Positions 1 to 64,000 of a stretch of 64,000 nt of DNA are shown one piece after another; within the stretch, counting starts at the first letter, position 1; each line of letters opens with the position of its first letter. The translations under genes and the position numbers were made by a program. A model generated the notes under the pieces. That model was not told where the DNA came from and ran no database searches. It saw only the letters and a list, made by a program, of their open reading frames with translations. Origin of the DNA: Mytilisepta virgata (Eukaryota > Mollusca > Bivalvia > Mytilida > Mytilidae); NCBI GenBank assembly GCA_028015205.1, contig CM051514.1:24196150-24260149 (forward strand). Reading direction: 5' to 3'.

Positions 1-255
1 TAAACTAAGTCCCCCTCTGGCGGCCATCTTGGATGATGGATCGGCTACAAAGTAACAACACTTGGTCAGCACCTCATAAGGAACATTCATGCCAGATTTA
101 GTTTCATTCCATTCAGTGGTTCTCTAAAAGAAGTCATTTGTATGCATTTCCCATAGGGTCCTATGTTAAACTAAGTTCCCCGCTGGCAGCCATCTTGGAT
201 GATGGATCAGCTACAAAGTAACAACACTTGGTCAGCACTTCATAAGGAATATTCA
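1..255 (+). mobile_element. R-family element fragment (tandem cores)
   Basis: One and a half copies of a 166-bp core run from the window edge. The core has the block GGCGGCCATCTTGGATGATG and the phrase GGTCAGCACCTCATAAGGAA. The same core appears on the opposite strand at 49.5-50.2 kb inside an element with both ends. No 3' hairpin follows position 260, so this copy is truncated on the right and cut by the window on the left. Known: tandem-core non-autonomous elements are common in bivalves. Inferred: it belongs to the R family described at 1897-3804. Confidence 0.75.
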
Positions 256-1896
256 TGCCATTCATTTTTATACACATTTTGTTCAGAACTGGGAAAAACA
301 AACTGTTATAGTATTAATATATTGCATTAAACTGTACTTTTCTGTGCAGACTTTTCTTCAATTTTATGCCCCCAGTGTTTTAATCATTAACCACTTTTCA
401 AAGTTTTGGTTGAAAGCAAAACTGATGATGTTAAATCCAAATATGTTGTAATCACACTTCCTACAGACTTCATCTTGTAACAATATATGTTAAATTTCTG
501 TTTTAGTTAGATATTACGGTTTTCTTAATAATAGGTTTTTTTTTATAAAGGTATTCATAAATTACAGCATAGTATAAATTAACTATATCTAATATTAGTA
601 TCTTTGGATTGTTATTTTGAAACTCCTGGGACAATGCCTCTGCATGGTGGACCCTAGGTCCCTGAGGGTATTCACCAACCCAGTCGTCAGACTTGTCTGA
701 CATGATTTTTCATTGATTTGTTACAGAAATTACCAGTATTTAGCAAAATTCAAAAAAATAATAGAAATACTAAGGGTTCATTCCTTGTATTGCACATGGT
801 AGATCTCCTTACCTGAAATTTGGCCTCCTATTTCGGTATTTTTGGTTATGAGTACTTCTTGTTTAAAACAAGTTTGGTTTTTGGTCTTCCAAATGTTTCG
901 GTTTTAATGCTGCTGATGAGAGGTAACTCCTTGAAATGCGTCTTATACAGACAGCATAGTATAAATTTATTATATCTAATATTAGTATCTTTGGATTGTT
1001 ATTTTAAAGCAAACTGTAAAACTAGCAGTACAGATTACGGTACTTATTTTTAATTCATAAAAATCATCGAGGATCATACTTCGTCGTTTGTCATAATTCC
1101 ATGTTGCTAGGCTATAAACGGTTTTCCTACATCACTTTCTATTGAAATCTTATAAAAGTATCAATATTAGCTCTACAAGTCACATCTGTCAACTTGTAAG
1201 ATATCAGAAATCATTTCTCTCTATTTCTCCAATAAAAAGATACCGAATAACGGACTCTCAGCCACTTGACCTGTACAGTCAAGTAAACCCTTATACAAGA
1301 AAAAGAAATACTCCAAGAAAAAATAAAATACTTGAACAAAAAAAGTTTGTAAATTAATGAATTTGATATGATAGAAAATCTTTGACATTTTCTAATAGTG
1401 TGAGATTCCACTGCATGTCAAAACATCAATCAAACTTGATGCATGTACTTTCATCCACCCTCACCAATGTGGCTGGTTGGAAGAATTAATTATATATTCT
1501 TTATTATGCAGTACATAAAACCGATCTATCTCTAGACAGAGCAAAAAATTATAAAAATTTATAAAATGTTCATTTTCAAATTTCATTTTTCCTGATAGAT
1601 GTAAAACAGAATATTTAAAAAATTTTAAATGGTTTTTATAAAACTATTAAAAGTAGAGAGAGTGCATCTACTAGATGAGATTTATTTTTATCCCTGTCAG
1701 CCCCTTTAGAAGTCAACATGCCCCAGATTTCATAATTTTCAATATAAAATTGATTTCAAGAATTTTTTTTATACCCTCAGTCTTTCTTTTCTGCTGGTTT
1801 AAATTGTTTTAATAAAACAAAATCATTCCATAAGACATATTGTTTTAAGTCAATAATGTTGGAATATTTAGTTTTATTTTCTAATTTAGAAAAACA
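256..1896. other. AT-rich stretch, no gene seen
   Basis: Both strands read as AT-rich DNA with short stop-bounded frames of about 60-77 codons, none showing domain-like sequence or convincing splice sites. A short phrase around 575-615 (AGTATAAATTAACTATATCT) recurs at 957-1000, so the stretch holds some diverged internal duplication. Nothing else is supported. Confidence 0.5.
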
Positions 1897-3804
1897 AGAG
1901 GCTCACTAGAGCCTGTATCGCTCACCTGGAGTCTGGTTTTCATTGGACAATTAATCAACTATTTGACCAAGTTTGTTGCAATTGGTTCAATTGTTCAGGG
2001 AAAATTTGTTGAAGATTTATTTTTCATAAGGTTTAATGTTAAAATATGTTCCCTGATGGTGGTAGTCCTGGCAGGAAGTTGACAAAATTGACCAGGAATA
2101 AGGGTGAACCTTAAATAAATGTAACAGAACCCGACCTCAAATTACACAAACCAATAACTCCTAAATAGAATTTGGGATTCCCTTCAAAATTTCAGGGTAG
2201 GTAGATCTCAACATGGCAAACATTTTTCAATTTATATTTCACTTCTATCTCAAATAGTTTTGGAGATAAATGCAAAAATGTTAAAATTTTGAAAATTTGA
2301 CAAAAAAAGGGCAGTAACTCCTAAATGGGTTTTGGGATTTCCTTTAAAATTTCAGGGTTTGTAGATCTCAACATGGCAAACATTTTTCAAATTTACATTT
2401 CACTTCTATCTCAAATAGTTTTGGAGATAAATGACAAAAAATGTTAAATTTTGAAAAATTGATTAAAAAAGGGCAATAACTCCTAAATGGGTTTAGGGAT
2501 TTCCTTCAAAATTTCAGGGTATGTAGATCTCAACATGGCAAACATTTTACAAATTTAGATTTCACTTCTATCTCAAATAGTTTTGGAGATAAATGACAAA
2601 AAATGTTAAATTATGATAATTTGACAAAAAAAGGGCAATAACTCCTAAATGGGTTTTAGGATTTCCTTCAAAATTTCAGGTTAGGTAGATCTTGTCATGC
2701 TGATCAATTTTACCCCATGTCAGATTTTTTATATCTGTAACGGTTTTTAAGTTATAAGCCAAAAACAACACATGCACCCCTATATTATATTTTTAGCTAC
2801 GACAGCCGCCATGTTTTATGTCAGATCAAAATAAATTGAGGATCGTTTGTAGAGGACATATTATAGACCATTCCTATTAAGTTTCAAACCAATGGGCCCA
2901 GCGGTTTCAGAGGAGAAGATTTTTGAATAAAAAATTTTTGAAAATTTGACAAAAAAAGGGCAACAACTCCTGGATGGGTTTTGGGATTTCCTTTAAAATT
3001 TCAGGGTAGGTAGATCTCAACATGGCAAACATTTTTCAAATTTACATTTCACTTCTATCTCAAATAGTTTTGGAGATAAATGACGAAAAATGTTAAAATT
3101 TTGAAAATTTGACGAAAAAAGGGCAATAACTCCTAAACAGGTTTAGAAATTTCCTTCAAAATTTCAGGGTAGGTAGATCTTGTCATGCTGATCAATTTTA
3201 CCCCATGTCAGATTTTCGATATCTGTAACGGTTTTTGAGTTATTAGCAAAAAACAGCAATTTACCCCTATGTTCTATTTTTAGTAACAGCGGCCATGTTT
3301 TTCGACGAATCAAAAATCCCCACATCAGTTCTATGCAGGGTACCCCAGGGAACATTCATACCAAGTTTGGTTCTAATTAGTCAAGTAGTTTCAGAGGAGA
3401 AGATTTTTGAAATAATAACATAAAAAAAAGCCAAAAATGTCAAAAAAGGGCAATAACTCTAACATCAGTTGACAGATTTTCACGAAAATCAGCACACAGG
3501 TAGCTCTCATCATGCTGAACACTTTCATCCTGCCAGAATTTGCCGTAACCTAATGATTTTTGAGATATTTGCGAAAAACTGTTGTCTGACCCCTATGTTC
3601 TATTTTTCGTAACAGCGGCCATGTTTTTCGACGGATCAAAAATCCCCACATCAGTTCTATGCAGGATACCCCAAAGAACATTCATACCAAGTGTGGTTCC
3701 AATTGGTCAAGTAGTTTCAGAGGAGAAGAGTTTTGAAAAATTGTTGACGACGACGGACGCCAAGTGATGGCAATAGCTCACATGGCCTTTGGCCAGGTGA
3801 GCTA
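1897..3804 (+). mobile_element. R1: tandem-core element with 5' hairpin and 3' terminal hairpin
   Basis: The 5' end carries the hairpin AGGCTC-ACTA-GAGCCT followed by GCTCACCTGG. The 3' end is a hairpin (3775-3803) whose right arm CCAGGTGAGC is the exact complement of that 5' motif. Between them lie at least three tandem cores with a 162-bp period (phrase AACTCCTAAATGGGTTT at about 2316, 2478, 2640), then different cores with TTCAGAGGAGAAGATTTTTG and a short GACGACGGACGCC stretch before the terminal hairpin. No coding capacity. The layout (cores, simple repeat, 3' hairpin, subterminal inverted repeats) matches non-autonomous Helentron/HINE or 'pearl'-type elements of bivalves; the class assignment is inference. 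Confidence 0.8.
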
Positions 3805-3848
3805 AAAAGTAAATACTACACCACAGAAAAAGGCGACGTTGCATCTTA

Positions 3849-3975
3849 AGTCAACATCATAATCGTTGAATATTTAAAATCTTGTGAAAACCAAAAATAT
3901 CTTACCATGTAAAAATACTGATACAGTATAACCCAGAAGCAAACATTGGAGTACTTCTATTCTAGAAACAGAACA
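3849..3975. repeat. K repeat, copy 1
   Basis: A phrase of the type GTCAACATCATAATC...ACTGATACAGTATAACCCA...AGAGTACTTCTATTCT recurs with divergence at 4966-5140 and 8751-8965. No termini or coding potential are visible. Class unknown. Confidence 0.6.
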
Positions 3976-4004
3976 ACGCTGGCAATCATACTTTAAATAT
4001 TTGT

Positions 4005-4092
4005 AAATCATTTCAAAACAAGAAACCAAGTGGCAACAAACCAGAAAGGACAAAGGTTTGTTACCACTTGGTTTCTTGTTTTGAAGTGATTT
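4005..4092. repeat. Long hairpin, 38-bp arms, 12-nt loop
   Basis: The left arm 4005-4042 and right arm 4055-4092 are reverse complements at about 36 of 38 positions. The shared inner block is CAAAACAAGAAACCAAGTGG. A transcript from either strand would fold into a stem of pre-miRNA size, but the near-perfect arms also fit a fold-back transposon remnant. No flanking duplication was recognised. Confidence 0.85.
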
Positions 4093-4639
4093 ACACTTTG
4101 TCACTGTTTGGACACACCCATCAACTGCACCACCCCACCTCTCAGCAACTTGCCCAGCTGCCTGTTGCAAATTGCCCAATAATAACAAGATTTTTTTCCA
4201 TTGGAGATCTTGTTAAAAATATTTGCATCCATAAATTTCAACAAACAATCTGAATTAATGTTAGTAACAAGCCTTAGGTTTTTCATTTTTCATTTTTTAT
4301 TACATGGATCTATTATTCTGTCGTCAACTCATGTTTAGCAAGGCACAAATTTCTTGCTGTCTACATTTCCATGATACCAGACTTTTGGTTAATTTTGTTA
4401 CTTACAAAGGTTTTATAGGAAATAGACTAACAAAAATTTCCAAAATAGCAGTTCTGAAAAACAAAAAAAATATGGGGCAGGATGATTTTTTGGGTCAACA
4501 GGATGGATGGATGACTTGTAGTTAAATGTCCAGTGGCAACCATTAAGTGCATATCAGGACGAAAAGATGTTTATATGGTATGATTATGAACTGTGTAACA
4601 GTCCACAGGAAGACATATCACCCCACTTTGACATATTAT

Positions 4640-4805
4640 ACTAACTCCGGGCAGACCAGTCCTTTGCTCTTACTTCTTGATGTCGCATGCTTGGCAGAGA
4701 AACAGTGAATACCAATTTTGGTGTCTTGGTTTGACCAGCCCAGGGATCAAACCCACAACTTTCTGCACTCAAGGCCAGCATGTTACCACGAGACCACCAA
4801 AGTGG
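4640..4805 (-). mobile_element. Degenerate tRNA-derived SINE head
   Basis: On the minus strand a tRNA-like head can be read: a B-box-like GGTTTGATCCC (plus GGGATCAAACC at about 4745) and an A-box-like TGGTGGTCTCGTGG (about 4785-4800). Body and tail are not clearly preserved. I read it as an old SINE rather than a tRNA gene, because no cloverleaf closes. Confidence 0.5.
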
Positions 4806-4965
4806 TTTGGGGCAACAGGGGATGAAAATCTATCAATGAACTTTGATTGACTTTATTGTGATGAATATCCAAAATCAATATTATAATCAAAGACCAATTT
4901 TGAGGATCACTTCTTTTGTTTTTCTCGTGGAAAAGGATGGACAAGATTACGTAAAACTGTCATAT

Positions 4966-5140
4966 GACGTCGTGTCAAAAGTCAACATTGTAATCTAAAA
5001 CTTCAAATATATCAAATCTTTATGTCAACAGAAAATCTCTTTATTTGTTAAAATATTGAAACAGTATAATCCACATGAAAATAATTGGAATATTTTTATC
5101 TTCAGGGAATCTGGAAACAGAATAATGTTGGCACATATGC
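4966..5140. repeat. K repeat, copy 2
   Basis: Shares with 3849-3975 and 8751-8965 the ordered phrases GTCAACATTGTAATC, TCAACAGAAAATCTCTTTAT, GAAACAGTATAATCCA and ATTTTTATCTTCAGG. The neighbourhood to 5750 shows no gene; the frame at 5085-5399 starts inside this repeat and resembles no protein I know. Confidence 0.55.
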
Positions 5141-5749
5141 TATAAATGTTTTTAAAACATTTTTAAAAAACGTTGTATTTTTACAAAAACACTCAAATTT
5201 ATGGATTTTCGAGAAGCTCATAAAGAAACATTTATTGCTGAAAACTCAATATAAACACAATTTGTTTGATTCCAAAAAAAAATTTTCTTTAATAAACATT
5301 CTTAAGTTATTTCATTTTAAAATTACATGCAAACCACTTTACCTAATTTCTTGTACATGCCTTTTCCATGTTTACAGCCTTACTGTGAATTTAAGATAAA
5401 ACATCAATAAAAGCCCCGTTTCTTTGCATAAATTTTAGTCATTTAGTCATAAAAAACAAAATGGATAACAGAAAAGGTCAACAATGACATTACAATCAGC
5501 ACATCTGACAAAACCCCAGACAAAAAATAACATTAAGGAGTACAAAACACAACAGAGAGCCTGGATAGTCTGATTTGGTACAGATGGGGTTAAACTGGTC
5601 TTATGGGTACCCAAACCTCTCTATCCTGACACTATGGTGTATAATACACACTTAAAAACCAATACAGTACGATTACCAACAAAGTGACCACTTGCTGGAA
5701 CTGCAAAATTAAAGTGGACAGTACATAATTTAGATAGCAGGGTCAGAAT

Positions 5750-6125
5750 ATGCTAACTTTAATTGTAAAACTAGAAATTTTGTCTGTAATAAACGGATTC
5801 CCACCCTAAAATCCATATAAACACAAAACTGAAGTTTCGTTGATACACTATGCTTAGTTCCAAAGAAATGAACCTAAACACAAATCTTAACCAGAGTCGT
5901 TCAAGCATAAAATGTAGGTCATGATGACCCAATCATGTATGACTGCTCAGTACTACCCAAGGCACATCCACTAATGAAGTTTCATTGATACACTATGTTT
6001 AGTTCCAAAGAAATGAACCTAAACGAAAACCACATAGTTTGGAAAGACATACGGATGGACGTACATATGGACAGACAAGGGTAACTCTATATGCCCCATC
6101 CACATTCGTGGTCGGGTCATAACTA
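5750..6125 (+). mobile_element. T-family element, 3' part with terminal hairpin
   Basis: Two diverged cores share TTCATTGATACACTATG and TTCCAAAGAAATGAACC (about 5835-5880 and 5985-6020). A GGATGGACGTACATATGGAC stretch and the hairpin-like end TATGCCCCATCCAC...GTGGTCGGGTCATA (about 6089-6120) follow. A diverged inverted copy of the 5' core portion lies at 6985-7115. The end type is the TATGCCCC...GGGGCATA kind also seen at 28.9 and 41.4 kb. Non-coding. Confidence 0.65.
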
Positions 6126-6984
6126 GCTATGTATGTATGTTTATACATGTATATAGGGATTTTATGTCAAGAACTGATTTACAATATCCCTCCTTCATAT
6201 TACAAGAAAGACATATTACAAGGATTGTTAAGGGGAGTTTTGGAAAATTTGGCTGGCATGCTGCATGGAATTTAATCCTACTGTAAGAGTGACTTGCACT
6301 GAGGAGAGCCAGAGGCCTGTTGAAATTTTTGTTGATATTCAACATTGAATCATCAAGGATATAGCCTGTCAAAATTATCTCCCCTTCAAGATATCTCAAA
6401 TTATTCTGCTTCATGCACACATTCATATGGAGATCACGATGACCCCTTTAGGAGGAGTTGTACTTACAAGGTCAATGCCATATGACGATTCAAATTTATA
6501 ACTTAGTCCACTTAACTCCCTTTTAAAAATGTCGCATCAGTGTTACGCTTCATACAAATCTTCATATGTTGTACTAAAATTTGTGTGAAATTTTCTGAAA
6601 TTCCATCTGAGGGTTAAAGTCTAAAAGGGGTGTAATTAAGTCTTTCAAGGACATGTGCAAACCCTGTTCTTGGTTTGTGGTCTAGGTAATAAGCCACAAT
6701 ACTGAAAGATGACCAACTAAGGACCATTCAAATTTTTGTTTCAGTTCCGATGGTTTTGCACAAGATCATTAAATTATAATAGTTTGAGGATGGACGTCAG
6801 ACAACAGATGCCAAGTTCACATGAGCTTCAGTAAAACCTTCAAATTGTTGCACAGAAATAACCCTTACGATTTCATGAATAATCACTATATGTATGAAAG
6901 CAACACCCAAGTCATAAAAGTTTATTGAATTAAGCTTCTCGCTTTTGTTACAAAAGATGTTTCATTTGCAAAAGTAATCTTACT
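6126..6984. other. Diverged repeat-like stretch, no gene seen
   Basis: Around 6790-6830 the phrase GGACGTCAGACAACAGATGCC followed by CACATGAGC looks like a decayed version of the R-family 3' end (GGACGCCAAGTGATGGC...). The minus-strand frame at 6127-6426 has no recognisable domain and is not called. Confidence 0.4.
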
Positions 6985-7115
6985 TAATGGGAATTTATTT
7001 TTTATCTTTTTCATCAGTGGATGTGCCTTGGATAGAACTGAGCATTCATACATGTTGACCTACATTTTAGGCTGGGAATCCATGTCTTACAGACACAATT
7101 TCCAGTTCTATTGTA
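6985..7115 (-). repeat. Inverted copy of the T-family core
   Basis: The reverse complement of 7010-7060 matches 5935-5985 at about 41 of 45 positions (shared block CCAAGGCACATCCACT). The neighbouring GGGAATCCATGTCTTACAGAC mirrors 5785-5815. Together with 5750-6125 it forms a 1.2-kb inverted pair. Confidence 0.65.
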
Positions 7116-7275
7116 TTTTTATTAAAGATAATTTTCTTTACAGTGGAAACGCCTTTGTTTCAATATAAGAAGCCTTATATATACAAAACAATGGATTAAT
7201 TAAACCATTTAGTGTTTGCTTCTGATTTCCACAACTTATGACGTAAGTGGTAAACCCAGTCTCACATCTAAAACT

Positions 7276-8537
7276 AGAGGCTCACCAGAGCCTGTATCGC
7301 TCACCTCGAGTCTGGTTTTCATTGGACAATTAATCAACTATTTGACCATGTTTGTTGCAATTGGTTCAATTGTTCAGGGAAAATTTATTTGACAAAAAAG
7401 GGCAATAATTTGGGATTTCCTTTAAAATTTCATGGTAGGTAGACCTCAACATGGCAAATATTTTTCAGATTTACATTTCACTTCTATCTCAAATAGTTTT
7501 GGAGATAAATGACGAAAACTGTTAAATTTTGAAAATTTGACGAAAAAAGGGCAATAACTCCCAAATGGGTTTTGGGATTTCCTTCAAAATTTCAGGGTAG
7601 GTAGATCTTGTCATGCTGATCAATTTTACCCCATCAGATTTTTGATATCTGTAACGGTTTTTAAGTTATAAGCCAAAAACAATACATGCACCCCTATATT
7701 CTATTTTTAGCTACGACAGCCATGTTTTATGTCAGATCAAAATAAATTGAGGATCGTTTGTAGAGGATATGTCATAGATCATTCCTATCAAGTTTCAAAC
7801 CAATCGCCCCAGCGGTTTCAGAGGAGAAGATTTTTGAAAGAAAAAATTTTGAAAATTTAACAAAAAAGGGCAACAACTCCTAAATCGGTTTTGGGATTTC
7901 CTTTAAAATTTCAGGGTATGTAGACCTCAACATGGCAAACATTTTTCAAATTTACATTTCACTTCTACCTCAAATAGTTTTGGAGATAAATGACGAAAAA
8001 TGTTAAATTTTGAAAATTTGACGAAAAAAGGGCAATAACTCCTAAACGGGTTTTGGGATTTCCTTCAAAATTTCAGGGTAGGTAGATCTTGTCATGCTGA
8101 CCAATTTTACCCATGTCAGATTTTTAAGTTATAAGCTAAAAACAACACATGCACCCCTATATTCTATTTTTAGCTACGATGGCCATGTTTTATGTCAGAT
8201 CAAAATAAATTGAGGATCGTTTGTAGAGGACATGTCATAAATCATTCCTATTAAGTTTCAAACCAATCGGCCCAGTGGTTTCAGAGGAGAAGATTTTTGA
8301 AAATCAGCCAATCAGAAACAAGAATTGCCTCTGGTGGCCATGTTTCTTGACCAATCAGAACTAAATGAGGAAACTTTGTTGAGGACCTTCCATACACCAC
8401 TCACGCAAAGTTTGGTTGGAATTGGCCAAATGGTTTCTGAGGAGAAGATGTTTGAACAAAAAGCTAACGACGGACGGACGACGGACGGACGACGGACGCC
8501 AAGTGATGGCAAAAGCTCACCCATAGCCAGGTGAGCT
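7276..8537 (+). mobile_element. R2: tandem-core element, complete ends
   Basis: Same architecture as R1: 5' hairpin AGGCTC-ACCA-GAGCCT, then GCTCACCT; a 3' end with CACCCATAGCCAGGTGAGC. Internal cores match those of R1 (GGGATTTCCTTCAAAATTTC, ATCTTGTCATGCTGATCAAT). A (GACGGAC)n-type simple repeat sits at 8469-8500 immediately before GCCAAGTGATGGC and the terminal hairpin. The order cores, simple repeat, hairpin is characteristic. Frames reading through it are repeat artefacts. Confidence 0.8.
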
Positions 8538-8750
8538 AATTAAACCACTTTAACTTCTTTAAGTTTTCACTCCTACATGTACTTAACATTCTATCACAAG
8601 ACATGGAGACAGCTTCAACACCTTTAACATTCTGGAGTGACGTACAGGCTATGGAAAGTAAACATTGCAATCTTTGACTGATTTTTTGTTTGCTGCTTTC
8701 CTTCAGATGTGGATTTGAAAAGCTAATACTACGTAACACATCTGATGTGA

Positions 8751-8965
8751 CGTAGCTTTGTAAGTCAACACGATAATCTTTTAGACTATTTTTGGAGACA
8801 TGGATTGACCTGTTGTGGTATCAAACGTCAACATCATTATCTTTTACTATATTAATTCTTATATCAACAGAAAACATCTTTATTTGTCAAAATTCTGATA
8901 CAGCATAATCCAAAAACAAATAATAGAGTATTTCTATTTTAAGACAAATCTTGGAAAAGAAAAAT
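8751..8965. repeat. K repeat, copy 3
   Basis: Third copy of the repeat at 3849 and 4966: GTCAACATCATTATC, TCAACAGAAAACATCTTTAT, CTGATACAGCATAATCC, AGAGTATTTCTATTTT in the same order. The stretch to 9359 shows no gene. Confidence 0.6.
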
Positions 8966-9359
8966 GTTCACAATTTCATTAAACAATTTCATTAAACAGA
9001 CTAGTACTGGGCAATTTTACAAGTATATTAACAAGAAGTCACGAAACCAATGAAATCAGTGGCAGATCCAGAACTTTTGCTTAAGGGCGAGGAATTGGGG
9101 CACTATTTGAAAATTTGATGTAAAATACTGCATTCTGGGACATTTTAAGCTAAAATAGACATTTTTTTTTGTGCTTTCATAAGTTGAGCCACTGCCCGGG
9201 TAATTAGGGTTTTTGGCTGATTCTTTGAAGTTTTTAAACACAGCCAAATCTTTTGTATTGTAAACAGGAATAAATGTGATCTATAAGCCAGTCTTAAAAG
9301 TTTTATTTTTTCATTAAATAATATTCTCATAGTGATCTACCCATTCAATGGAGTTTCAT

Positions 9360-9650
9360 AAAACTTCCAGTTCACACCTAACTACAGTAAAATTTTCATT
9401 TCACATCGAACTAAATTTCCCACCAAGCTACAGTAACATTTCTATTTCACACCAACTACAACAAGACTCTTACTTCACACCGACTTACAGCAAGACTCTT
9501 ACTTCACACCGACTTACAGCAAGACTCTTACTTCACACTAAACTACAATAACATTTCTATTCACACCAAACTACAGTAAGATTTTTACTTCATACCAAAC
9601 TACACTAATACCTCTACTTTAAATCAAATTACAGCAAGACTTCGGGTCAA
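9360..9650. repeat. Degenerate minisatellite, about 28-30 bp
   Basis: About ten units of the type CTTACTTCACACCGACTTAC / AGCAAGACT. The three central units (about 9450-9540) are nearly identical and the outer ones drift. The frame at 9348-9551 is a product of the repeat. Confidence 0.8.
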
Positions 9651-9723
9651 TTCCAGAAACAGAATGAAAATATATAATTAGTAAATTTCCTGTTGTAATT
9701 AATTGCTTTTACCAGTGATAGAG

Positions 9724-10818
9724 TCGAACCTTGTTGTCTAGAACTGGTTTGTGACAAAAACTCAGATATTTCGAGGTATTTCTCCAGTCCAGGCAAAATA
9801 TCTATTTGTTCAACGCATTTGTACCTTTGTTGAGTCGAATTCGGCTAATTCGAAATCTCGGTTAAAAAAATGTAAATTAACCTTGATTTGTTGAAATTCT
9901 AATTAAGAAAATTTCATAAAAATTTTTCAACTTTGACAAAAGTGAATCATTCGATCATCAAATCGTATTTTTTCATTGCATTGCCAAATAAATTACCTAA
10001 ATTAATGATAATGTTAAGGATTATGTTTGAATAACTACTTTTGATAATAGATCTAGGGGAACCCTATACATTTATTTCCCTTGCATTAGTGAAATATGAA
10101 GATTTGTTCACCCGAGGAAAGTCATGTTTCCTGAGGGCTTGCCCAAGTGAAACATGACTTTCGAGGGTGAACAAATCTTCATATTTCACTAATGCAACGG
10201 AAATTAATGATTTATTCCACTATCCCTGGTGTATTTCGAATAACTGGGATGTGATGGTGAAACACGAATCTGAGAGGGAAACATGATGTTTTGTTTAGTG
10301 GGAGAGTCTCAACGAATGAAATATGTACATAGGTATGAATTAATATACACAGTGGAATAATATAGTTTGTTAGACAATTTTACCTGAGATAATGACGAAA
10401 CTAAATTAATGTCCAGGCCAAGCACGATTGACGAACATTCCTTAGGAATAAAAATACCTCAATTACTGAATAAAATAATTAAAAAGATCTCATGTTTGGA
10501 TGACCAACTGCCAATACAGATCACTCGATTTCTTAATACTCAAAATTCATTCACGTTCCATTTTGCAATACTTAAATATGCATTGATACCTGATAAACGT
10601 TTGTGTATTGACATGTGACCACTTAATGAAATTGGTCACTTACAAAACGCTGATATTGGAAATGATATTGTTTTCAAAATAAACTATAATATGTTAACAG
10701 TACATGTATCAACACAGGGCTACAGAAACTAATCTGCCTTTCAATATGTATAAAACAGAAAGTCATACTTGATATCGGATGACTCGAAGCTCGGCTAAGT
10801 TAAATAGATGAAGTTCGA
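9724..10818. mobile_element. MITE-sized element with GAGTCGAACCTT-type ends
   Basis: The left end reads TA-GAGTCGAACCTTG and the right end, reversed, TA-CAGTCGAACTTC, each next to a TA dinucleotide. A TA target and CAG(T/N)...AACCT ends suggest a pogo/Tigger-like or other Tc1/mariner-superfamily non-autonomous element. No transposase is seen; the 69-codon frame at 10409-10618 is unrecognised. The right terminus coincides with the start of the duplicated block A. Confidence 0.5.
10074..10204. repeat. Long fold-back, about 56-bp arms
   Basis: Left arm 10074-10130 and right arm 10149-10204 pair almost throughout (shared block GAAATATGAAGATTTGTTCA), with an 18-nt loop holding GAGGGCTTGCCC. It sits inside the MITE-sized element. 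Similar single fold-backs occur at 38930 and 50559. Confidence 0.85.
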
Positions 10819-11418
10819 CTGTAATTTGAGTTGTTTCAAGCATAAAAAACAAATGATAAAAAATAAAATCCTACCTCCCATCTGTCCAACTTTTTTAGGG
10901 TAGGACGGATGAAATTGTAGAAATCTATTTTCACTGGCCTTCCCTTGACCTTTTATCTCATTGTGAAAAAAATGCACTTCATAAAAGCTAATTTTATGAG
11001 ACAAAAGAATTTCCATTACCTATTTTTATGAAGAAACAGTAGTTCAAGGAAATTTACATCATTATGAATTATTAATATAATAATAATATAATAATATACA
11101 TCTATTCAATATGTTTGATAAAACAATTACCTAATTAAAATTGCAATTTTTGTAGTTTTCTTTGGCAAAATGATTAAATCCTATCAGAAATTAGAAATAT
11201 TATAATCTCAAGTAAAACCTTTTGATGTCAAATTTATAGCTCTGTGATTTAGACAAATGTCTCCATTTTATATAAGTTTGAAAAGAAATTAAAAATTTCT
11301 AAACAGAATTATGGCATTGCATTGAATACTATAATGCCATTAATAGTAATACATTTTTTTCACTAATAAAATTGCGTTTTCAATTCTACCAAATAATGGA
11401 TGTAGAATTTTACTAAAA
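10797..11418. repeat. Duplicated block A, left copy (A1)
   Basis: Aligns with 23721-24400 at high identity over more than 600 bp (shared phrases TTGAGTTGTTTCAAGCATAA, GGCATTGCATTGAATACTAT, ACCAAATAATGGATGTAGAA). The right copy has small insertions relative to it. In this copy block A stops at TTTACTAAAAC and is followed by transposable elements; in the right copy it runs directly into block B. No coding sequence was recognised in A. Confidence 0.85.
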
Positions 11419-12036
11419 CAAGAGTGGACACACAAAAATGTCTCGCCTGTCGTGTATTTCTAATGAAAGTAAATGCTATCAGACATATTGCATACAGTAT
11501 ACGAAAAACAGGCCAAAACACAAAAACTTAACTATAACCACTGAACCATGAAAATGAGGTCAAGGTCAGATGACACCTGCCAGTTGGACATGTACACCTT
11601 ACAATCCTTCCATACACCAAATATACTAGATCTATTGCTTATAGTATCTGAGATATGGACTTGACCACCAAAACTTAACCTTGTTCACTGATCCTTGAAA
11701 TGGGGTCGAGGTCAATTGAAAACTGTCTGACGGGGATGAGGACCTTGTAAGGTATGCACATACCAAATATAGTTATCCTATTACTCATAATAAGAGAGAA
11801 AACTTTTTTTCAAGTAGTCAATGAACCATGAAAATGAGGTCAAGGACAATGTACATATGACAGACGGAAACTTCGTAACATAAGGCATCTATATACAAAG
11901 TATAAAGCATCCATGTCTTCCACCTTCTAAAATATAAAGCTTTTAAGAAATTAGTTAACGCCGCTGCCGCTGCCGCCGGCGGATCACTATCCCTATGTTG
12001 AGCTTTCTGCAACTTAAGTCGCAGGCTCGACAAAAA
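11419..12036 (+). mobile_element. S element (GTGGACAC family)
   Basis: Starts AAGAGTGGACACAC followed by ATGTCTCGCCTGTCG and ends with a hairpin-like GAGCTTTCTGCAAC...GTCGCAGGCTCGACA at about 11998-12032. The 5' motif TGTCTCGCCTG and the complement of the 3' arm agree at 9 of 11 positions. Internal diverged cores share CCATGAAAATGAGGTCAAGG (about 11547 and 11826). A GCCGCTGCCGCTGCCGCCGG run lies near 11960. No ORF of its own. Family placement by architecture is inference. Confidence 0.65.
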
Positions 12037-12063
12037 CCCAACTAGAGGTACTGTTGTCACAGG

Positions 12064-12099
12064 AGTCCAGCATGCTGGACTGTTTTAGTACGCTAAAAC
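12064..12099. repeat. Double palindrome at Q 5' end
   Basis: AGTCCAGCATGCTGGACT (12064-12081) is a perfect 18-bp palindrome. It is followed without a gap by GTTTTAG-TACG-CTAAAAC (12082-12099), a perfect 7-bp stem. The subterminal motif GATGTCTCC begins two bases later. Confidence 0.9.
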
Positions 12100-12239
12100 T
12101 GATGTCTCCCCTTCCATACCCATAGTTTTTTTAACATTTTTTAGGGATCATCAAGGTGGCAAATTAAGAGCTATGGTACATAATACATGTAGTTACCTAC
12201 AGATATGTGCTTCAACAAGGAATGAAGAAGGTAATATAT

Positions 12240-13600
12240 AGTTTTGGGGAAGGGATCTGAACCATTTTTAAGATAAAATAAGGTTTCTGATTTTGAGGGG
12301 GTGGGGATGATCCCCAGGGCTAAGATGTATAGTACATTCAACTTGTCTTGTAACCATGAGTAGTACAATATATGGTTTAGGGGTGGGGATTCCAACCATT
12401 TTTAAGATAAAATAAGGTTTCTGATTTTGAGGGGGGTGGGGATGACCCCCAGGGCTAAGATGTATATTGCATTCAACTCGTCTTGTAACCATGAGTAGTA
12501 CAATATATGGTTTAGGGGTGGGGATTCCAACCATTTTTAAGATAAAATAAGGTTTCTGATTTTGAGGGGGTGGGGATGACCCCCAGGGCTAAGATGCATA
12601 TTGCATTCAACTAGTCTTGTAACCATGAGTAGTACAATATATGGTTTAGGGGTGGAGATTTCAACCATTTTTAAGATAAATTAAGGTTTCTGGTCTTGAG
12701 GGGTAGGGGATGACCCCCGGAGCTCAGATGTATACTGCATTCAACTTGTCTTGTTATCATGAATAATAAAATATATGGTTTCAGACCCCCTATGGTACCA
12801 AATGATTCGTCTTATCATAAGGAGTAATAATATATATGGTTATAGGGTGGGGATCTCAATGGTTTTCAGAATAATAAGTATTTTGTCATTTAAGGGGGTG
12901 GGGTATGACCCCCCCCCCCCCCCCCCCCTTCAGACCCCCTATAGTACCAAATGATTCGTCTTATCATAAGGAGTAATAATATATATGGTTATAGGGTGGG
13001 GATCTCAATGGTTTTCAGAATAATAAGTATTTTGTCATTTGAGGGGGTGGGGCATGACCCCCCCCCTCAGACCCCCTATGGTACCAAATGATTCGTCTTA
13101 TCATAAAGAGTAATAATATATATGGTTATTGGTTGGGGATCTCAATGGTTTTCAGAATATTTAGTATTTTATCATTTGAAGGGGTGGGGCATGACCCCCC
13201 TCAGACCCCCCTATGGTACCAAATGATTCGTCTTATCATAAGGAGTAATAATATATATGGTTATAGGGTGGGGATCTCAATGGTTTTCAGAATATTTAGT
13301 ATTTTATCATTTGAGGGGGTGGGGCATGACCCCCCTCAGACCCCCCTATGGTACCAAATGATTCGTCTTATCATAAGGAGTAATAATATATATGGTTATA
13401 GGGTGGGGATCTCAATGGTTTTCAGAATATTTAGTATTTTATCGTTTGAGGGGGTGGGGCATGACCCCCCTCAGACCCCCCTATGGTACCAAATGATTTG
13501 TCTTATCATAAGGAGTAATAATATATATGGTTATAGGGTGGGGATCACAATGGTTTTCAAAATATTAAGTATTTTGTTATTTTAGCCTACATTTTACAGG
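12240..13600. repeat. Tandem array, 134-135 bp unit, strand-biased G/C
   Basis: Four units with CCATTTTTAAGATAAAATAA (about 12261, 12395, 12530, 12664) pass into six related units with GGTTTTCAGAATA (12861, 13010, 13147, 13282, 13417, 13552). Each carries GGGGGTGGGG and a CCCCC run. One spacer has a C tract of about 20 (12910-12929), which lengthens that unit to about 149 bp. The last four spacings are 135 bp, so the frame stays open across units (13088-13585); this is an artefact, not a gene. Confidence 0.9.
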
Positions 13601-13751
13601 CTAGGGGGTGGGGACTGACCCCCAGGGACCCAAATGTGGTACTCTGCACTCCGCCATGACCTGATGCATATACCTTCCAAATATCATGAGGCTAGCTCAA
13701 GAAACAAAAAAGTTATGTTCCGGACAAAAAATTTGATTAGAAGAGGAAGAA

Positions 13752-13948
13752 TAACTAGAATTGCAATTGCGAGCAATAGCAGATGTCGCCCCTGGCAGCC
13801 ATCTTGAAAATGGCGGCCATTTCGAAAAAAAAGTATTGATTGCACACCTTCACATAGTGATCTAACTTTCTGCCAAGTTTCATTCAATTCTATCACGGCA
13901 TCTCCGAGAACTAAGCCGGACAAAAATCATTGGAAAGAAAGAATAATA
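13752..13948 (+). mobile_element. M1, short M element without its own 3' hairpin
   Basis: Starts AACTAGAATTGCAATTGCGA, then GCAGATGTCGCCCC, one core (GGCAGCCATCTTGAAAATGG) and the block CATCTCCGAGAACTAAGCCG, then GAAAGAAAGAATAATA. M2 begins right there. The expected continuation, AACAAAGAAACGGAAG plus hairpin, is missing and is inferred to be one of the five tails at 23.1-23.4 kb. Confidence 0.8.
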
Positions 13949-14142
13949 ACTAGAATTGCAATTGCGAGCAATAGCAGATGTCGCCCCTGGCAGCCATCTT
14001 GAAAATGGCGGCCATTTCGAAAAAAAAGTATTGATTGCACACCTTCACATAGTGATCTAACTTTCTGCCAAGTTTCATTCAATTCTATCACGGCATCTCC
14101 GAGAACTAAGCCGGACAAAAATCATTGGAAAGAAAGAATAAT
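13949..14142 (+). mobile_element. M2, short M element without its own 3' hairpin
   Basis: Nearly identical to M1 over about 195 bp, including the CACGGCATCTCCGAG variant. It ends in GAAAGAAAGAATAATA, where M3 starts. By bracket matching it encloses everything from M3 to M7-M9 and closes with one of the tails before the Q hairpin. Confidence 0.8.
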
Positions 14143-14651
14143 AACTAGAATTGCAATTGCGAGCAATAGCAGATGTCGCCCCTGGCAGCCATCTTGAAAA
14201 TGGCGGCCATTTCGAAAAAAAAGTATTGATTGCACACCTTCACATAGTGATCTTACTTTCTGCCAAGTTTCATTCAATTCTATCCATGTTAAGTTTTTCG
14301 CCATTTTAACATCATTTTTCAAAATGGCCGCCAAACGTCTCCAACCGATCGCCATTTTTTTTCATCAGTTTGTTCTTCTAATTGTACTTTACAAACATAC
14401 GAAGTTTAATGAAATTCTATGGTACAGTTTTTGAGATATAAACGTTTTAAATTTTCGGAGGGTACCGATCTTTGAATGGCGGCCATCTTGAAAATGGCGG
14501 CCATTTCGAAAAAAAAAGTATTGATTGCACATCTTCACATAGTGATCTTACTTTCTGCCAAGTTTCATTCAATTCTATCCAGGCATCTCCGAGAACTAAG
14601 CCGGACAAAAATCATTGGAAAGAAAGAAAGAAAGAAAGAAAGAATAATAAT
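14143..14651 (+). mobile_element. M3, long M element, interrupted
   Basis: M-type 5' end, then two cores separated by AAACGTTTTAAATTTTCGG and CGTCTCCAACCGATCGCC, then CAGGCATCTCCGAG, (GAAA)n and AATAATAAT, where M4 begins. Differs from M1/M2 by extra cores. Inferred to be closed by the hairpin at 17018-17049. Confidence 0.75.
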
Positions 14652-15414
14652 AACTAGAATTGCAATTGCGAGCAATAGCAGATGTCGCCCCTGGCAGCCA
14701 TCTAGAAAATGGCGGCCATTTCGAAAAAAAAAGTATTGATTGCACACCTTCACATAGTGATCTTACTTTCTGCCAAGTTTCATTCAATTCTATCCATGTT
14801 AAGTTTTTCGCCATTTTAACATCATTTTTCAAAATGGCCGCCAAACGTCTCCAACCGATCGCCATTTTTTTTCATCAGTTTGTTCTTCTAATTGTACTTT
14901 ACAAACATACGAAGTTTAATGAAATTCTATGGTACAGTTTTTGAGATATAAACGTGTTAAATTACCGATCTATGAATGGCGGCCATCTTGAAAATGGCGG
15001 CCATTTTGAAAAAAAAAGTACTGATTGCACACCTTCACATAGTGATCTTACTTTCTGCCAAGTTTCATTCAATTCTATCCATGTTAAGTTTTTCGCCATT
15101 TTAACATCATTTTTCAAAATGGCCGCCAAACGTCTCCAACCGATCGCCATTTTTTTTCATGAGTTTGTTCTTCTAATTGTACTTTACAAACATACGAAGT
15201 TTAATGAAATTCTATGGTACAGTTTTTGAGATATAAACGTTTTAAATTTTCGGAGGGTACCGATCTTTGAATGGCGGCCATCTTGAAAATGGCGGCCATT
15301 TCGAAAAAAAAAGTATTGATTGCACACCTTCACATAGTGATCTTACTTTCTGCCAAGTTTCATTCAATTCTATCCAGGCATCTCCGAGAACTAAGCCGGA
15401 CAAAAATCATTGGA

Positions 15415-15458
<44 letters not shown>

Positions 15459-15529
15459 ATAATAATAATAACAAAGAAACGGAAGAATAACAATATGTCG
15501 TCCCGTGACTACGTTCGGGGCGACATAAT
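14652..15529 (+). mobile_element. M4, complete M element
   Basis: The clearest intact member: 5' end AACTAGAATTGCAATTGCGA; cores (first with the variant CCATCTAGAAAATGG); a (GAAA)n run of about ten units near 15413-15458; AATAATAATAATAACAAAG; and the 3' hairpin at 15495-15526 with outer arms ATGTCG/CGACAT and inner CCCG/CGGGG. It shows what an uninterrupted M looks like and where the others are split: inside the (AAT)n between (GAAA)n and AACAAAGAAACGG. Confidence 0.85.
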
Positions 15530-16007
15530 AACTAGAATTGCAATTGCGAGCAATAGCAGATGTCGCCCCTGGCAGCCATCTTGAAAATGGCGGCCATTTT
15601 GAAAAAAAAAGTACTGATTGCACACCTTCACATAGTGATCTTACTTTCTGCCAAGTTTCATTCAATTCTATCGATGTTAAGTTTTTCGCCATTTTAACAT
15701 CATTTTTCAAAATGGCCGCCAAACGTCTCCAACCGATCGCCATTTTTTTTCATGAGTTTGTTCTTCTAATTGTACTTTACAAACATACGAAGTTTAATGA
15801 AATTCTATGGTACAGTTTTTGAGATATAAACGTTTTAAATTTTCGGAGGGTACCGATCTTTGAATGGCGGCCATCTTGAAAATGGCGGCCATTTCGAAAA
15901 AAAAAGTATTGATTGCACATCTTCACATAGTGATCTTACTTTCTGCCAAGTTTCATTCAATTCTATCCAGGCATCTCCGAGAACTAAGCCGGACAAAAAT
16001 CATTGGA

Positions 16008-16047
<40 letters not shown>

Positions 16048-16058
16048 ATAATAATAAT
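15530..16058 (+). mobile_element. M5, long M element, interrupted
   Basis: Begins directly after the M4 hairpin and its ATAAT spacer. Has M cores, CAGGCATCTCCGAG, (GAAA)n and AATAATAATAAT, then M6. Inferred closing hairpin: 16955-16986. Confidence 0.75.
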
Positions 16059-16821
16059 AACTAGAATTGCAATTGCGAGCAATAGCAGATGTCGCCCCTG
16101 GCAGCCATCTAGAAAATGGCGGCCATTTCGAAAAAAAAAGTATTGATTGCACACCTTCACATAGTGATCTTACTTTCTGCCAAGTTTCATTCAATTCTAT
16201 CCATGTTAAGTTTTTCGCCATTTTAACATCATTTTTCAAAATGGCCGCCAAACGTCTCCAACCGATCGCCATTTTTTTTCATCAGTTTGTTCTTCTAATT
16301 GTACTTTACAAACATACGAAGTTTAATGAAATTCTATGGTACAGTTTTTGAGATATAAACGTGTTAAATTACCGATCTATGAATGGCGGCCATCTTGAAA
16401 ATGGCGGCCATTTTGAAAAAAAAAGTACTGATTGCACACCTTCACATAGTGATCTTACTTTCTGCCAAGTTTCATTCAATTCTATCCATGTTAAGTTTTT
16501 CGCCATTTTAACATCATTTTTCAAAATGGCCGCCAAACGTCTCCAACCGATCGCCATTTTTTTTCATGAGTTTGTTCTTCTAATTGTACTTTACAAACAT
16601 ACGAAGTTTAATGAAATTCTATGGTACAGTTTTTGAGATATAAACGTTTTAAATTTTCGGAGGGTACCGATCTTTGAATGGCGGCCATCTTGAAAATGGC
16701 GGCCATTTCGAAAAAAAAAGTATTGATTGCACACCTTCACATAGTGATCTTACTTTCTGCCAAGTTTCATTCAATTCTATCCAGGCATCTCCGAGAACTA
16801 AGCCGGACAAAAATCATTGGA

Positions 16822-16861
<40 letters not shown>

Positions 16862-16930
16862 ATAATAATAATAACAAAGAAACGGAAGAATAACAATATG
16901 TCGTCCCGTGACTACGTTCGGGGCGACATA
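16059..16930 (+). mobile_element. M6, complete M element with hairpin
   Basis: Shares with M4 the CCATCTAGAAAATGG variant, the internal TTAAATTACCGATCTATG joint and core order, so M4 and M6 are close copies. Its (GAAA)n run (16817-16862) leads through (AAT)n to the hairpin at 16898-16929. Two further M tails follow. Confidence 0.8.
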
Positions 16931-17051
16931 ACAAAGAAACGGAAGAATAACAATATGTCGTCCCGTGACTACGTTCGGGGCGACATAATAATAACAAAGA
17001 AACGGAAGAATAACAATATGTCGTCCCGTGACTACGTTCGGGGCGACATAA
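16931..17051 (+). mobile_element. Two stacked M 3' tails
   Basis: Each tail is AACAAAGAAACGGAAGAATA plus the M hairpin (16955-16986 and 17018-17049) with no 5' part of its own. They are read as the 3' remainders of M5 and M3, left to the right of what inserted into them. Spacing is 57 and 63 bp, differing only in the number of AAT units. Confidence 0.8.
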
Positions 17052-17895
17052 TTAAAATTTACTTTTGGCGAAACGTGAGATGTCCCCTCCCGTGCCCATT
17101 TTATGCCTGTTCTCTCCAACAAGTTGAAGAGTCGCCATCACCGATATACACTGTATACCAAGTTTCGTTAAAATCAGACTTTATATTTTTTGCCATTTTC
17201 AGCAGCCATCTTAAAAATGGAGGCCATTACGGAAATTCCGAAAATGCGCCGTGAGTCGCCATCACCCATATACCCTGTATACCAAGTTTCGTTGAAATCA
17301 GACAATGTTTACATTTTTCACCATTTGGCGGCCATCTTGAAAATGGCGGCCATTACAAAAATTCCGACAATGCGCCGTCAGTCGCCATCACCCTTATACC
17401 CTGTATACCAAGTTTCATTGAAATCGGACAATGTTTACATTTTTCACCATTTTCGGGGGCCATCTTGAAAATGGCGGCCATTACAAAAATTCCGACAATG
17501 CGCCGTCAGTCCCCATCACCTATATACCCTGTATACCAAGATTCGTTGAAATCGGACAATGTTTACATTTTTCGCGATTTTCGGCGGCCATCTTGAAAAT
17601 GGCGGCCATTACAGAAATTCCGACAATGCGCCATCAGTCGCCATCACCGTTATACCCTGTATACCAAGTTTCGTTGAAATTGGACAATGTTTACATTTTT
17701 CGCCATTTTTGGCGGCCATCTTGGAAATGGCGGCCATTTTGAAATTATAAACCGCAAAAATCACTGTAGGACTTTGGGACCTATCACCCCTCCAAGTTTC
17801 ATATTGATCGGTCCATCCATTTCCGAGGAGATAGCCGGACAAGTTCGTGCATCAGGTTGACGGAAGAAAAAGAAAAAAGTATAATAATAAGAAAA
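17052..17895 (+). mobile_element. N1, first N unit
   Basis: N 5' end: ATTAAAATTTAC, a damaged palindrome (ACTTTTGGCGAAACGT), then GAGATGTCCCCTCCCGTG. About five cores of 128 bp follow, each with TACCCTGTATACCAAG and CGGCCATCTTGAAAATGG. A unique end CCATCCATTTCCGAGGAGAT, AGCCGGACAAGTTCGTGC leads to GAAAAAGAAAAAAGTATAAT. N2 follows directly. N1 differs from N2-N5 at several positions, so it is the oldest or an outlier unit. Confidence 0.75.
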
Positions 17896-18737
17896 ATTAA
17901 AATTTACGTTTCGCGAAACGTGAGATGTCCCCTCCCGTGCCCATTTTATGCCTGTTCTCTTCAACAAGTTGAAGAGTCGCCATCACCGATATACACTGTA
18001 TACCAAGTTTCGTTAAAATCAGACTTTATATTTTTTGCCATTTTCAGCAGCCATCTTAAAAATGGAGGCCATTACGGAAATTCCGAAAATGCGCCGTGAG
18101 TCGCCATCACCCATATACCCTGTATACCAAGTTTCGTTGAAATCAGACAATGTTTACATTTTTCACCATTTGGCGGCCATCTTGAAAATGGCGGCCATTA
18201 CAAAAATTCCGACAATGCGCCGTCAGTCGCCATCACCCTTATACCCTGTATACCAAGTTTCATTGAAATCGGACAATGTTTACATTTTTCACCATTTTCG
18301 GGGGCCATCTTGAAAATGGCGGCCATTACAAAAATTCCGACAATGCGCCGTCAGTCCCCATCACCTATATACCCTGTATACCAAGATTCGTTGAAATCGG
18401 ACAATGTTTACATTTTTCGCGATTTTCGGCGGCCATCTTGAAAATGGCGGCCATTACAGAAATTCCGACAATGCGCCATCAGTCGCCATCACCGTTATAC
18501 CCTGTATACCAAGTTTCGTTGAAATTGGACAATGTTTACATTTTTCGCCATTTTTGGCGGCCATCTTGGAAATGGCGGCCATTTTGAAATTATAAACCGC
18601 AAAAAACACTGTAGGACCTTGGGACCTATCACCCCTCCAAGTTTCATATTGATCGGTCCATCCATTTCCGAGGAGATAGCCGGACAAGTTCGTGCATCAG
18701 GTTGACGGAAGAAAAAGAAAAAAGTATAATAATAAGA
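17896..18737 (+). mobile_element. N2 unit
   Basis: Same order as N1, with an intact perfect palindrome ACGTTTCGCGAAACGT at 17906-17921 touching GAGATGTCCCC. Same core number as N1; no terminal hairpin before N3 starts in the AATAATAAG tract. Confidence 0.75.
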
Positions 18738-19710
18738 ATTAAAATTTACGTTTCGCGAAACGTGAGATGTCCCCTCCCGTGCCCATTTTATGCCTGTTCT
18801 CTTCAACAAGTTGAAGAGTCGCCATCACCGATATACACTGTATACCAAGTTTCGTTAAAATCAGACTTTATATTTTTTGCCATTTTCAGCAGCCATCTTA
18901 AAAATGGAGGCCATTACGGAAATTCCGAAAATGCGCCGTGAGTCGCCATCACCCATATACCCTGTATACCAAGTTTCGTTGAAATCAGACAATGTTTACA
19001 TTTTTCACCATTTGGCGGCCATCTTGAAAATGGCGGCCATTACAAAAATTCCGACAATGCGCCGTCAGTCGCCATCACCCTTATACCCTGTATACCAAGT
19101 TTCATTGAAATCGGACAATGTTTACATTTTTCACCATTTTCGGGGGCCATCTTGAAAATGGCGGCCATTACAAAAATTCCGACAATGCGCCGTCAGTCCC
19201 CATCACCTATATACCCTGTATACCAAGATTCGTTGAAATCGGACAATGTTTACATTTTTCGCCATTTTCGGCCGCCATCTTGAAAATGGCGGCCATTACA
19301 AAACTTCCGACAATGCGCCGTCAGTTGCCATCACCCTTATACCCTGTATACCAAGTTTCATTGAAATTGGACAATGTTTACATTTTTCGCGATTTTCGGC
19401 GGCCATCTTGAAAATGGCGGCCATTACAGAAATTCCGACAATGCGCCATCAGTCGCCATCACCGTTATACCCTGTATACCAAGTTTCGTTGAAATTGGAC
19501 AATGTTTACATTTTTCGCCATTTTTGGCGGCCATCTTGGAAATGGCGGCCATTTTGAAATTATAAACCGCAAAAAACACTGTAGGACCTTGGGACCTATC
19601 ACCCCTCCAAGTTTCATATTGATCGGTCCATCCATTTCCGAGGAGATAGCCGGACAAGTTCGTGCATCAGGTTGACGGAAGAAAAAGAAAAAAGTATAAT
19701 AATAAGAAAA
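18738..19710 (+). mobile_element. N3 unit (one extra core)
   Basis: As N2 but about 130 bp longer through one added core (variant CGGCCGCCATCTTG and AAAACTTCCGACAATGCG). Otherwise almost identical to N2, which points to recent tandem copying. Confidence 0.75.
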
Positions 19711-20674
19711 ATTAAAATTTACGTTTCGCGAAACGTGAGATGTCCCCTCCCGTGCCCATTTTATGCCTGTTCTCTTCAACAAGTTGAAGAGTCGCCATCA
19801 CCGATATACACTGTATACCAAGTTTCGTTAAAATCAGACTTTATATTTTTTGCCATTTTCAGCAGCCATCTTAAAAATGGAGGCCATTACGGAAATTCCG
19901 AAAATGCGCCGTGAGTCGCCATCACCCATATACCCTGTATACCAAGTTTCGTTGAAATCAGACAATGTTTACATTTTTCACCATTTGGCGGCCATCTTGA
20001 AAATGGCGGCCATTACAAAAATTCCGACAATGCGCCGTCAGTCGCCATCACCCTTATACCCTGTATACCAAGTTTCATTGAAATCGGACAATGTTTACAT
20101 TTTTCACCATTTTCGGGGGCCATCTTGAAAATGGCGGCCATTACAAAAATTCCGACAATGCGCCGTCAGTCCCCATCACCTATATACCCTGTATACCAAG
20201 ATTCGTTGAAATCGGACAATGTTTACATTTTTCGCCATTTTCGGCCGCCATCTTGAAAATGGCGGCCATTACAAAACTTCCGACAATGCGCCGTCAGTTG
20301 CCATCACCCTTATACCCTGTATACCAAGTTTCATTGAAATTGGACAATGTTTACATTTTTCGCGATTTTCGGCGGCCATCTTGAAAATGGCGGCCATTAC
20401 AGAAATTCCGACAATGCGCCATCAGTCGCCATCACCGTTATACCCTGTATACCAAGTTTCGTTGAAATTGGACAATGTTTACATTTTTCGCCATTTTTGG
20501 CGGCCATCTTGGAAATGGCGGCCATTTTGAAATTATAAACCGCAAAAAACACTGTAGGACCTTGGGACCTATCACCCCTCCAAGTTTCATATTGATCGGT
20601 CCATCCATTTCCGAGGAGATAGCCGGACAAGTTCGTGCATCAGGTTGACGGAAGAAAAAGAAAAAAGTATAATA
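19711..20674 (+). mobile_element. N4 unit
   Basis: Same extra core as N3 and N5. Ends in AAAAAAGTATAATAATT, where N5 begins. No hairpin of its own in line; the second N tail at 21.7 kb could belong to it. Confidence 0.75.
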
Positions 20675-21654
20675 ATTAAAATTTACGTTTCGCGAAACGT
20701 GAGATGTCCCCTCCCGTGCCCATTTTATGCCTGTTCTCTTCAACAAGTTGAAGAGTCGCCATCACCGATATACACTGTATACCAAGTTTCGTTAAAATCA
20801 GACTTTATATTTTTTGCCATTTTCAGCAGCCATCTTAAAAATGGAGGCCATTACGGAAATTCCGAAAATGCGCCGTGAGTCGCCATCACCCATATACCCT
20901 GTATACCAAGTTTCGTTGAAATCAGACAATGTTTACATTTTTCACCATTTGGCGGCCATCTTGAAAATGGCGGCCATTACAAAAATTCCGACAATGCGCC
21001 GTCAGTCGCCATCACCCTTATACCCTGTATACCAAGTTTCATTGAAATCGGACAATGTTTACATTTTTCACCATTTTCGGGGGCCATCTTGAAAATGGCG
21101 GCCATTACAAAAATTCCGACAATGCGCCGTCAGTCCCCATCACCTATATACCCTGTATACCAAGATTCGTTGAAATCGGACAATGTTTACATTTTTCGCC
21201 ATTTTCGGCCGCCATCTTGAAAATGGCGGCCATTACAAAACTTCCGACAATGCGCCGTCAGTTGCCATCACCCTTATACCCTGTATACCAAGTTTCATTG
21301 AAATTGGACAATGTTTACATTTTTCGCGATTTTCGGCGGCCATCTTGAAAATGGCGGCCATTACAGAAATTCCGACAATGCGCCATCAGTCGCCATCACC
21401 GTTATACCCTGTATACCAAGTTTCGTTGAAATTGGACAATGTTTACATTTTTCGCCATTTTTGGCGGCCATCTTGGAAATGGCGGCCATTTTGAAATTAT
21501 AAACCGCAAAAAACACTGTAGGACCTTGGGACCTATCACCCCTCCAAGTTTCATATTGATCGGTCCATCCATTTCCGAGGAGATAGCCGGACAAGTTCGT
21601 GCATCAGGTTGACGGAAGAAAAAGAAAAAAGTATAATAATAAGAAAAATAAGAA
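20675..21654 (+). mobile_element. N5 unit, leading to N 3' hairpins
   Basis: Last N unit, followed by the N tail AATAAGAAACGGAGTAAAAA and hairpin. It is therefore the only N that reads as a complete element (palindrome, GAGATGTCCCC, cores, purine-rich run, hairpin). Confidence 0.8.
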
Positions 21655-21760
21655 ACGGAGTAAAAACAATATGTCCCCGACGACACTTCGTGGTCGGGGA
21701 CATAATAAGAAACGGAGTAAAAACAATATGTCCCCGACGACACTTCGTGGTCGGGGACAT
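21655..21760 (+). mobile_element. Two N 3' tails with terminal hairpins
   Basis: Hairpins at 21671-21703 and 21728-21760, 57 bp apart and identical: perfect 11-bp arms ATGTCCCCGAC/GTCGGGGACAT with an inner CAC-TTC-GTG. The right arm GGGGACAT is complementary to the N 5' motif ATGTCCCC. Only two tails exist for five N 5' ends. Confidence 0.85.
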
Positions 21761-21956
21761 AACTAGAATTGCAATTGCGAGCAATAGCAGATGTCGCCCC
21801 TGGCAGCCATCTTGAAAATGGCGGCCATTTCGAAAAAAAAGTATTGATTGCACACCTTCACATAGTGATCTAACTTTCTGCCAAGTTTCATTCAATTCTA
21901 TCACGGCATCTCCGAGAACTAAGCCGGACAAAAATCATTGGAAAGAAAGAATAATA
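21761..21956 (+). mobile_element. M7, short M element, interrupted
   Basis: Same short form as M1/M2. Starts immediately after the second N hairpin and ends at GAAAGAAAGAATAATA, where P1 begins. Inferred closing tail is among the five at 23.09-23.37 kb. Confidence 0.8.
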
Positions 21957-22324
21957 ACTAGGTATGATTGTGATCGCCAGCGAGTCACAAGATGTCTCCC
22001 AAACAAACCCCCATTGCCACTATCTAGAGCTTATCAGAAACCCCCTAAATTCAAATTATTGCAATGTCCTATATAATGACCTTTGAAACGGCGGCCATTT
22101 TGAAAATTTTAAAAGTCGTTTGCAAAACTTCAGGTCACCCTTAACATATTCCCAAAGTTTCATATTGATTGGACATTGCATCTTTGAGAAACGTCGCGGA
22201 CAACATTGAACGGAAAGAAAAAGGAAAGAAGAAGAAGAAGAAGAAGAAGAAGAAGAAGAAGAAGAATAATAATAAGAAACCGGACAAAAACAATATGTCT
22301 CCCAAAACTTTGTTTGGGAGACAT
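21957..22324 (+). mobile_element. P1, complete P element
   Basis: 5' end AACTAGGTATGATTG, an imperfect hairpin TGTGATCGC-CA-GCGAGTCACA (21969-21989), then AGATGTCTCCCAAACAAAC. One core (AACGGCGGCCATTTTGAAAA), CATCTTTGAGAAACGTCGCG, a (GAA)n run of about 13 units at 22228-22265, and a 3' hairpin (22295-22324) with arms ATGTCTCCCAAA/TTTGGGAGACAT. The 5' motif GTCTCCCAAAC and 3' arm GTTTGGGAGAC are exact complements. Confidence 0.85.
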
Positions 22325-22519
22325 AACTAGAATTGCAATTGCGAGCAATAGCAGATGTCGCCCCTGGCAGCCATCTTGAAAATGGCGGCCATTTCGAAAA
22401 AAAAGTATTGATTGCACACCTTCACATAGTGATCTAACTTTCTGCCAAGTTTCATTCAATTCTATCACGGCATCTCCGAGAACTAAGCCGGACAAAAATC
22501 ATTGGAAAGAAAGAATAAT
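22325..22519 (+). mobile_element. M8, short M element, interrupted
   Basis: M 5' end directly after the P1 hairpin; one core; ends at GAAAGAAAGAATAATA with M9 following. Confidence 0.8.
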
Positions 22520-22718
22520 AACTAGAATTGCAATTGCGAGCAATAGCAGATGTCGCCCCTGGCAGCCATCTTGAAAATGGTGGCCATTTAAAAAAAAAAG
22601 TATTGATTGCACACCTTCACATAGTGATCTAACTTTCTGCCAAGTTTCATTCAATTCTATCACGGCATCTCCGAGAACTAAGCCGGACAAAAATCATTGG
22701 AAAGAAAGAATAATAATA
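22520..22718 (+). mobile_element. M9, short M element, interrupted
   Basis: Like M8, with the small variants GAAAATGGTGGCC and an altered A-run. Ends at GAAAGAAAGAATAATAATA with P2 following. Confidence 0.8.
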
Positions 22719-23062
22719 ACTAGGTATGATTGTGATCGCCAGCGAGTCACAAGATGTCTCCCAAACAAACCCCCATTGCCACTATCTAGAGCTTATCAGA
22801 AACCCCCTAAATTCAAATTATTGCAATGTCCTATATAATGACCTTTGAAACGGCGGCCATTTTGAAAATTTTAAAAGTCGTTTGCAAAACTTCAGGTCAC
22901 CCTTAACATATTCCCAAAGTTTCATATTGATTGGACATTGCATCTTTGAGAAACGTCGCGGACAACATTGAACGGAAAGAAAAAGGAAAGAAGAAGAAGA
23001 AGAATAATAATAAGAAACCGGACAAAAACAATATGTCTCCCAAAACTTTGTTTGGGAGACAT
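22719..23062 (+). mobile_element. P2, complete P element
   Basis: Nearly identical to P1 but with a much shorter (GAA)n run (about 5 units near 22990). 3' hairpin at 23033-23062 with the same arms as P1. It is the innermost element of the right-hand stack. Confidence 0.85.
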
Positions 23063-23365
23063 AATAATAACAAAGAAACGGAAGAATAACAATATGTCGT
23101 CCCGTGACTACGTTCGGGGCGACATAATAACAAAGAAACGGAAGAATAACAATATGTCGTCCCGTGACTACGTTCGGGGCGACATAATAACAAAGAAACG
23201 GAAGAATAACAATATGTCGTCCCGTGACTACGTTCGGGGCGACATAATAACAAAGAAACGGAAGAATAACAATATGTCGTCCCGTGACTACGTTCGGGGC
23301 GACATAATAACAAAGAAACGGAAGAATAACAATATGTCGTCCCGTGACTACGTTCGGGGCGACAT
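23063..23365 (+). repeat. Five identical 60-bp M 3' tails
   Basis: The unit AACAAAGAAACGGAAGAATA / ACAAT plus the M hairpin plus AAT occurs five times at exactly 60-bp spacing. Hairpins start at 23094, 23154, 23214, 23274 and 23334, with no difference between units. None has a 5' part beside it. They are read as 3' remainders of M9, M8, M7, M2 and M1. The 208- and 164-codon frames crossing them are artefacts of a period divisible by three. Confidence 0.85.
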
Positions 23366-23410
23366 AATAATCACTAAAACAATATGTCTCCCTTCGAGAA
23401 GGGGAGACAT
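23366..23410 (+). mobile_element. Q element, 3' tail and terminal hairpin
   Basis: TCACTAAAACAAT followed by a hairpin at 23384-23410 (ATGTCTCCCTT / AAGGGGAGACAT around CGAG). The right arm GAAGGGGAGACAT is the exact 13-base complement of ATGTCTCCCCTTC at 12102-12114 and of no other 5' end in the window. This makes it the 3' end of Q. Confidence 0.8.
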
Positions 23411-23720
23411 AATAAACCTTACTATGGAAAAAGTCCACAATCAAGACATCATAGACAGTTAGTTATCGTTAATATGTCAACTATACACAAAAGTCTTAGA
23501 CAGTTTAAATCTTTTGCAAAGGTGAAAAATATTTATCTTTCTTCCAAAACAGACATTTTCTGCATGATATTACGAAACTCTTGGTCCCGTTTCACACACA
23601 TTCATACGAGTACGATTTGTCTTATTTGGTGTTCAGTGTCTGTGTTCTATTGTGAACGAGTCTCAATAGTATCGTACAAATTGTTTTTAAACTTGAAACT
23701 GATACATCTTACAACTCTAG
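23411..23720. repeat. Duplicated blocks B and C, left copy (B1-C1)
   Basis: B1 (AATAAACCTTACTATGGAAA ... CAAAACAGACATTTTCTG) matches 24405-24560. C1 (CATACGAGTACGATTTGTCT ... TTACAACTCTAGG) matches 24845-25020. In this copy B and C adjoin; in the right copy about 280 bp lie between them. C1 is followed directly by A2. Confidence 0.85.
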
Positions 23721-24400
23721 GTTAAATAGATGAGGTTCAACTGTATTTTGAGTTGTTTCAAGCATAAAAAACAAATGATAAAAAATAAAATCCTACCTCC
23801 CACCTGCCCCACATTTTTTGGGCAGGATGGATGAAAATCTAGAAATTAATTTTCACTGGCCTTTCCCTGACCTATTATCTCATTGGGAAAAAATGCACTT
23901 TATAAAAGCTAATTTTACAAGATAAAGAATTTACATTATCTATTGTTATGAAGAGACAGTAGTTCAAGGCACCAAACATATGGAAATTTACATCATTATG
24001 AATTATTAATATAATGAAATCATACATCTATTCAATATGTTTGATAAAACAATTACCTAATAAAAATTGCCATTTTTGTGGTTATAGGTTTTCTTTGGCA
24101 AAATGATTAAATTTCCTAAATGAAACTTTATAAAAATCCTATAAGAAATTTGAAATATTATAATCTCAAGTAAAAACTTTTGATGTCAACAAGAAATTTA
24201 TAATTTATAGCTCTGTAATTTAGACAAATGTCTCCATTTTATATAAGTCTGAAGAGAAATAAAAAATTAAAAATTTCTAAACAGAATTATGGCATTGCAT
24301 TGAATACTATACTGGCATTAATAGGAATACATTTTTTTCACTAATAAAATTGTGTTTTCAATTCTACCAAATAATGGATGTAGAATTTTACTAAAAAAAA
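23721..24400. repeat. Duplicated block A, right copy (A2) with empty site
   Basis: Matches A1 (10797-11418). Its end runs ATTTTACTAAAAAAAAAACC and continues straight into block B at 24405. This uninterrupted A-B junction is the pre-insertion state of the left copy, where about 12 kb separates A1 from B1. Confidence 0.85.
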
Positions 24401-24404
24401 AACC

Positions 24405-25020
24405 AATAAACCTTACTATGGAAAAAGTCCAAAATCAAAAAATCATAGACATTTAGTTATCGTTAATATGTCAACTATACCCAAAAGTTTTAAGACAGTT
24501 TAAACTTTTGCAGTAGGTGAAACATATTTATCTTTCTTCCAAAACAGACATTTTCTGTCGGAGACACCCAATGAAAACCCCCCCCCCCTACCTTTTTGTC
24601 CAATAATATCGTGTCATTGAAAGAATACATAAAAGTAGTAACAACATTTTCCTTAAACTTAAAACATGAAAAATATTTTTTCATCAAAATTTAAGTTTCC
24701 AACCGGAACAAACACTATCTTATCAACAGACTGCACAATAATAGATTTATCTGATATATTTCAATCAAAAATCCCTACGGAACATGAGCACCTTTGTGTG
24801 CATGATTAACTGATTGTTTATTTACGAAAGCAGTATGTACTTTCATGCATGATGTTACAAAACTCTTGGTCCTATTAACGAAACTTTTGGTCTCTTTCAC
24901 AAACATTCATACGAGTACAATTTGTCTTATTTGGTGTTCAGTGTCTGTGTTCTATTGTGAACGAGTCTCAATCGTTGTTGTACAAATTTTTGTTAAGCCG
25001 GGAACTGATGGATCTTACAA
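24405..25020. repeat. Duplicated blocks B2 and C2
   Basis: B2 is 24405-24560 and C2 24845-25020. The intervening 24561-24844 includes a C9 run and has no match in the left copy. C2 ends in CTGATGGATCTTACAACTCT, the first unit of the minisatellite that follows. Confidence 0.8.
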
Positions 25021-25798
25021 CTCTAGGAAGACGCACCAGTCTCCCATATCAATATAACTGATGGATCTTACAACTCTAGGAAGACTCAACAGTCTCCCAA
25101 ATCAATATAATTGATGGATCTTACAACTCTAGGAAGACTCACCAGTCTCCCATATCAATATAACTGATGGATCTTACAACTCTAGGAAGACTCACCAGTC
25201 TCCCATATCAATATAAGTGATGGATCTTACAACTCTAGGAAGACTCACCAGTCTCCCATATCAATATAGCTGATGGATCTTACAACTCTAGGAAGACTCA
25301 CCAGTCTCCCATATCAATATAACTGATGGATCTTATAACTCTAGGAAGACTCACCAGTCTCCCATATCAATATAACTGATGGATCTTACAACTCTAGGAA
25401 GACTCACCAGTCTCCCATATCAATATAACTGATGGATCTTACAACTCTAGGAAGACTCACCAGTCTCCCATATCAATATAGCTGATGGATCTTATAACTC
25501 TAGGAAGACTCACCAGTCTCCCATATCAATATAACTGATGGATCTTACAACTCTAGGAAGCCTCACCAGTCTCCCATATCAATATAACTGATGGATCTTA
25601 CAACTCTAGGAAGACTCACCAGTCTCCCATATCAATATAACTGATGGATCTTACAACTCTAGGAAGACTCACCAGTCTCCCATATCAATATAACTGATGG
25701 ATCTTACAACTCTAGGAAGACTCACCAGTCTCCCATATCAATATAACTGATGGATCTTACAACTCTAGGAAGACTCACCAGTCTCTCATATCAATATA
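25003..25798. repeat. Minisatellite, 53-bp unit, about 15 copies
   Basis: Unit ACTGATGGATCTTACAACTC / TAGGAAGACTCACCAGTCTC / CCATATCAATATA, repeated about 15 times with few substitutions (for example AGCTGATGG for AACTGATGG). There are no variable spacers, so it is not a CRISPR-like array. Its first 24 bp are already present once in C1 (23698-23721), so it grew from block C. Confidence 0.95.
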
Positions 25799-26067
25799 TG
25801 AGAAAACCTTTTCAACTAGTTTTTCTGTGGCATTTGATTATCTTTGTTTTATAATTTCCCTTTTAATTATCCTGGAGAAGTCCGAGAAGCTATTGCTAAG
25901 AATCTCATCAAAATAAAATATAACCTCTTTGTTCAACAATGTACTAAAATAAATTTTAAAAAAAACATTATTTTTAACTTCACAAAATCAGAAATCAATG
26001 GAACGTTTTTATTAAAGCAATTTACACTACAAAATTAAAATCTGCATTATTAACATTTCCTTGATAT

Positions 26068-26073
26068 TTTATT
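26068..26073 (-). promoter_or_regulatory. Candidate polyadenylation signal AATAAA
   Basis: Minus-strand AATAAA about 85 nt downstream of the TGA that ends the exon at 26155-26271. In such AT-rich DNA the hexamer alone is weak evidence. Confidence 0.35.
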
Positions 26074-26154
26074 ACAACTTGTAGATAAATTGCATCAATT
26101 ACTCTTGCATAATTAATGGAATAATGCATTTGTAATTGTTGATTTTCACATTAC

Positions 26155-27828
26155 TCAAATAATGCAAAAGAAGCTGTCAAACTGACAGTAAATTGGTTTT
26201 CCTTCCTGGTCAGTAGCCATCTGCCTTTCCGCTTTCTGTACAACGTCAAAGTAATCCCTAGATTTTTTAAACTGAAACAATACATTAAGCCAGTAATTTT
26301 CTTGTTTACAGCATTTAATTGTGGTTAAATTTCTTCAGTTTTTTATAGGAGTCAAAAAAGCTAAGAATTTGTCATGCATTGTTAGTGCACAAAACACATA
26401 GATTGTAGTATGATAAGCTCTTTAGGTACTTTTTACACTTTTTTTCCAGGATTTCTTATCAATAAATATACCTGGTACTGTTTCACTAATGGTCGTAAGA
26501 CTAAGAGTTACATGTACGACTGATGGTAAATCCTTTAAATATATACAAGTTAGTGAAACAGTACCCAGCACCCCATATTGTCTTTTATTTCTATTAAATT
26601 CCTTAATCATATTCTTAAAATAGTTAGTAATGTCCTTCCCAACAGCACGAATGGCTGTTGTCAAGTATAATAATTTATATAATTTAAAATTAAATTTCAA
26701 AGCAGAAATGAATATTCCCCCATCAAACAGAAATAGGGTTAGAATATTTCAACCATCTCAATTTAGAAACAAAATTTCAATTTTTTATAAGTCCACCTTC
26801 TACCAGTTACTTTTGAAAGGACTGTTTTGTTTGAGTATATTAACCTATATATGGAATGTTTTTAACATGTTAGACTACTGAATCGCAGTATTTTCCGTCA
26901 CAGTACATAGGGGCTACTTACCATACGAACGACACAGTCTTATACAGGGGTTTCTATTTAAACGTGTGCCATTATAATTTCAAAATTACCAAATTATTTT
27001 TCATGTAAAATTAATAAGTTATGCAGTTATCTGATGGAAAAATTATGCTAGCACATTCTACTCTCCCAAAATATTTTGTAAAGGACTCATGAGTATCTAC
27101 GCAAACAAATTTTCAAGTCTTCGCAAATCATGGAAGTTGAACCTTTTTCTACAAAATCACAATACACATCGTTTTATCTTACCAAATATCGTAAAAATAT
27201 GGTTTGTCTCTGAAGCGTATCATTACACATCTAACTGTGGCAAATCTTTGTTTACAATTAACAGGCTTATACCCACCTAATTACATAAATTGGTACAGCT
27301 ACTTTGAAAGCTCTGATAACATGTTTTCCACCAATGAAAGTGGAATATCCATCTAGAGAAAATTTCAAACTTTGTACGTAAAAAAAAACAGGTTAAAAAC
27401 CTTAAATGCCTTACATGAATATTTAAGTGAAGCAATTTCAAGTAATATAAAAATATTTTATGATTTTTCTCATTTCGGCAAATTACTAACCAATGGGAGA
27501 CAAATTTTCACTTTACGTCCATTAAAGGGGTAAATAAACGTGACAACTAATGGTCTTAAGGAGCATTAAAACTACAGTTCCGTTCCCGTACTTACGATTA
27601 ATGATCAATACCTCATCCAAACAGAAAAAGGAACAATAATCGCATTAGCCCATAAATACTGGTAATGAACTTATCAGAGGCTTTTAAAGACCTTAAGTGG
27701 CGTGAAGAATTGAGAAAACTCACGGAATCTGTTGATCAATTATGGCACCTTAATACCACTGTGTCATGTCCTACATAAAGCCATTCATTTATCTGTTGTT
27801 CGACAGTCTGAACCACCTTCTCAAATCT
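26155..27828 (-). CDS. Unidentified minus-strand gene, two 3' exons (partial)
   Basis: Two exon-like blocks in compatible phase. The upstream one is 27757-27828 (72 nt, 24 codons), preceded on the minus strand by TTTTGTTTCAG and followed by a GTATTA donor; it reads RFEKVVQTVEQQINEWLYVG then HDTV. The downstream one is 26155-26271 (39 codons with stop), preceded by TTGTTTCAG; it reads FKKSRDYFDVVQKAERQMAT then DQEGKPIYCQ... and ends with TGA. A minus-strand AATAAA lies at 26068-26073, about 85 nt past the stop. The composition (charged, helical, no repeats) is unlike the surrounding AT-rich noise. I do not recognise the family. Further 5' exons should lie at higher coordinates, but I could not find them, and exons between the two are possible. 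Confidence 0.5.
26474..26565. repeat. Inverted repeat, perfect 16-bp arms
   Basis: GGTACTGTTTCACTAA (26474-26489) and TTAGTGAAACAGTACC (26550-26565) are exact reverse complements with a 60-nt loop. It lies in the intron of the minus-strand gene model. The minus-strand frame 26422-26700 passes through it and is not called. Confidence 0.75.
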
Positions 27829-28152
27829 CTGAAACAAAAGAATTATATACATATTATTACATGAATTATTTATTTCTTTATGTCTGAGAACAAAAAACTC
27901 CTTTATGACATTTAATATTTTGTCTTTGGTGATAAGGACAATGTTATGAATGTCTGGATATAAGGAATAAAACTTCTGGAATCTTAAAGCATTTTTTTTT
28001 ATTCATTTGTCATGCAATTTAAACAAATTTCTCCATCTTAAATTAATCTAACATCTGGAAACCAAATCCGACCCTTGGTATCCAAATTGTCTGCCCGTTT
28101 TAATTTTGAATACCTTTACATTTATTGTTGATATTCATATAATGCTAGTTTA

Positions 28153-28413
28153 AGGGGCCTCGGTGGCCGAGTGATCTAGGTAGTTCGTCATGACTACTAC
28201 TGATCACTAGCTTGTCAATGCTGGGGTTGTGAGTTCGAATCTCACCTGTGGCGGGGTGTGTTCGACTCCGATCTTAATTGACAAGGATTGCCAATTTTCC
28301 TACCGAAGGTCGGTGGTTCTCTCCGGGTACTCCGGCTTCCTCCACCAATAAAAACTGGCCGCCGCGAAATGGCCAAAATGTGCTGAAAACGGCGTTAAAC
28401 CCCAACTAAACAA
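28153..28413 (+). mobile_element. SINE 1, tRNA-derived, with 12-bp target duplication
   Basis: The tRNA-like head carries an A-box-like TGGCCGAGTGAT (about 28165) and a B-box GAGTTCGAATCTC (28231-28243). A conserved central domain (CTCTCCGGGTACTCCGGCTT) and the tail GGCGTTAAACCCCAACTAAA follow. The 12-bp duplication AATGCTAGTTTA flanks it at 28141-28152 and 28414-28425. Known: molluscan SINEs of the V/Meta-SINE kind have this head, core and tail. It is a transposed copy, not a tRNA gene. Confidence 0.9.
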
Positions 28414-28424
28414 AATGCTAGTTT

Positions 28425-28655
28425 ATTCAGTGACTAAGGTCAAAATCTAATTTATTCAGTGACTAAGGTCAAAATCTAATTTATTCAATGACTAAGGTCA
28501 AAATCTAATTTATTCAATGACTAAGGTCAAAATCTAATTTATTCATTGACTAAGGTCAAAATCTAATTTATTCAATGACTAAGGTCCAAATCTAATTTAT
28601 TCAATGACTAGTGTCAAAATCTTATTTATTCAATGACTAAGGTCAAAATCTAATC
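28425..28655. repeat. Minisatellite, 29-bp unit, about 8 copies
   Basis: Unit TTTATTCAGTGACTAAGGTC / AAAATCTAA repeated about eight times, beginning exactly in the right target duplication of SINE 1. The SINE landing site may therefore have been the first unit. Confidence 0.9.
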
Positions 28656-28897
28656 AATGTCACAATATTCAGTGAGTTTATTTTTGTTTTATTTGAAATT
28701 TTGCATTCAGTTGTGTTTTTTTTTTTTTTTTAATAATTATATTTTTGTTAGCGATGTCAAATCGTTTCAAATTTTTAAACCCTTTTTTCAAGGTTATCTT
28801 AAAAAAAAATATCACATCTATGGTAATATTTTCCTATCTGTTCAATATGAAATTATAATGAATTAATGTGACCACCTACATGAACATGGAAATATTC

Positions 28898-29110
28898 TTT
28901 TATGCCCCGCCTGTAAGACAGGTCGGGCATATAGTTCTTCTGTCTGTATGCGTGCATCTGTACGTCAGTCCGTACAAGGTTAAGGTTCAGGTTTAAGGTA
29001 GTTTTTCATAAAGGAGTTATGGTATCATCCTGAAATTTTGTATATGGATAGCTTGTGATATGAACAGCAGCATTTTGATGCAAAAACGGATGCTGTGACC
29101 TTGAGGTTAT
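28898..29110 (+). mobile_element. T-family element, 5' part
   Basis: Opens with the hairpin TATGCCCCGCCTG-TAAGA-CAGGTCGGGCATA (about 28901-28932), then CTGTCTGTATGCGTGCATCT and GGAGTTATGGTATCATCCTG. This is a recognisable bivalve repeat of the TATGCCCC...GGGGCATA type. Its 3' end was not found here. Confidence 0.65.
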
Positions 29111-29244
29111 GAGTCATCGACTTTGAATTTCATTTATGGAATTTCAATATTAGAATCCAGGTTAAGGTTTTCAGTTGGACGCTTGTAATGATTATATATA
29201 TGCATATTATTAAATGGTATCTGTGTATTAAAATAGATACATCA

Positions 29245-29390
29245 TAAACAATCAGGTATTTGTGAAAAATACTAGTCTTGACTCGAGAATAATAAATATC
29301 CCTCACCTAGCTGTTTGGGATATTTTACCGTCTTTCGACTACCGGTATTATTTTTCACAAATATCCTTCCTGATCATGATATAGGTCTGG
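29245..29390. repeat. Imperfect fold-back
   Basis: ATATTTGTGAAAAATA-type arms: AATCAGGTATTTGTGAAAAA (about 29249) pairs imperfectly with TTTTTCACAAATATCCTTCC (about 29350), around an interior that is itself partly palindromic. It resembles the fold-backs at 10074, 38930 and 50559 in size. Confidence 0.55.
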
Positions 29391-29748
29391 TCAGAATATT
29401 TGTATTTATGTGTTAATCTGTCCCTTTGAATTACAACTTTTGGATGTGCCCTCATGTTTTCTGGTCCATTTTATACACACACTTATCTTTCTTAATAACA
29501 TTGGATGTGGTTAAAATTTTCAAAATATACTGAGTAATATCAAGATTTGGAGAATGTATTGACATATAGTTCCTATCTGAAATGTGTTTTTACCCCACTT
29601 AGATGAACAAAAATTGGTTGAAGAATCTGCTTTGTGGAGATCAAAGGTATGAAAGAGATTGAAATTTGCACCTGTATGTAAACGAACACACATATATAAC
29701 TAGGGACATATTATATCATGGAATTACATAATTAAATTTTAGAAATAA

Positions 29749-30021
29749 AGTTTTGTTTGTTTGTTTAGTTGGGGAGTTTACGCCGTTTTCAACACACCTG
29801 ACTATTCCGCAGTGGCCAGTTTTTATTGGAGAAGGAAGCCAGAGTACTCGGAGAGAACCACCGACCTTCGGTAGGAAAATTGGCAATCCTTGTCAATTAA
29901 GATTGTAGTCAAACACAATCCACCACAGGTGAGATTCGAACTCACAACCTGAGTGTTGACAGGCTAGTATTCATTAGTATTCATGATGAACAAACTAGAC
30001 CACTCGGCCACTGCGGCCAGC
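29749..30021 (-). mobile_element. SINE 2, same family, opposite orientation
   Basis: The reverse complement shows the same head (B-box GAGTTCGAATCTC at about 29935), central domain (AGCCGGAGTACTC variant) and tail (AACTAAACAAACAAAC). The flanking duplication TAGAAATAA is at 29740-29748 and 30022-30030. It faces SINE 1 at 1.3 kb distance. Confidence 0.88.
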
Positions 30022-30030
30022 TAGAAATAA

Positions 30031-33000
30031 TGCAGAATATGAATATTTAGCATTATCAATTTACATGCACATGGGAGACAAGCAGGTGTTATATTAGTGT
30101 ACACTTTGTTAGAGTCATTAACAGAACTCAGAAATTATATATGAAAAATAAATCTGAATATTTCATACCATTTTGGAACATAATTTTCTGGGCCAAAAAA
30201 CATTTTGGTCATATAACATGAACTGAAAACTCTCTGTAAAGTGCCAGGGTTTATTTAAGTTTTAAATGAGTATATAAAATGATATTGAAAGCTATTATTT
30301 TCCATATCATAGAAACTGTCTTAACTCATTAGAATGAATTAAAATATAACTACCAACTTTCCATAAATAGATTCATTAATGACTTCCTAACATTCAAAAT
30401 TTTCTCTTGCATGTACGACTGGGTAGTTCTAACTAGACGTCATACAATCTCTACCGTCCAATAATGCCAATTGGTAAAGAAAACCTATCATTTTACATCA
30501 TTTGAAAATCTCATTTCGGCGTAATGTGGAATTATATCAGATGAAGCCATAATCAATTTAATTAAGACGAGTTTGTAAAAGGCGACAATACTACCAATTA
30601 TCTTCTTAAAGGCTTTAGAAAATTATCGAAACTGACATGAACAACACTTAAGACATTTGACATTACATATCAAACTGCAGGTATTTCCGAACAATTGCAG
30701 CCAATTAAGGAAGATAGTCTCAGATGCCAATATGATGAACTGATACCAATCGACTGGTTTCCTGTCAATATTAATTTATAGAGGATGTTTATTGAACTAC
30801 AGTTTCCTTTTATGAATGCCATATAAAAATATCTATATAGATATTTATCTTATCATGAATTTGTAATAATTCTGTCTTTCCTTGGCACTGATTTATAAGA
30901 TCATTATTACGGTCATATGAAATAAAATCTAATGAAAAACTTATCCCAAACTTATTATTCTGGTCTTCTAATAGCCAGGCATTTTTCTCATTCTTAGCCT
31001 ATCACATAAAAGGAAATTAGGTCATAACTTTTCCAAAAGTTTACAAGAGCCTTTTCACTCAAAAAGTAGAATCACTTGGCAATATTAAAAGGGATTACCA
31101 TAGCAACGTACTACCAAAAGTGGTCAAGTAGATTCAGTAAATAAGTTGTTTACATTTCATAGTGTTCAGCAATATTGTCCAAAGCCTTTTTTTCATGTTA
31201 AAATTTTTTCTCCTGAAGATTCAATTTCTAGTGACAGTGATCAAATTGGCTGGAACTTCAGATATCATTCTGAAAGAAATCATCAAAGGATTTTTCATCT
31301 AAAATTTGGTCCTGACTAATTTAGTAGAATTCAAACATGCCTGTTTTTCTCTCTCCTGCATAATAATTGATACTGTTAAATATTCACATTATTTGTCAGA
31401 AATGTGATTCCATGCAATTTTGTCTCCCTAGAATTTTGTTTTAATTCTAGTTAATAACTTTTGAGTAAAGCTGCACAATCTACTCTGAACTAATTTTCAC
31501 TCCCTTTCATAATCAATAATTGTTTGGACAATTTTTTTACAACTACTATTATGTTTATCTAAACCGACTAATAAACACACATCAAACGGCAGCTATTTCA
31601 TCGAAATCACATTCCCTAAAGTTTGAAATTACTTTGCATATTTTTTAAATTGAACAATAACCAATTGTTCTGAATTAGAGATCATAAGTTGGCATGTAAA
31701 AGGTCCTGGAGAAAATTTTCGCAATTTTTACAACAGACAAGTGATTGCAGCTCAAATTCAGTTCAAAATTCTTTCGTTACAAAATGTACACTTCTAGCAT
31801 AGCAAGTTTTTGTCAAATACATATAGATGTCCTTGCCTTTCTACTAAGTATTTAATGCATTTACCACCCATTTTTTTAGGAAGGGAAGCCCATTCAAAGA
31901 CCACAAGGAACCTTTAACATGAAATTTAGCACATCTTGTCGAGATGATGATCAGAGACACATATAGTCAACTGGTGTTTTTTAAAATTCACTGTTTACAT
32001 CAGTAAACTGTAGGTTTACTACCTGTATTAGACAAAAAGGTCCTTATACAATGTATATGTTTTGTATGGTAGCTAGTACATTAACCTTGGCCTGAAATAA
32101 GTCAAATGAAATATCTAAACCAGACAATTTAATATGCACACATTGTCATTCAGGATCTTTCCATAAAATTTATGGTGGGCCCTAACATCATTTCCTTCTA
32201 TAACAATATTATACAACTCCGAAAATTCGTCATTCAATCTGTTCAACTGACAGGCACCATATATTCTCACTAATGTTTCATCAAAAACACTTTATTGTGA
32301 CACATGTTTGCACTATCATAAATAAAATTTTGACCGAATATCAATGAAATGGATCTTCTTTGCCAAATAACGTAGCTTAATGGACGTCACAACTGATCCT
32401 TCTGCAGGGACTATTCATCATTTTATTTCCGAATTATCACCATTTTAATCAAATTGAAAAGTATTCTGTGTCTATGAAAACAATGGGATCAGTCAGAGAA
32501 ATTCCAATAAACCTTGATAAATAGAGGAATTAGGTAAATGGATAGTATTTTTCTGATTTTATCATGAAAGAAAAGCTTCGTCAAATTTCTTCAATTTCGA
32601 CCATACATTATTCTCCATAGTTCCGTTAATACGAAAAGTGGTGTGATAACCTCCGATAATTGTTGATATTGGTTTCACTTGTTTAAAAATCAATTTAAAT
32701 AATAAAAGTTACGTTATGTAATCTACAATATCATATTAAACTTAACACTTAATTTATGGTATAATTACAGTATGCCAATATTTCACCCAAACTTTCATTT
32801 TTTTCAAAATTTATGTATAATATTGGTCACAACAGTGAAAATCTAACCTGACATGTAATTTAATGCTCATTAATTATTATATATATATAAAGTAATAAAA
32901 TATATGATTTGAATCTACTTTTATTTATATATGTGCCATTGAAAACAGACACACAAAAAAGCGCAACCAATACGGTGAATTAAAGTCAACTTCTCCAGAA

Positions 33001-33100
33001 AAAATGACCACTTCTCCCTAATCCATCCTGGAAGGAGAAGTCACTTCTCCCTCTTCAAAATCCTAAATTATGCCCTGTAATACTCAGGCAAAATGAACTG
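30031..33100. other. AT-rich stretch, no gene seen
   Basis: No ORF beyond chance length, no exon with both splice signals and codon-like composition, and no repeat with recognisable ends. It could be intron of the minus-strand gene or intergenic. Confidence 0.5.
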
Positions 33101-33108
33101 GGTGCCTA

Positions 33109-33345
33109 CTTTTGTTAAATAAACTGATTAAGGTGCCTAAAATTGTTATATAAAGTGATAACGGAGCCTAAATTTGTTATATAAAGTGATTACGGAGCCT
33201 AAAATTGTTATATATAGTGATTAATGCGCCTAAAATTGTTATATATAGTGATTAATGCGCCTAAATTTGTTATATATAGTTATTAATAAGGCGCCTAAAA
33301 TTGTTGTAAAAAAAGATTAAGGTGCCTAAAATCGTTATCTAGAAA
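33109..33345. repeat. Minisatellite, about 31-bp unit, about 8 copies
   Basis: Unit GCCTAAAATTGTTATATATA / GTGATTAATGC with drift at both ends (GTGCCTAC..., GAGCCTAA...). Confidence 0.85.
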
Positions 33346-36300
33346 CAACCAAATTTCCTGATTTTCTCATTTTCAAAGGACACAGGTCTTGAAAAATATT
33401 TGCCTGAAAAGTGAAAATGAAACCAAAATTGTATTTTAAGGTCAATAATACCAACTTTTAACATAAAAAGATGAATGTTGAGGCAAAATAAAATTAACAT
33501 CCATAAACCATTTGTTTTTGACAGACATACAGACAAAGTAGAAACTAAATGCTCATAGAGAATGAAAATTTTCAATAACATCATGAAAGCCCCTAACAAA
33601 CATTTTAGCTGCGAATAAAGTCTAAAACTCATAAAGTTACCGTCATTAGCATTTTCAAAGCATCGATTGATACGCTTTAAAGAGCATTGAAATTCAGTGT
33701 AAAACAAAATATTAAACAAGTTCAGAACATGAACATTTTTTTTATAATCCATTTTCTTACAACATTGGATGTTATATCGCCTGTTGTACAAAAACCATAA
33801 AAGCAAAAAAGCATTAAATCCCATGATGATAGGCATTTTGGTGAAAAATCAATTATCAGAAAACAGTAATTATTCTCTAAAACTTAAGCTAATTTACATC
33901 ATTAGGAATTTATGAAGGTTGTAACATATCTAATTTACACATGACATCAAATTACAATATGACATTAACAGAAAGTGAATAAAAAGTTGTAGAAATTGGA
34001 GGTTTTCATTGCACTAAGCGTATTTTCTTTATAAGGGGGGGGGGGGCACAATTGCATTATTTACTGAAGATTCCCAGAAAATTTCTTCAATACGAGACAA
34101 CGGATAGTGATATATACATATGTCAACATTGCTAAGCAGACGACACATTAAGATGAACCCATGTAACCATTTCAAAAACAGACTTGTTTCAGTCTTAGAA
34201 AATAACAACAATTCTCCTTATGAAAATACATCCCAAGCAAACACAAAAGGTGAATAAAAAAATCAACCTTTTACCATATTCCAAAAGTAAGTTTCCGACG
34301 TACGACTTGGTCAGGACTGTAGATATTTTAGGCAACTATTGAAAGGAGTAGACCTTTTTAACTGGTTGCAGACTTCATATGAAAATAAAAAAATAAAATT
34401 TGAAAAAAATCAAGTTAAATAGAATCTATTTGTATGTTCCTGTACAATAACTTTATTATTTGTATATTAAACCATTAAGGGACAAGCAGATTCAACAAAA
34501 AACAGTACATACAGCTTTCAATGTGACCTAGACATTCTTCAAATGATAACCTTACTGCTAGACAGAATATTCTGAAAATTATCAGACATCATATACATTT
34601 TCCTTCTAAAGATATCCTTAAAATATTACCAAATTTCAAATCATTTAGATAAAACAAACTCAAAAGTATTTCTATTTGTGAATAGCCATATCCACCACAA
34701 GTCTCCCATCCCCGCAGTCAGCAAGATTTTTTGTATATATTGGCTTTGCCAAAAATCAGTTGCAGCAGAATTTGATTCATGCAATAAAAATAAGAAAAAT
34801 CTCCCTACCACTCCATATTTTTTTTAGAAGGGGTGATTGGTAATCTTTCAATTGAATAGTGTTAAGTTGTAACCATATTACTTGTAAATTTCAAGGCTAA
34901 GAAAGTTGAAAATAGAAACCAAAATGGAACAGATTTTAAGACACAAATGAGGAATGAAAATGTTTCCTAAGTAAATTTGAAATCTTCAATATGTAGGTGT
35001 TATCTCAGTTTTTCTGACTAAATGCTTTCTGAAACCTAACATTTTATTTTTTAAAACTATAAAGTCATCAAAGTCAGGATTACATCAGTATAAATCATTA
35101 CAATCTTGGAAATTTTGATTTTTATTTATCATTCTGACAATAAACCATTCTGAACAGTTTTCCTCTACAATACAATTTTTTAGACGATATTACCACAAAC
35201 TCGTACTTTTTTTATTTAAGCCCTATTCTCTGAATCTCTGTGTTCCCAACAGGTTTGCACAATAATCATATTTTTCTTACAGGATTATAAGGGCATTGTT
35301 TCACCGTAGAAAAACACAGTACTTTGAGATGATTTTATTCCACAACTCTATTCAATAACAATATTGTTTACACTGGACCAAGTTGATTTGATTGAGAGCG
35401 ATGTGATACGTTTTTATTATGGAAGCTTCGATACATCTAATCACAATAACGTCAAGACAGGAGCTAAATAACGTCAAGTTTTCAACAATGGATGTCTGTA
35501 ATATTTTCTGTTACATTAAGTTCTATCATGATATGAAAATCAGTATACCATATTCTTAAAAGAATACTGACGGAAACATCAAAATCTGTTACACTTTATT
35601 TGTTGTACTTGATCAGCGTTCTCAAACTCACAACTTTAAGAGTCGAAATGCTAGTGATCATTATTAGTAGCCCTGAACAACATTTTACCTAAGCTCTTCA
35701 AGATCAGCCCCTAAAAATAATGTACCAATGCCATATAAATGGACTCTCATAACTGACTTTGTCATGATATCTTTGAAATATTTATTTCAAATGAGGCCTA
35801 AGCTGAAATTAGGTTTTTTAATTTCCAATTTCATAAGAGTCACATAAATAATGTTTTTTGTTTGTTCAATTATGTTCATGAATTAAATCATCAATATGAT
35901 TACCAAAAAAAAATATGCCTACCTATGTACCCTACCCTCCAAAGTATGGGTTGAGCTATACCAAACAAAGAATATTTTAAGCCTGGCCTAGATGTTGTCT
36001 TCCGAAAAACAAAATTTGGTGTAAATAACAATATTTATATTGTTTAATCTTCAATAAAGTCTCCAATTATATAATAAAAGTAAAATGGCATACATTTTGA
36101 TATATCACACACTTAAGGATTCCTAATTTGAAATTACGTTTCCCAAGAGGGGAAATTATATATCAAATCTATACATTGAATCTAAATTTGCTTAAAAATT
36201 ACATAAAATTCTTTTATTTCAAAATCAATTTCCTTTTCAGATTTTATGAGATTTTCAAAGATTTGTTTTATAGCACATGGAAATTCAATTTCTTCCTTTA

Positions 36301-36545
36301 CCATGAATCAAGCATACATTGATATTTTACTGAAATAAAAATATCAGATGAATTTGGTGCCTTTTTGTATTACACTTGGTCACACAGTTCAAGGTTAAAA
36401 AAACCAACAAGTCACACAGTTAATACAATTAGAACCTTTTAAAGATACATGTTGTAAGCCCTGTCAGTCCATTTAAAAGGTTTCAATCAAAGTACTCAAA
36501 AGCCAATTGCAATATGACATCCTATGAGGCCAAATAAAAAAATAT
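33346..36545. other. AT-rich stretch, no gene supported
   Basis: Contains a 165-codon minus-strand frame (33339-33836) of low complexity (Phe/Leu/Lys/Asn rich) whose end lies in the minisatellite. No domain is visible, so it is not called. A G-run of about 12 lies at 34035. Nothing else recognised. Confidence 0.5.
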
Positions 36546-36736
36546 GTGTGGTTCCGGTTACCTTACATACCCTATTTTTTTTGCACCTACCCTTAAGATT
36601 TTTTGGACATTTTTCAATAAACACTGTTAAAAAGCAGAATGTCTCTAACATAGAATCTATGTCTATCTTATTGTAAAATAAAAAAATCTCTACCTACCTA
36701 CCCTATTTTTTTATCTTGATGTAACAGGAACTACAC
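36546..36736. mobile_element. Small MITE, 16-bp imperfect TIRs
   Basis: GTGTGGTTCCGGTTAC at the left end and GTAACAGGAACTACAC at the right are complementary at 14 of 16 positions, enclosing 191 bp of non-coding DNA with two CCTACC(TACC)CTATTTTTTT stretches. No target duplication is certain. Confidence 0.6.
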
Positions 36737-38929
36737 TTATTTTTTTTTACTTGAACTGATGTAAATGCTTACTTCCCCATCCCATCTTTAAGCGGTAAAA
36801 AAATAATTAAATACTTTGGAATATGCATTGACGTTTTATTTTTTAGATTATTGCAAGGTGATTGATTAGGAATGAGAAAAATTAGTTATCTCTCTTACCA
36901 AAGTTTCAAGGTGAGATAACTCTCCTTTAGAGGTTACAATATTGTCTCCACCGATTATTTTTTGTTTAAGAGATAATTGACTAATGCAATACATGTAGTT
37001 AACGCCCTTAACAAAGTTCTAAGATTAGATAACTGTCTTCTCCAGAGAGGCTGTTTTATTATCTCCGTTGGATATTTTGTTTAAGGGAGATAACCAACTG
37101 TTTCTCATTCAAATGAATAGTTTTTCTGATAATGATCACTGCAACTCCAATGGTTATAAATGGTATGTTATACTTATATGTATAGCCTTAACATTCACAA
37201 AAGACATGACTTGTACAGGAAAACCCAGTTACAATAAAGGGAATATTTTTCTTTTCTTTTTACAATGATAAGGAGGACTTAATAATAATTAGGCAAAAAT
37301 TTTAAAACCAGTTTCTGTATGAAAAAAAATCTGGTGTTTTCAAATAAAAATTTTGTTTCCTGAAACCCATATCATCCAAACTAATTTTTTGGTGCTGACC
37401 TAATTTTTTTAGCACTAAAAATATCTATAGAAAAATTGTCTCTAGAAACATGCTTGCATATAGGAAACGCAAAGTGGAATTCAACACTAGGAATTATTCA
37501 TGGCCTTGGCAGCCTACAAAAACAAAATCAACCGACCGTATTTTTATGGCATCATTATTGGAAACACAAGATTTGTTTTAGGCATTTTTACACTTATTTC
37601 CACCTACCATGTATCAGAGAAAATATATCATAATAAGTGCTCAGATGGAGTATTTGCAATCAGTCCAGACTTGACCTTTTTAAAACATAAACAGCCATCT
37701 TCAGACATGAAAGAAAATTAATCAAACCATTCGACGAGCACATTATTACTGATCTGTCATTCCTGAACATCCTAAACCAATTTGTTTTAACAGCATCATC
37801 TTGAATTTAATCTCAGAAACTTACAACTAATATTAAAAATCGTGAACGCAAACAAGATCATTGGAACACTTATTAGCAACTGTCATATTATGTATGACAA
37901 CAAGTATCAAGGTGCAGGGATTGGATTGATTTCATGCAAACCAGAAATCTAGTTTGCCTGTAGGAATTTGTTGGATATATTAATGCAGCTAATATTTGTT
38001 TATCTCTGACAATTCTAACCTTAGCTAATTACTATACTTGGAGTTATTGCCAGCCTTAAGAACTAAACTTCAATATCAAAGCAAAAGGCAGAAAATTAAC
38101 CATGAAAAAAAATTTACTATTAAACTCATAATTTTGAAATATTAGTAAAACTCTTAAATGTTACTTGAAAAAAAAGAGAACATCACAAAAGTACATCTAT
38201 ACTATTAAATTTGAAAAGTTGTTTATTTGAGCCAACTCAGAAATCACAATTAACTAATAAAGGGTTTCGTTAAGTGATGCATTATATGACCACAACATGT
38301 TGATAGGTGAATATGCTTCACACAATAAAGTTTTAATATACATTAAACAGTAATATATTGAACCTACCACAAAAACCAGAAAAAAAATATACATGTAAAA
38401 CTACATTGCTTTCTTGGCCCCCTTTAACTCCTTTTATCCCAAAAACTGTAAAAGATAGTAAAAATCTGTTGACATATTCCTGAAAGCACTCATCCAGATG
38501 AATTAAAAGAAAAAATCTCCACTGAAATCAGATAAAAAATAAAAATTTGACTTGCCTCCCAATTGCTGATTTTAGTTTAAACATATTTATTCTAATAATC
38601 AAAGATACATAATAACAGACTTGTAAACACATAAATAACAATAGGATTTGGAAACAAGCTAATAGCTTTTATCATATCCTTATAGAAAATAAAGGTAAAA
38701 TTTTCCCCTTCCATAAAATTGGAATTTGTACATACACAGGAACTGAAGTTGCATTCATTTGTTTGGCGCTATACTTCAAGTGAAAAAAATAACACTGTTT
38801 AATAGCTGTAGCATTGTGAATGTGCAATTATATTCAGGGATGTCAAAAATCTGAAAAAAATGCCTGAAGACTGGAAAATCTAATTCAACAGTAAAATTAT
38901 TTCTTGGTATTGGGCAAAATATTTGATAA
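36737..38929. other. AT-rich stretch, no gene seen
   Basis: The short plus-strand frames at 37068-37721 show no domain and no consistent splice sites. From about 38400 there are diverged phrases (AAAGCACTCATC, AAAAATC(T/C)CCAC) that recur at about 39950-40000 and 40085, so a degenerate tandem element is probably present. Confidence 0.4.
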
Positions 38930-39037
38930 ATAGATTAATACATGGTCTTTTTCATATTTCATAAAGCCCTCGGGGTCGATATCAAGGTCATGGGCTGATA
39001 ACAAGGGCAATATGAAAAAGACCATGTATTAATCTAT
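38930..39037. repeat. Fold-back with perfect 29-bp arms
   Basis: Left arm 38930-38958 and right arm 39009-39037 are exact reverse complements (shared block GAAAAAGACCATGTATTAAT). The 50-nt interior holds AGCCC...GGGCT, extending the stem. Confidence 0.9.
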
Positions 39038-39474
39038 AAATATCACAACCCTAATCCGTAATCGTGTTATAAATCAGTACTTTCCATAATCGATTATAAA
39101 GTTACTAGCAGCATAGAAACAGATAGCAGGACGAAACCGTCAGTGGATTATATTAATTCGCTCAAAAATGTTAGTACAGTGAAACCTGTCTATAAAGGAC
39201 ACCCAAGGGACCAGAAAAAGTGCCCTTTAGGAGCACCATTATCAACAAGGTGTCAATGCTACGTGAACGTGTTGTGTTATTATTTACTAGCATAAATTAA
39301 ACCATATGAAAAAGAAGAAAAAAAAAAGAAAAATAATCATGTGATGAAATGCAAAGAAAGCTTCATGAATTAATAAATCTCTTACTTTTAACAATAAGAT
39401 TTAAAACCTTATAAAAAATACCTGAATTTTGTTCAAAATTTCGACTCTCTGAGCCATACAGCATAACATTTGTA

Positions 39475-39895
39475 TTAACCGGTTTATCACATACAATGAA
39501 TGGAAAAAATTGTTTCATGATGCACTTGTGGATATTTTGGACAATACAACACTCAACAGAAAGTGAGAGGTTGACTCAACATGACCACATGTACAGTTCG
39601 GTGAAACAACCGAATTGCAGCAGAACAGATGTTCATTTAATCAACTGCTGTTCATTCTCAGTCTTGCATGTAAAATTTGTCCAATTCTGGTACCTACATA
39701 ATGTAACTTGGGGCATCCAAACCAGTGTCCTTGTAATTTATCTTTGAATGATACCACTGAATTTGTGTTCTGTAATGTCTGAGGTAACCTGTTCCAGTGT
39801 TTTACGGACACTGGTAGAAAATATTCAGAAAAGAAGTTAGTTCTTGAACGAATTTCTAAGAGATTTTGAGACTGGCATGTAAAATTTTACTAATA
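39475..39895 (-). pseudogene. LINE reverse-transcriptase C-terminal relic 1
   Basis: One minus-strand frame reads SRTNFFSEYFLPVSVKHWNR, then LPQTLQ...SFKDKL, ...ILHARLRMNSS, one in-frame stop, LNEHLF...SPNCTCGHVEST and SHFLL. The order FF..Y..P..V..WN.LP, FK..L, ARLR, N.HLF, C.CG..E...HFL is typical of the region after the RT domain in LINEs of the CR1/Jockey side. The single stop and the loss of upstream RT motifs make it a relic. The ORF on the other strand here is a shadow. Confidence 0.7.
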
Positions 39896-40794
39896 TGACT
39901 CTTGTATCTCAGAAAAAGATATAAAGGAAAAAATTGGTGTATAATAATAATGAAAGCACTCATCAAGATTAATAAATGAAAAAATCCCCACAAGAATCGG
40001 ATGAATAATATAAAAAATTGATATATCAAGATACATTGCTTTTTTTATCCCTCTTGAAAACTGTTAAAGATAGAAGAATTGACATACCAGAGAAAGCACT
40101 CATCAAAATGAATTCAAAGAATCGAAACTGGATGAAAAATACAAAATTAGGTGTCCTGCAGGCTAATTTTGGCCCCTTTTATCCATTTTTATCTTTGCTA
40201 TGACAAAAGATACACAAAAATGCCAGGAATAACTTTTATTGTATACCCGTACATATTTTTTTAGGAAAAAACATTTTTTTTTTAAATAATCAAAACCGGA
40301 TGATAAATAAAAAAAATTAAGGCGTCTCCCTGGTTGTCCCTTTATATCTCTAAAACGGAAAGAGATATTGAAAAACAGATTGGAAAAAATTTTTCCATTT
40401 TCAGCAAGAAATATTAAAAATAAAAGAAGAATGTGTCTGAGGACACGAATGCCCCCACTCAAGCTGGCTTATAATACTTGAAAATACTTTCTGAGAGCAT
40501 TTGATGTCACTGCTAGTTTTTATAGAGTTCTACTGTTCTAGTCTTAGGTATTTTGATGCTGGGTGTTGTTTTTATATTTTCACTGTTTTGTTTTTACTTC
40601 TTATGTATAATAAGTTTTCTGATAGTTTTGTTGTGTCCAGTGAATTTCTCGGTTCTTGAATACTTCTAATCTCTTTCTTAGCTGGTAAACTAAGCATTTG
40701 TGACCTTAATATTAGTTAAGGTCACACTTTTTGTCCTCTGGTTTTTTTTTATATGCATTTTGATATTATAATTTACCTAATCCATAAACTTATT

Positions 40795-41146
40795 TCATTG
40801 AAACAAAATATTCACAATATGATGGTCCCAATAAGAAGTCTCAAATTAAGAAGTGTCTTGTGGTTGCTGTGAGAAAACAAGATCTATCATTGTTCCCGAT
40901 GTGGTTGTAGGTTTTGGAATCAACTGTTCATATAATTTCTAAACACCCAAATTTTTGGATAACTGATTGAATGTTGTTTTCATGTTATCTGGATCAATGT
41001 TAAAATCACCAGCAATAAATGACTTTCCGATTGATGATGGCAACATCTCAAATTTTTTTCTATAAATTTGACCTAGAAATGTTTTCACATTATTTGATGT
41101 CGATCTAAATAGAAATGTTAAATCTTCAAATAAGCTTTGACTATCA
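40795..41146 (-). pseudogene. Endonuclease-fold (EEP) relic of a mobile element
   Basis: The minus strand reads in one frame SLFEDLTFLFRSTSNNVKTF, ...FIAGDFNIDPDNMKT...LGV, a stop, QLIPKPTTTSGTMIDLVFS, a second stop, then TSYWDHHIVN. GDFNID, PTT..GTMID..F and WDHH correspond to conserved stretches of the endonuclease/exonuclease/phosphatase family in LINE ORF2 and in the C-terminal endonuclease of Helentron helicases. Two stops show decay. The D-H-H order with PTT..G leans to the endonuclease used by rolling-circle Helentrons, but a LINE origin cannot be excluded. Confidence 0.6.
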
Positions 41147-41159
41147 TTTATATAAAATT

Positions 41160-41428
41160 TGGATGAGGCAAACTTAAGTTAGAGTATCAAAATGAAAACA
41201 TTTGCAATTTTCCGAGTTATAAAGGGGCATAACTCTAGAACGGTAAATGACTCACTGCCCAAATTCAAACTCTGTCTGTGTGTTGTGGTTTTTAGCATTG
41301 TGCACTAGTTTCATAAAATTTGGATGTGGCAAACTAAAGTTAGAGTGCAGAAACCAAAATTGGACGGAAGGACAGACGGTCAAGGGTAAGACTGAATGCC
41401 ACCGTTACCGAGCGGCAGGGGCATAAAA
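41160..41428 (+). mobile_element. T-family element, 3' part
   Basis: Cores (TTCATAAAATTTGGATGTGG; ATAAAATTTGGATGAGG at 41151) lead to GGACGGAAGGACAGACGG and the end GAATGCCACCG...CGGCAGGGGCATA, a TATGCCCC/GGGGCATA-type terminus like those at 6.1 and 28.9 kb. AATGCCCCC at about 40449 could be its 5' end, in which case it would enclose the endonuclease relic; this is uncertain. Confidence 0.55.
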
Positions 41429-42294
41429 ATATGGGAAAAAAATCTTATCTACCAACCCTTATTTTTTTTTTTTATGGAAATCCCCAATAAAAATTTTCTT
41501 TCCCTAAATTGGAAGAAATCTTATTTTTTCTGTTAACTGTTTGTCTATTTCGGTTATGAAAATAAAAAGTTAATTATCACAGTTTTCCTTAGACAACATA
41601 TGATACCATATACAAAGATAGAAATTTCCATATCAACTAGTGTCAGTACAAAAATAAGCCTTTTCACTAGACAGTGCTAACACAATTACAGCATCTAACC
41701 AACACTAGTTGATTAAGTTAAGCGATAGATACAAACAGGATCAAATTGATGAATTTATTGTAGTGCCAGCTGCCGAAACAAACCATGTAATCCAATTAAA
41801 TCTATGTCCTTTTTCAGTAACAGAAATGTCGCCAGATTTTTTTGTACGTATAGAAAACATGAATCATGACAATTTTCTTCAATATAAAGCTCCAATCACA
41901 GACAGTTTCAAAAATATCTTTTGCCCACATGAGAACCATTAGTATCAGCAAATTCACATACCCCAGACAAAAAGGGAAAGATGAGGCATGTTCTATGTAG
42001 GTCTACAAATCATCAAGACTAATTCCAGGCTATTGATACCGGTAGAATAAAGAAATTGAAGACCAAAAATCAGCTCACATCGATTATAATTACTAAAATG
42101 TAATCGTTATCATACTAATATTTGTAAAACAGGACTCTGACAACATGCTGTATTTTTTTTTGCTTACTTTTTCAACCTAGACTCAAGGTATGATTGTTTT
42201 CCCCATTTCAGATTTTTCTGAAATTTAATGTCATCTGAAGATTTGCTAAGGAGAAAGAGTCAACCAAATTTAAAATAGATATATAACAAAACCA

Positions 42295-42800
42295 GAGGTT
42301 TCAAAAGCTCACTGGTGCTATTTGCCGATTTTTTTTTCCTGTACAAGTTACTGATCAAAAATCAGGACTCCAAAATGTGATTTAAAGAGGAATCAACTTA
42401 GGCAAATTCATCAAAGTTTGGTCTAAACTGCATGAATAATTTCAGAGATTTTCTTTTTTTCTTTTTTAATTTTCAGAAACAGCAGTCATATTGATCCAAG
42501 GTTCAAGGGCATATATGGACCACTTCATCAAAGTTTTATCTAATTGCCATTATACTTTCAGAGGAAATGTTTTAACATTTTTTTTTAGCGATTTTTCAAT
42601 TTAAAACAAAGATGGCCTCATTGGTCCAAAGTCTGCTCTCCTTAACAGACTTAGGAAAGGGGACAATCTAAGAATCATGCCATCAAAGGTTGGTCTCCAT
42701 CATAAAAGTTGTTTAGAAGATTTTTCAATTATTTTTCCATTTTCAGAAACAGTGGTTACATTGGTTCAAGGTCCTGACTACTGGACAAAATTTCTAAGGA
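42295..42800 (+). mobile_element. Degenerate R-like element
   Basis: Starts AGAGGTTTCAAAAGCTCACTGG, a decayed form of the R 5' end, and carries two or three diverged cores with CATCAAAGTTT, AGCAGTCATATTGATCCAAG and TTTTCAGAAACAG. No 3' hairpin. Confidence 0.45.
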
Positions 42801-43019
42801 CCATTCCACTAATTTTGCTCATTTGAGTTGTTCTATATGTATCTACCATTAGTTTGGCCTTTCCATTTCTCTTGCCATTAATATGTTGCATCCTGTCGTT
42901 TTAAGATCATATTTTGAATAAAACTATTTTCATGAGATAACCATTGGCACAGTCAAATTATGTGATCCATCATTTACGAAAGAAAAATAAATAAAATATG
43001 ATTCACAAATTTTCTGCTG

Positions 43020-43260
43020 CAACCCTCACGTCGTTCAAAAATCAAGATGGCGCGGCCTATGTAAATGTTTATTGCACTGTACATCATTGTCATAATTCTT
43101 GTTGTACACAACTATTGTGCTCCTATTGCATGATTTCTTTGTAAATAACAAATTTGTGGGGAAAATGATTATTTTTCTTGTAAAGTTTATACAATTTGCA
43201 TTTATATAAAAGCATCTATACACATGTGCTAAAAGTGGATATATTTGGTAATATAGAACG
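43020..43260. repeat. Dispersed repeat U, copy 1
   Basis: The ordered phrases CTCACGTCGTTCAAAAA, GTCATAATTCTTGTTGTACA, ATTTTTCTTGTAAAGTT and CATGTGCTAAAAGTGGAT recur at 57749-58030. No ends identified. Confidence 0.65.
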
Positions 43261-44147
43261 TGTATTTGAATATGGTTTTAATTGCCAGAGAAAATTTTCA
43301 ATTCTTTCCTATTTTTTGTAAGAGTGGCCAACTATTTTTTGGAGGTCCACATACAATATATATACCAGTCACATTTTTCACAAGGGACAACCATTCTACA
43401 AGATTTGTTTACGAGAATAAGATTTTTAAATATCTTTTCAGGGATGATTCTACCATTCCTGGAGGGCCGCCTGGCGGCCCCAAAAATTGCTGGTGGCCCT
43501 AAAAAAATTGTGGCAAAATTATAATTCCCCTAAAAAAAGTATCGGTATTTCCAGAAATTCTTAGCCATCCGAAATTGACTTGTAATTAGAATCGCAAATT
43601 CCTGATCACTTTAGCGCTTTAATCGTCTTATGAGATTTCCATTTGATACGCTGCAGTTTAAGGAGTTTAATCTGTTTTAGCTGAAATTGGTAACGCAGAT
43701 TTTGAACAGTAAACAAATGGTAAATCCCAACAGGAAAATTTTAACTTGTAAATACTTCTTGTGTATGTATTGTAGAAGCGTAAATGGATCGTGCATTAAT
43801 TCACCACTGACAGTGTTCTGCAGAATTTCCTGTTCTGATTATTAATTTCATAGTACCGGTAGTTAGCTGACATTCACAATTACGGCAATCTTTTGGAGTT
43901 GAAAGAATTTTTTATCCTAAATATTTTGAAAAGTTCATAGTTAGCTGACAAAACTATACATTTTAACAGGAATACAAACAGAGGAACATTTTTCAAAATA
44001 TCATTTAAATCTAATATTGCTATGATTGTTGTTTATCATCTTCCTGTTGTCGGTTCACAATTTTTCCCAATTTTCTGGAAAATTCTAAATTTGATAGTTT
44101 GGGGACCCATTTTAAAACGTGGAATCATCCCTGCTTTTGCTGAATTT
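43261..44147. other. No gene seen; short GC palindrome
   Basis: Overlapping 80-codon frames at 43260-43524 are not gene-like. GGGCCGCCTGGCGGCCC at about 43464 is a 17-nt palindrome, unusually GC-rich for the region. Confidence 0.45.
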
Positions 44148-44395
44148 TTGTAGGTTTTAGTAATAGGCACCATATTTGTTGGATGGCAGGACCTATGGAT
44201 AAAATTTTGAAAGAGTCCATCAAAGAATCATTTTACCAAAGTACTACAGTAGTTTCAGAGACAAATTTTCAATATTTTTTGCTGAATTTCCTATTTTCAC
44301 TAATGCCTGCCATAATCGCTGGAGGTCCAGACCCCCAGATATAATACTGAAAGAAGACCACCAAAGAACCAGGGTTAAATAATGTAAGAAAGATA
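44148..44395. repeat. Two diverged tandem cores
   Basis: Two units begin GCTGAATTT and share GAAAGA(G/A)(T)CCA(T/C)CAAAGAA, with an intervening AGTTTCAGAGACAAATTTTC. Phrasing is like the R cores but no ends are visible. Confidence 0.4.
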
Positions 44396-45499
44396 ACTCT
44401 AATTGCATTTCAAAGTGCAATTAGTGTAAATTTGATACCTAGATATCACACTGAAAAGAAACCCATTATCTCTTGGTTATGCATGCTTGCAATAAAAATA
44501 TAGATATTAAATAACAAATAATTTCACAGCCAGTCAGAAATGTCTTCATGCTTCACTTCTCCTGGATAATAGGATACAAGCTTATTCTAATACAGAATAG
44601 TCATGGGTCTATATCTGGCTTTCTCATACACATAGCAACAGAGATATAATTCAACTCAGCTCATCACATACAACAATTAGTTTTTATGTCAATTTAAAAA
44701 CATCAATGGTTCAAAGATGGATAACGAATTCTCTGCATATTCCTCAATAATATTTTTAATTAAAACCACTACAATTAGATTTACTCGTCCAATTATATAC
44801 ACGGGAAGTAACAAAAATCTAGTTTCTTTATAAATTAATCATAAAACTGTAATAATTTTTGTCAATGTTTCATCCTGATTTGATGATGTCTCACTGAAGC
44901 AAACTTGTTAAGCTGTCATTAAAAATAGATCACTGATACATTTCCTAATATCTGTGAAGATATGAATTGTCAACTTCACTCCCCCAGAAAATTTTATGGA
45001 AAGTGTCAAAAGTGAAACATTCCTCAATCACTAAGCGCAACAACATACAATTTGTTCCCTTGCAGTTGCAGAACACCTTGATATAATGGGGGCGCTAATG
45101 TTGGGAATCATCTAGAAATATATAACTTGTTAATCGGAATAATCTGTATCCCCGTACGATTTGACTTTTGATTATAATCGGAATGTTATGAGCTGGATGG
45201 TAAAAAAAAAGAGTTGGAATTGTGATTTGGCTCTTGCCACATTCCATGAGTTAGCACCATGCTTTGACAGTGTAAACATAATGGTTTCTCTCAAATGCAC
45301 GGAAGACATCATATTAAATATGAAATATTCATTTGTACTATAAATGCATTTACCGGTGCAATAAAAGGTCATCACACAGACGGTCACAATAAATATATAA
45401 ACAATATAAAGTAATTAACAAGTTGTAATGTAGCAGAGATGGAAATCGTTCATGATAAGATCAGACAAGATATTTAATTTTCCAAATTAGGTCCCCAGT

Positions 45500-45521
45500 G
45501 GGGGGGGGGGGGGGGGGGGGG
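45500..45521. repeat. G22 homopolymer
   Basis: An uninterrupted run of 22 G in AT-rich surroundings. True length may be uncertain because such runs assemble poorly. Confidence 0.9.
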
Positions 45522-45993
45522 TATTTACATCTAACAATATTATAATTTTTTTTCACACATTTTGTTTCAGAACAAACACATTTTTTCCCACATAACAAAT
45601 ATACATATATAAGCACATGACATAATAGTTTATATTTCAAGTATATAAAGTTCAAACTTTGATGTATAATTTTATGATTAAGGCTACTACAGAGATGTGG
45701 AAAATGTTCCTTTCCTAATTTGATTCACTGTAACAATTGATGAATCCAATTGACTGTTTGGCAGCAACAGATACCAAGGGATCTCATAGACCTCCTCCTA
45801 CCTGATGCAGAGAAACAAGCAAAATTTATATCAAACAGTTAAAAACCATCACATTTACAGCCAAATAATAATACTGCATGACTGAAAGTAGTGAAGGTGT
45901 CCCTACTGCATCAGACACCAAGGGGCAATGCTCAAGGAACTGTGCGATTCTCCCACAGCCCTCTTCATGTCCGATGCAGTCAGGATAGCAAAA

Positions 45994-46254
45994 CTATTTA
46001 CAATTCTTTAGTAGAAATCTACTGACAGCAATAAGGATGGTCTGATTTTCTGTATTCATTAGACATATTAATTTGTCTTTTAAGTTGAGATTTATGAAAT
46101 TAGGACAACTTTTAAGTATATCCTGAAAAATGTGATCACGGTCATCACTGAATTTATTACAGTGGAATAAAAAATGATATTCATCCTCCACATCATACAT
46201 GTAGGTACATGTTCTATCATTTAGAAGAGTACCATCTACCACTCTCAATTCTTA
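45994..46254 (-). pseudogene. LINE reverse-transcriptase C-terminal relic 2
   Basis: The frame reads ELRVVDGTLLNDRTCTYMYD, VEDEYHFLFHCNKFSDDRDH, IFQDILKSCPNF... and ends in a normal stop. R.C..C...VEDEYHFL..C and the NTEN near the end are the usual C-terminal signature of LINE ORF2 in molluscs. The second Cys of the finger is replaced, and a stop lies immediately upstream, so only this tail survives. Confidence 0.75.
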
Positions 46255-47851
46255 AGTGATGTGATGAAATTCGGAACCTTGTTAAATTTCTCCTCTGCTC
46301 AAATCTGCCCAAAATAGAAAGATATTTTTCTCTACCAAAGTTTGATTTCAACATAGCACATATACCAAATTGTGATAAACAAAACCAGAATTACTGTGTC
46401 ACTTATGTGATTTTTTTAATGAAGTCAGCAGGCCATGAAAAGGAAGTCTATGAAAACTCCCATGAATTTTTAAAGTTAATATGGCAGAAAATGGATAGAA
46501 AACTTATACATATAACATAGATTTGTCTATCTATTTTTCGTTATGTTATCATTGGAAATTCACAGGCCTGTGGTTTAAAAGTGTTAGGAAAACGTCCTTT
46601 TACTAAAAATATCAAGGATAAACTGTGACATATATTTTCCCTGACATTTAGTTTGGATACCATGTGCTGCGGTATAGTTAATGGGATTGTTTTCTGTATA
46701 AATTAAACATTTGCATGAAAGGTAAACATTAACTTTATACATTAAACAACCCCAAAATATTTTATTTTTTTTTTTTTGGAAATTCCAGAAAAAGGGGTCA
46801 AAAGGGAAAAAACTAGGGGTTTTAAAATGAAAGTCATGAAGGGAAGTAGATATTTATTTTAAACTCGTATTTGCAAACAGGAATGCTTTGAAGAAAAATA
46901 GTTGATTCAATGCCAATTTAAAGATGGGAAAAACGTGTGCAAGTACTTACATTTACTAGCTATTCCATCTAACACCAGGTGGAGCTGTTTTTCTGAAAGT
47001 TATTTAAAAGCTGGGTTAAAAATATTTATCACCTATGTTGTATCAATAGATGATATGGGTACCAGATGTAATGTTTCAATCGATGTTTCCACCCAGTGCT
47101 GCACCTAGCGTTAACTGGAATTGCTACATTTACACTTAATCACTCTACAACAAACATCATCGTATCCTTTATATGAGGGCAGTACATGATTAATTTCGTG
47201 GAACATTTACGGCAGCTTTTTTCCCCATGTGACCGTGCTGATAGGTCATTCATGAAGGTCAAATTCTTACTTTTCATTCATTGTGTAAAATGACATTTTT
47301 ATTTCTCGTTCACACATGTTCATATCCCCTGTATGACCCTCTTATATGGCAACAGCAACCACTTTCCCAAATTTTGGGGGAAGAATCTTACGTATACATT
47401 GTAAATACATGTACCAGAAAGTTGATAGGTGTATATGATACTTCATTTATTACTTGTAAGGAAATTTTAACTGTACCTTTTCCTCAAAATTGATTTGGCG
47501 ACGCTATATTGAGAAATTAAGTGTTCTTAAATTCATATCTATGTCAATTATTTTTCACATGAACTGACACCAACTTTAAACGTAATTAACTTACAGCAAC
47601 TTGAGCAAGTGTATTTTCTCTATTTTTGCGGGAATTTTTCGAACATTGAAGAGTTCATTTCATGTTGTAAATACAATGTTAATCCTTTTTAAGCAGTAAT
47701 TTACATTATAAAATAAACTAAAGTTTCAATTATATTATAAATGATAAATTTCCAGGCTCAAAAACGATTCAGTTGACGACGTCGTCAACATCATCATGAT
47801 TATTTCATCAAAGCTTCACTTTACAGAAAAATTTCATCACATGATCATAAA
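46255..47851. other. Region upstream of YAE1, no gene seen
   Basis: Short frames at 46902-47108 and 47281-47493 show no domain. The region just before the YAE1 start (47760-47851) holds GACGACGTCGTC (a perfect 12-bp palindrome at about 47774) and CATGATCATAAA. A promoter must lie here if exon 1 is first, but no TATA element can be chosen with confidence. Confidence 0.4.
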
Positions 47852-50800
47852 ATGGCAGACGACAAAACGTGCACTTTTGATGACGTCTATGATGATAGAA
47901 TCGAAGATGACAGAGTTGCTAGTAGAGAATGGCAAAAAGTACAAGCTGGACTAAAAGAGGCATGTTACGTATACACATTATAGAATAGAATTTATTTTAT
48001 TCTCAATTAAATTTAAAGACGCCCTAGTATTAGTAATATTGTCAATAATTAATAATTATTATACATGTAATTAATCTTTAAGTCGAAAATATACCCTTTT
48101 TCAAGCCAGAAGAACTAGCCGATTCTTCTATGAAGATTCAGGATTTAAAAATTTATCTACAAAACAAACAAATTTCACCTAAAAACATCAAGATAGTCAG
48201 TTGTTTGAGGAAACATTAAGTTAACATCCATGTATAGGTCTAATTGGCCTTATTATTCATGTAATTTCTATCCACTAACTTTTTCCATCTCGTTTGCAAA
48301 AAGTTATATCCTGTTTTCCATGCATCATTTTATCTGATACCTTTGTTCAACATGATAGTCATAGTTACTTACTTGCGTTTTATATAGTGTAATTGAACAA
48401 GGCTGAACTGGTTAATGGCCAAAATTCTGTATTATGACGTAATGTTTCCCAAGTTTTCACACCAAATATGCCCCTTTTTCACATCTGCTAAAATGTCTCA
48501 TTTTGTGCCTTTTCTCTTAAACAGATACCAATTTAGTGGTGCATTGTCAGAAAATGTTAAGTTTATTTGTATTCACTGAATTGAAATACATGCAGTCTTC
48601 TTGCAGTGTCCTGTTAATTAAAAATTAAAAATTCTTCATAATAGGGATTGTTTCTCATTGAGGATTTGTTCCAAACCTTAATAAAACTAGACAGCGCTTG
48701 TTATGGTGAAATTTTGGTTTTCCATTAAGGCATACGAAAATGAAGTAGTGGTTTCCCTAGCCATTTTTAGCACGGTGCCCCACCATGCCTTCAACTTACA
48801 GCACCATTCTGCCCTTAAAGAAAATTGCAAAATTTGCCCTGAGATACCTTGCTTAGTATGCCCCTAAAATATTCAATATTTTTACACATAAATGTCATTA
48901 ATTTTCAAATATTTATTATTCAATAAGGTAATTATGACAAATTTATTACATCTAAATATCCTACTGGGTGGAAATAAGTGTTTATAGCCTCAAATATGGT
49001 TCATCTGATAAATAAAACATATCAGTGTGCCCCTGTGTAGAGAGATGACTGCCCCCTGTTAAGGCAGTTGCACGCATGAAGTGCCCCACTTGTCAATTTA
49101 AAACATGCCTTCACAAATTTCTGGGGAAACCACTATGAAAGTATATGGGCATGTTTCATGGACATTGATCCCATTAAACATTCATTATATATAACAAAAC
49201 AACAACAACTATTTAATCCCAAATACTAAAAATATAGAGATGTTTGAAACACAATTTCAGAAAAGTGCAGCAGATTCTAATATATGTAATTATATTAAAT
49301 CCGATTTGCTGTTGCAGGGAGGCTACAGAGAAGGTCTGACCTCTGGAAAAGAATCCACTCTTCAGAAAGGATTTAATCATGGATTTTCTGATGCTGCCCA
49401 GACACTGTATAGTATTGCTAGAAAGCGTGGAGAATTTTGGTATGCATTAAAGACTTGTATTTTTAACTGAGTTTTCAAACGGAAATCCTTTTATTAGCTC
49501 ACCTTGCCCGAAGGGCCAAGTGAGCTTTTCTCATCACTGAATGGAATGAAACTAAATCTGGCATGAATGAACTCTTATAAGGTGCTGACCAAGTGTTGTT
49601 ACTTTGTAGCCGATCCATCATCCAAGATGGCCGCCAGAGGGGGACTTAGTTTAACATAGGACCCTATGGGAAATGCATACAAATGACTTCTTTTAGAGAA
49701 CCGTTGAATGGAATGAAACCAAACATGGCATGAATGTTCCCTATGAGGTGCTGACCAAGTGTTGTTACTTTGTAGCCGATCCATAATCCAAGATGGCCGC
49801 CAGCGGGGGACTTAGTTTAACATAGAACCCTATGGGAAATGCATACAAATGACTTCTTTTAGTGACCCACTTAATGGAATGAAACAAAACATTGCATGAA
49901 TATTCCTTATGAGGTGCTGACCAAGTGTTGTTACTTTGTAGCTGATCCATCATCCAAGATGGCCGCCAGCGGGGGACCAAGTTTAACATTGGACACTATG
50001 GGAAATGCATACAAATGACTTCTTTTAGAGAACCACTGAATGGAATGTAACAAAACATGGCATGAATGTTCCTTATGAGGTGCTGACCAAGTGTTGTTAC
50101 TTTGTTGCCGATCCATCATCCAAGATGGCCACCAGCGGGGGACTAAGTTTAACATTGGACCCTATGGGAAATGCATACAAATGACCATTGACCTGGACTG
50201 TCAACCAAGATGGCTGCCACAGCTGAACTTAGTTTAACATAGAACTCTATAGAAAAACCAGCCAAATTGACTGTAACACTTAAATTTTTATAGTCCTGCT
50301 CAATGTGAAAAGTTAAATCCAGGTGAGCGATACAGGCTCTTGAGAGCCTCTAGTTATTTTTGTTAAGTACGGCAGGCAGGTAGGTGGGCAACTCCCAACA
50401 GTGATGCAGGAAAATCTTGCATTCAGAAATGTCATATAAGAAAAAAATTGGTATTCAAAATATATTACATATATCAAATTATCATTGTGCTCAACATAAT
50501 TGGTTCACCAAAATATCTTGAACCTTGTTTTGGTGTATGGTCATGTACTATAGGGTTATAGAATGTGTTTATTTTCATATTGGTCCTATATTATGTCCAA
50601 GGACAGTCATATTGGGCTTCGGCATTGCCTCGGCCCAATACAGCTATCTGAGGCCCAATACGACTTGTCCAAGGACATAATATAGGACCAATATGGAAAA
50701 ATAAATTCATTCTATGACACCATTATTAACCAGTTATGTAAAATCAGAAATTTATTACTGGGTAAACAAATACTGCTAGGATTTCTCTATATGAGATTTT

Positions 50801-52186
50801 GTATTTTGCTGTAGTGTGTTCAGTAAAATTTTTGCCTGGACTTTGATGTATTTACTATTCCCAAATAACGCAAAACTACTAGATTATTTTGTTGACTACC
50901 TGAAGTAGAATATCCATTTTGAGCCCGTCCATATTGGGCCTGTTTTTCCATATTGAGGATGTTTTTTTAGCTCATCTTGGCCAAATGGAAAAAAACTTGA
51001 CAGGAAGCATATATGGGAGGTCCTTTATAGAGTTTCCTCATTTTGTCCCGATCGGAATACAAATATGGCCGCCTAGAGCAGCTCTTGTTTCTGATTGGCT
51101 GATATCAAAAATCTTCTCTAAAGTCACTTAGCCAAATAGAATGAAACTTGACAGAAAGCATCTAATTGAGAGGTTTTATACAAAGTTTCCTCATTTTGTC
51201 CAGATCAGGCAACAAACATGGCCATCATGGATAGTTCTTGTCTTTCATCGGTTTATAATCTTCTTCTTTGAAACCACTTGGCCAAAGGGAACGAGACTTG
51301 ACAGCACTGTTGGAGGTTTTATACAAATTTTCCTCATTTTGTCCAGATCAGACGACAAACATGGCCGCCATGGGCAATTCTTGTTTCTGATTGGTTTTTT
51401 TTTTTTAATTCTCTTAAACTGCTTGGCCAAATAGAGCCAAACTTGACAGAAAGTGTCTATGACATATAACAAAAATCTACAGAACCGCAGAATTTCTTGA
51501 AACCAAACATGGTCTGAATGTTCCTCTTAAGGTGCTCACCAAGTGTTGTTACTCTGGTGCCAATCCCTAAATCAAAATGGCCTTCAGCAGAGGACTTAGA
51601 TTAACATAAGACCCTATCAGAAATACTTGCAAAAATCTTATGGAGAACCACCCAATTTTAGAATATGCTGACCTGTAAGTAGAAGGACCTTGATGAAGAA
51701 GAATTTGATTTGTACAAGGCTTACCACTCTTCATAATGATAGGGAGAAGTGACTTCTCTCTTTGAGGTACATCAATGAAAATGGCTTTCATGCCAGGTGA
51801 GCGATACAGGCTCAGCCCTCTGAACCTCTAGTTCCATATTGAGCCTGTTTTTAGGTGTTGGTCCAGTTATTGATCTTTATTAGCTCTTGACCTCTAGTAT
51901 TGAATGAGCAATTTTTAAACATATTTTACATAAATGGTTAATAATGTCGATTTTTACAAAAAAAGTAATGATACTCTTTCATGGATTAAGCAATTTCTCT
52001 GTTTTACATATTTACAGTGCCAAGCTAACACTTCAAGATCAAGATGGGAAAGAACTTTCAGTGGAAGATATGGAAAAACTTCAGAGAAGATTGGAGGATA
52101 TTCGAAAAACGGAACAAAATCTCATTCATGCTGCCAAAAATAAAACGATTGAAGAACTTAAAGTACTAAAGAATGAGTCTTCCTGA
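47852..52186 (+). CDS. YAE1: YAE1 (Yae1 domain-containing protein 1), three exons
   Basis: Exons 47852-47959, 49318-49439 and 52018-52186 join to 132 aa. Known role: Yae1 with Lto1 bridges the cytosolic Fe-S targeting complex to the ABC protein ABCE1/Rli1, needed for ribosome recycling. Seen: an acidic N-terminus (MADDKTCTFDDVYDDR), AREWQ-like REWQKVQAGLKE, then the deca-GX3-type motif with Gly at residues 38, 42, 46, 54 and 58 (GYREGLTSGKESTLQKGF), then a helical C-terminus (LEDIRKTEQNLIHAAKNKTI). The length is somewhat shorter than in vertebrates. Phases fit: exon 1 ends in phase 0, exon 2 leaves TG completed by T of exon 3. Intron 2 is GT-AG; intron 1 would be GC-AG (GAG|GCATGT...TTGCAG|GGA). 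A GT donor nine bases downstream would insert three residues just before the motif. Introns (1358 and 2578 bp) hold a MITE, two R elements and a fold-back. Confidence 0.85.
48748..49133. mobile_element. MITE with TA target site, in YAE1 intron 1
   Basis: Terminal repeats GTGGTTTCCCTAG and CTGGGGAAACCAC, flanked on both sides by TA (48746-48747 and 49134-49135). The 386-bp interior is non-coding, with several TGCCCC phrases. A TA duplication and short TIRs suggest a Tc1/mariner-type MITE. Confidence 0.7.
49496..50353 (-). mobile_element. R3 element, in YAE1 intron 2
   Basis: On the minus strand: the 5' hairpin AGGCTC-TCAA-GAGCCT (50334-50349), GCTCACCTGG, four cores of 166 bp (phrase CCATCATCCAAGATGGCCGC on plus), and the 3' hairpin at 49496-49526 with arms AGCTCAC...GTGAGCT. 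Both ends are present, giving the complete form of the fragment at 1-255. The minus-strand frames of 61-74 codons are core artefacts. Confidence 0.85.
50559..50714. repeat. Long fold-back, about 60-bp arms
   Basis: Left arm 50559-50617 and right arm 50653-50714 pair at most positions (shared block TATTGGTCCTATATTATGTC). The interior GGGCTTCGGCATTGCCTCGG folds further. Located in YAE1 intron 2 between two R elements. Confidence 0.85.
50969..51830 (-). mobile_element. R4 element, in YAE1 intron 2
   Basis: The plus strand shows the 3' end first (AGCTCATCTTGGCC), then cores with GCCAAATGGAA...AACTTGACAG and CATTTTGTCC(C/A)GATC, and the R 5' end GCCAGGTGAGCGATACAGGC with a partly decayed hairpin. 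Its cores differ from those of R1 and R3 though the termini agree. Confidence 0.75.
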
Positions 52187-53573
52187 GGAAGAAACAATGT
52201 GTCTTTTTAACAAATACAAATGTTAAAGCTCTCCAATGAACATACATCAGAGGAAGCAGTATAAAAGAGAGGGTGTCACAGGAATGGAAGCTCTTACAGA
52301 ACTAGAATTACAAGATACAAATATGAAATGTGTAGACAATGATGATAAACACTTTTTCATGAAACACTGAGAAAAAAATAATTTTTTATATTGTAGCATT
52401 ATTTCTTGGAAAAAAAAAGTTTTATGCAGGCTCATCATCAGTTGAGGACAGTAGTATCTCAGGTGCTTTTGTATAAATTATTGTGCACATTGAATGAATA
52501 CATTTTGTTAATCCTACGGCAGGCTTCTCAGTTGAATGGGTACTCATAAGGATATGTAGCTAACTATATGAATTAACTAGTATCAATACAAGTTATTTAC
52601 AATGTGTGTATACTGTTAATCCTAAATATGAAGACCTTATTAAATTTCTTGAGATATTTGCATCCTCAACTTACAAGCAGCAAAGATATTGTTTAAAATT
52701 TATTTTATGAAAAAGTAGTTGCCATTATTGAAAATTTAAAGGAGCAGCATATGTTTACCTTTCGTTTCCCGAGCACCTGCATGATATTATTTCCTGGTTC
52801 ATGGGAGAGTTCAATTGTGAGTGCGTCAGTTTTTGTCTTGTCTTGTCCTAATTTTCTTTGGTTTGCAATGTGTTTTTAACTCCTTTGGTTGTGTCTTGTT
52901 AGTATATGTTTACTATTTTAGTTTTCTCAGGAATCCACCTTTTCTTTGGATTTTTGTCTTTTGGAATTTCCCCACTGTCTTATTGCTTTGATATTATTTT
53001 TCCGATATTTGATTCAGAAAAACCCACCATATTTCTACTAAAATCTGGAAAATGGCCATAAAATACTTAAAATGTTGCATCTTGATATTCTCAGCGAAAT
53101 ATTTTAATGTTGGCCCAATTCTAAACTAAAAACATGTATCCACGCCGGTAGTTGCACTTACTGTGGCTTTGAATATTTCATATTTAAGTTTTCATATTTG
53201 TATGAGTTATCTCCCATCTGAGCAATCATCTCATTTTATATGTAACAAAAAAATTCAGGAATTCACAGTGGATGGGATATTATAGGAATTTTATTATGTG
53301 TTTCAAATTAAGAATACTACTGATTTAGTGTCATGAATCAGGAGCAACACCAAATTGATTTTTAGTTCTTTGGATTTTTTTATGGCGAAAATAGGTGCGA
53401 ACGGGCAAAATTTTAATTATTTCAGGGGAAGATCAAATTTACATGCAGCACAAATTTTTTTTAAATAAAATATTGCAAAAAAATCGAAAAAAAACCCTAT
53501 TTTCTTGAAAAATTAAGAATTAGGGTTGAATTTTCAAGCCATCACTTTGCATCCATCGTTGTCATTAACATTT
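52187..53573. other. YAE1 3' side; mussel repeat fragment
   Basis: 52187-52750 is probably YAE1 3' UTR and flank; no AATAAA stands out. 52755-52990 (TTTCCCGAGCACCTGCATGA and a T-rich tail) resembles a widespread mussel repeat also present at 61385-61540. No gene seen. Confidence 0.45.
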
Positions 53574-54786
53574 CAGGTTTTGATCATCTCCTCTGATACT
53601 ACTGGGCCAATTTGAACCAAACTTTGTAGGAATGATGTACTACAGGCTCTCTATGAAAGTTGTCATTTGATTTGATTGGACAAAAAACATGGCTGCCATG
53701 GGCAATTCTTGTTTCTGATTGGCTGAAACTTAAAAAATCATCTCCTCTGAAACTATAATAATTTGTAACTTGATACAATGGATGTTTGTGAGGTCTTCTA
53801 CAAAGATTCCTCATTTCAACTTGATCGGGCAAAAAAAATGGCTGCCATGGGCAATTCTTGTTTTTGATTGGCTGAAATTTTAAAACTCATCTCCTCTGAA
53901 ACTACAAGGGCAAATGATTTGTAAGTTGATACAAATGATGTCTTTGAGGTCCTGCACAAAGATTACTCATTTCCTCTTGATCGGCAAAAAGCATGGCTGC
54001 CATGGGCAATTCTTGTTTCTAATTGCTGAAATTTTAAAAATCATCTCCTCTGAAACTACAAGTGCAAATCATTTGTAAGTTGATACAAATGATGTTTGTG
54101 AGGTCTTCTACAAAGATTCCTCATTTCAACTTGATCCAGCAAAAAACATAGCTGCCATGGGAAATTCTTTTTTCTGATTGGCTGAAAGTTTGAAAAATCA
54201 TCTCGTCTGAAACTGCAAGTTCAAATCATGTGTTACTTGATACAATTGATGTTTGTGAGGTATTCTACAAAGATTCTCCATGGGCAATTCTTTTTGCTGA
54301 TTGGCTGAAATTTTAAGAAACTTCAAGTGCAAATGATTTGTAAGTTGATACAAATGATGTGAGGTCTTCTATAAAGATTTGTCATTTCGAAATAATCCGG
54401 CAAAAAACATGGTCACAATAGGCAATTTTTGTTTCTGATTGGTTGAAACTTTAAAAATCATCTCTGAAGGAAACCACAAAAATCTTCTGTACTGAAAATA
54501 TATGTGCAAATGATTTGTAACTTTGTACAAATGATTGTTGTGAAGTTCTTTACAAAGTGTCCTCAAATCTTCTTGATATGGCTAAAACATTGCCATTGGC
54601 AATTTTTGTTTCCGAATTGAACAAATTCAAAGCTTTATTAATTGGTACAAATGATGTGTTTGAGGTATTCTACAAAGATTTATCATTTCATCTTCAAAGG
54701 CAAAATAGACAGGCTAGTCTTTAAGTGAGATTTTTTGCGCTATTTGTAAACCAGGTGAGTGATACAGGCTCCTAGGAGCCTCTGGT
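53574..54786 (-). mobile_element. R5 element with perfect 5' palindrome
   Basis: On the minus strand the 5' end is AGGCTCCTAGGAGCCT (54766-54781, a perfect 16-bp palindrome), then ATCACTCACCTGG. Cores of about 150 bp follow (GGCAATTCTTGTTTCTGATT, CATCTCCTCTGAAACTA on plus). The far 3' end is not clear; the element fades at about 53574. Confidence 0.7.
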
Positions 54787-54944
54787 TTCAAAATGAAGCG
54801 ACAAAAAAAGTTTTTTTTTTTCTTAAAATTTACAAAGTCCGAAAATGGGCGCGGCGAATAGAAACAAAATGCATACAGTAAAAAATGAAAGTTAATAGAT
54901 CACAAGCATAAATTCAACATTCTACCTGTGGGCCTCAGGAAAGA

Positions 54945-55005
54945 AAATTTGACGGACAGACACAATCCCAATAACCCGAACTTTCTTCGAAAGTGCTGGG
55001 ATCAC
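54945..55005 (+). mobile_element. 3' end of another hairpin-terminated element
   Basis: GACGGACAGACACAATCCCA is followed by ACCCGAACTTTCTTCGAAAG and TGCTGGGATCACTAG. The sugar-repeat-then-hairpin order (ACTTTC-TTC-GAAAGT) is as in the R and T families. Its 5' part was not identified. Confidence 0.45.
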
Positions 55006-55656
55006 TAGATAATATTACAAATTTTCAAAAGTTGACCCTTGTGGGTCCCTGAAAAATCAAAATTCTAAACCCTTGTTACGCATGTACGTACGATGTAGGC
55101 CAATACTACCTAAAACAAAATTGAACAGTTTACATCACAAGATTAATTTCACAAATTTCGAAATTCAAGCTACCCCTGTATACCCCGAGTTTAGAAAATC
55201 TAAATTCTAAAACCTTACTACGCATCTGAAGGTGGTATGCAACCAATAAAATAATGATTTAACATAACAATATAGTCAAATGATCTTTTAACACCACAAC
55301 AAATTGATTCGACTGAATGAAATAATAATTGCACATAACAAAATAGAAATTAATTCAATAAAATAATATTTGAACAGAACAACATAAGAACAAACAAAAC
55401 AATCAGACAACTTGACTTAATAAAACAACTGTGAATGTATATTTCTTCCGCATAATATTTATTCCTCCCAGAAAGAATATCATAATAATAGAATTTCCAC
55501 AGTCAAAGTATTATATAATTATTCTTCCTTATCCATAATATTTTCTCCTTGTTGTCAGAAGAAATTGTATGGAACATTCATCATAATAACTTTACCAGGT
55601 TATTAAAATATTTAATAGACCTGATTTACCTGAGTAATATTTCAGATCTGTTCACA

Positions 55657-55720
55657 ATGGATGAAGAAGAATATAATATTTTTTTTCAATATATTAATGA
55701 GGGAACGTACTCCATTGAAG
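55657..55720 (+). CDS. Possible first exon of a transposase/integrase-like gene
   Basis: ATG in a TTCACAATGG context, 21 codons reading MDEEEYNIFFQYINEGTYSI then E, and a strong donor GAAG|GTAAGAA. The form (acidic start, E.Y..F..Y...G.Y) recalls the N-terminus of integrase-type ORFs of Ginger/KRBA2-like proteins. No second exon was found in the window. The frame opens further upstream with AT-rich noise, so this ATG was chosen by context. Low certainty. Confidence 0.25.
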
Positions 55721-56825
55721 GTAAGAATTAATTCAACATTAGCCTGACATGTTCACAGATTGAACATTCTATTTCTTATAGAGAAAGGAAAGTTTTCATT
55801 TTGATAATAAACATGACCTGGATAAAATATTATGAGTAGTAGTATAATATATTTTCCAGAATTCATTCTCATACATACATATACAAATGTCCGATATTAG
55901 TTTATTGAAGAACGTGTATATAAAGTTTGTTTTAATTGAAATTCGAATTCTACAAATATCGTGTCTGAAATTTACATATTGGCAGATTTTATTATGCATT
56001 TTATAAAACTATACATTTGAAAATATAAATGGTTCATTAAACAAATGCATGCAAGTTAATATGGTGAAAGTCATTTAATTCAGTTCTATCGTCAAATAAT
56101 AATACTATTTTCGTCGGAAATTATATCATTTGAGAAATTTATAATGTTATGGCCACTACAATGTACATTACAATGATACTGCTATCATAGATGGAGATGA
56201 AAGCTCCCAAACGGTAAAATTCAAATAATTCATTAAACATTCTTTTCAATAATCAGGGACCGTAACTCCGGAGTGGTAAAAAGTGAAAATGATCAATATC
56301 GAACTTGACCTACATTTTATCATCGAGAACAACATATTATAATTTGAAAAGCATGATTTGATCGGTTCATCTGTTATTGCACGGAAACAACAAAAGTGCC
56401 ATTTTCAAATTAATGAAGGACCATAACTCCGGAGCGGTCAAAGTGAAAATGGTCAATATCGATCTTGACGTGACCTCCATTATATCACCGGGAACAACAT
56501 ATTATAATTTCATAAACTTTGGTTGAAGGGTTCATCAGTAATTGTATGGAAACTGTTGGCAGTATCAGTATATAGTCATTTTAATTTTCAAAATCAAAAT
56601 TAGCATTGAAGTTTTCTCTGATTTTAATGTTTGTTTTACAGTATACTGTTACTTTATTTGCATGAAAAACCCCGTTGGGTTAAGCAATGCACATATACAC
56701 ATATTACAGAATAAACAACAAACACAATTTATGCAATGCAACATATCTTACACTAACAAATATAGAAATGTGTTTTTGGCCAATGAGAACCTCACGCTCG
56801 CGCTTCTAATGATCGCTTTATAAAG
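55721..56825. other. No gene seen; two-copy phrase
   Basis: ACCGTAACTCCGGAGTGGT and ACCATAACTCCGGAGCGGT (about 56260 and 56410) are cores of a decayed two-unit repeat (with GTGAAAATG(A/G)TCAATATCGA). Nothing else supported. Confidence 0.45.
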
Positions 56826-57135
56826 TTACAAGCAGGAGAGAGAGAAGCGAATCGTAACCTTTGGGTAGCGAAGATGGATTAAGAATAATTTTCGTTTTTT
56901 CAATAGAGTCGAATTGATCAAACTGGGAAACTTAGTTTTCATAATATAGATAAAAGGAGAACGGATATTATCATTAGTTTTACAATAAAAGAAAACGTGA
57001 TATTCATCGTCAAGAATTTTACAAAATTCGTTGATTCCGTGGAATATTTTTGTAACGTCCAAGTTCCATTTCCAGATTATGATCGCTTATACGAAATTTT
57101 GTTAATAATTGACGACTCGTGCAATTTATCTTCCT
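56826..57135 (-). pseudogene. LINE reverse-transcriptase C-terminal relic 3
   Basis: From the high-coordinate end one minus-strand frame reads TKFRISDHNLEMELGRYKNI then PRNQRI. After a stop/frameshift the next reads ILDDEYHVFFYCKTNDNIRS. LTKFRIS.HNLE.E.GRY..IPR..RIC and DEYH.F..C are contiguous in intact LINE ORF2. The shift falls where the finger CxxC should be. Confidence 0.75.
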
Positions 57136-57748
57136 TTTTAAATATTCTTCAAGTTTGATTTAAGATTTTAATTTACAACATAGAAAAAGTTTTTGAGGAA
57201 TCATTAGTCAAAGAAAGTTTTTTCAATAGCTACTTTTCGTAATAGTATAGAAAGAAGTGATATACACTGTATGCTAATCCTCAATATCATTACAGACATT
57301 ACATAATCTTAAGTTTCTTGGGGTTTAGAGTATCTAAGCTTTTAAATTTTAAAACAATGAACCACTTTTATGAGCTATTGCTGTATTATATGGATTGCAC
57401 AACTTAATGTACACAGAGCACTAATAAGAAATATTGCAACCATTTTCTATAGTGCTTAAGGTTACTTTTAGGAGATATTACATTCTTACACTCGCGAGTG
57501 ACAATATCAAACCATGGAGCTGAAGATACTGTAACAGCGCTCAGTAAAAAAAATGCAATATTCAAAGATTTTCACAAGTATCTTTTAATTGTAACGATTT
57601 AAAAATATTATTAGCAATGTGATAATATCAGAACTACAATCACTGGACATACTTATTAGTCAAATCCGATATTTCCCATAGGTTTCTATACAAATTCACA
57701 TTTAAAAAAAAACTGTTGTGAAGTCATTTCTCAACCAATTTCAAGACT

Positions 57749-58030
57749 TACCGCAGTAACCGTCACGTCGTTCAAAAAAATGCCTACGTAAATGTGTATT
57801 CCAGTGTACAATATTGTCATAATTGTTGTTTTACACAACTAGTAGTGTTGTTGTATCCAGGGATCATATAATACTTCATATACAGTTCCTGTTGTATCGC
57901 GCGATTTCTTCGTAAGGATAAACAATTTCGTGTGAAAAAGAATTTTTCTTGTTAAAGTTCACACAATTCGTTTTTACACCAAAGCCTCTATACGCGTGTG
58001 CTAGAGGTGGATGAAATATATCGTTTGACG
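57749..58030. repeat. Dispersed repeat U, copy 2
   Basis: Matches 43020-43260 in order, with one extra block (GGGATCATATAATACTTCAT) that also occurs near 58205 (GGGATCATATAATACTATCA). It ends about 480 bp before the FBXL18-like start codon. Confidence 0.6.
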
Positions 58031-58511
58031 AGATATATAGGACGTCATATTAGAATTGATATTAATCAACAGCCTATCTTTTGTTAAAAAAAGCAACTTT
58101 TAACAGAGGTAAGTCATAATAATGCCGTTTATATTTGCAAACATTCACCACAATGATACATGTATAACTGAAGGAATAAAAAAGACAGATTAGCAATGTG
58201 AGCAGGGATCATATAATACTATCATATACCATTCCTGATGTGAGCTATAAAGCTTTGGTTTACAAGTTGCTCGTAAATCAGCTAGTTGAAGGATACATAT
58301 AGTATTGATTTTTCTTAATACTGTATAATGATAATAATCTTTTATTTGCATTTTACATCCACGCCAGTCATGAAAAGTAAAAATTTCTTCTTCTTTTTCC
58401 GCAAAATTTAAAATCATTATAAAAAATATCCGGTAAAATAAGCAGGATCAAACCGACATGTGACCTACGTTTATTATCGATATTCTCAAGAACTTTCCGA
58501 ATGGATGAACG

Positions 58512-61500
58512 ATGGATAATTTTCAAATCCTGCCAGATGACATTATTTTATTAATTTTCTCGCATTTAAGCTCTGGAAGCCTTTGTATTTTGAGCACAGT
58601 AAATAAGAGGTTCCAAAGACTGGTTCAAGACCGAAGCCTTGTCAGGTGTGGGACTAAAAACGAGAAAAAAATGCTTTTAATATTTATCTTTCTTGTACCG
58701 AATGACCCGAATCCGGGTTTGTTCGCCCTAATTCACGTTCGCCCTAGTACCAGTTCACCCTGATTTTTATATTTATATGTAAAGGAATACTTTAATTGTG
58801 AAATATGATATATTTGAAATGAAAGATTTCATTGGATATTTTTTGTCCCCTCTGTAACGCGATTGAGGGACTTGGTAATGGCCTTCGTCCGTTTGTCTGT
58901 CCGTCACAGTTATTTGTGGACACAACTCCTCTGAGACCGCCGATCAGATTTTGTTTAAATTGTGTAGGACTGTTAGTCACCATATGTAGCAATTTTAATT
59001 AACTCTGGGCGGAAACACCCGATTGTAAACATTATATCTGGTACCCAAATCGTCTATTGATAGGTGATAGATATTTTTTAACTCAGTTTTTAATAACGTC
59101 CAGAAAACAGCTCCACTTGGCGTTAGGTTGAATGGTTACCATATGTACTTGATCCTACACACAATTTTCATTCGTTAAATTTTATGGGACGTTAACTTTT
59201 TTCTGTATTTGACACTATAGGAACACTTTGAGGATGCAACTCCTCTGAGATCGCTGATCAGATTTCTTTCAAACTTTGTAGTATTGTTAGTCATAACATG
59301 TACTTGATCCTATTGAACCGTGATTTTGATTCAACAAATTATTCGGCAGTTATGGGACTTAAACTTTTTTCTGCCTCTGACAGTATAGGAACACTTTGGA
59401 ATAGATGGAATAAGAAAATTTTTATCAATAATTAATAAATAAGTAGATTTTAATACAAATGTCACTTACTTTTTATAAATATAAAATTTATGAAACTTTT
59501 AAATTTTATCTTCATTTATTATCTCATTTTTCACTTCCGAAAATTATATAAATAAAAATTTTATACATTGTAATTTCAAATCATTATAAATTCCTTTATA
59601 AAAATTTTATATTAATTTTTCATGAACACTTTCTTTCCTCAGCTCTATACTATAGGGCGAATGGACCCATTACCGGATGACCCATAGGCCTCACTAAGCA
59701 GGCCTTTCTCTATTCTAACCCCAGTTCTTTAAATTGATTTATGCTGTTTTAAGTCTGAATGTTGAACAGTAAGGCAGATAGACATTCAGATAAGATATGT
59801 CTTGTTATGCCTTGTCCACATATCTTGAAAGAATTTGATCATACAGATGAGGGAAATCTACAAAAGAAGCTGTCAAAAGCAGTACCCAGTTTGATCATGA
59901 AAGCTTTCTACCAACAATGCAGAACATTTTTTATGAAAAATTATCTAAATTTTGTGAAATGTAGTTTCTAAGTTTAGGAATATTTATAAATTTCTGAAAG
60001 CATTCTATAAATAATATAGTTCTTAATATATATATATATATATTTGTATTCTAGTACTTCTTAAAAAATAAAACAAAAAATCTGTAAAAAGATTTATCAA
60101 ACTATTTATTTTATTAATGGGCTTACAAAGTTTGGTTTCATACCTAATTGACACCACAATACTTCATTACAAAAAACAACAATACTGGTAATTATTTTTG
60201 TACCAGTATTGTTAACAATACTGGTGGTATACCAGTATTGCATCTCCAAGTTCAGTTGATCCTTTCACTCTCTAGACTAGAGAGTGAGTAGGTTTACACT
60301 TAAACTAGAGTCTAGTTTAATTGTACACCTACTCAGTATTGGGGCTAGGCCCTTCAAATGTTTTTAATAGTGGAAGCACCTGAATTTTTTTTAAAATAAG
60401 TTAATTTGAATTGTAACAGACTATTTGATTGGTTAACAAATGGTTGAGCAAGTTAAATTATATTGTTATAATCTATTGTGGATACAGTGATGTCACCAAT
60501 TTATTACATAGAAGGCAGAAATTTAAATATTCTCAATAAAAATAAGTTATTCAACTGATTCTACCTGCAAGTTTGGGTCATAAATAGTTTGAAAATTGTT
60601 AGGGTTACATGTATAATAAATTTTGGAACAGGTTATATTTGTATAACATGCTTTGGGGTTTATGAAGCATAAACTTCTTCAAATTAGGTTATACCATATA
60701 AACTGTTCCAAAATTAAAAACAATACATTGATAATTCAACATGCCTATTCCCTATTTCAGGATTTCTTTGATGTTTTGTAGGCAGTTTTTCATCCTAAAG
60801 ATGCATGTACATCTATTATTTGGATCTTTTGCGAAAAACAATCATTTAAACCATTGATTAATAATCTAATTAAAGGTTTTGTGTTTTATAGAAAGTTCTT
60901 TTTATTTCAAATAATAAAAAAAATTCCAGTGTTTGCAGTAAATCAGTCAGCCCAAATTTTTAGTGCTTGAGTTTATATTTACTATTGATAAGACACTGTT
61001 AGGCCACACCAATTTAATTTCTTATTCTACGGATTTTTCCACTCGAGAAATTGGGGCGAGCGAGCGAATTGAAAATTTTAATAAAAAAAAATTGAATTTG
61101 AAAATTTTTGAGGCGAAGCTTGAAAAGTAAAGGCGAGCGATTAACTTTTTTTTTTGTAAACATAAAATCATAGGTTCTGACAATAGAAAAAATGGTATGA
61201 AACTAGATTTATCACTTGTAAATTGACATTTGCTAAATTTCTCAGCTGCCCCACTTTTTATTTCAGCATATTTCTGATGACATCAGATCTTGAACTGAAT
61301 AAATGAATAATTACTTCAACTGCCTTATAAATTATCTACACTGAATTGTCATAGATGTGGCTAGAAACACCTCAGTGTCTTGAAAGAAGCAGGAACTGCT
61401 CATCCTTTCAGGAAACCTGAGTTCACCCACAGTTTTTGGGGTTCATGCTGTTCGTTGATGGTTGTAATTTCTAGTTTTAATGTATTAAATGTTGGTTGTC

Positions 61501-63502
61501 TGTGTCTCCATTGTTTTTGGTGTTATCTTTTTGTCATGCTGTATATAAATAGAATGTAGTACAAGTGCCAATGAGACAACTCTCAATCAAAGTACAATAC
61601 AATGTATTAAAAGTTAAAAATTATATGTCAACAAACAGCTTCAATCCAGAGCCTAGACTCATACGAAACAGCAAACTAAAAGGGTCCAAAAATTACTAAT
61701 GTTAAACAATTCAAATAGGAAAACCAATGGTATAATTTACATGCAGCATAAAAAATATCTAAATGAGTGCAATTGTTTAATATATATATCAAACAAATTC
61801 TTTTTTTAACACAATGTACATGATGTATGCCTCAGGTTACAAAGTTAATGTTTTGCCTTTTTCCCAACAAATTTTTCCCCATGTTTTTGTGTCCTTTCCA
61901 GAATTTCTACAAACTTCACAAAGAGGTCGTACAACAGAATATTGTTCGTAGAGTTCTGATATATACGGGTTAGAATCATCTAGAAGATCCTCTGCTGTTC
62001 CACAGTGTACACACACAGGGGGAAGATAGTGTTTAAGTGAGGCACTTTAGTATGTAGTTTCAATGGGTGAATTGCATGCTAGTCCCTCCTCTCCTTGTGA
62101 GTCCTTAATTCTTACGACGAAATCGGCATAATTACTTGCGGAAATTATTTGTTTTTTGACTGTGAGAAGAAATCTGTGTTTAAGCTATAAACAATTAAAT
62201 CATTGCGATTTGACATTGACTAAAACGCTCTGGCGATTTTATTGACTTTTTATAAATTTTTCAAAAAAAAACAATGCGGGAAATAGACACGATTTTGTTT
62301 CCGGATGCGGGAAGCGGGAAAATAAAAAAAAAATTTTTTTTTTGTTTAGAAAAAAATACTTGCGGGCGGGTCCGTCGAACAAGTAATCAAATTGGTGTGG
62401 CCTTAGTTAAAGGCAAGAAAAGTGTCCAATCCAACATAATTAAATGTATATAAAATTTTATAGAAAACATTTGTGATTATACTGATATGCCTGACAAAGA
62501 ATCCATACTTATATCTGTACAAAGGTGGTGTCTTATTTCTGTTTTGTTTATTTTATTTATTATTTTTACAGATTATCCAAATTTGAAGAATGTTACAACA
62601 TGACAGATGACATGCTCCTGAATTATGCAGCGAATAGTTATCCTTTCATTCAGAGCCTAAATCTTGCCAACTGCTACTGGTACAAAACTCGAACAATAGA
62701 ATGGGTTACCAGTAAATGTAAAGAACTGACAGAACTTTTTTTACTGGGCATTAATTTAACATCAAAGAAAATATGTAAAATTCTTGGATCGTTGCCAAAA
62801 CTGGAGAAATTTTCGTTTACAACACAGAATATTCATGAATTTGATGAGGAAATAAACAATGTGACAGAAGCTCAAAAGACAATGGGAAACTTGAAGCACA
62901 TCACAATTCATTTTGAAGTACAAGAATCAACAAGAACTGATGTCGCAATTTCTGTGGAAATAATACACAAAATTTCTTCCTTTTTTGAACACTGTAGAAA
63001 TTTGGAATCTTTACATGTGCTAGGTCAGCCAAATATTGGGGGAAGAATCCCACGACTTTTGGTGCAACCAAATGTTGTAAAACTCGATAATTTAAAACAT
63101 TTGCAACATTTGTCTTTGAATTGTGCATTAGACGCTGCTGCCAGAATGTTCTATTATGGTGCTTTATTTTCAATTGCCAAATTGAAAACTCTCCGGTTAA
63201 AAACAATTCTAAATCCGAGTGCAAATTTTGAAAATCAATCACAATTTTGCTCATCTTTCTGGCAGTCCCACAAATATCTCCAGAACATAGACTTCTCAAA
63301 TATTTGCCTTCATAAAATATTCAGCGAAGACTGTGATATTTTAGAAGTTAAGCCACATCTACAATACTTGAATTTAGCAAACACACATGCTCAAGGTGTG
63401 AATCTTTCATTGACTACTATAGCTTCATCCTGCCCAAATATACAGAGCCTGAATTTAATGAGTAGTAAATTGATGAACAAGTGGACAGTTTTAGGAAGAG
63501 AG
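58512..63502 (+). CDS. FBXL18: F-box/LRR protein, FBXL18-like, first two coding exons (3' end outside window)
   Basis: Exon 1 (58512-58645) begins MDNFQILPDDIILLIFSHLS and holds the F-box (about residues 4-44), the Skp1-binding part of an SCF ubiquitin ligase. The donor CAG|GTGTGG leaves AG, completed by A of exon 2 (62572-63502, acceptor TATTTTTACAG) to restore Arg45. Exon 2 has LRR-like LxxLxL segments, e.g. IQSLNLANCYW (71-81), LTELFLLGINLTS, LQYLNLANTH (308-317) and IQSLNLMSSK (335-344). CYW...T.E.V...C..L and G..LTS...K.L agree with the corresponding stretch of FBXL18. Exon 2 ends phase 0 at GGAAGAGAG|GTTTGT; the frame after 63502 is intron. 355 residues are seen; the vertebrate protein is about twice as long, so more exons lie to the right. 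The 3926-bp intron 1 is full of repeats. Confidence 0.75.
58845..59420 (+). mobile_element. Hairpin-started element in FBXL18 intron 1
   Basis: Opens with GTCCCCTC...GAGGGAC around TGTAACGCGATT (58845-58871). Three cores follow with ACAACTCCTCTGAGACCGC / GCAACTCCTCTGAGATCGC and TTAGTCA(C/T)(C/A)A(T/A)ATGTA. No terminal 3' hairpin recognised. Confidence 0.6.
59421..60179. other. Intronic AT-rich stretch
   Basis: Within FBXL18-like intron 1. Contains a (TA)n-type run near 60020-60050 and a 70-codon frame (59759-59971) without recognisable domain. No exon called. Confidence 0.5.
60180..60340. repeat. Cluster of palindromes
   Basis: In sequence: CAATACTGGTA/TACCAGTATTG (60180-60211), CAATACTGGT/ACCAGTATTG (60216-60240), ACTCTCTAGACTAGAGAGT (60267-60285), and a nested stem GTAGGT...ACCTAC (about 60288-60333) around the 21-nt palindrome with arms TTAAACTAGA/TCTAGTTTAA. 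All lie within 160 bp. Confidence 0.85.
61385..61540 (+). repeat. Mussel interspersed repeat fragment (AGCAGGAACTGCTCATCC)
   Basis: AGCAGGAACTGCTCATCCTT, CCACAGTTTTTGGGGTTCAT and a T-rich tail with GTCTGTGTCTCCATTGTTTT. I recognise this as a common 3' segment of repeats in Mytilus; the element class is not certain. Confidence 0.6.
61545..61740 (+). repeat. Mussel interspersed repeat (GTGCCAATGAGACAACTCT)
   Basis: AAGTGCCAATGAGACAACTC, AATCCAGAGCCTAGACTCAT, AAAGGGTCCAAAAATTACTA and ATAGGAAAACCAATGG appear in the order found in very abundant Mytilus repeats. This is one of the main reasons for assigning the window to a mussel. Confidence 0.75.
61837..62075 (-). pseudogene. Zinc-binding C-terminal relic inside the TIR element
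   Basis: The minus-strand frame ends with a normal stop and reads PLCVHCGTAEDLLDDSNPYI, SELYEQYSVVRPLCEVCRNS, GKDTKTWGKI. The two CxxC pairs (CVHC, CEVC) about 30 residues apart suggest a zinc-binding fold. Upstream, the coding-like reading shifts frame within a CCCCC run (HYLPP in one frame, CVHCGT in the next), and a stop follows. Coding composition is strong compared with its surroundings. I do not recognise the family; it may be a captured or host-derived fragment. Confidence 0.5.
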
Positions 63503-64000
63503 GTTTGTACATACAATGTATTGAAATTTTGTGCCATCCCGTTTTTCTGGGGAATCTGCGGTAGGAAAATGGAATCCATGTCTTGCTATTAGAGTGAAAT
63601 ACACCTTTGACCTAGTTGGATACAAATTTGATTATTTGTTGTTGTAAATAGACTGGTAGTTCTAAGAATCATGAATAAATGAGGTGAAAAACAAAGTTAT
63701 GGCCAGTGCTAAGAGAACTAGGGGCAATACACAGTACTGAACATTATCATTATGAATTATGATCATTCTGGCAGCTTTTGTTTTTATTTATTGTATTTCA
63801 ATGAATATATGTAGGTACAGATATTAAAAAAAAAATTGATCACTTACTTTGGTATAAATGAAAATGTGACACAGAAAGAACTGAAACATTTTCAGAGTTC
63901 AGTGCATGGGAACTTGCTTATAAAATCATTTTGGATAAAAGAAAACAGCAGATTAGATAATGCTAATTTGCTCTTTGGGAAAGAGCAGTCAGTTTCTGAT
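63503..64000. other. Start of the next FBXL18 intron or flank
   Basis: Begins with the GTTTGT donor. The frame runs on to a stop at 63592 but loses LRR character. No further exon is visible before the window ends. Confidence 0.5.

What the first reader, a model, noticed from the sequence alone, without database searches (positions are those of the whole stretch)
12040..23410. Element ends balance like brackets: a deep nest of 17 insertions, all in one orientation
Seen: reading left to right, 5' ends (open) and 3' hairpins (close) give Q( M1( M2( M3( M4( ) M5( M6( ) ) ) N1( N2( N3( N4( N5( ) ) M7( P1( ) M8( M9( P2( ) ) ) ) M2) M1) Q). There are 9 M starts (13752, 13949, 14143, 14652, 15530, 16059, 21761, 22325, 22520) and 9 M hairpins (15495, 16898, 16955, 17018, 23094, 23154, 23214, 23274, 23334); 2 and 2 for P; 1 and 1 for Q. 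Every interrupted element breaks at the same place, the (AAT)n between its simple repeat and its 3' tail. Inference: each newcomer inserted into the previous element's (AAT)n, always in the same direction, giving Russian-doll nesting and stacked orphan tails. Tandem arrays made by unequal exchange would not be expected to balance family by family.
Basis: partly seen in the sequence, partly recalled or inferred. Interest (0 to 1): 0.9.

Follow-up and report, generated by a model that had tools for sequence, protein, structure and literature searches.

The report
Russian-doll nests of Helentron-like elements
Small non-coding jumping elements here keep landing inside one another at the same short AAT repeat that each of them carries, always facing the same way, so that they pile up into Russian-doll stacks, and similar stacks are found at many other places in the same genome.

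Summary
The module map is real: Q 1:1, M 9:9, P 2:2, one strand. Nested insertion is supported beyond the window. In 27 other loci (chosen by an M-M dimer match) plus the window, 639 modules all share their locus's strand, and 330 of 331 newcomers sit in another element's spacer or just behind an inner tail. Taking out the newcomer gives the intact spacer exactly for M5, N1/N3 and 4 of 4 parsed P. One host variant is hit at the same AA in 37 of 44 copies, by 17 different newcomers. M variants are shared between loci almost as often as within one, so growth is mainly in trans. One-step Q(M) stages exist. Exact balance is not general: M balances in 4 of 9 complete nests. 'Seventeen insertions' is an upper estimate; local duplication or loss also occurs. 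No autonomous partner was sought; the species is unknown.

The parts
12040..13749 (-).
23369..23412 (-). Q 5' terminal hairpin (LF tail), closes the nest
13753..13943 (-). M1 body, short variant, inserted in the Q spacer; paired with the tail at 23309
13948..14138 (-). M2 body, short variant; paired with the tail at 23249
14143..14628 (-). M3 body (486 nt variant); paired with the tail at 16993
14652..15528 (-). M4, complete (772-nt body) with its own tail at 15470-15528
15530..16016 (-). M5 body directly behind the M4 tail; paired with the tail at 16930; left+right spacer equals the intact M6 spacer
16059..16931 (-). M6, complete (body identical to M4) with its own tail at 16873-16931
16930..17051 (-). 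two stacked M tails (16930-16988 for M5, 16993-17051 for M3)
17050..21633 (-). five N bodies in a row (17050, 17895, 18737, 19710, 20674); N2-N5 identical except for one 128-bp unit, N1 differs at 5 sites
21650..21762 (-). only two N tails (21650-21705 for N5; 21707-21762, whose spacer fits N1 or N3); three tails missing
21761..21951 (-). M7 body, short variant; paired with the tail at 23189
21956..22326 (-). P1, complete, inserted in the M7 spacer
22325..22515 (-). M8 body directly behind the P1 tail; paired with the tail at 23129
22520..22710 (-). M9 body, short variant with 3 differences from M1, the same variant is found at 12 other loci; paired with the tail at 23069
22718..23064 (-). P2, complete, inserted in the M9 spacer
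23069..23367 (-). five stacked identical M tails (period 60), for M9, M8, M7, M2, M1 in that order
24380..24557 (.). paralogous copy of the Q right flank without Q (filled site CCCAA[Q]AATAAACC, copy without Q ...AACCAATAAACC)

Best explanation
The locus is a nest of non-autonomous Helentron-like elements (HINE architecture) from four families. Each element carries, next to its 5' terminal hairpin, a spacer with (AAT)n; on the element's own strand this is (ATT)n, with an A|TT insertion site in each unit. SHOWN: newcomers stand at an AA of that spacer, in the commonest host mostly at one AA that leaves a single AAT unit before the resident's constant 5' terminal stretch, or directly behind an earlier newcomer; all face the resident's way; Q, M, P and N serve as hosts, M, P, N (and once Q, in Q) as newcomers; the same body variants stand at many loci. 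INFERRED: asymmetric ends meeting an asymmetric target lock the orientation; a Rep/Helicase of an unseen autonomous partner performs rolling-circle transposition in trans; because each arrival brings a fresh (AAT)n, a nest is a self-renewing landing pad and its outer tails pile up as orphan tandem repeats. Slippage or unequal exchange among identical tails or bodies, and possibly transposition of composites, then disturbs the balance, as for the three missing N tails here.
For: Window map. Subterminal inverted repeats pair each body with its own tail (10, 8, 16, 13 nt for M, N, P, Q, each longer than with any other family's tail; shuffles reaching this 1, 38, 0, 0 of 1000). Spacer sums with the junction AA counted once: M5 = intact M6, N1 or N3 + second N tail = intact N5, M1, M2, M7, M8 all AATAATAATAAC, the 3-AAT spacer of 19 of 19 intact copies of that variant. 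28 loci: 639 modules, 0 opposite; of 331 newcomers 193 in a spacer of another element, 137 directly behind an inner tail, 1 a Q in host DNA. Parsed interrupted P: 4 of 4 give (AAG)nAATAATAAT, the spacer of 21 of 28 intact P. Commonest host variant: 37 of 44 hit at the same AA by 17 distinct newcomers in 22 loci; 131 of 165 host/position/newcomer combinations distinct. 23 of 31 multi-copy M variants occur at >=2 loci; identical pairs 0.080 within, 0.064 between loci. One-step stages L038, L044: Q spacer, single M, Q tail. Nine complete nests: 12 tokens off well-formed in total, order shuffles mean 44.5, minimum 26; M starts and tails covary, r 0.86, P 0.0022. Exact M ends genome-wide: 3819 hairpins, 4558 starts.
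Against: N is 5:2 here. M is off in 5 of 9 complete nests: +1 in L016, L019, L026, +2 in L023, -4 in L022. Reconstituted M spacers (67) share the mode of intact ones (113), 3 AAT, but are longer: median 5 against 3 (my count). Rarer M variants are shared within a locus more than between loci (0.039 against 0.005), and one 762-nt variant has 5 copies in one locus only, so local duplication exists. 103 of 137 'behind a tail' junctions are M after M, which head-to-tail products would also give. The 27 other loci were chosen by an M-M dimer match, which favours nests. The host of the outermost M was not identified in L012, L036, L043 and L045. No transposase was found.
Confidence: 0.9

Rival explanations
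1. Tandem duplication and unequal exchange built the array: bodies and tails were multiplied separately by misalignment in the AAT tracts or between like modules.
For: N 5:2, L022 4:8, perfect 60-bp tail period, identical N3-N5, an apparent repeated block in L019 (by module spacing only); simulated homologous exchange balances M in 38-41% of runs; rarer variants cluster within loci.
Against: Cannot make heterotypic junctions; only 0.4-1.7% of simulated runs match both interruption and near-balance; most multi-copy variants are shared across loci; different newcomers at one AA; N junctions differ in position.
Confidence: 0.05
2. Composites moved as units: transposition from an outer 5' end to an inner 3' end, or of a whole nest, spread pre-formed multi-terminus elements (as proposed for Fusarium and maize).
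For: Only two Q|M junction types among 11 Q loci; 13 of 37 newcomers at the hot AA of the commonest variant are that same variant; published models in PMC5148889 (section 16 read) and PMC3288121 (passages).
Against: Different M variants follow the same Q junction (L038 long, window short); 17 distinct newcomers at one AA.
Confidence: 0.2
3. Head-to-tail rolling-circle concatemers or recombination of circular intermediates with residents.
For: 137 junctions directly behind a tail, 111 of them same-family; tandem arrays and head-to-tail junctions of Helitrons are on record (PMC5876387, passages).
Against: 193 newcomers split a spacer, which a tandem insertion does not do; 26 junctions behind a tail are heterotypic.
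Confidence: 0.07
4. Assembly artefact: collapsed or mis-joined repeats.
For: Near-identical modules; unequal tails in some nests.
Against: Same grammar at 27 other loci; the 12 left flanks of Q that could be read all differ.
Confidence: 0.02

Closest known systems
HINE, non-autonomous Helentrons (DINE-1, Cg_HINE, Pearl)
   Same: Subterminal inverted repeats at both ends, inverted repeat at the 5' end, microsatellite behind it, central tandem repeats, palindrome near the 3' end, T-rich target with TT on both sides (PMC4067079, passages and sections 6 and 11; PMC7492417, passages and section 9).
   Different: Deep one-way nesting at a preferred AA of the own spacer; section 9 of PMC7492417 describes the oyster elements as interspersed and in both orientations. 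Sequence homology was not tested.
proto-Helentron of Phytophthora (PMC4067079 section 11)
   Same: Ends 5' TT and 3' CTAG, inserted between A and T without target duplication: the ends TTATGTC...CTAG and the AA|T flank of 14 of 15 Q tails can be read this way for M, P and Q.
   Different: That is a 14-kb coding element in an oomycete; these are short and non-coding; N does not end in CTAG.
Self-inserted Helitrons with multiple termini (Fusarium FoHeli, maize)
   Same: Nested Helitrons and stacked ends from self-insertion (PMC5148889 section 16; PMC3288121 passages).
   Different: A few cases in what I read; here many loci, four interlocking families and a preferred landing site.
Tandem arrays of truncated Helitrons in plant centromeres (Xiong et al. 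2016, seen only as cited in PMC12628747 and PMC7348941)
   Same: Stacks of 5' ends.
   Different: Attributed to rolling-circle amplification of truncated copies; here starts and tails covary and newcomers split their hosts.
DIRS-1 of Dictyostelium
   Same: Strong preference for inserting into its own copies, forming clusters (PMC5006619, passages).
   Different: Tyrosine-recombinase retroelement, thought to use homologous recombination; no one-way bracket grammar in the passages read.

Membership tests
HINE / non-autonomous Helentron | Subterminal inverted repeats at both ends | tested here: met
   10, 8, 16, 13 nt in M, N, P, Q; N weakest (38 of 1000 shuffles as long)
HINE / non-autonomous Helentron | 5' inverted repeat/hairpin and palindrome near the 3' end | tested here: met
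   5' hairpins fold in all four; 3' stems for M, P, Q; in N only the palindrome ACGTTTCGCGAAACGT, weak in the fold
HINE / non-autonomous Helentron | Microsatellite near the 5' end and central tandem repeats | tested here: met
   GAAA, AAG and AAT tracts; about 134/135-, 128- and 285-bp repeats in Q, N and long M; short M and P have no core array here
HINE / non-autonomous Helentron | TT-rich target, no target-site modification | tested here: inconclusive
   AA on both sides of insertions, once in reconstituted and Q-less sites: an element-borne 5' TT without duplication, or a 2-bp TT duplication; the copy without Q also lacks 618 bp beside it
HINE / non-autonomous Helentron | No coding capacity | tested here: met
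   No ORF above 208 aa over the nest in a list of ORFs >=110 aa; these were not searched against protein families
HINE / non-autonomous Helentron | Autonomous Rep/Helicase/endonuclease partner with matching ends | not tested
   No search for one was made
Pearl (bivalves) | Sequence homology to published Pearl elements | not tested
   I saw the Gaffney 2003 paper only in a reference list; no sequence of it was compared
Canonical Helitron1 | 5' TC end | tested here: not met
   Ends read TTATGTC; CTAG at the other end of M, P, Q does fit CTRR

The most novel reading that the evidence does not exclude
Terminus-directed self-targeting: the transposition machinery uses a resident element's 5' end as an address and inserts newcomers at a nearly fixed distance from it, so that an interlocking guild of HINE families lives almost wholly inside one another and each nest is an ordered record of arrivals.
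Probability: 0.4. Interest if true: 0.75.

Novelty: new variant of a known kind. Interest (0 to 1): 0.62.

Why it matters
Nested and tandem Helitrons are known, but here the rule can be read off directly: where newcomers land, which way they face and what the host looked like before. With 3819 exact M hairpins in one genome, insertion order, target choice and the birth of satellites (stacked 60-bp tails, stacked 195-bp bodies) become measurable, and it suggests how a rolling-circle element might multiply with little harm to genes. It also warns that tandem arrays in such genomes may be insertion nests rather than products of unequal exchange.

Tried and rejected
Balance as proof: simulated duplication/deletion showed that the 9:9 count alone is weak. 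Dating by divergence: copies are too similar; N1 (outermost N) differs from N2-N5 as expected, M9 (inner) differs from its hosts against expectation, but its exact body stands at 12 other loci. Exact-pattern scans of viral and prokaryote collections gave nothing; one search found two 17-nt matches, judged chance by eye from the surrounding DNA. Taxon: four unnamed homologues of an LRR ORF, no answer. Genome-wide counts of Q ends were asked for and never answered; P and N counts were not asked for. Rows dropped: modules under 72% of module length (weaker pieces were looked at for 7 nests); incomplete nests; stretches whose brackets do not parse (among them the P of L037, which holds an unpaired M). 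In one search I added one Q(each to L026 and L034: Q spacer sequence stands directly left of their first module, the Q start lies outside the fetched stretch. In one search P counts as one newcomer, whatever its variant. 27 of 37 dimer clusters listed (besides the window) were fetched.
Full report
Observation. The nine M tails are identical over 59 nt. M1, M2, M7, M8 bodies are identical, M4 = M6, P1 = P2, N3 = N4 = N5 and N2 differs from these only by one 128-bp unit; N1 differs from N2-N5 at 5 sites and M9 from M1 at 3.

What the elements are. On the minus strand each family reads TTATGTC + hairpin, a constant stretch, (ATT)n and, in M, P and Q, a purine/pyrimidine microsatellite, then the body, a subterminal repeat matching its own hairpin arm (M 10, N 8, P 16, Q 13 nt; the longest cross-family match is 9 nt, between P and Q), a palindrome and CTAG (N ends differently). 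This is the HINE layout as described in PMC4067079 (passages and sections 6 and 11 read) and PMC7492417 (passages and section 9 read). No protein partner was looked for.

Local arithmetic. If a newcomer splits a spacer, the left and right remnants must add up to an intact spacer. With the AA at the junction counted once, M5 gives exactly the intact M6 spacer, GAAA length included (M4 has one GAAA more); N1 or N3 with the second N tail gives exactly the intact N5 spacer, N2 and N4 do not; M1, M2, M7, M8 all give three AAT, M3 six, M9 five. So the surviving second N tail fits N1 or N3, and the lost ones include that of N4, as a deletion between identical 57-bp tails could leave it. With the N tails taken as lost, the deepest element is N5 at level 8 (my count). 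The outermost target has a counterpart in a neighbouring tandem copy of the host DNA: filled CCCAA[Q]AATAAACC, copy without Q ...AACCAATAAACC; that copy also lacks 618 bp next to Q, so it is not a clean empty site on the left. Five AAT-rich stretches of the window outside the nest carry no such element (one mismatch allowed).

Balance is not enough. Pure duplication/deletion processes balance M in 13-41% of runs and reach the observed degree of both interruption and near-balance in 0.4-1.7%. Other loci were needed.

Other loci. The window lies in a 1.03-Gb assembly of 109 contigs. I fetched 27 of 37 other clusters that match an M-M dimer; this choice favours nests. In these and the window 639 modules were found, none opposite to its locus; 331 openings follow another module: 193 in a spacer of another element (146 M in M, 19 P in M, 13 M in P, 7 M in Q, 5 N in N, 2 N in M, 1 M in N), 137 directly behind an inner tail (111 same-family, 26 heterotypic), 1 a Q in host DNA. 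The regular expressions that sort these are mine and crude. The 12 left flanks of Q all differ (one, in L026, is another Q's spacer), and AA|T follows 14 of 15 Q tails, which reads as an A|T insertion of an element TT...CTAG on its own strand.

Reconstitution elsewhere. Four of four parsed interrupted P with M (and in one case P) inside give (AAG)nAATAATAAT, the spacer of 21 of 28 intact P. Sixty-seven stack-paired interrupted M give AAT counts of 2-15, mode 3, median 5; 113 intact M give 2-13, mode 3, median 3 (medians counted by me; that script's 'not clean' line is a fault of my pattern). The shift to longer spacers is unexplained: longer tracts may be hit more often, or slip after insertion.

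Trans insertion at a preferred site. Of 281 M bodies 122 are distinct; 23 of 31 multi-copy variants occur at two or more loci, the commonest with 63 copies at 26; identical pairs are 0.080 within and 0.064 between loci (permuted mean 0.0646, maximum 0.093). Without the four commonest variants it is 0.039 against 0.005, so local duplication also happens. Eight of the nine window bodies have an exact twin at another locus; M3 has none. The commonest host variant is interrupted in 44 of 63 copies, 37 at the same AA, by 17 distinct newcomers at 22 loci; the other 19 are intact, all with three AAT. Among 42 single-child interrupted M the newcomer leaves one (20) or two (13) AAT units on the tail side. 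This is why I favour a position set from the resident's 5' end, but a mere preference for that AA in a short tract is not excluded.

Balance elsewhere. Nine complete nests: M balanced in the window, L020, L027, L034; +1 in L016, L019, L026; +2 in L023; -4 in L022. Together 12 tokens off well-formed against 44.5 (minimum 26) for shuffled order; most nests are not significant alone. Starts and tails covary (r 0.86; permuting tails among nests P 0.0022).

Less selected sample. Exact M hairpins number 3819 and exact M starts 4558, reversed-pattern control 0 for both; these are exact-match counts of two different sequences, so their ratio is not a balance test. The first 100 listed hairpins (contigs C1-C2) fall in 11 clusters, the first 100 starts in 18, each cluster on one strand. 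All five starts that stand alone in that list were fetched: L038 and L044 show Q spacer, one complete M and the Q tail (the Q start lies outside the stretch), the predicted first step; L046 is a complete M with a diverged tail followed by a P-like tail; L043 and L045 stand behind an AAG/AAT-rich stretch whose owner I did not identify. The outermost M of L012 and L036 likewise follow an unidentified AAG/AAT-rich stretch. So no M was seen in plainly unrelated host DNA, but for these four the host is not proven.

Known or new. Self-insertion and stacked ends are published for Fusarium and maize Helitrons (PMC5148889 section 16; PMC3288121 passages), tandem truncated Helitrons for plants (as cited in PMC12628747 and PMC7348941, passages), complex Helitron loci for oyster (PMC12628747, PMC11136912, passages), and self-preference for DIRS-1 (PMC5006619, passages). 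In the rows shown by nine paper searches and the passages I opened I saw no description of one-way, bracket-like HINE nests with a preferred landing AA; the library lacks most subscription papers, and the original Pearl report was seen only as a reference. I call it a new variant of a known kind.

Noticed in passing
window 10795-11421 + 23411-23723 versus 23717-24557 and 24873-25027: A tandem duplication of host DNA flanks the nest: one copy carries Q plus a 618-bp extra segment (11422-12039), the other has neither.
   Followed up: partly
window 11422-12039: 618-bp segment directly left of Q, absent from the paralogous copy; possibly another mobile element.
   Followed up: no
window 25003-25798: 53-bp tandem array, 15 copies at 97% matches, starting in the duplicated flank.
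   Followed up: no
window 62525-63592: ORF with FBXL18-type leucine-rich repeats (Pfam PF19729) with four unnamed homologues (sources lgn and ena), the best 88% identical.
   Followed up: partly
L039, L043, L045: By eye, M 3' ends joined to Q-like 135-bp central repeats: elements that seem to share ends and swap cores.
   Followed up: no
L019, L026, L027: Tails 95% identical to the common M tail directly follow long bodies (742-nt gap in L019 and L026, 429-nt gap in L027), so body and tail variants may be linked.
   Followed up: partly
G000:C2:7210481-7233405: A run of 35 exact M starts and 31 exact M hairpins over about 23 kb, all on one strand.
   Followed up: partly
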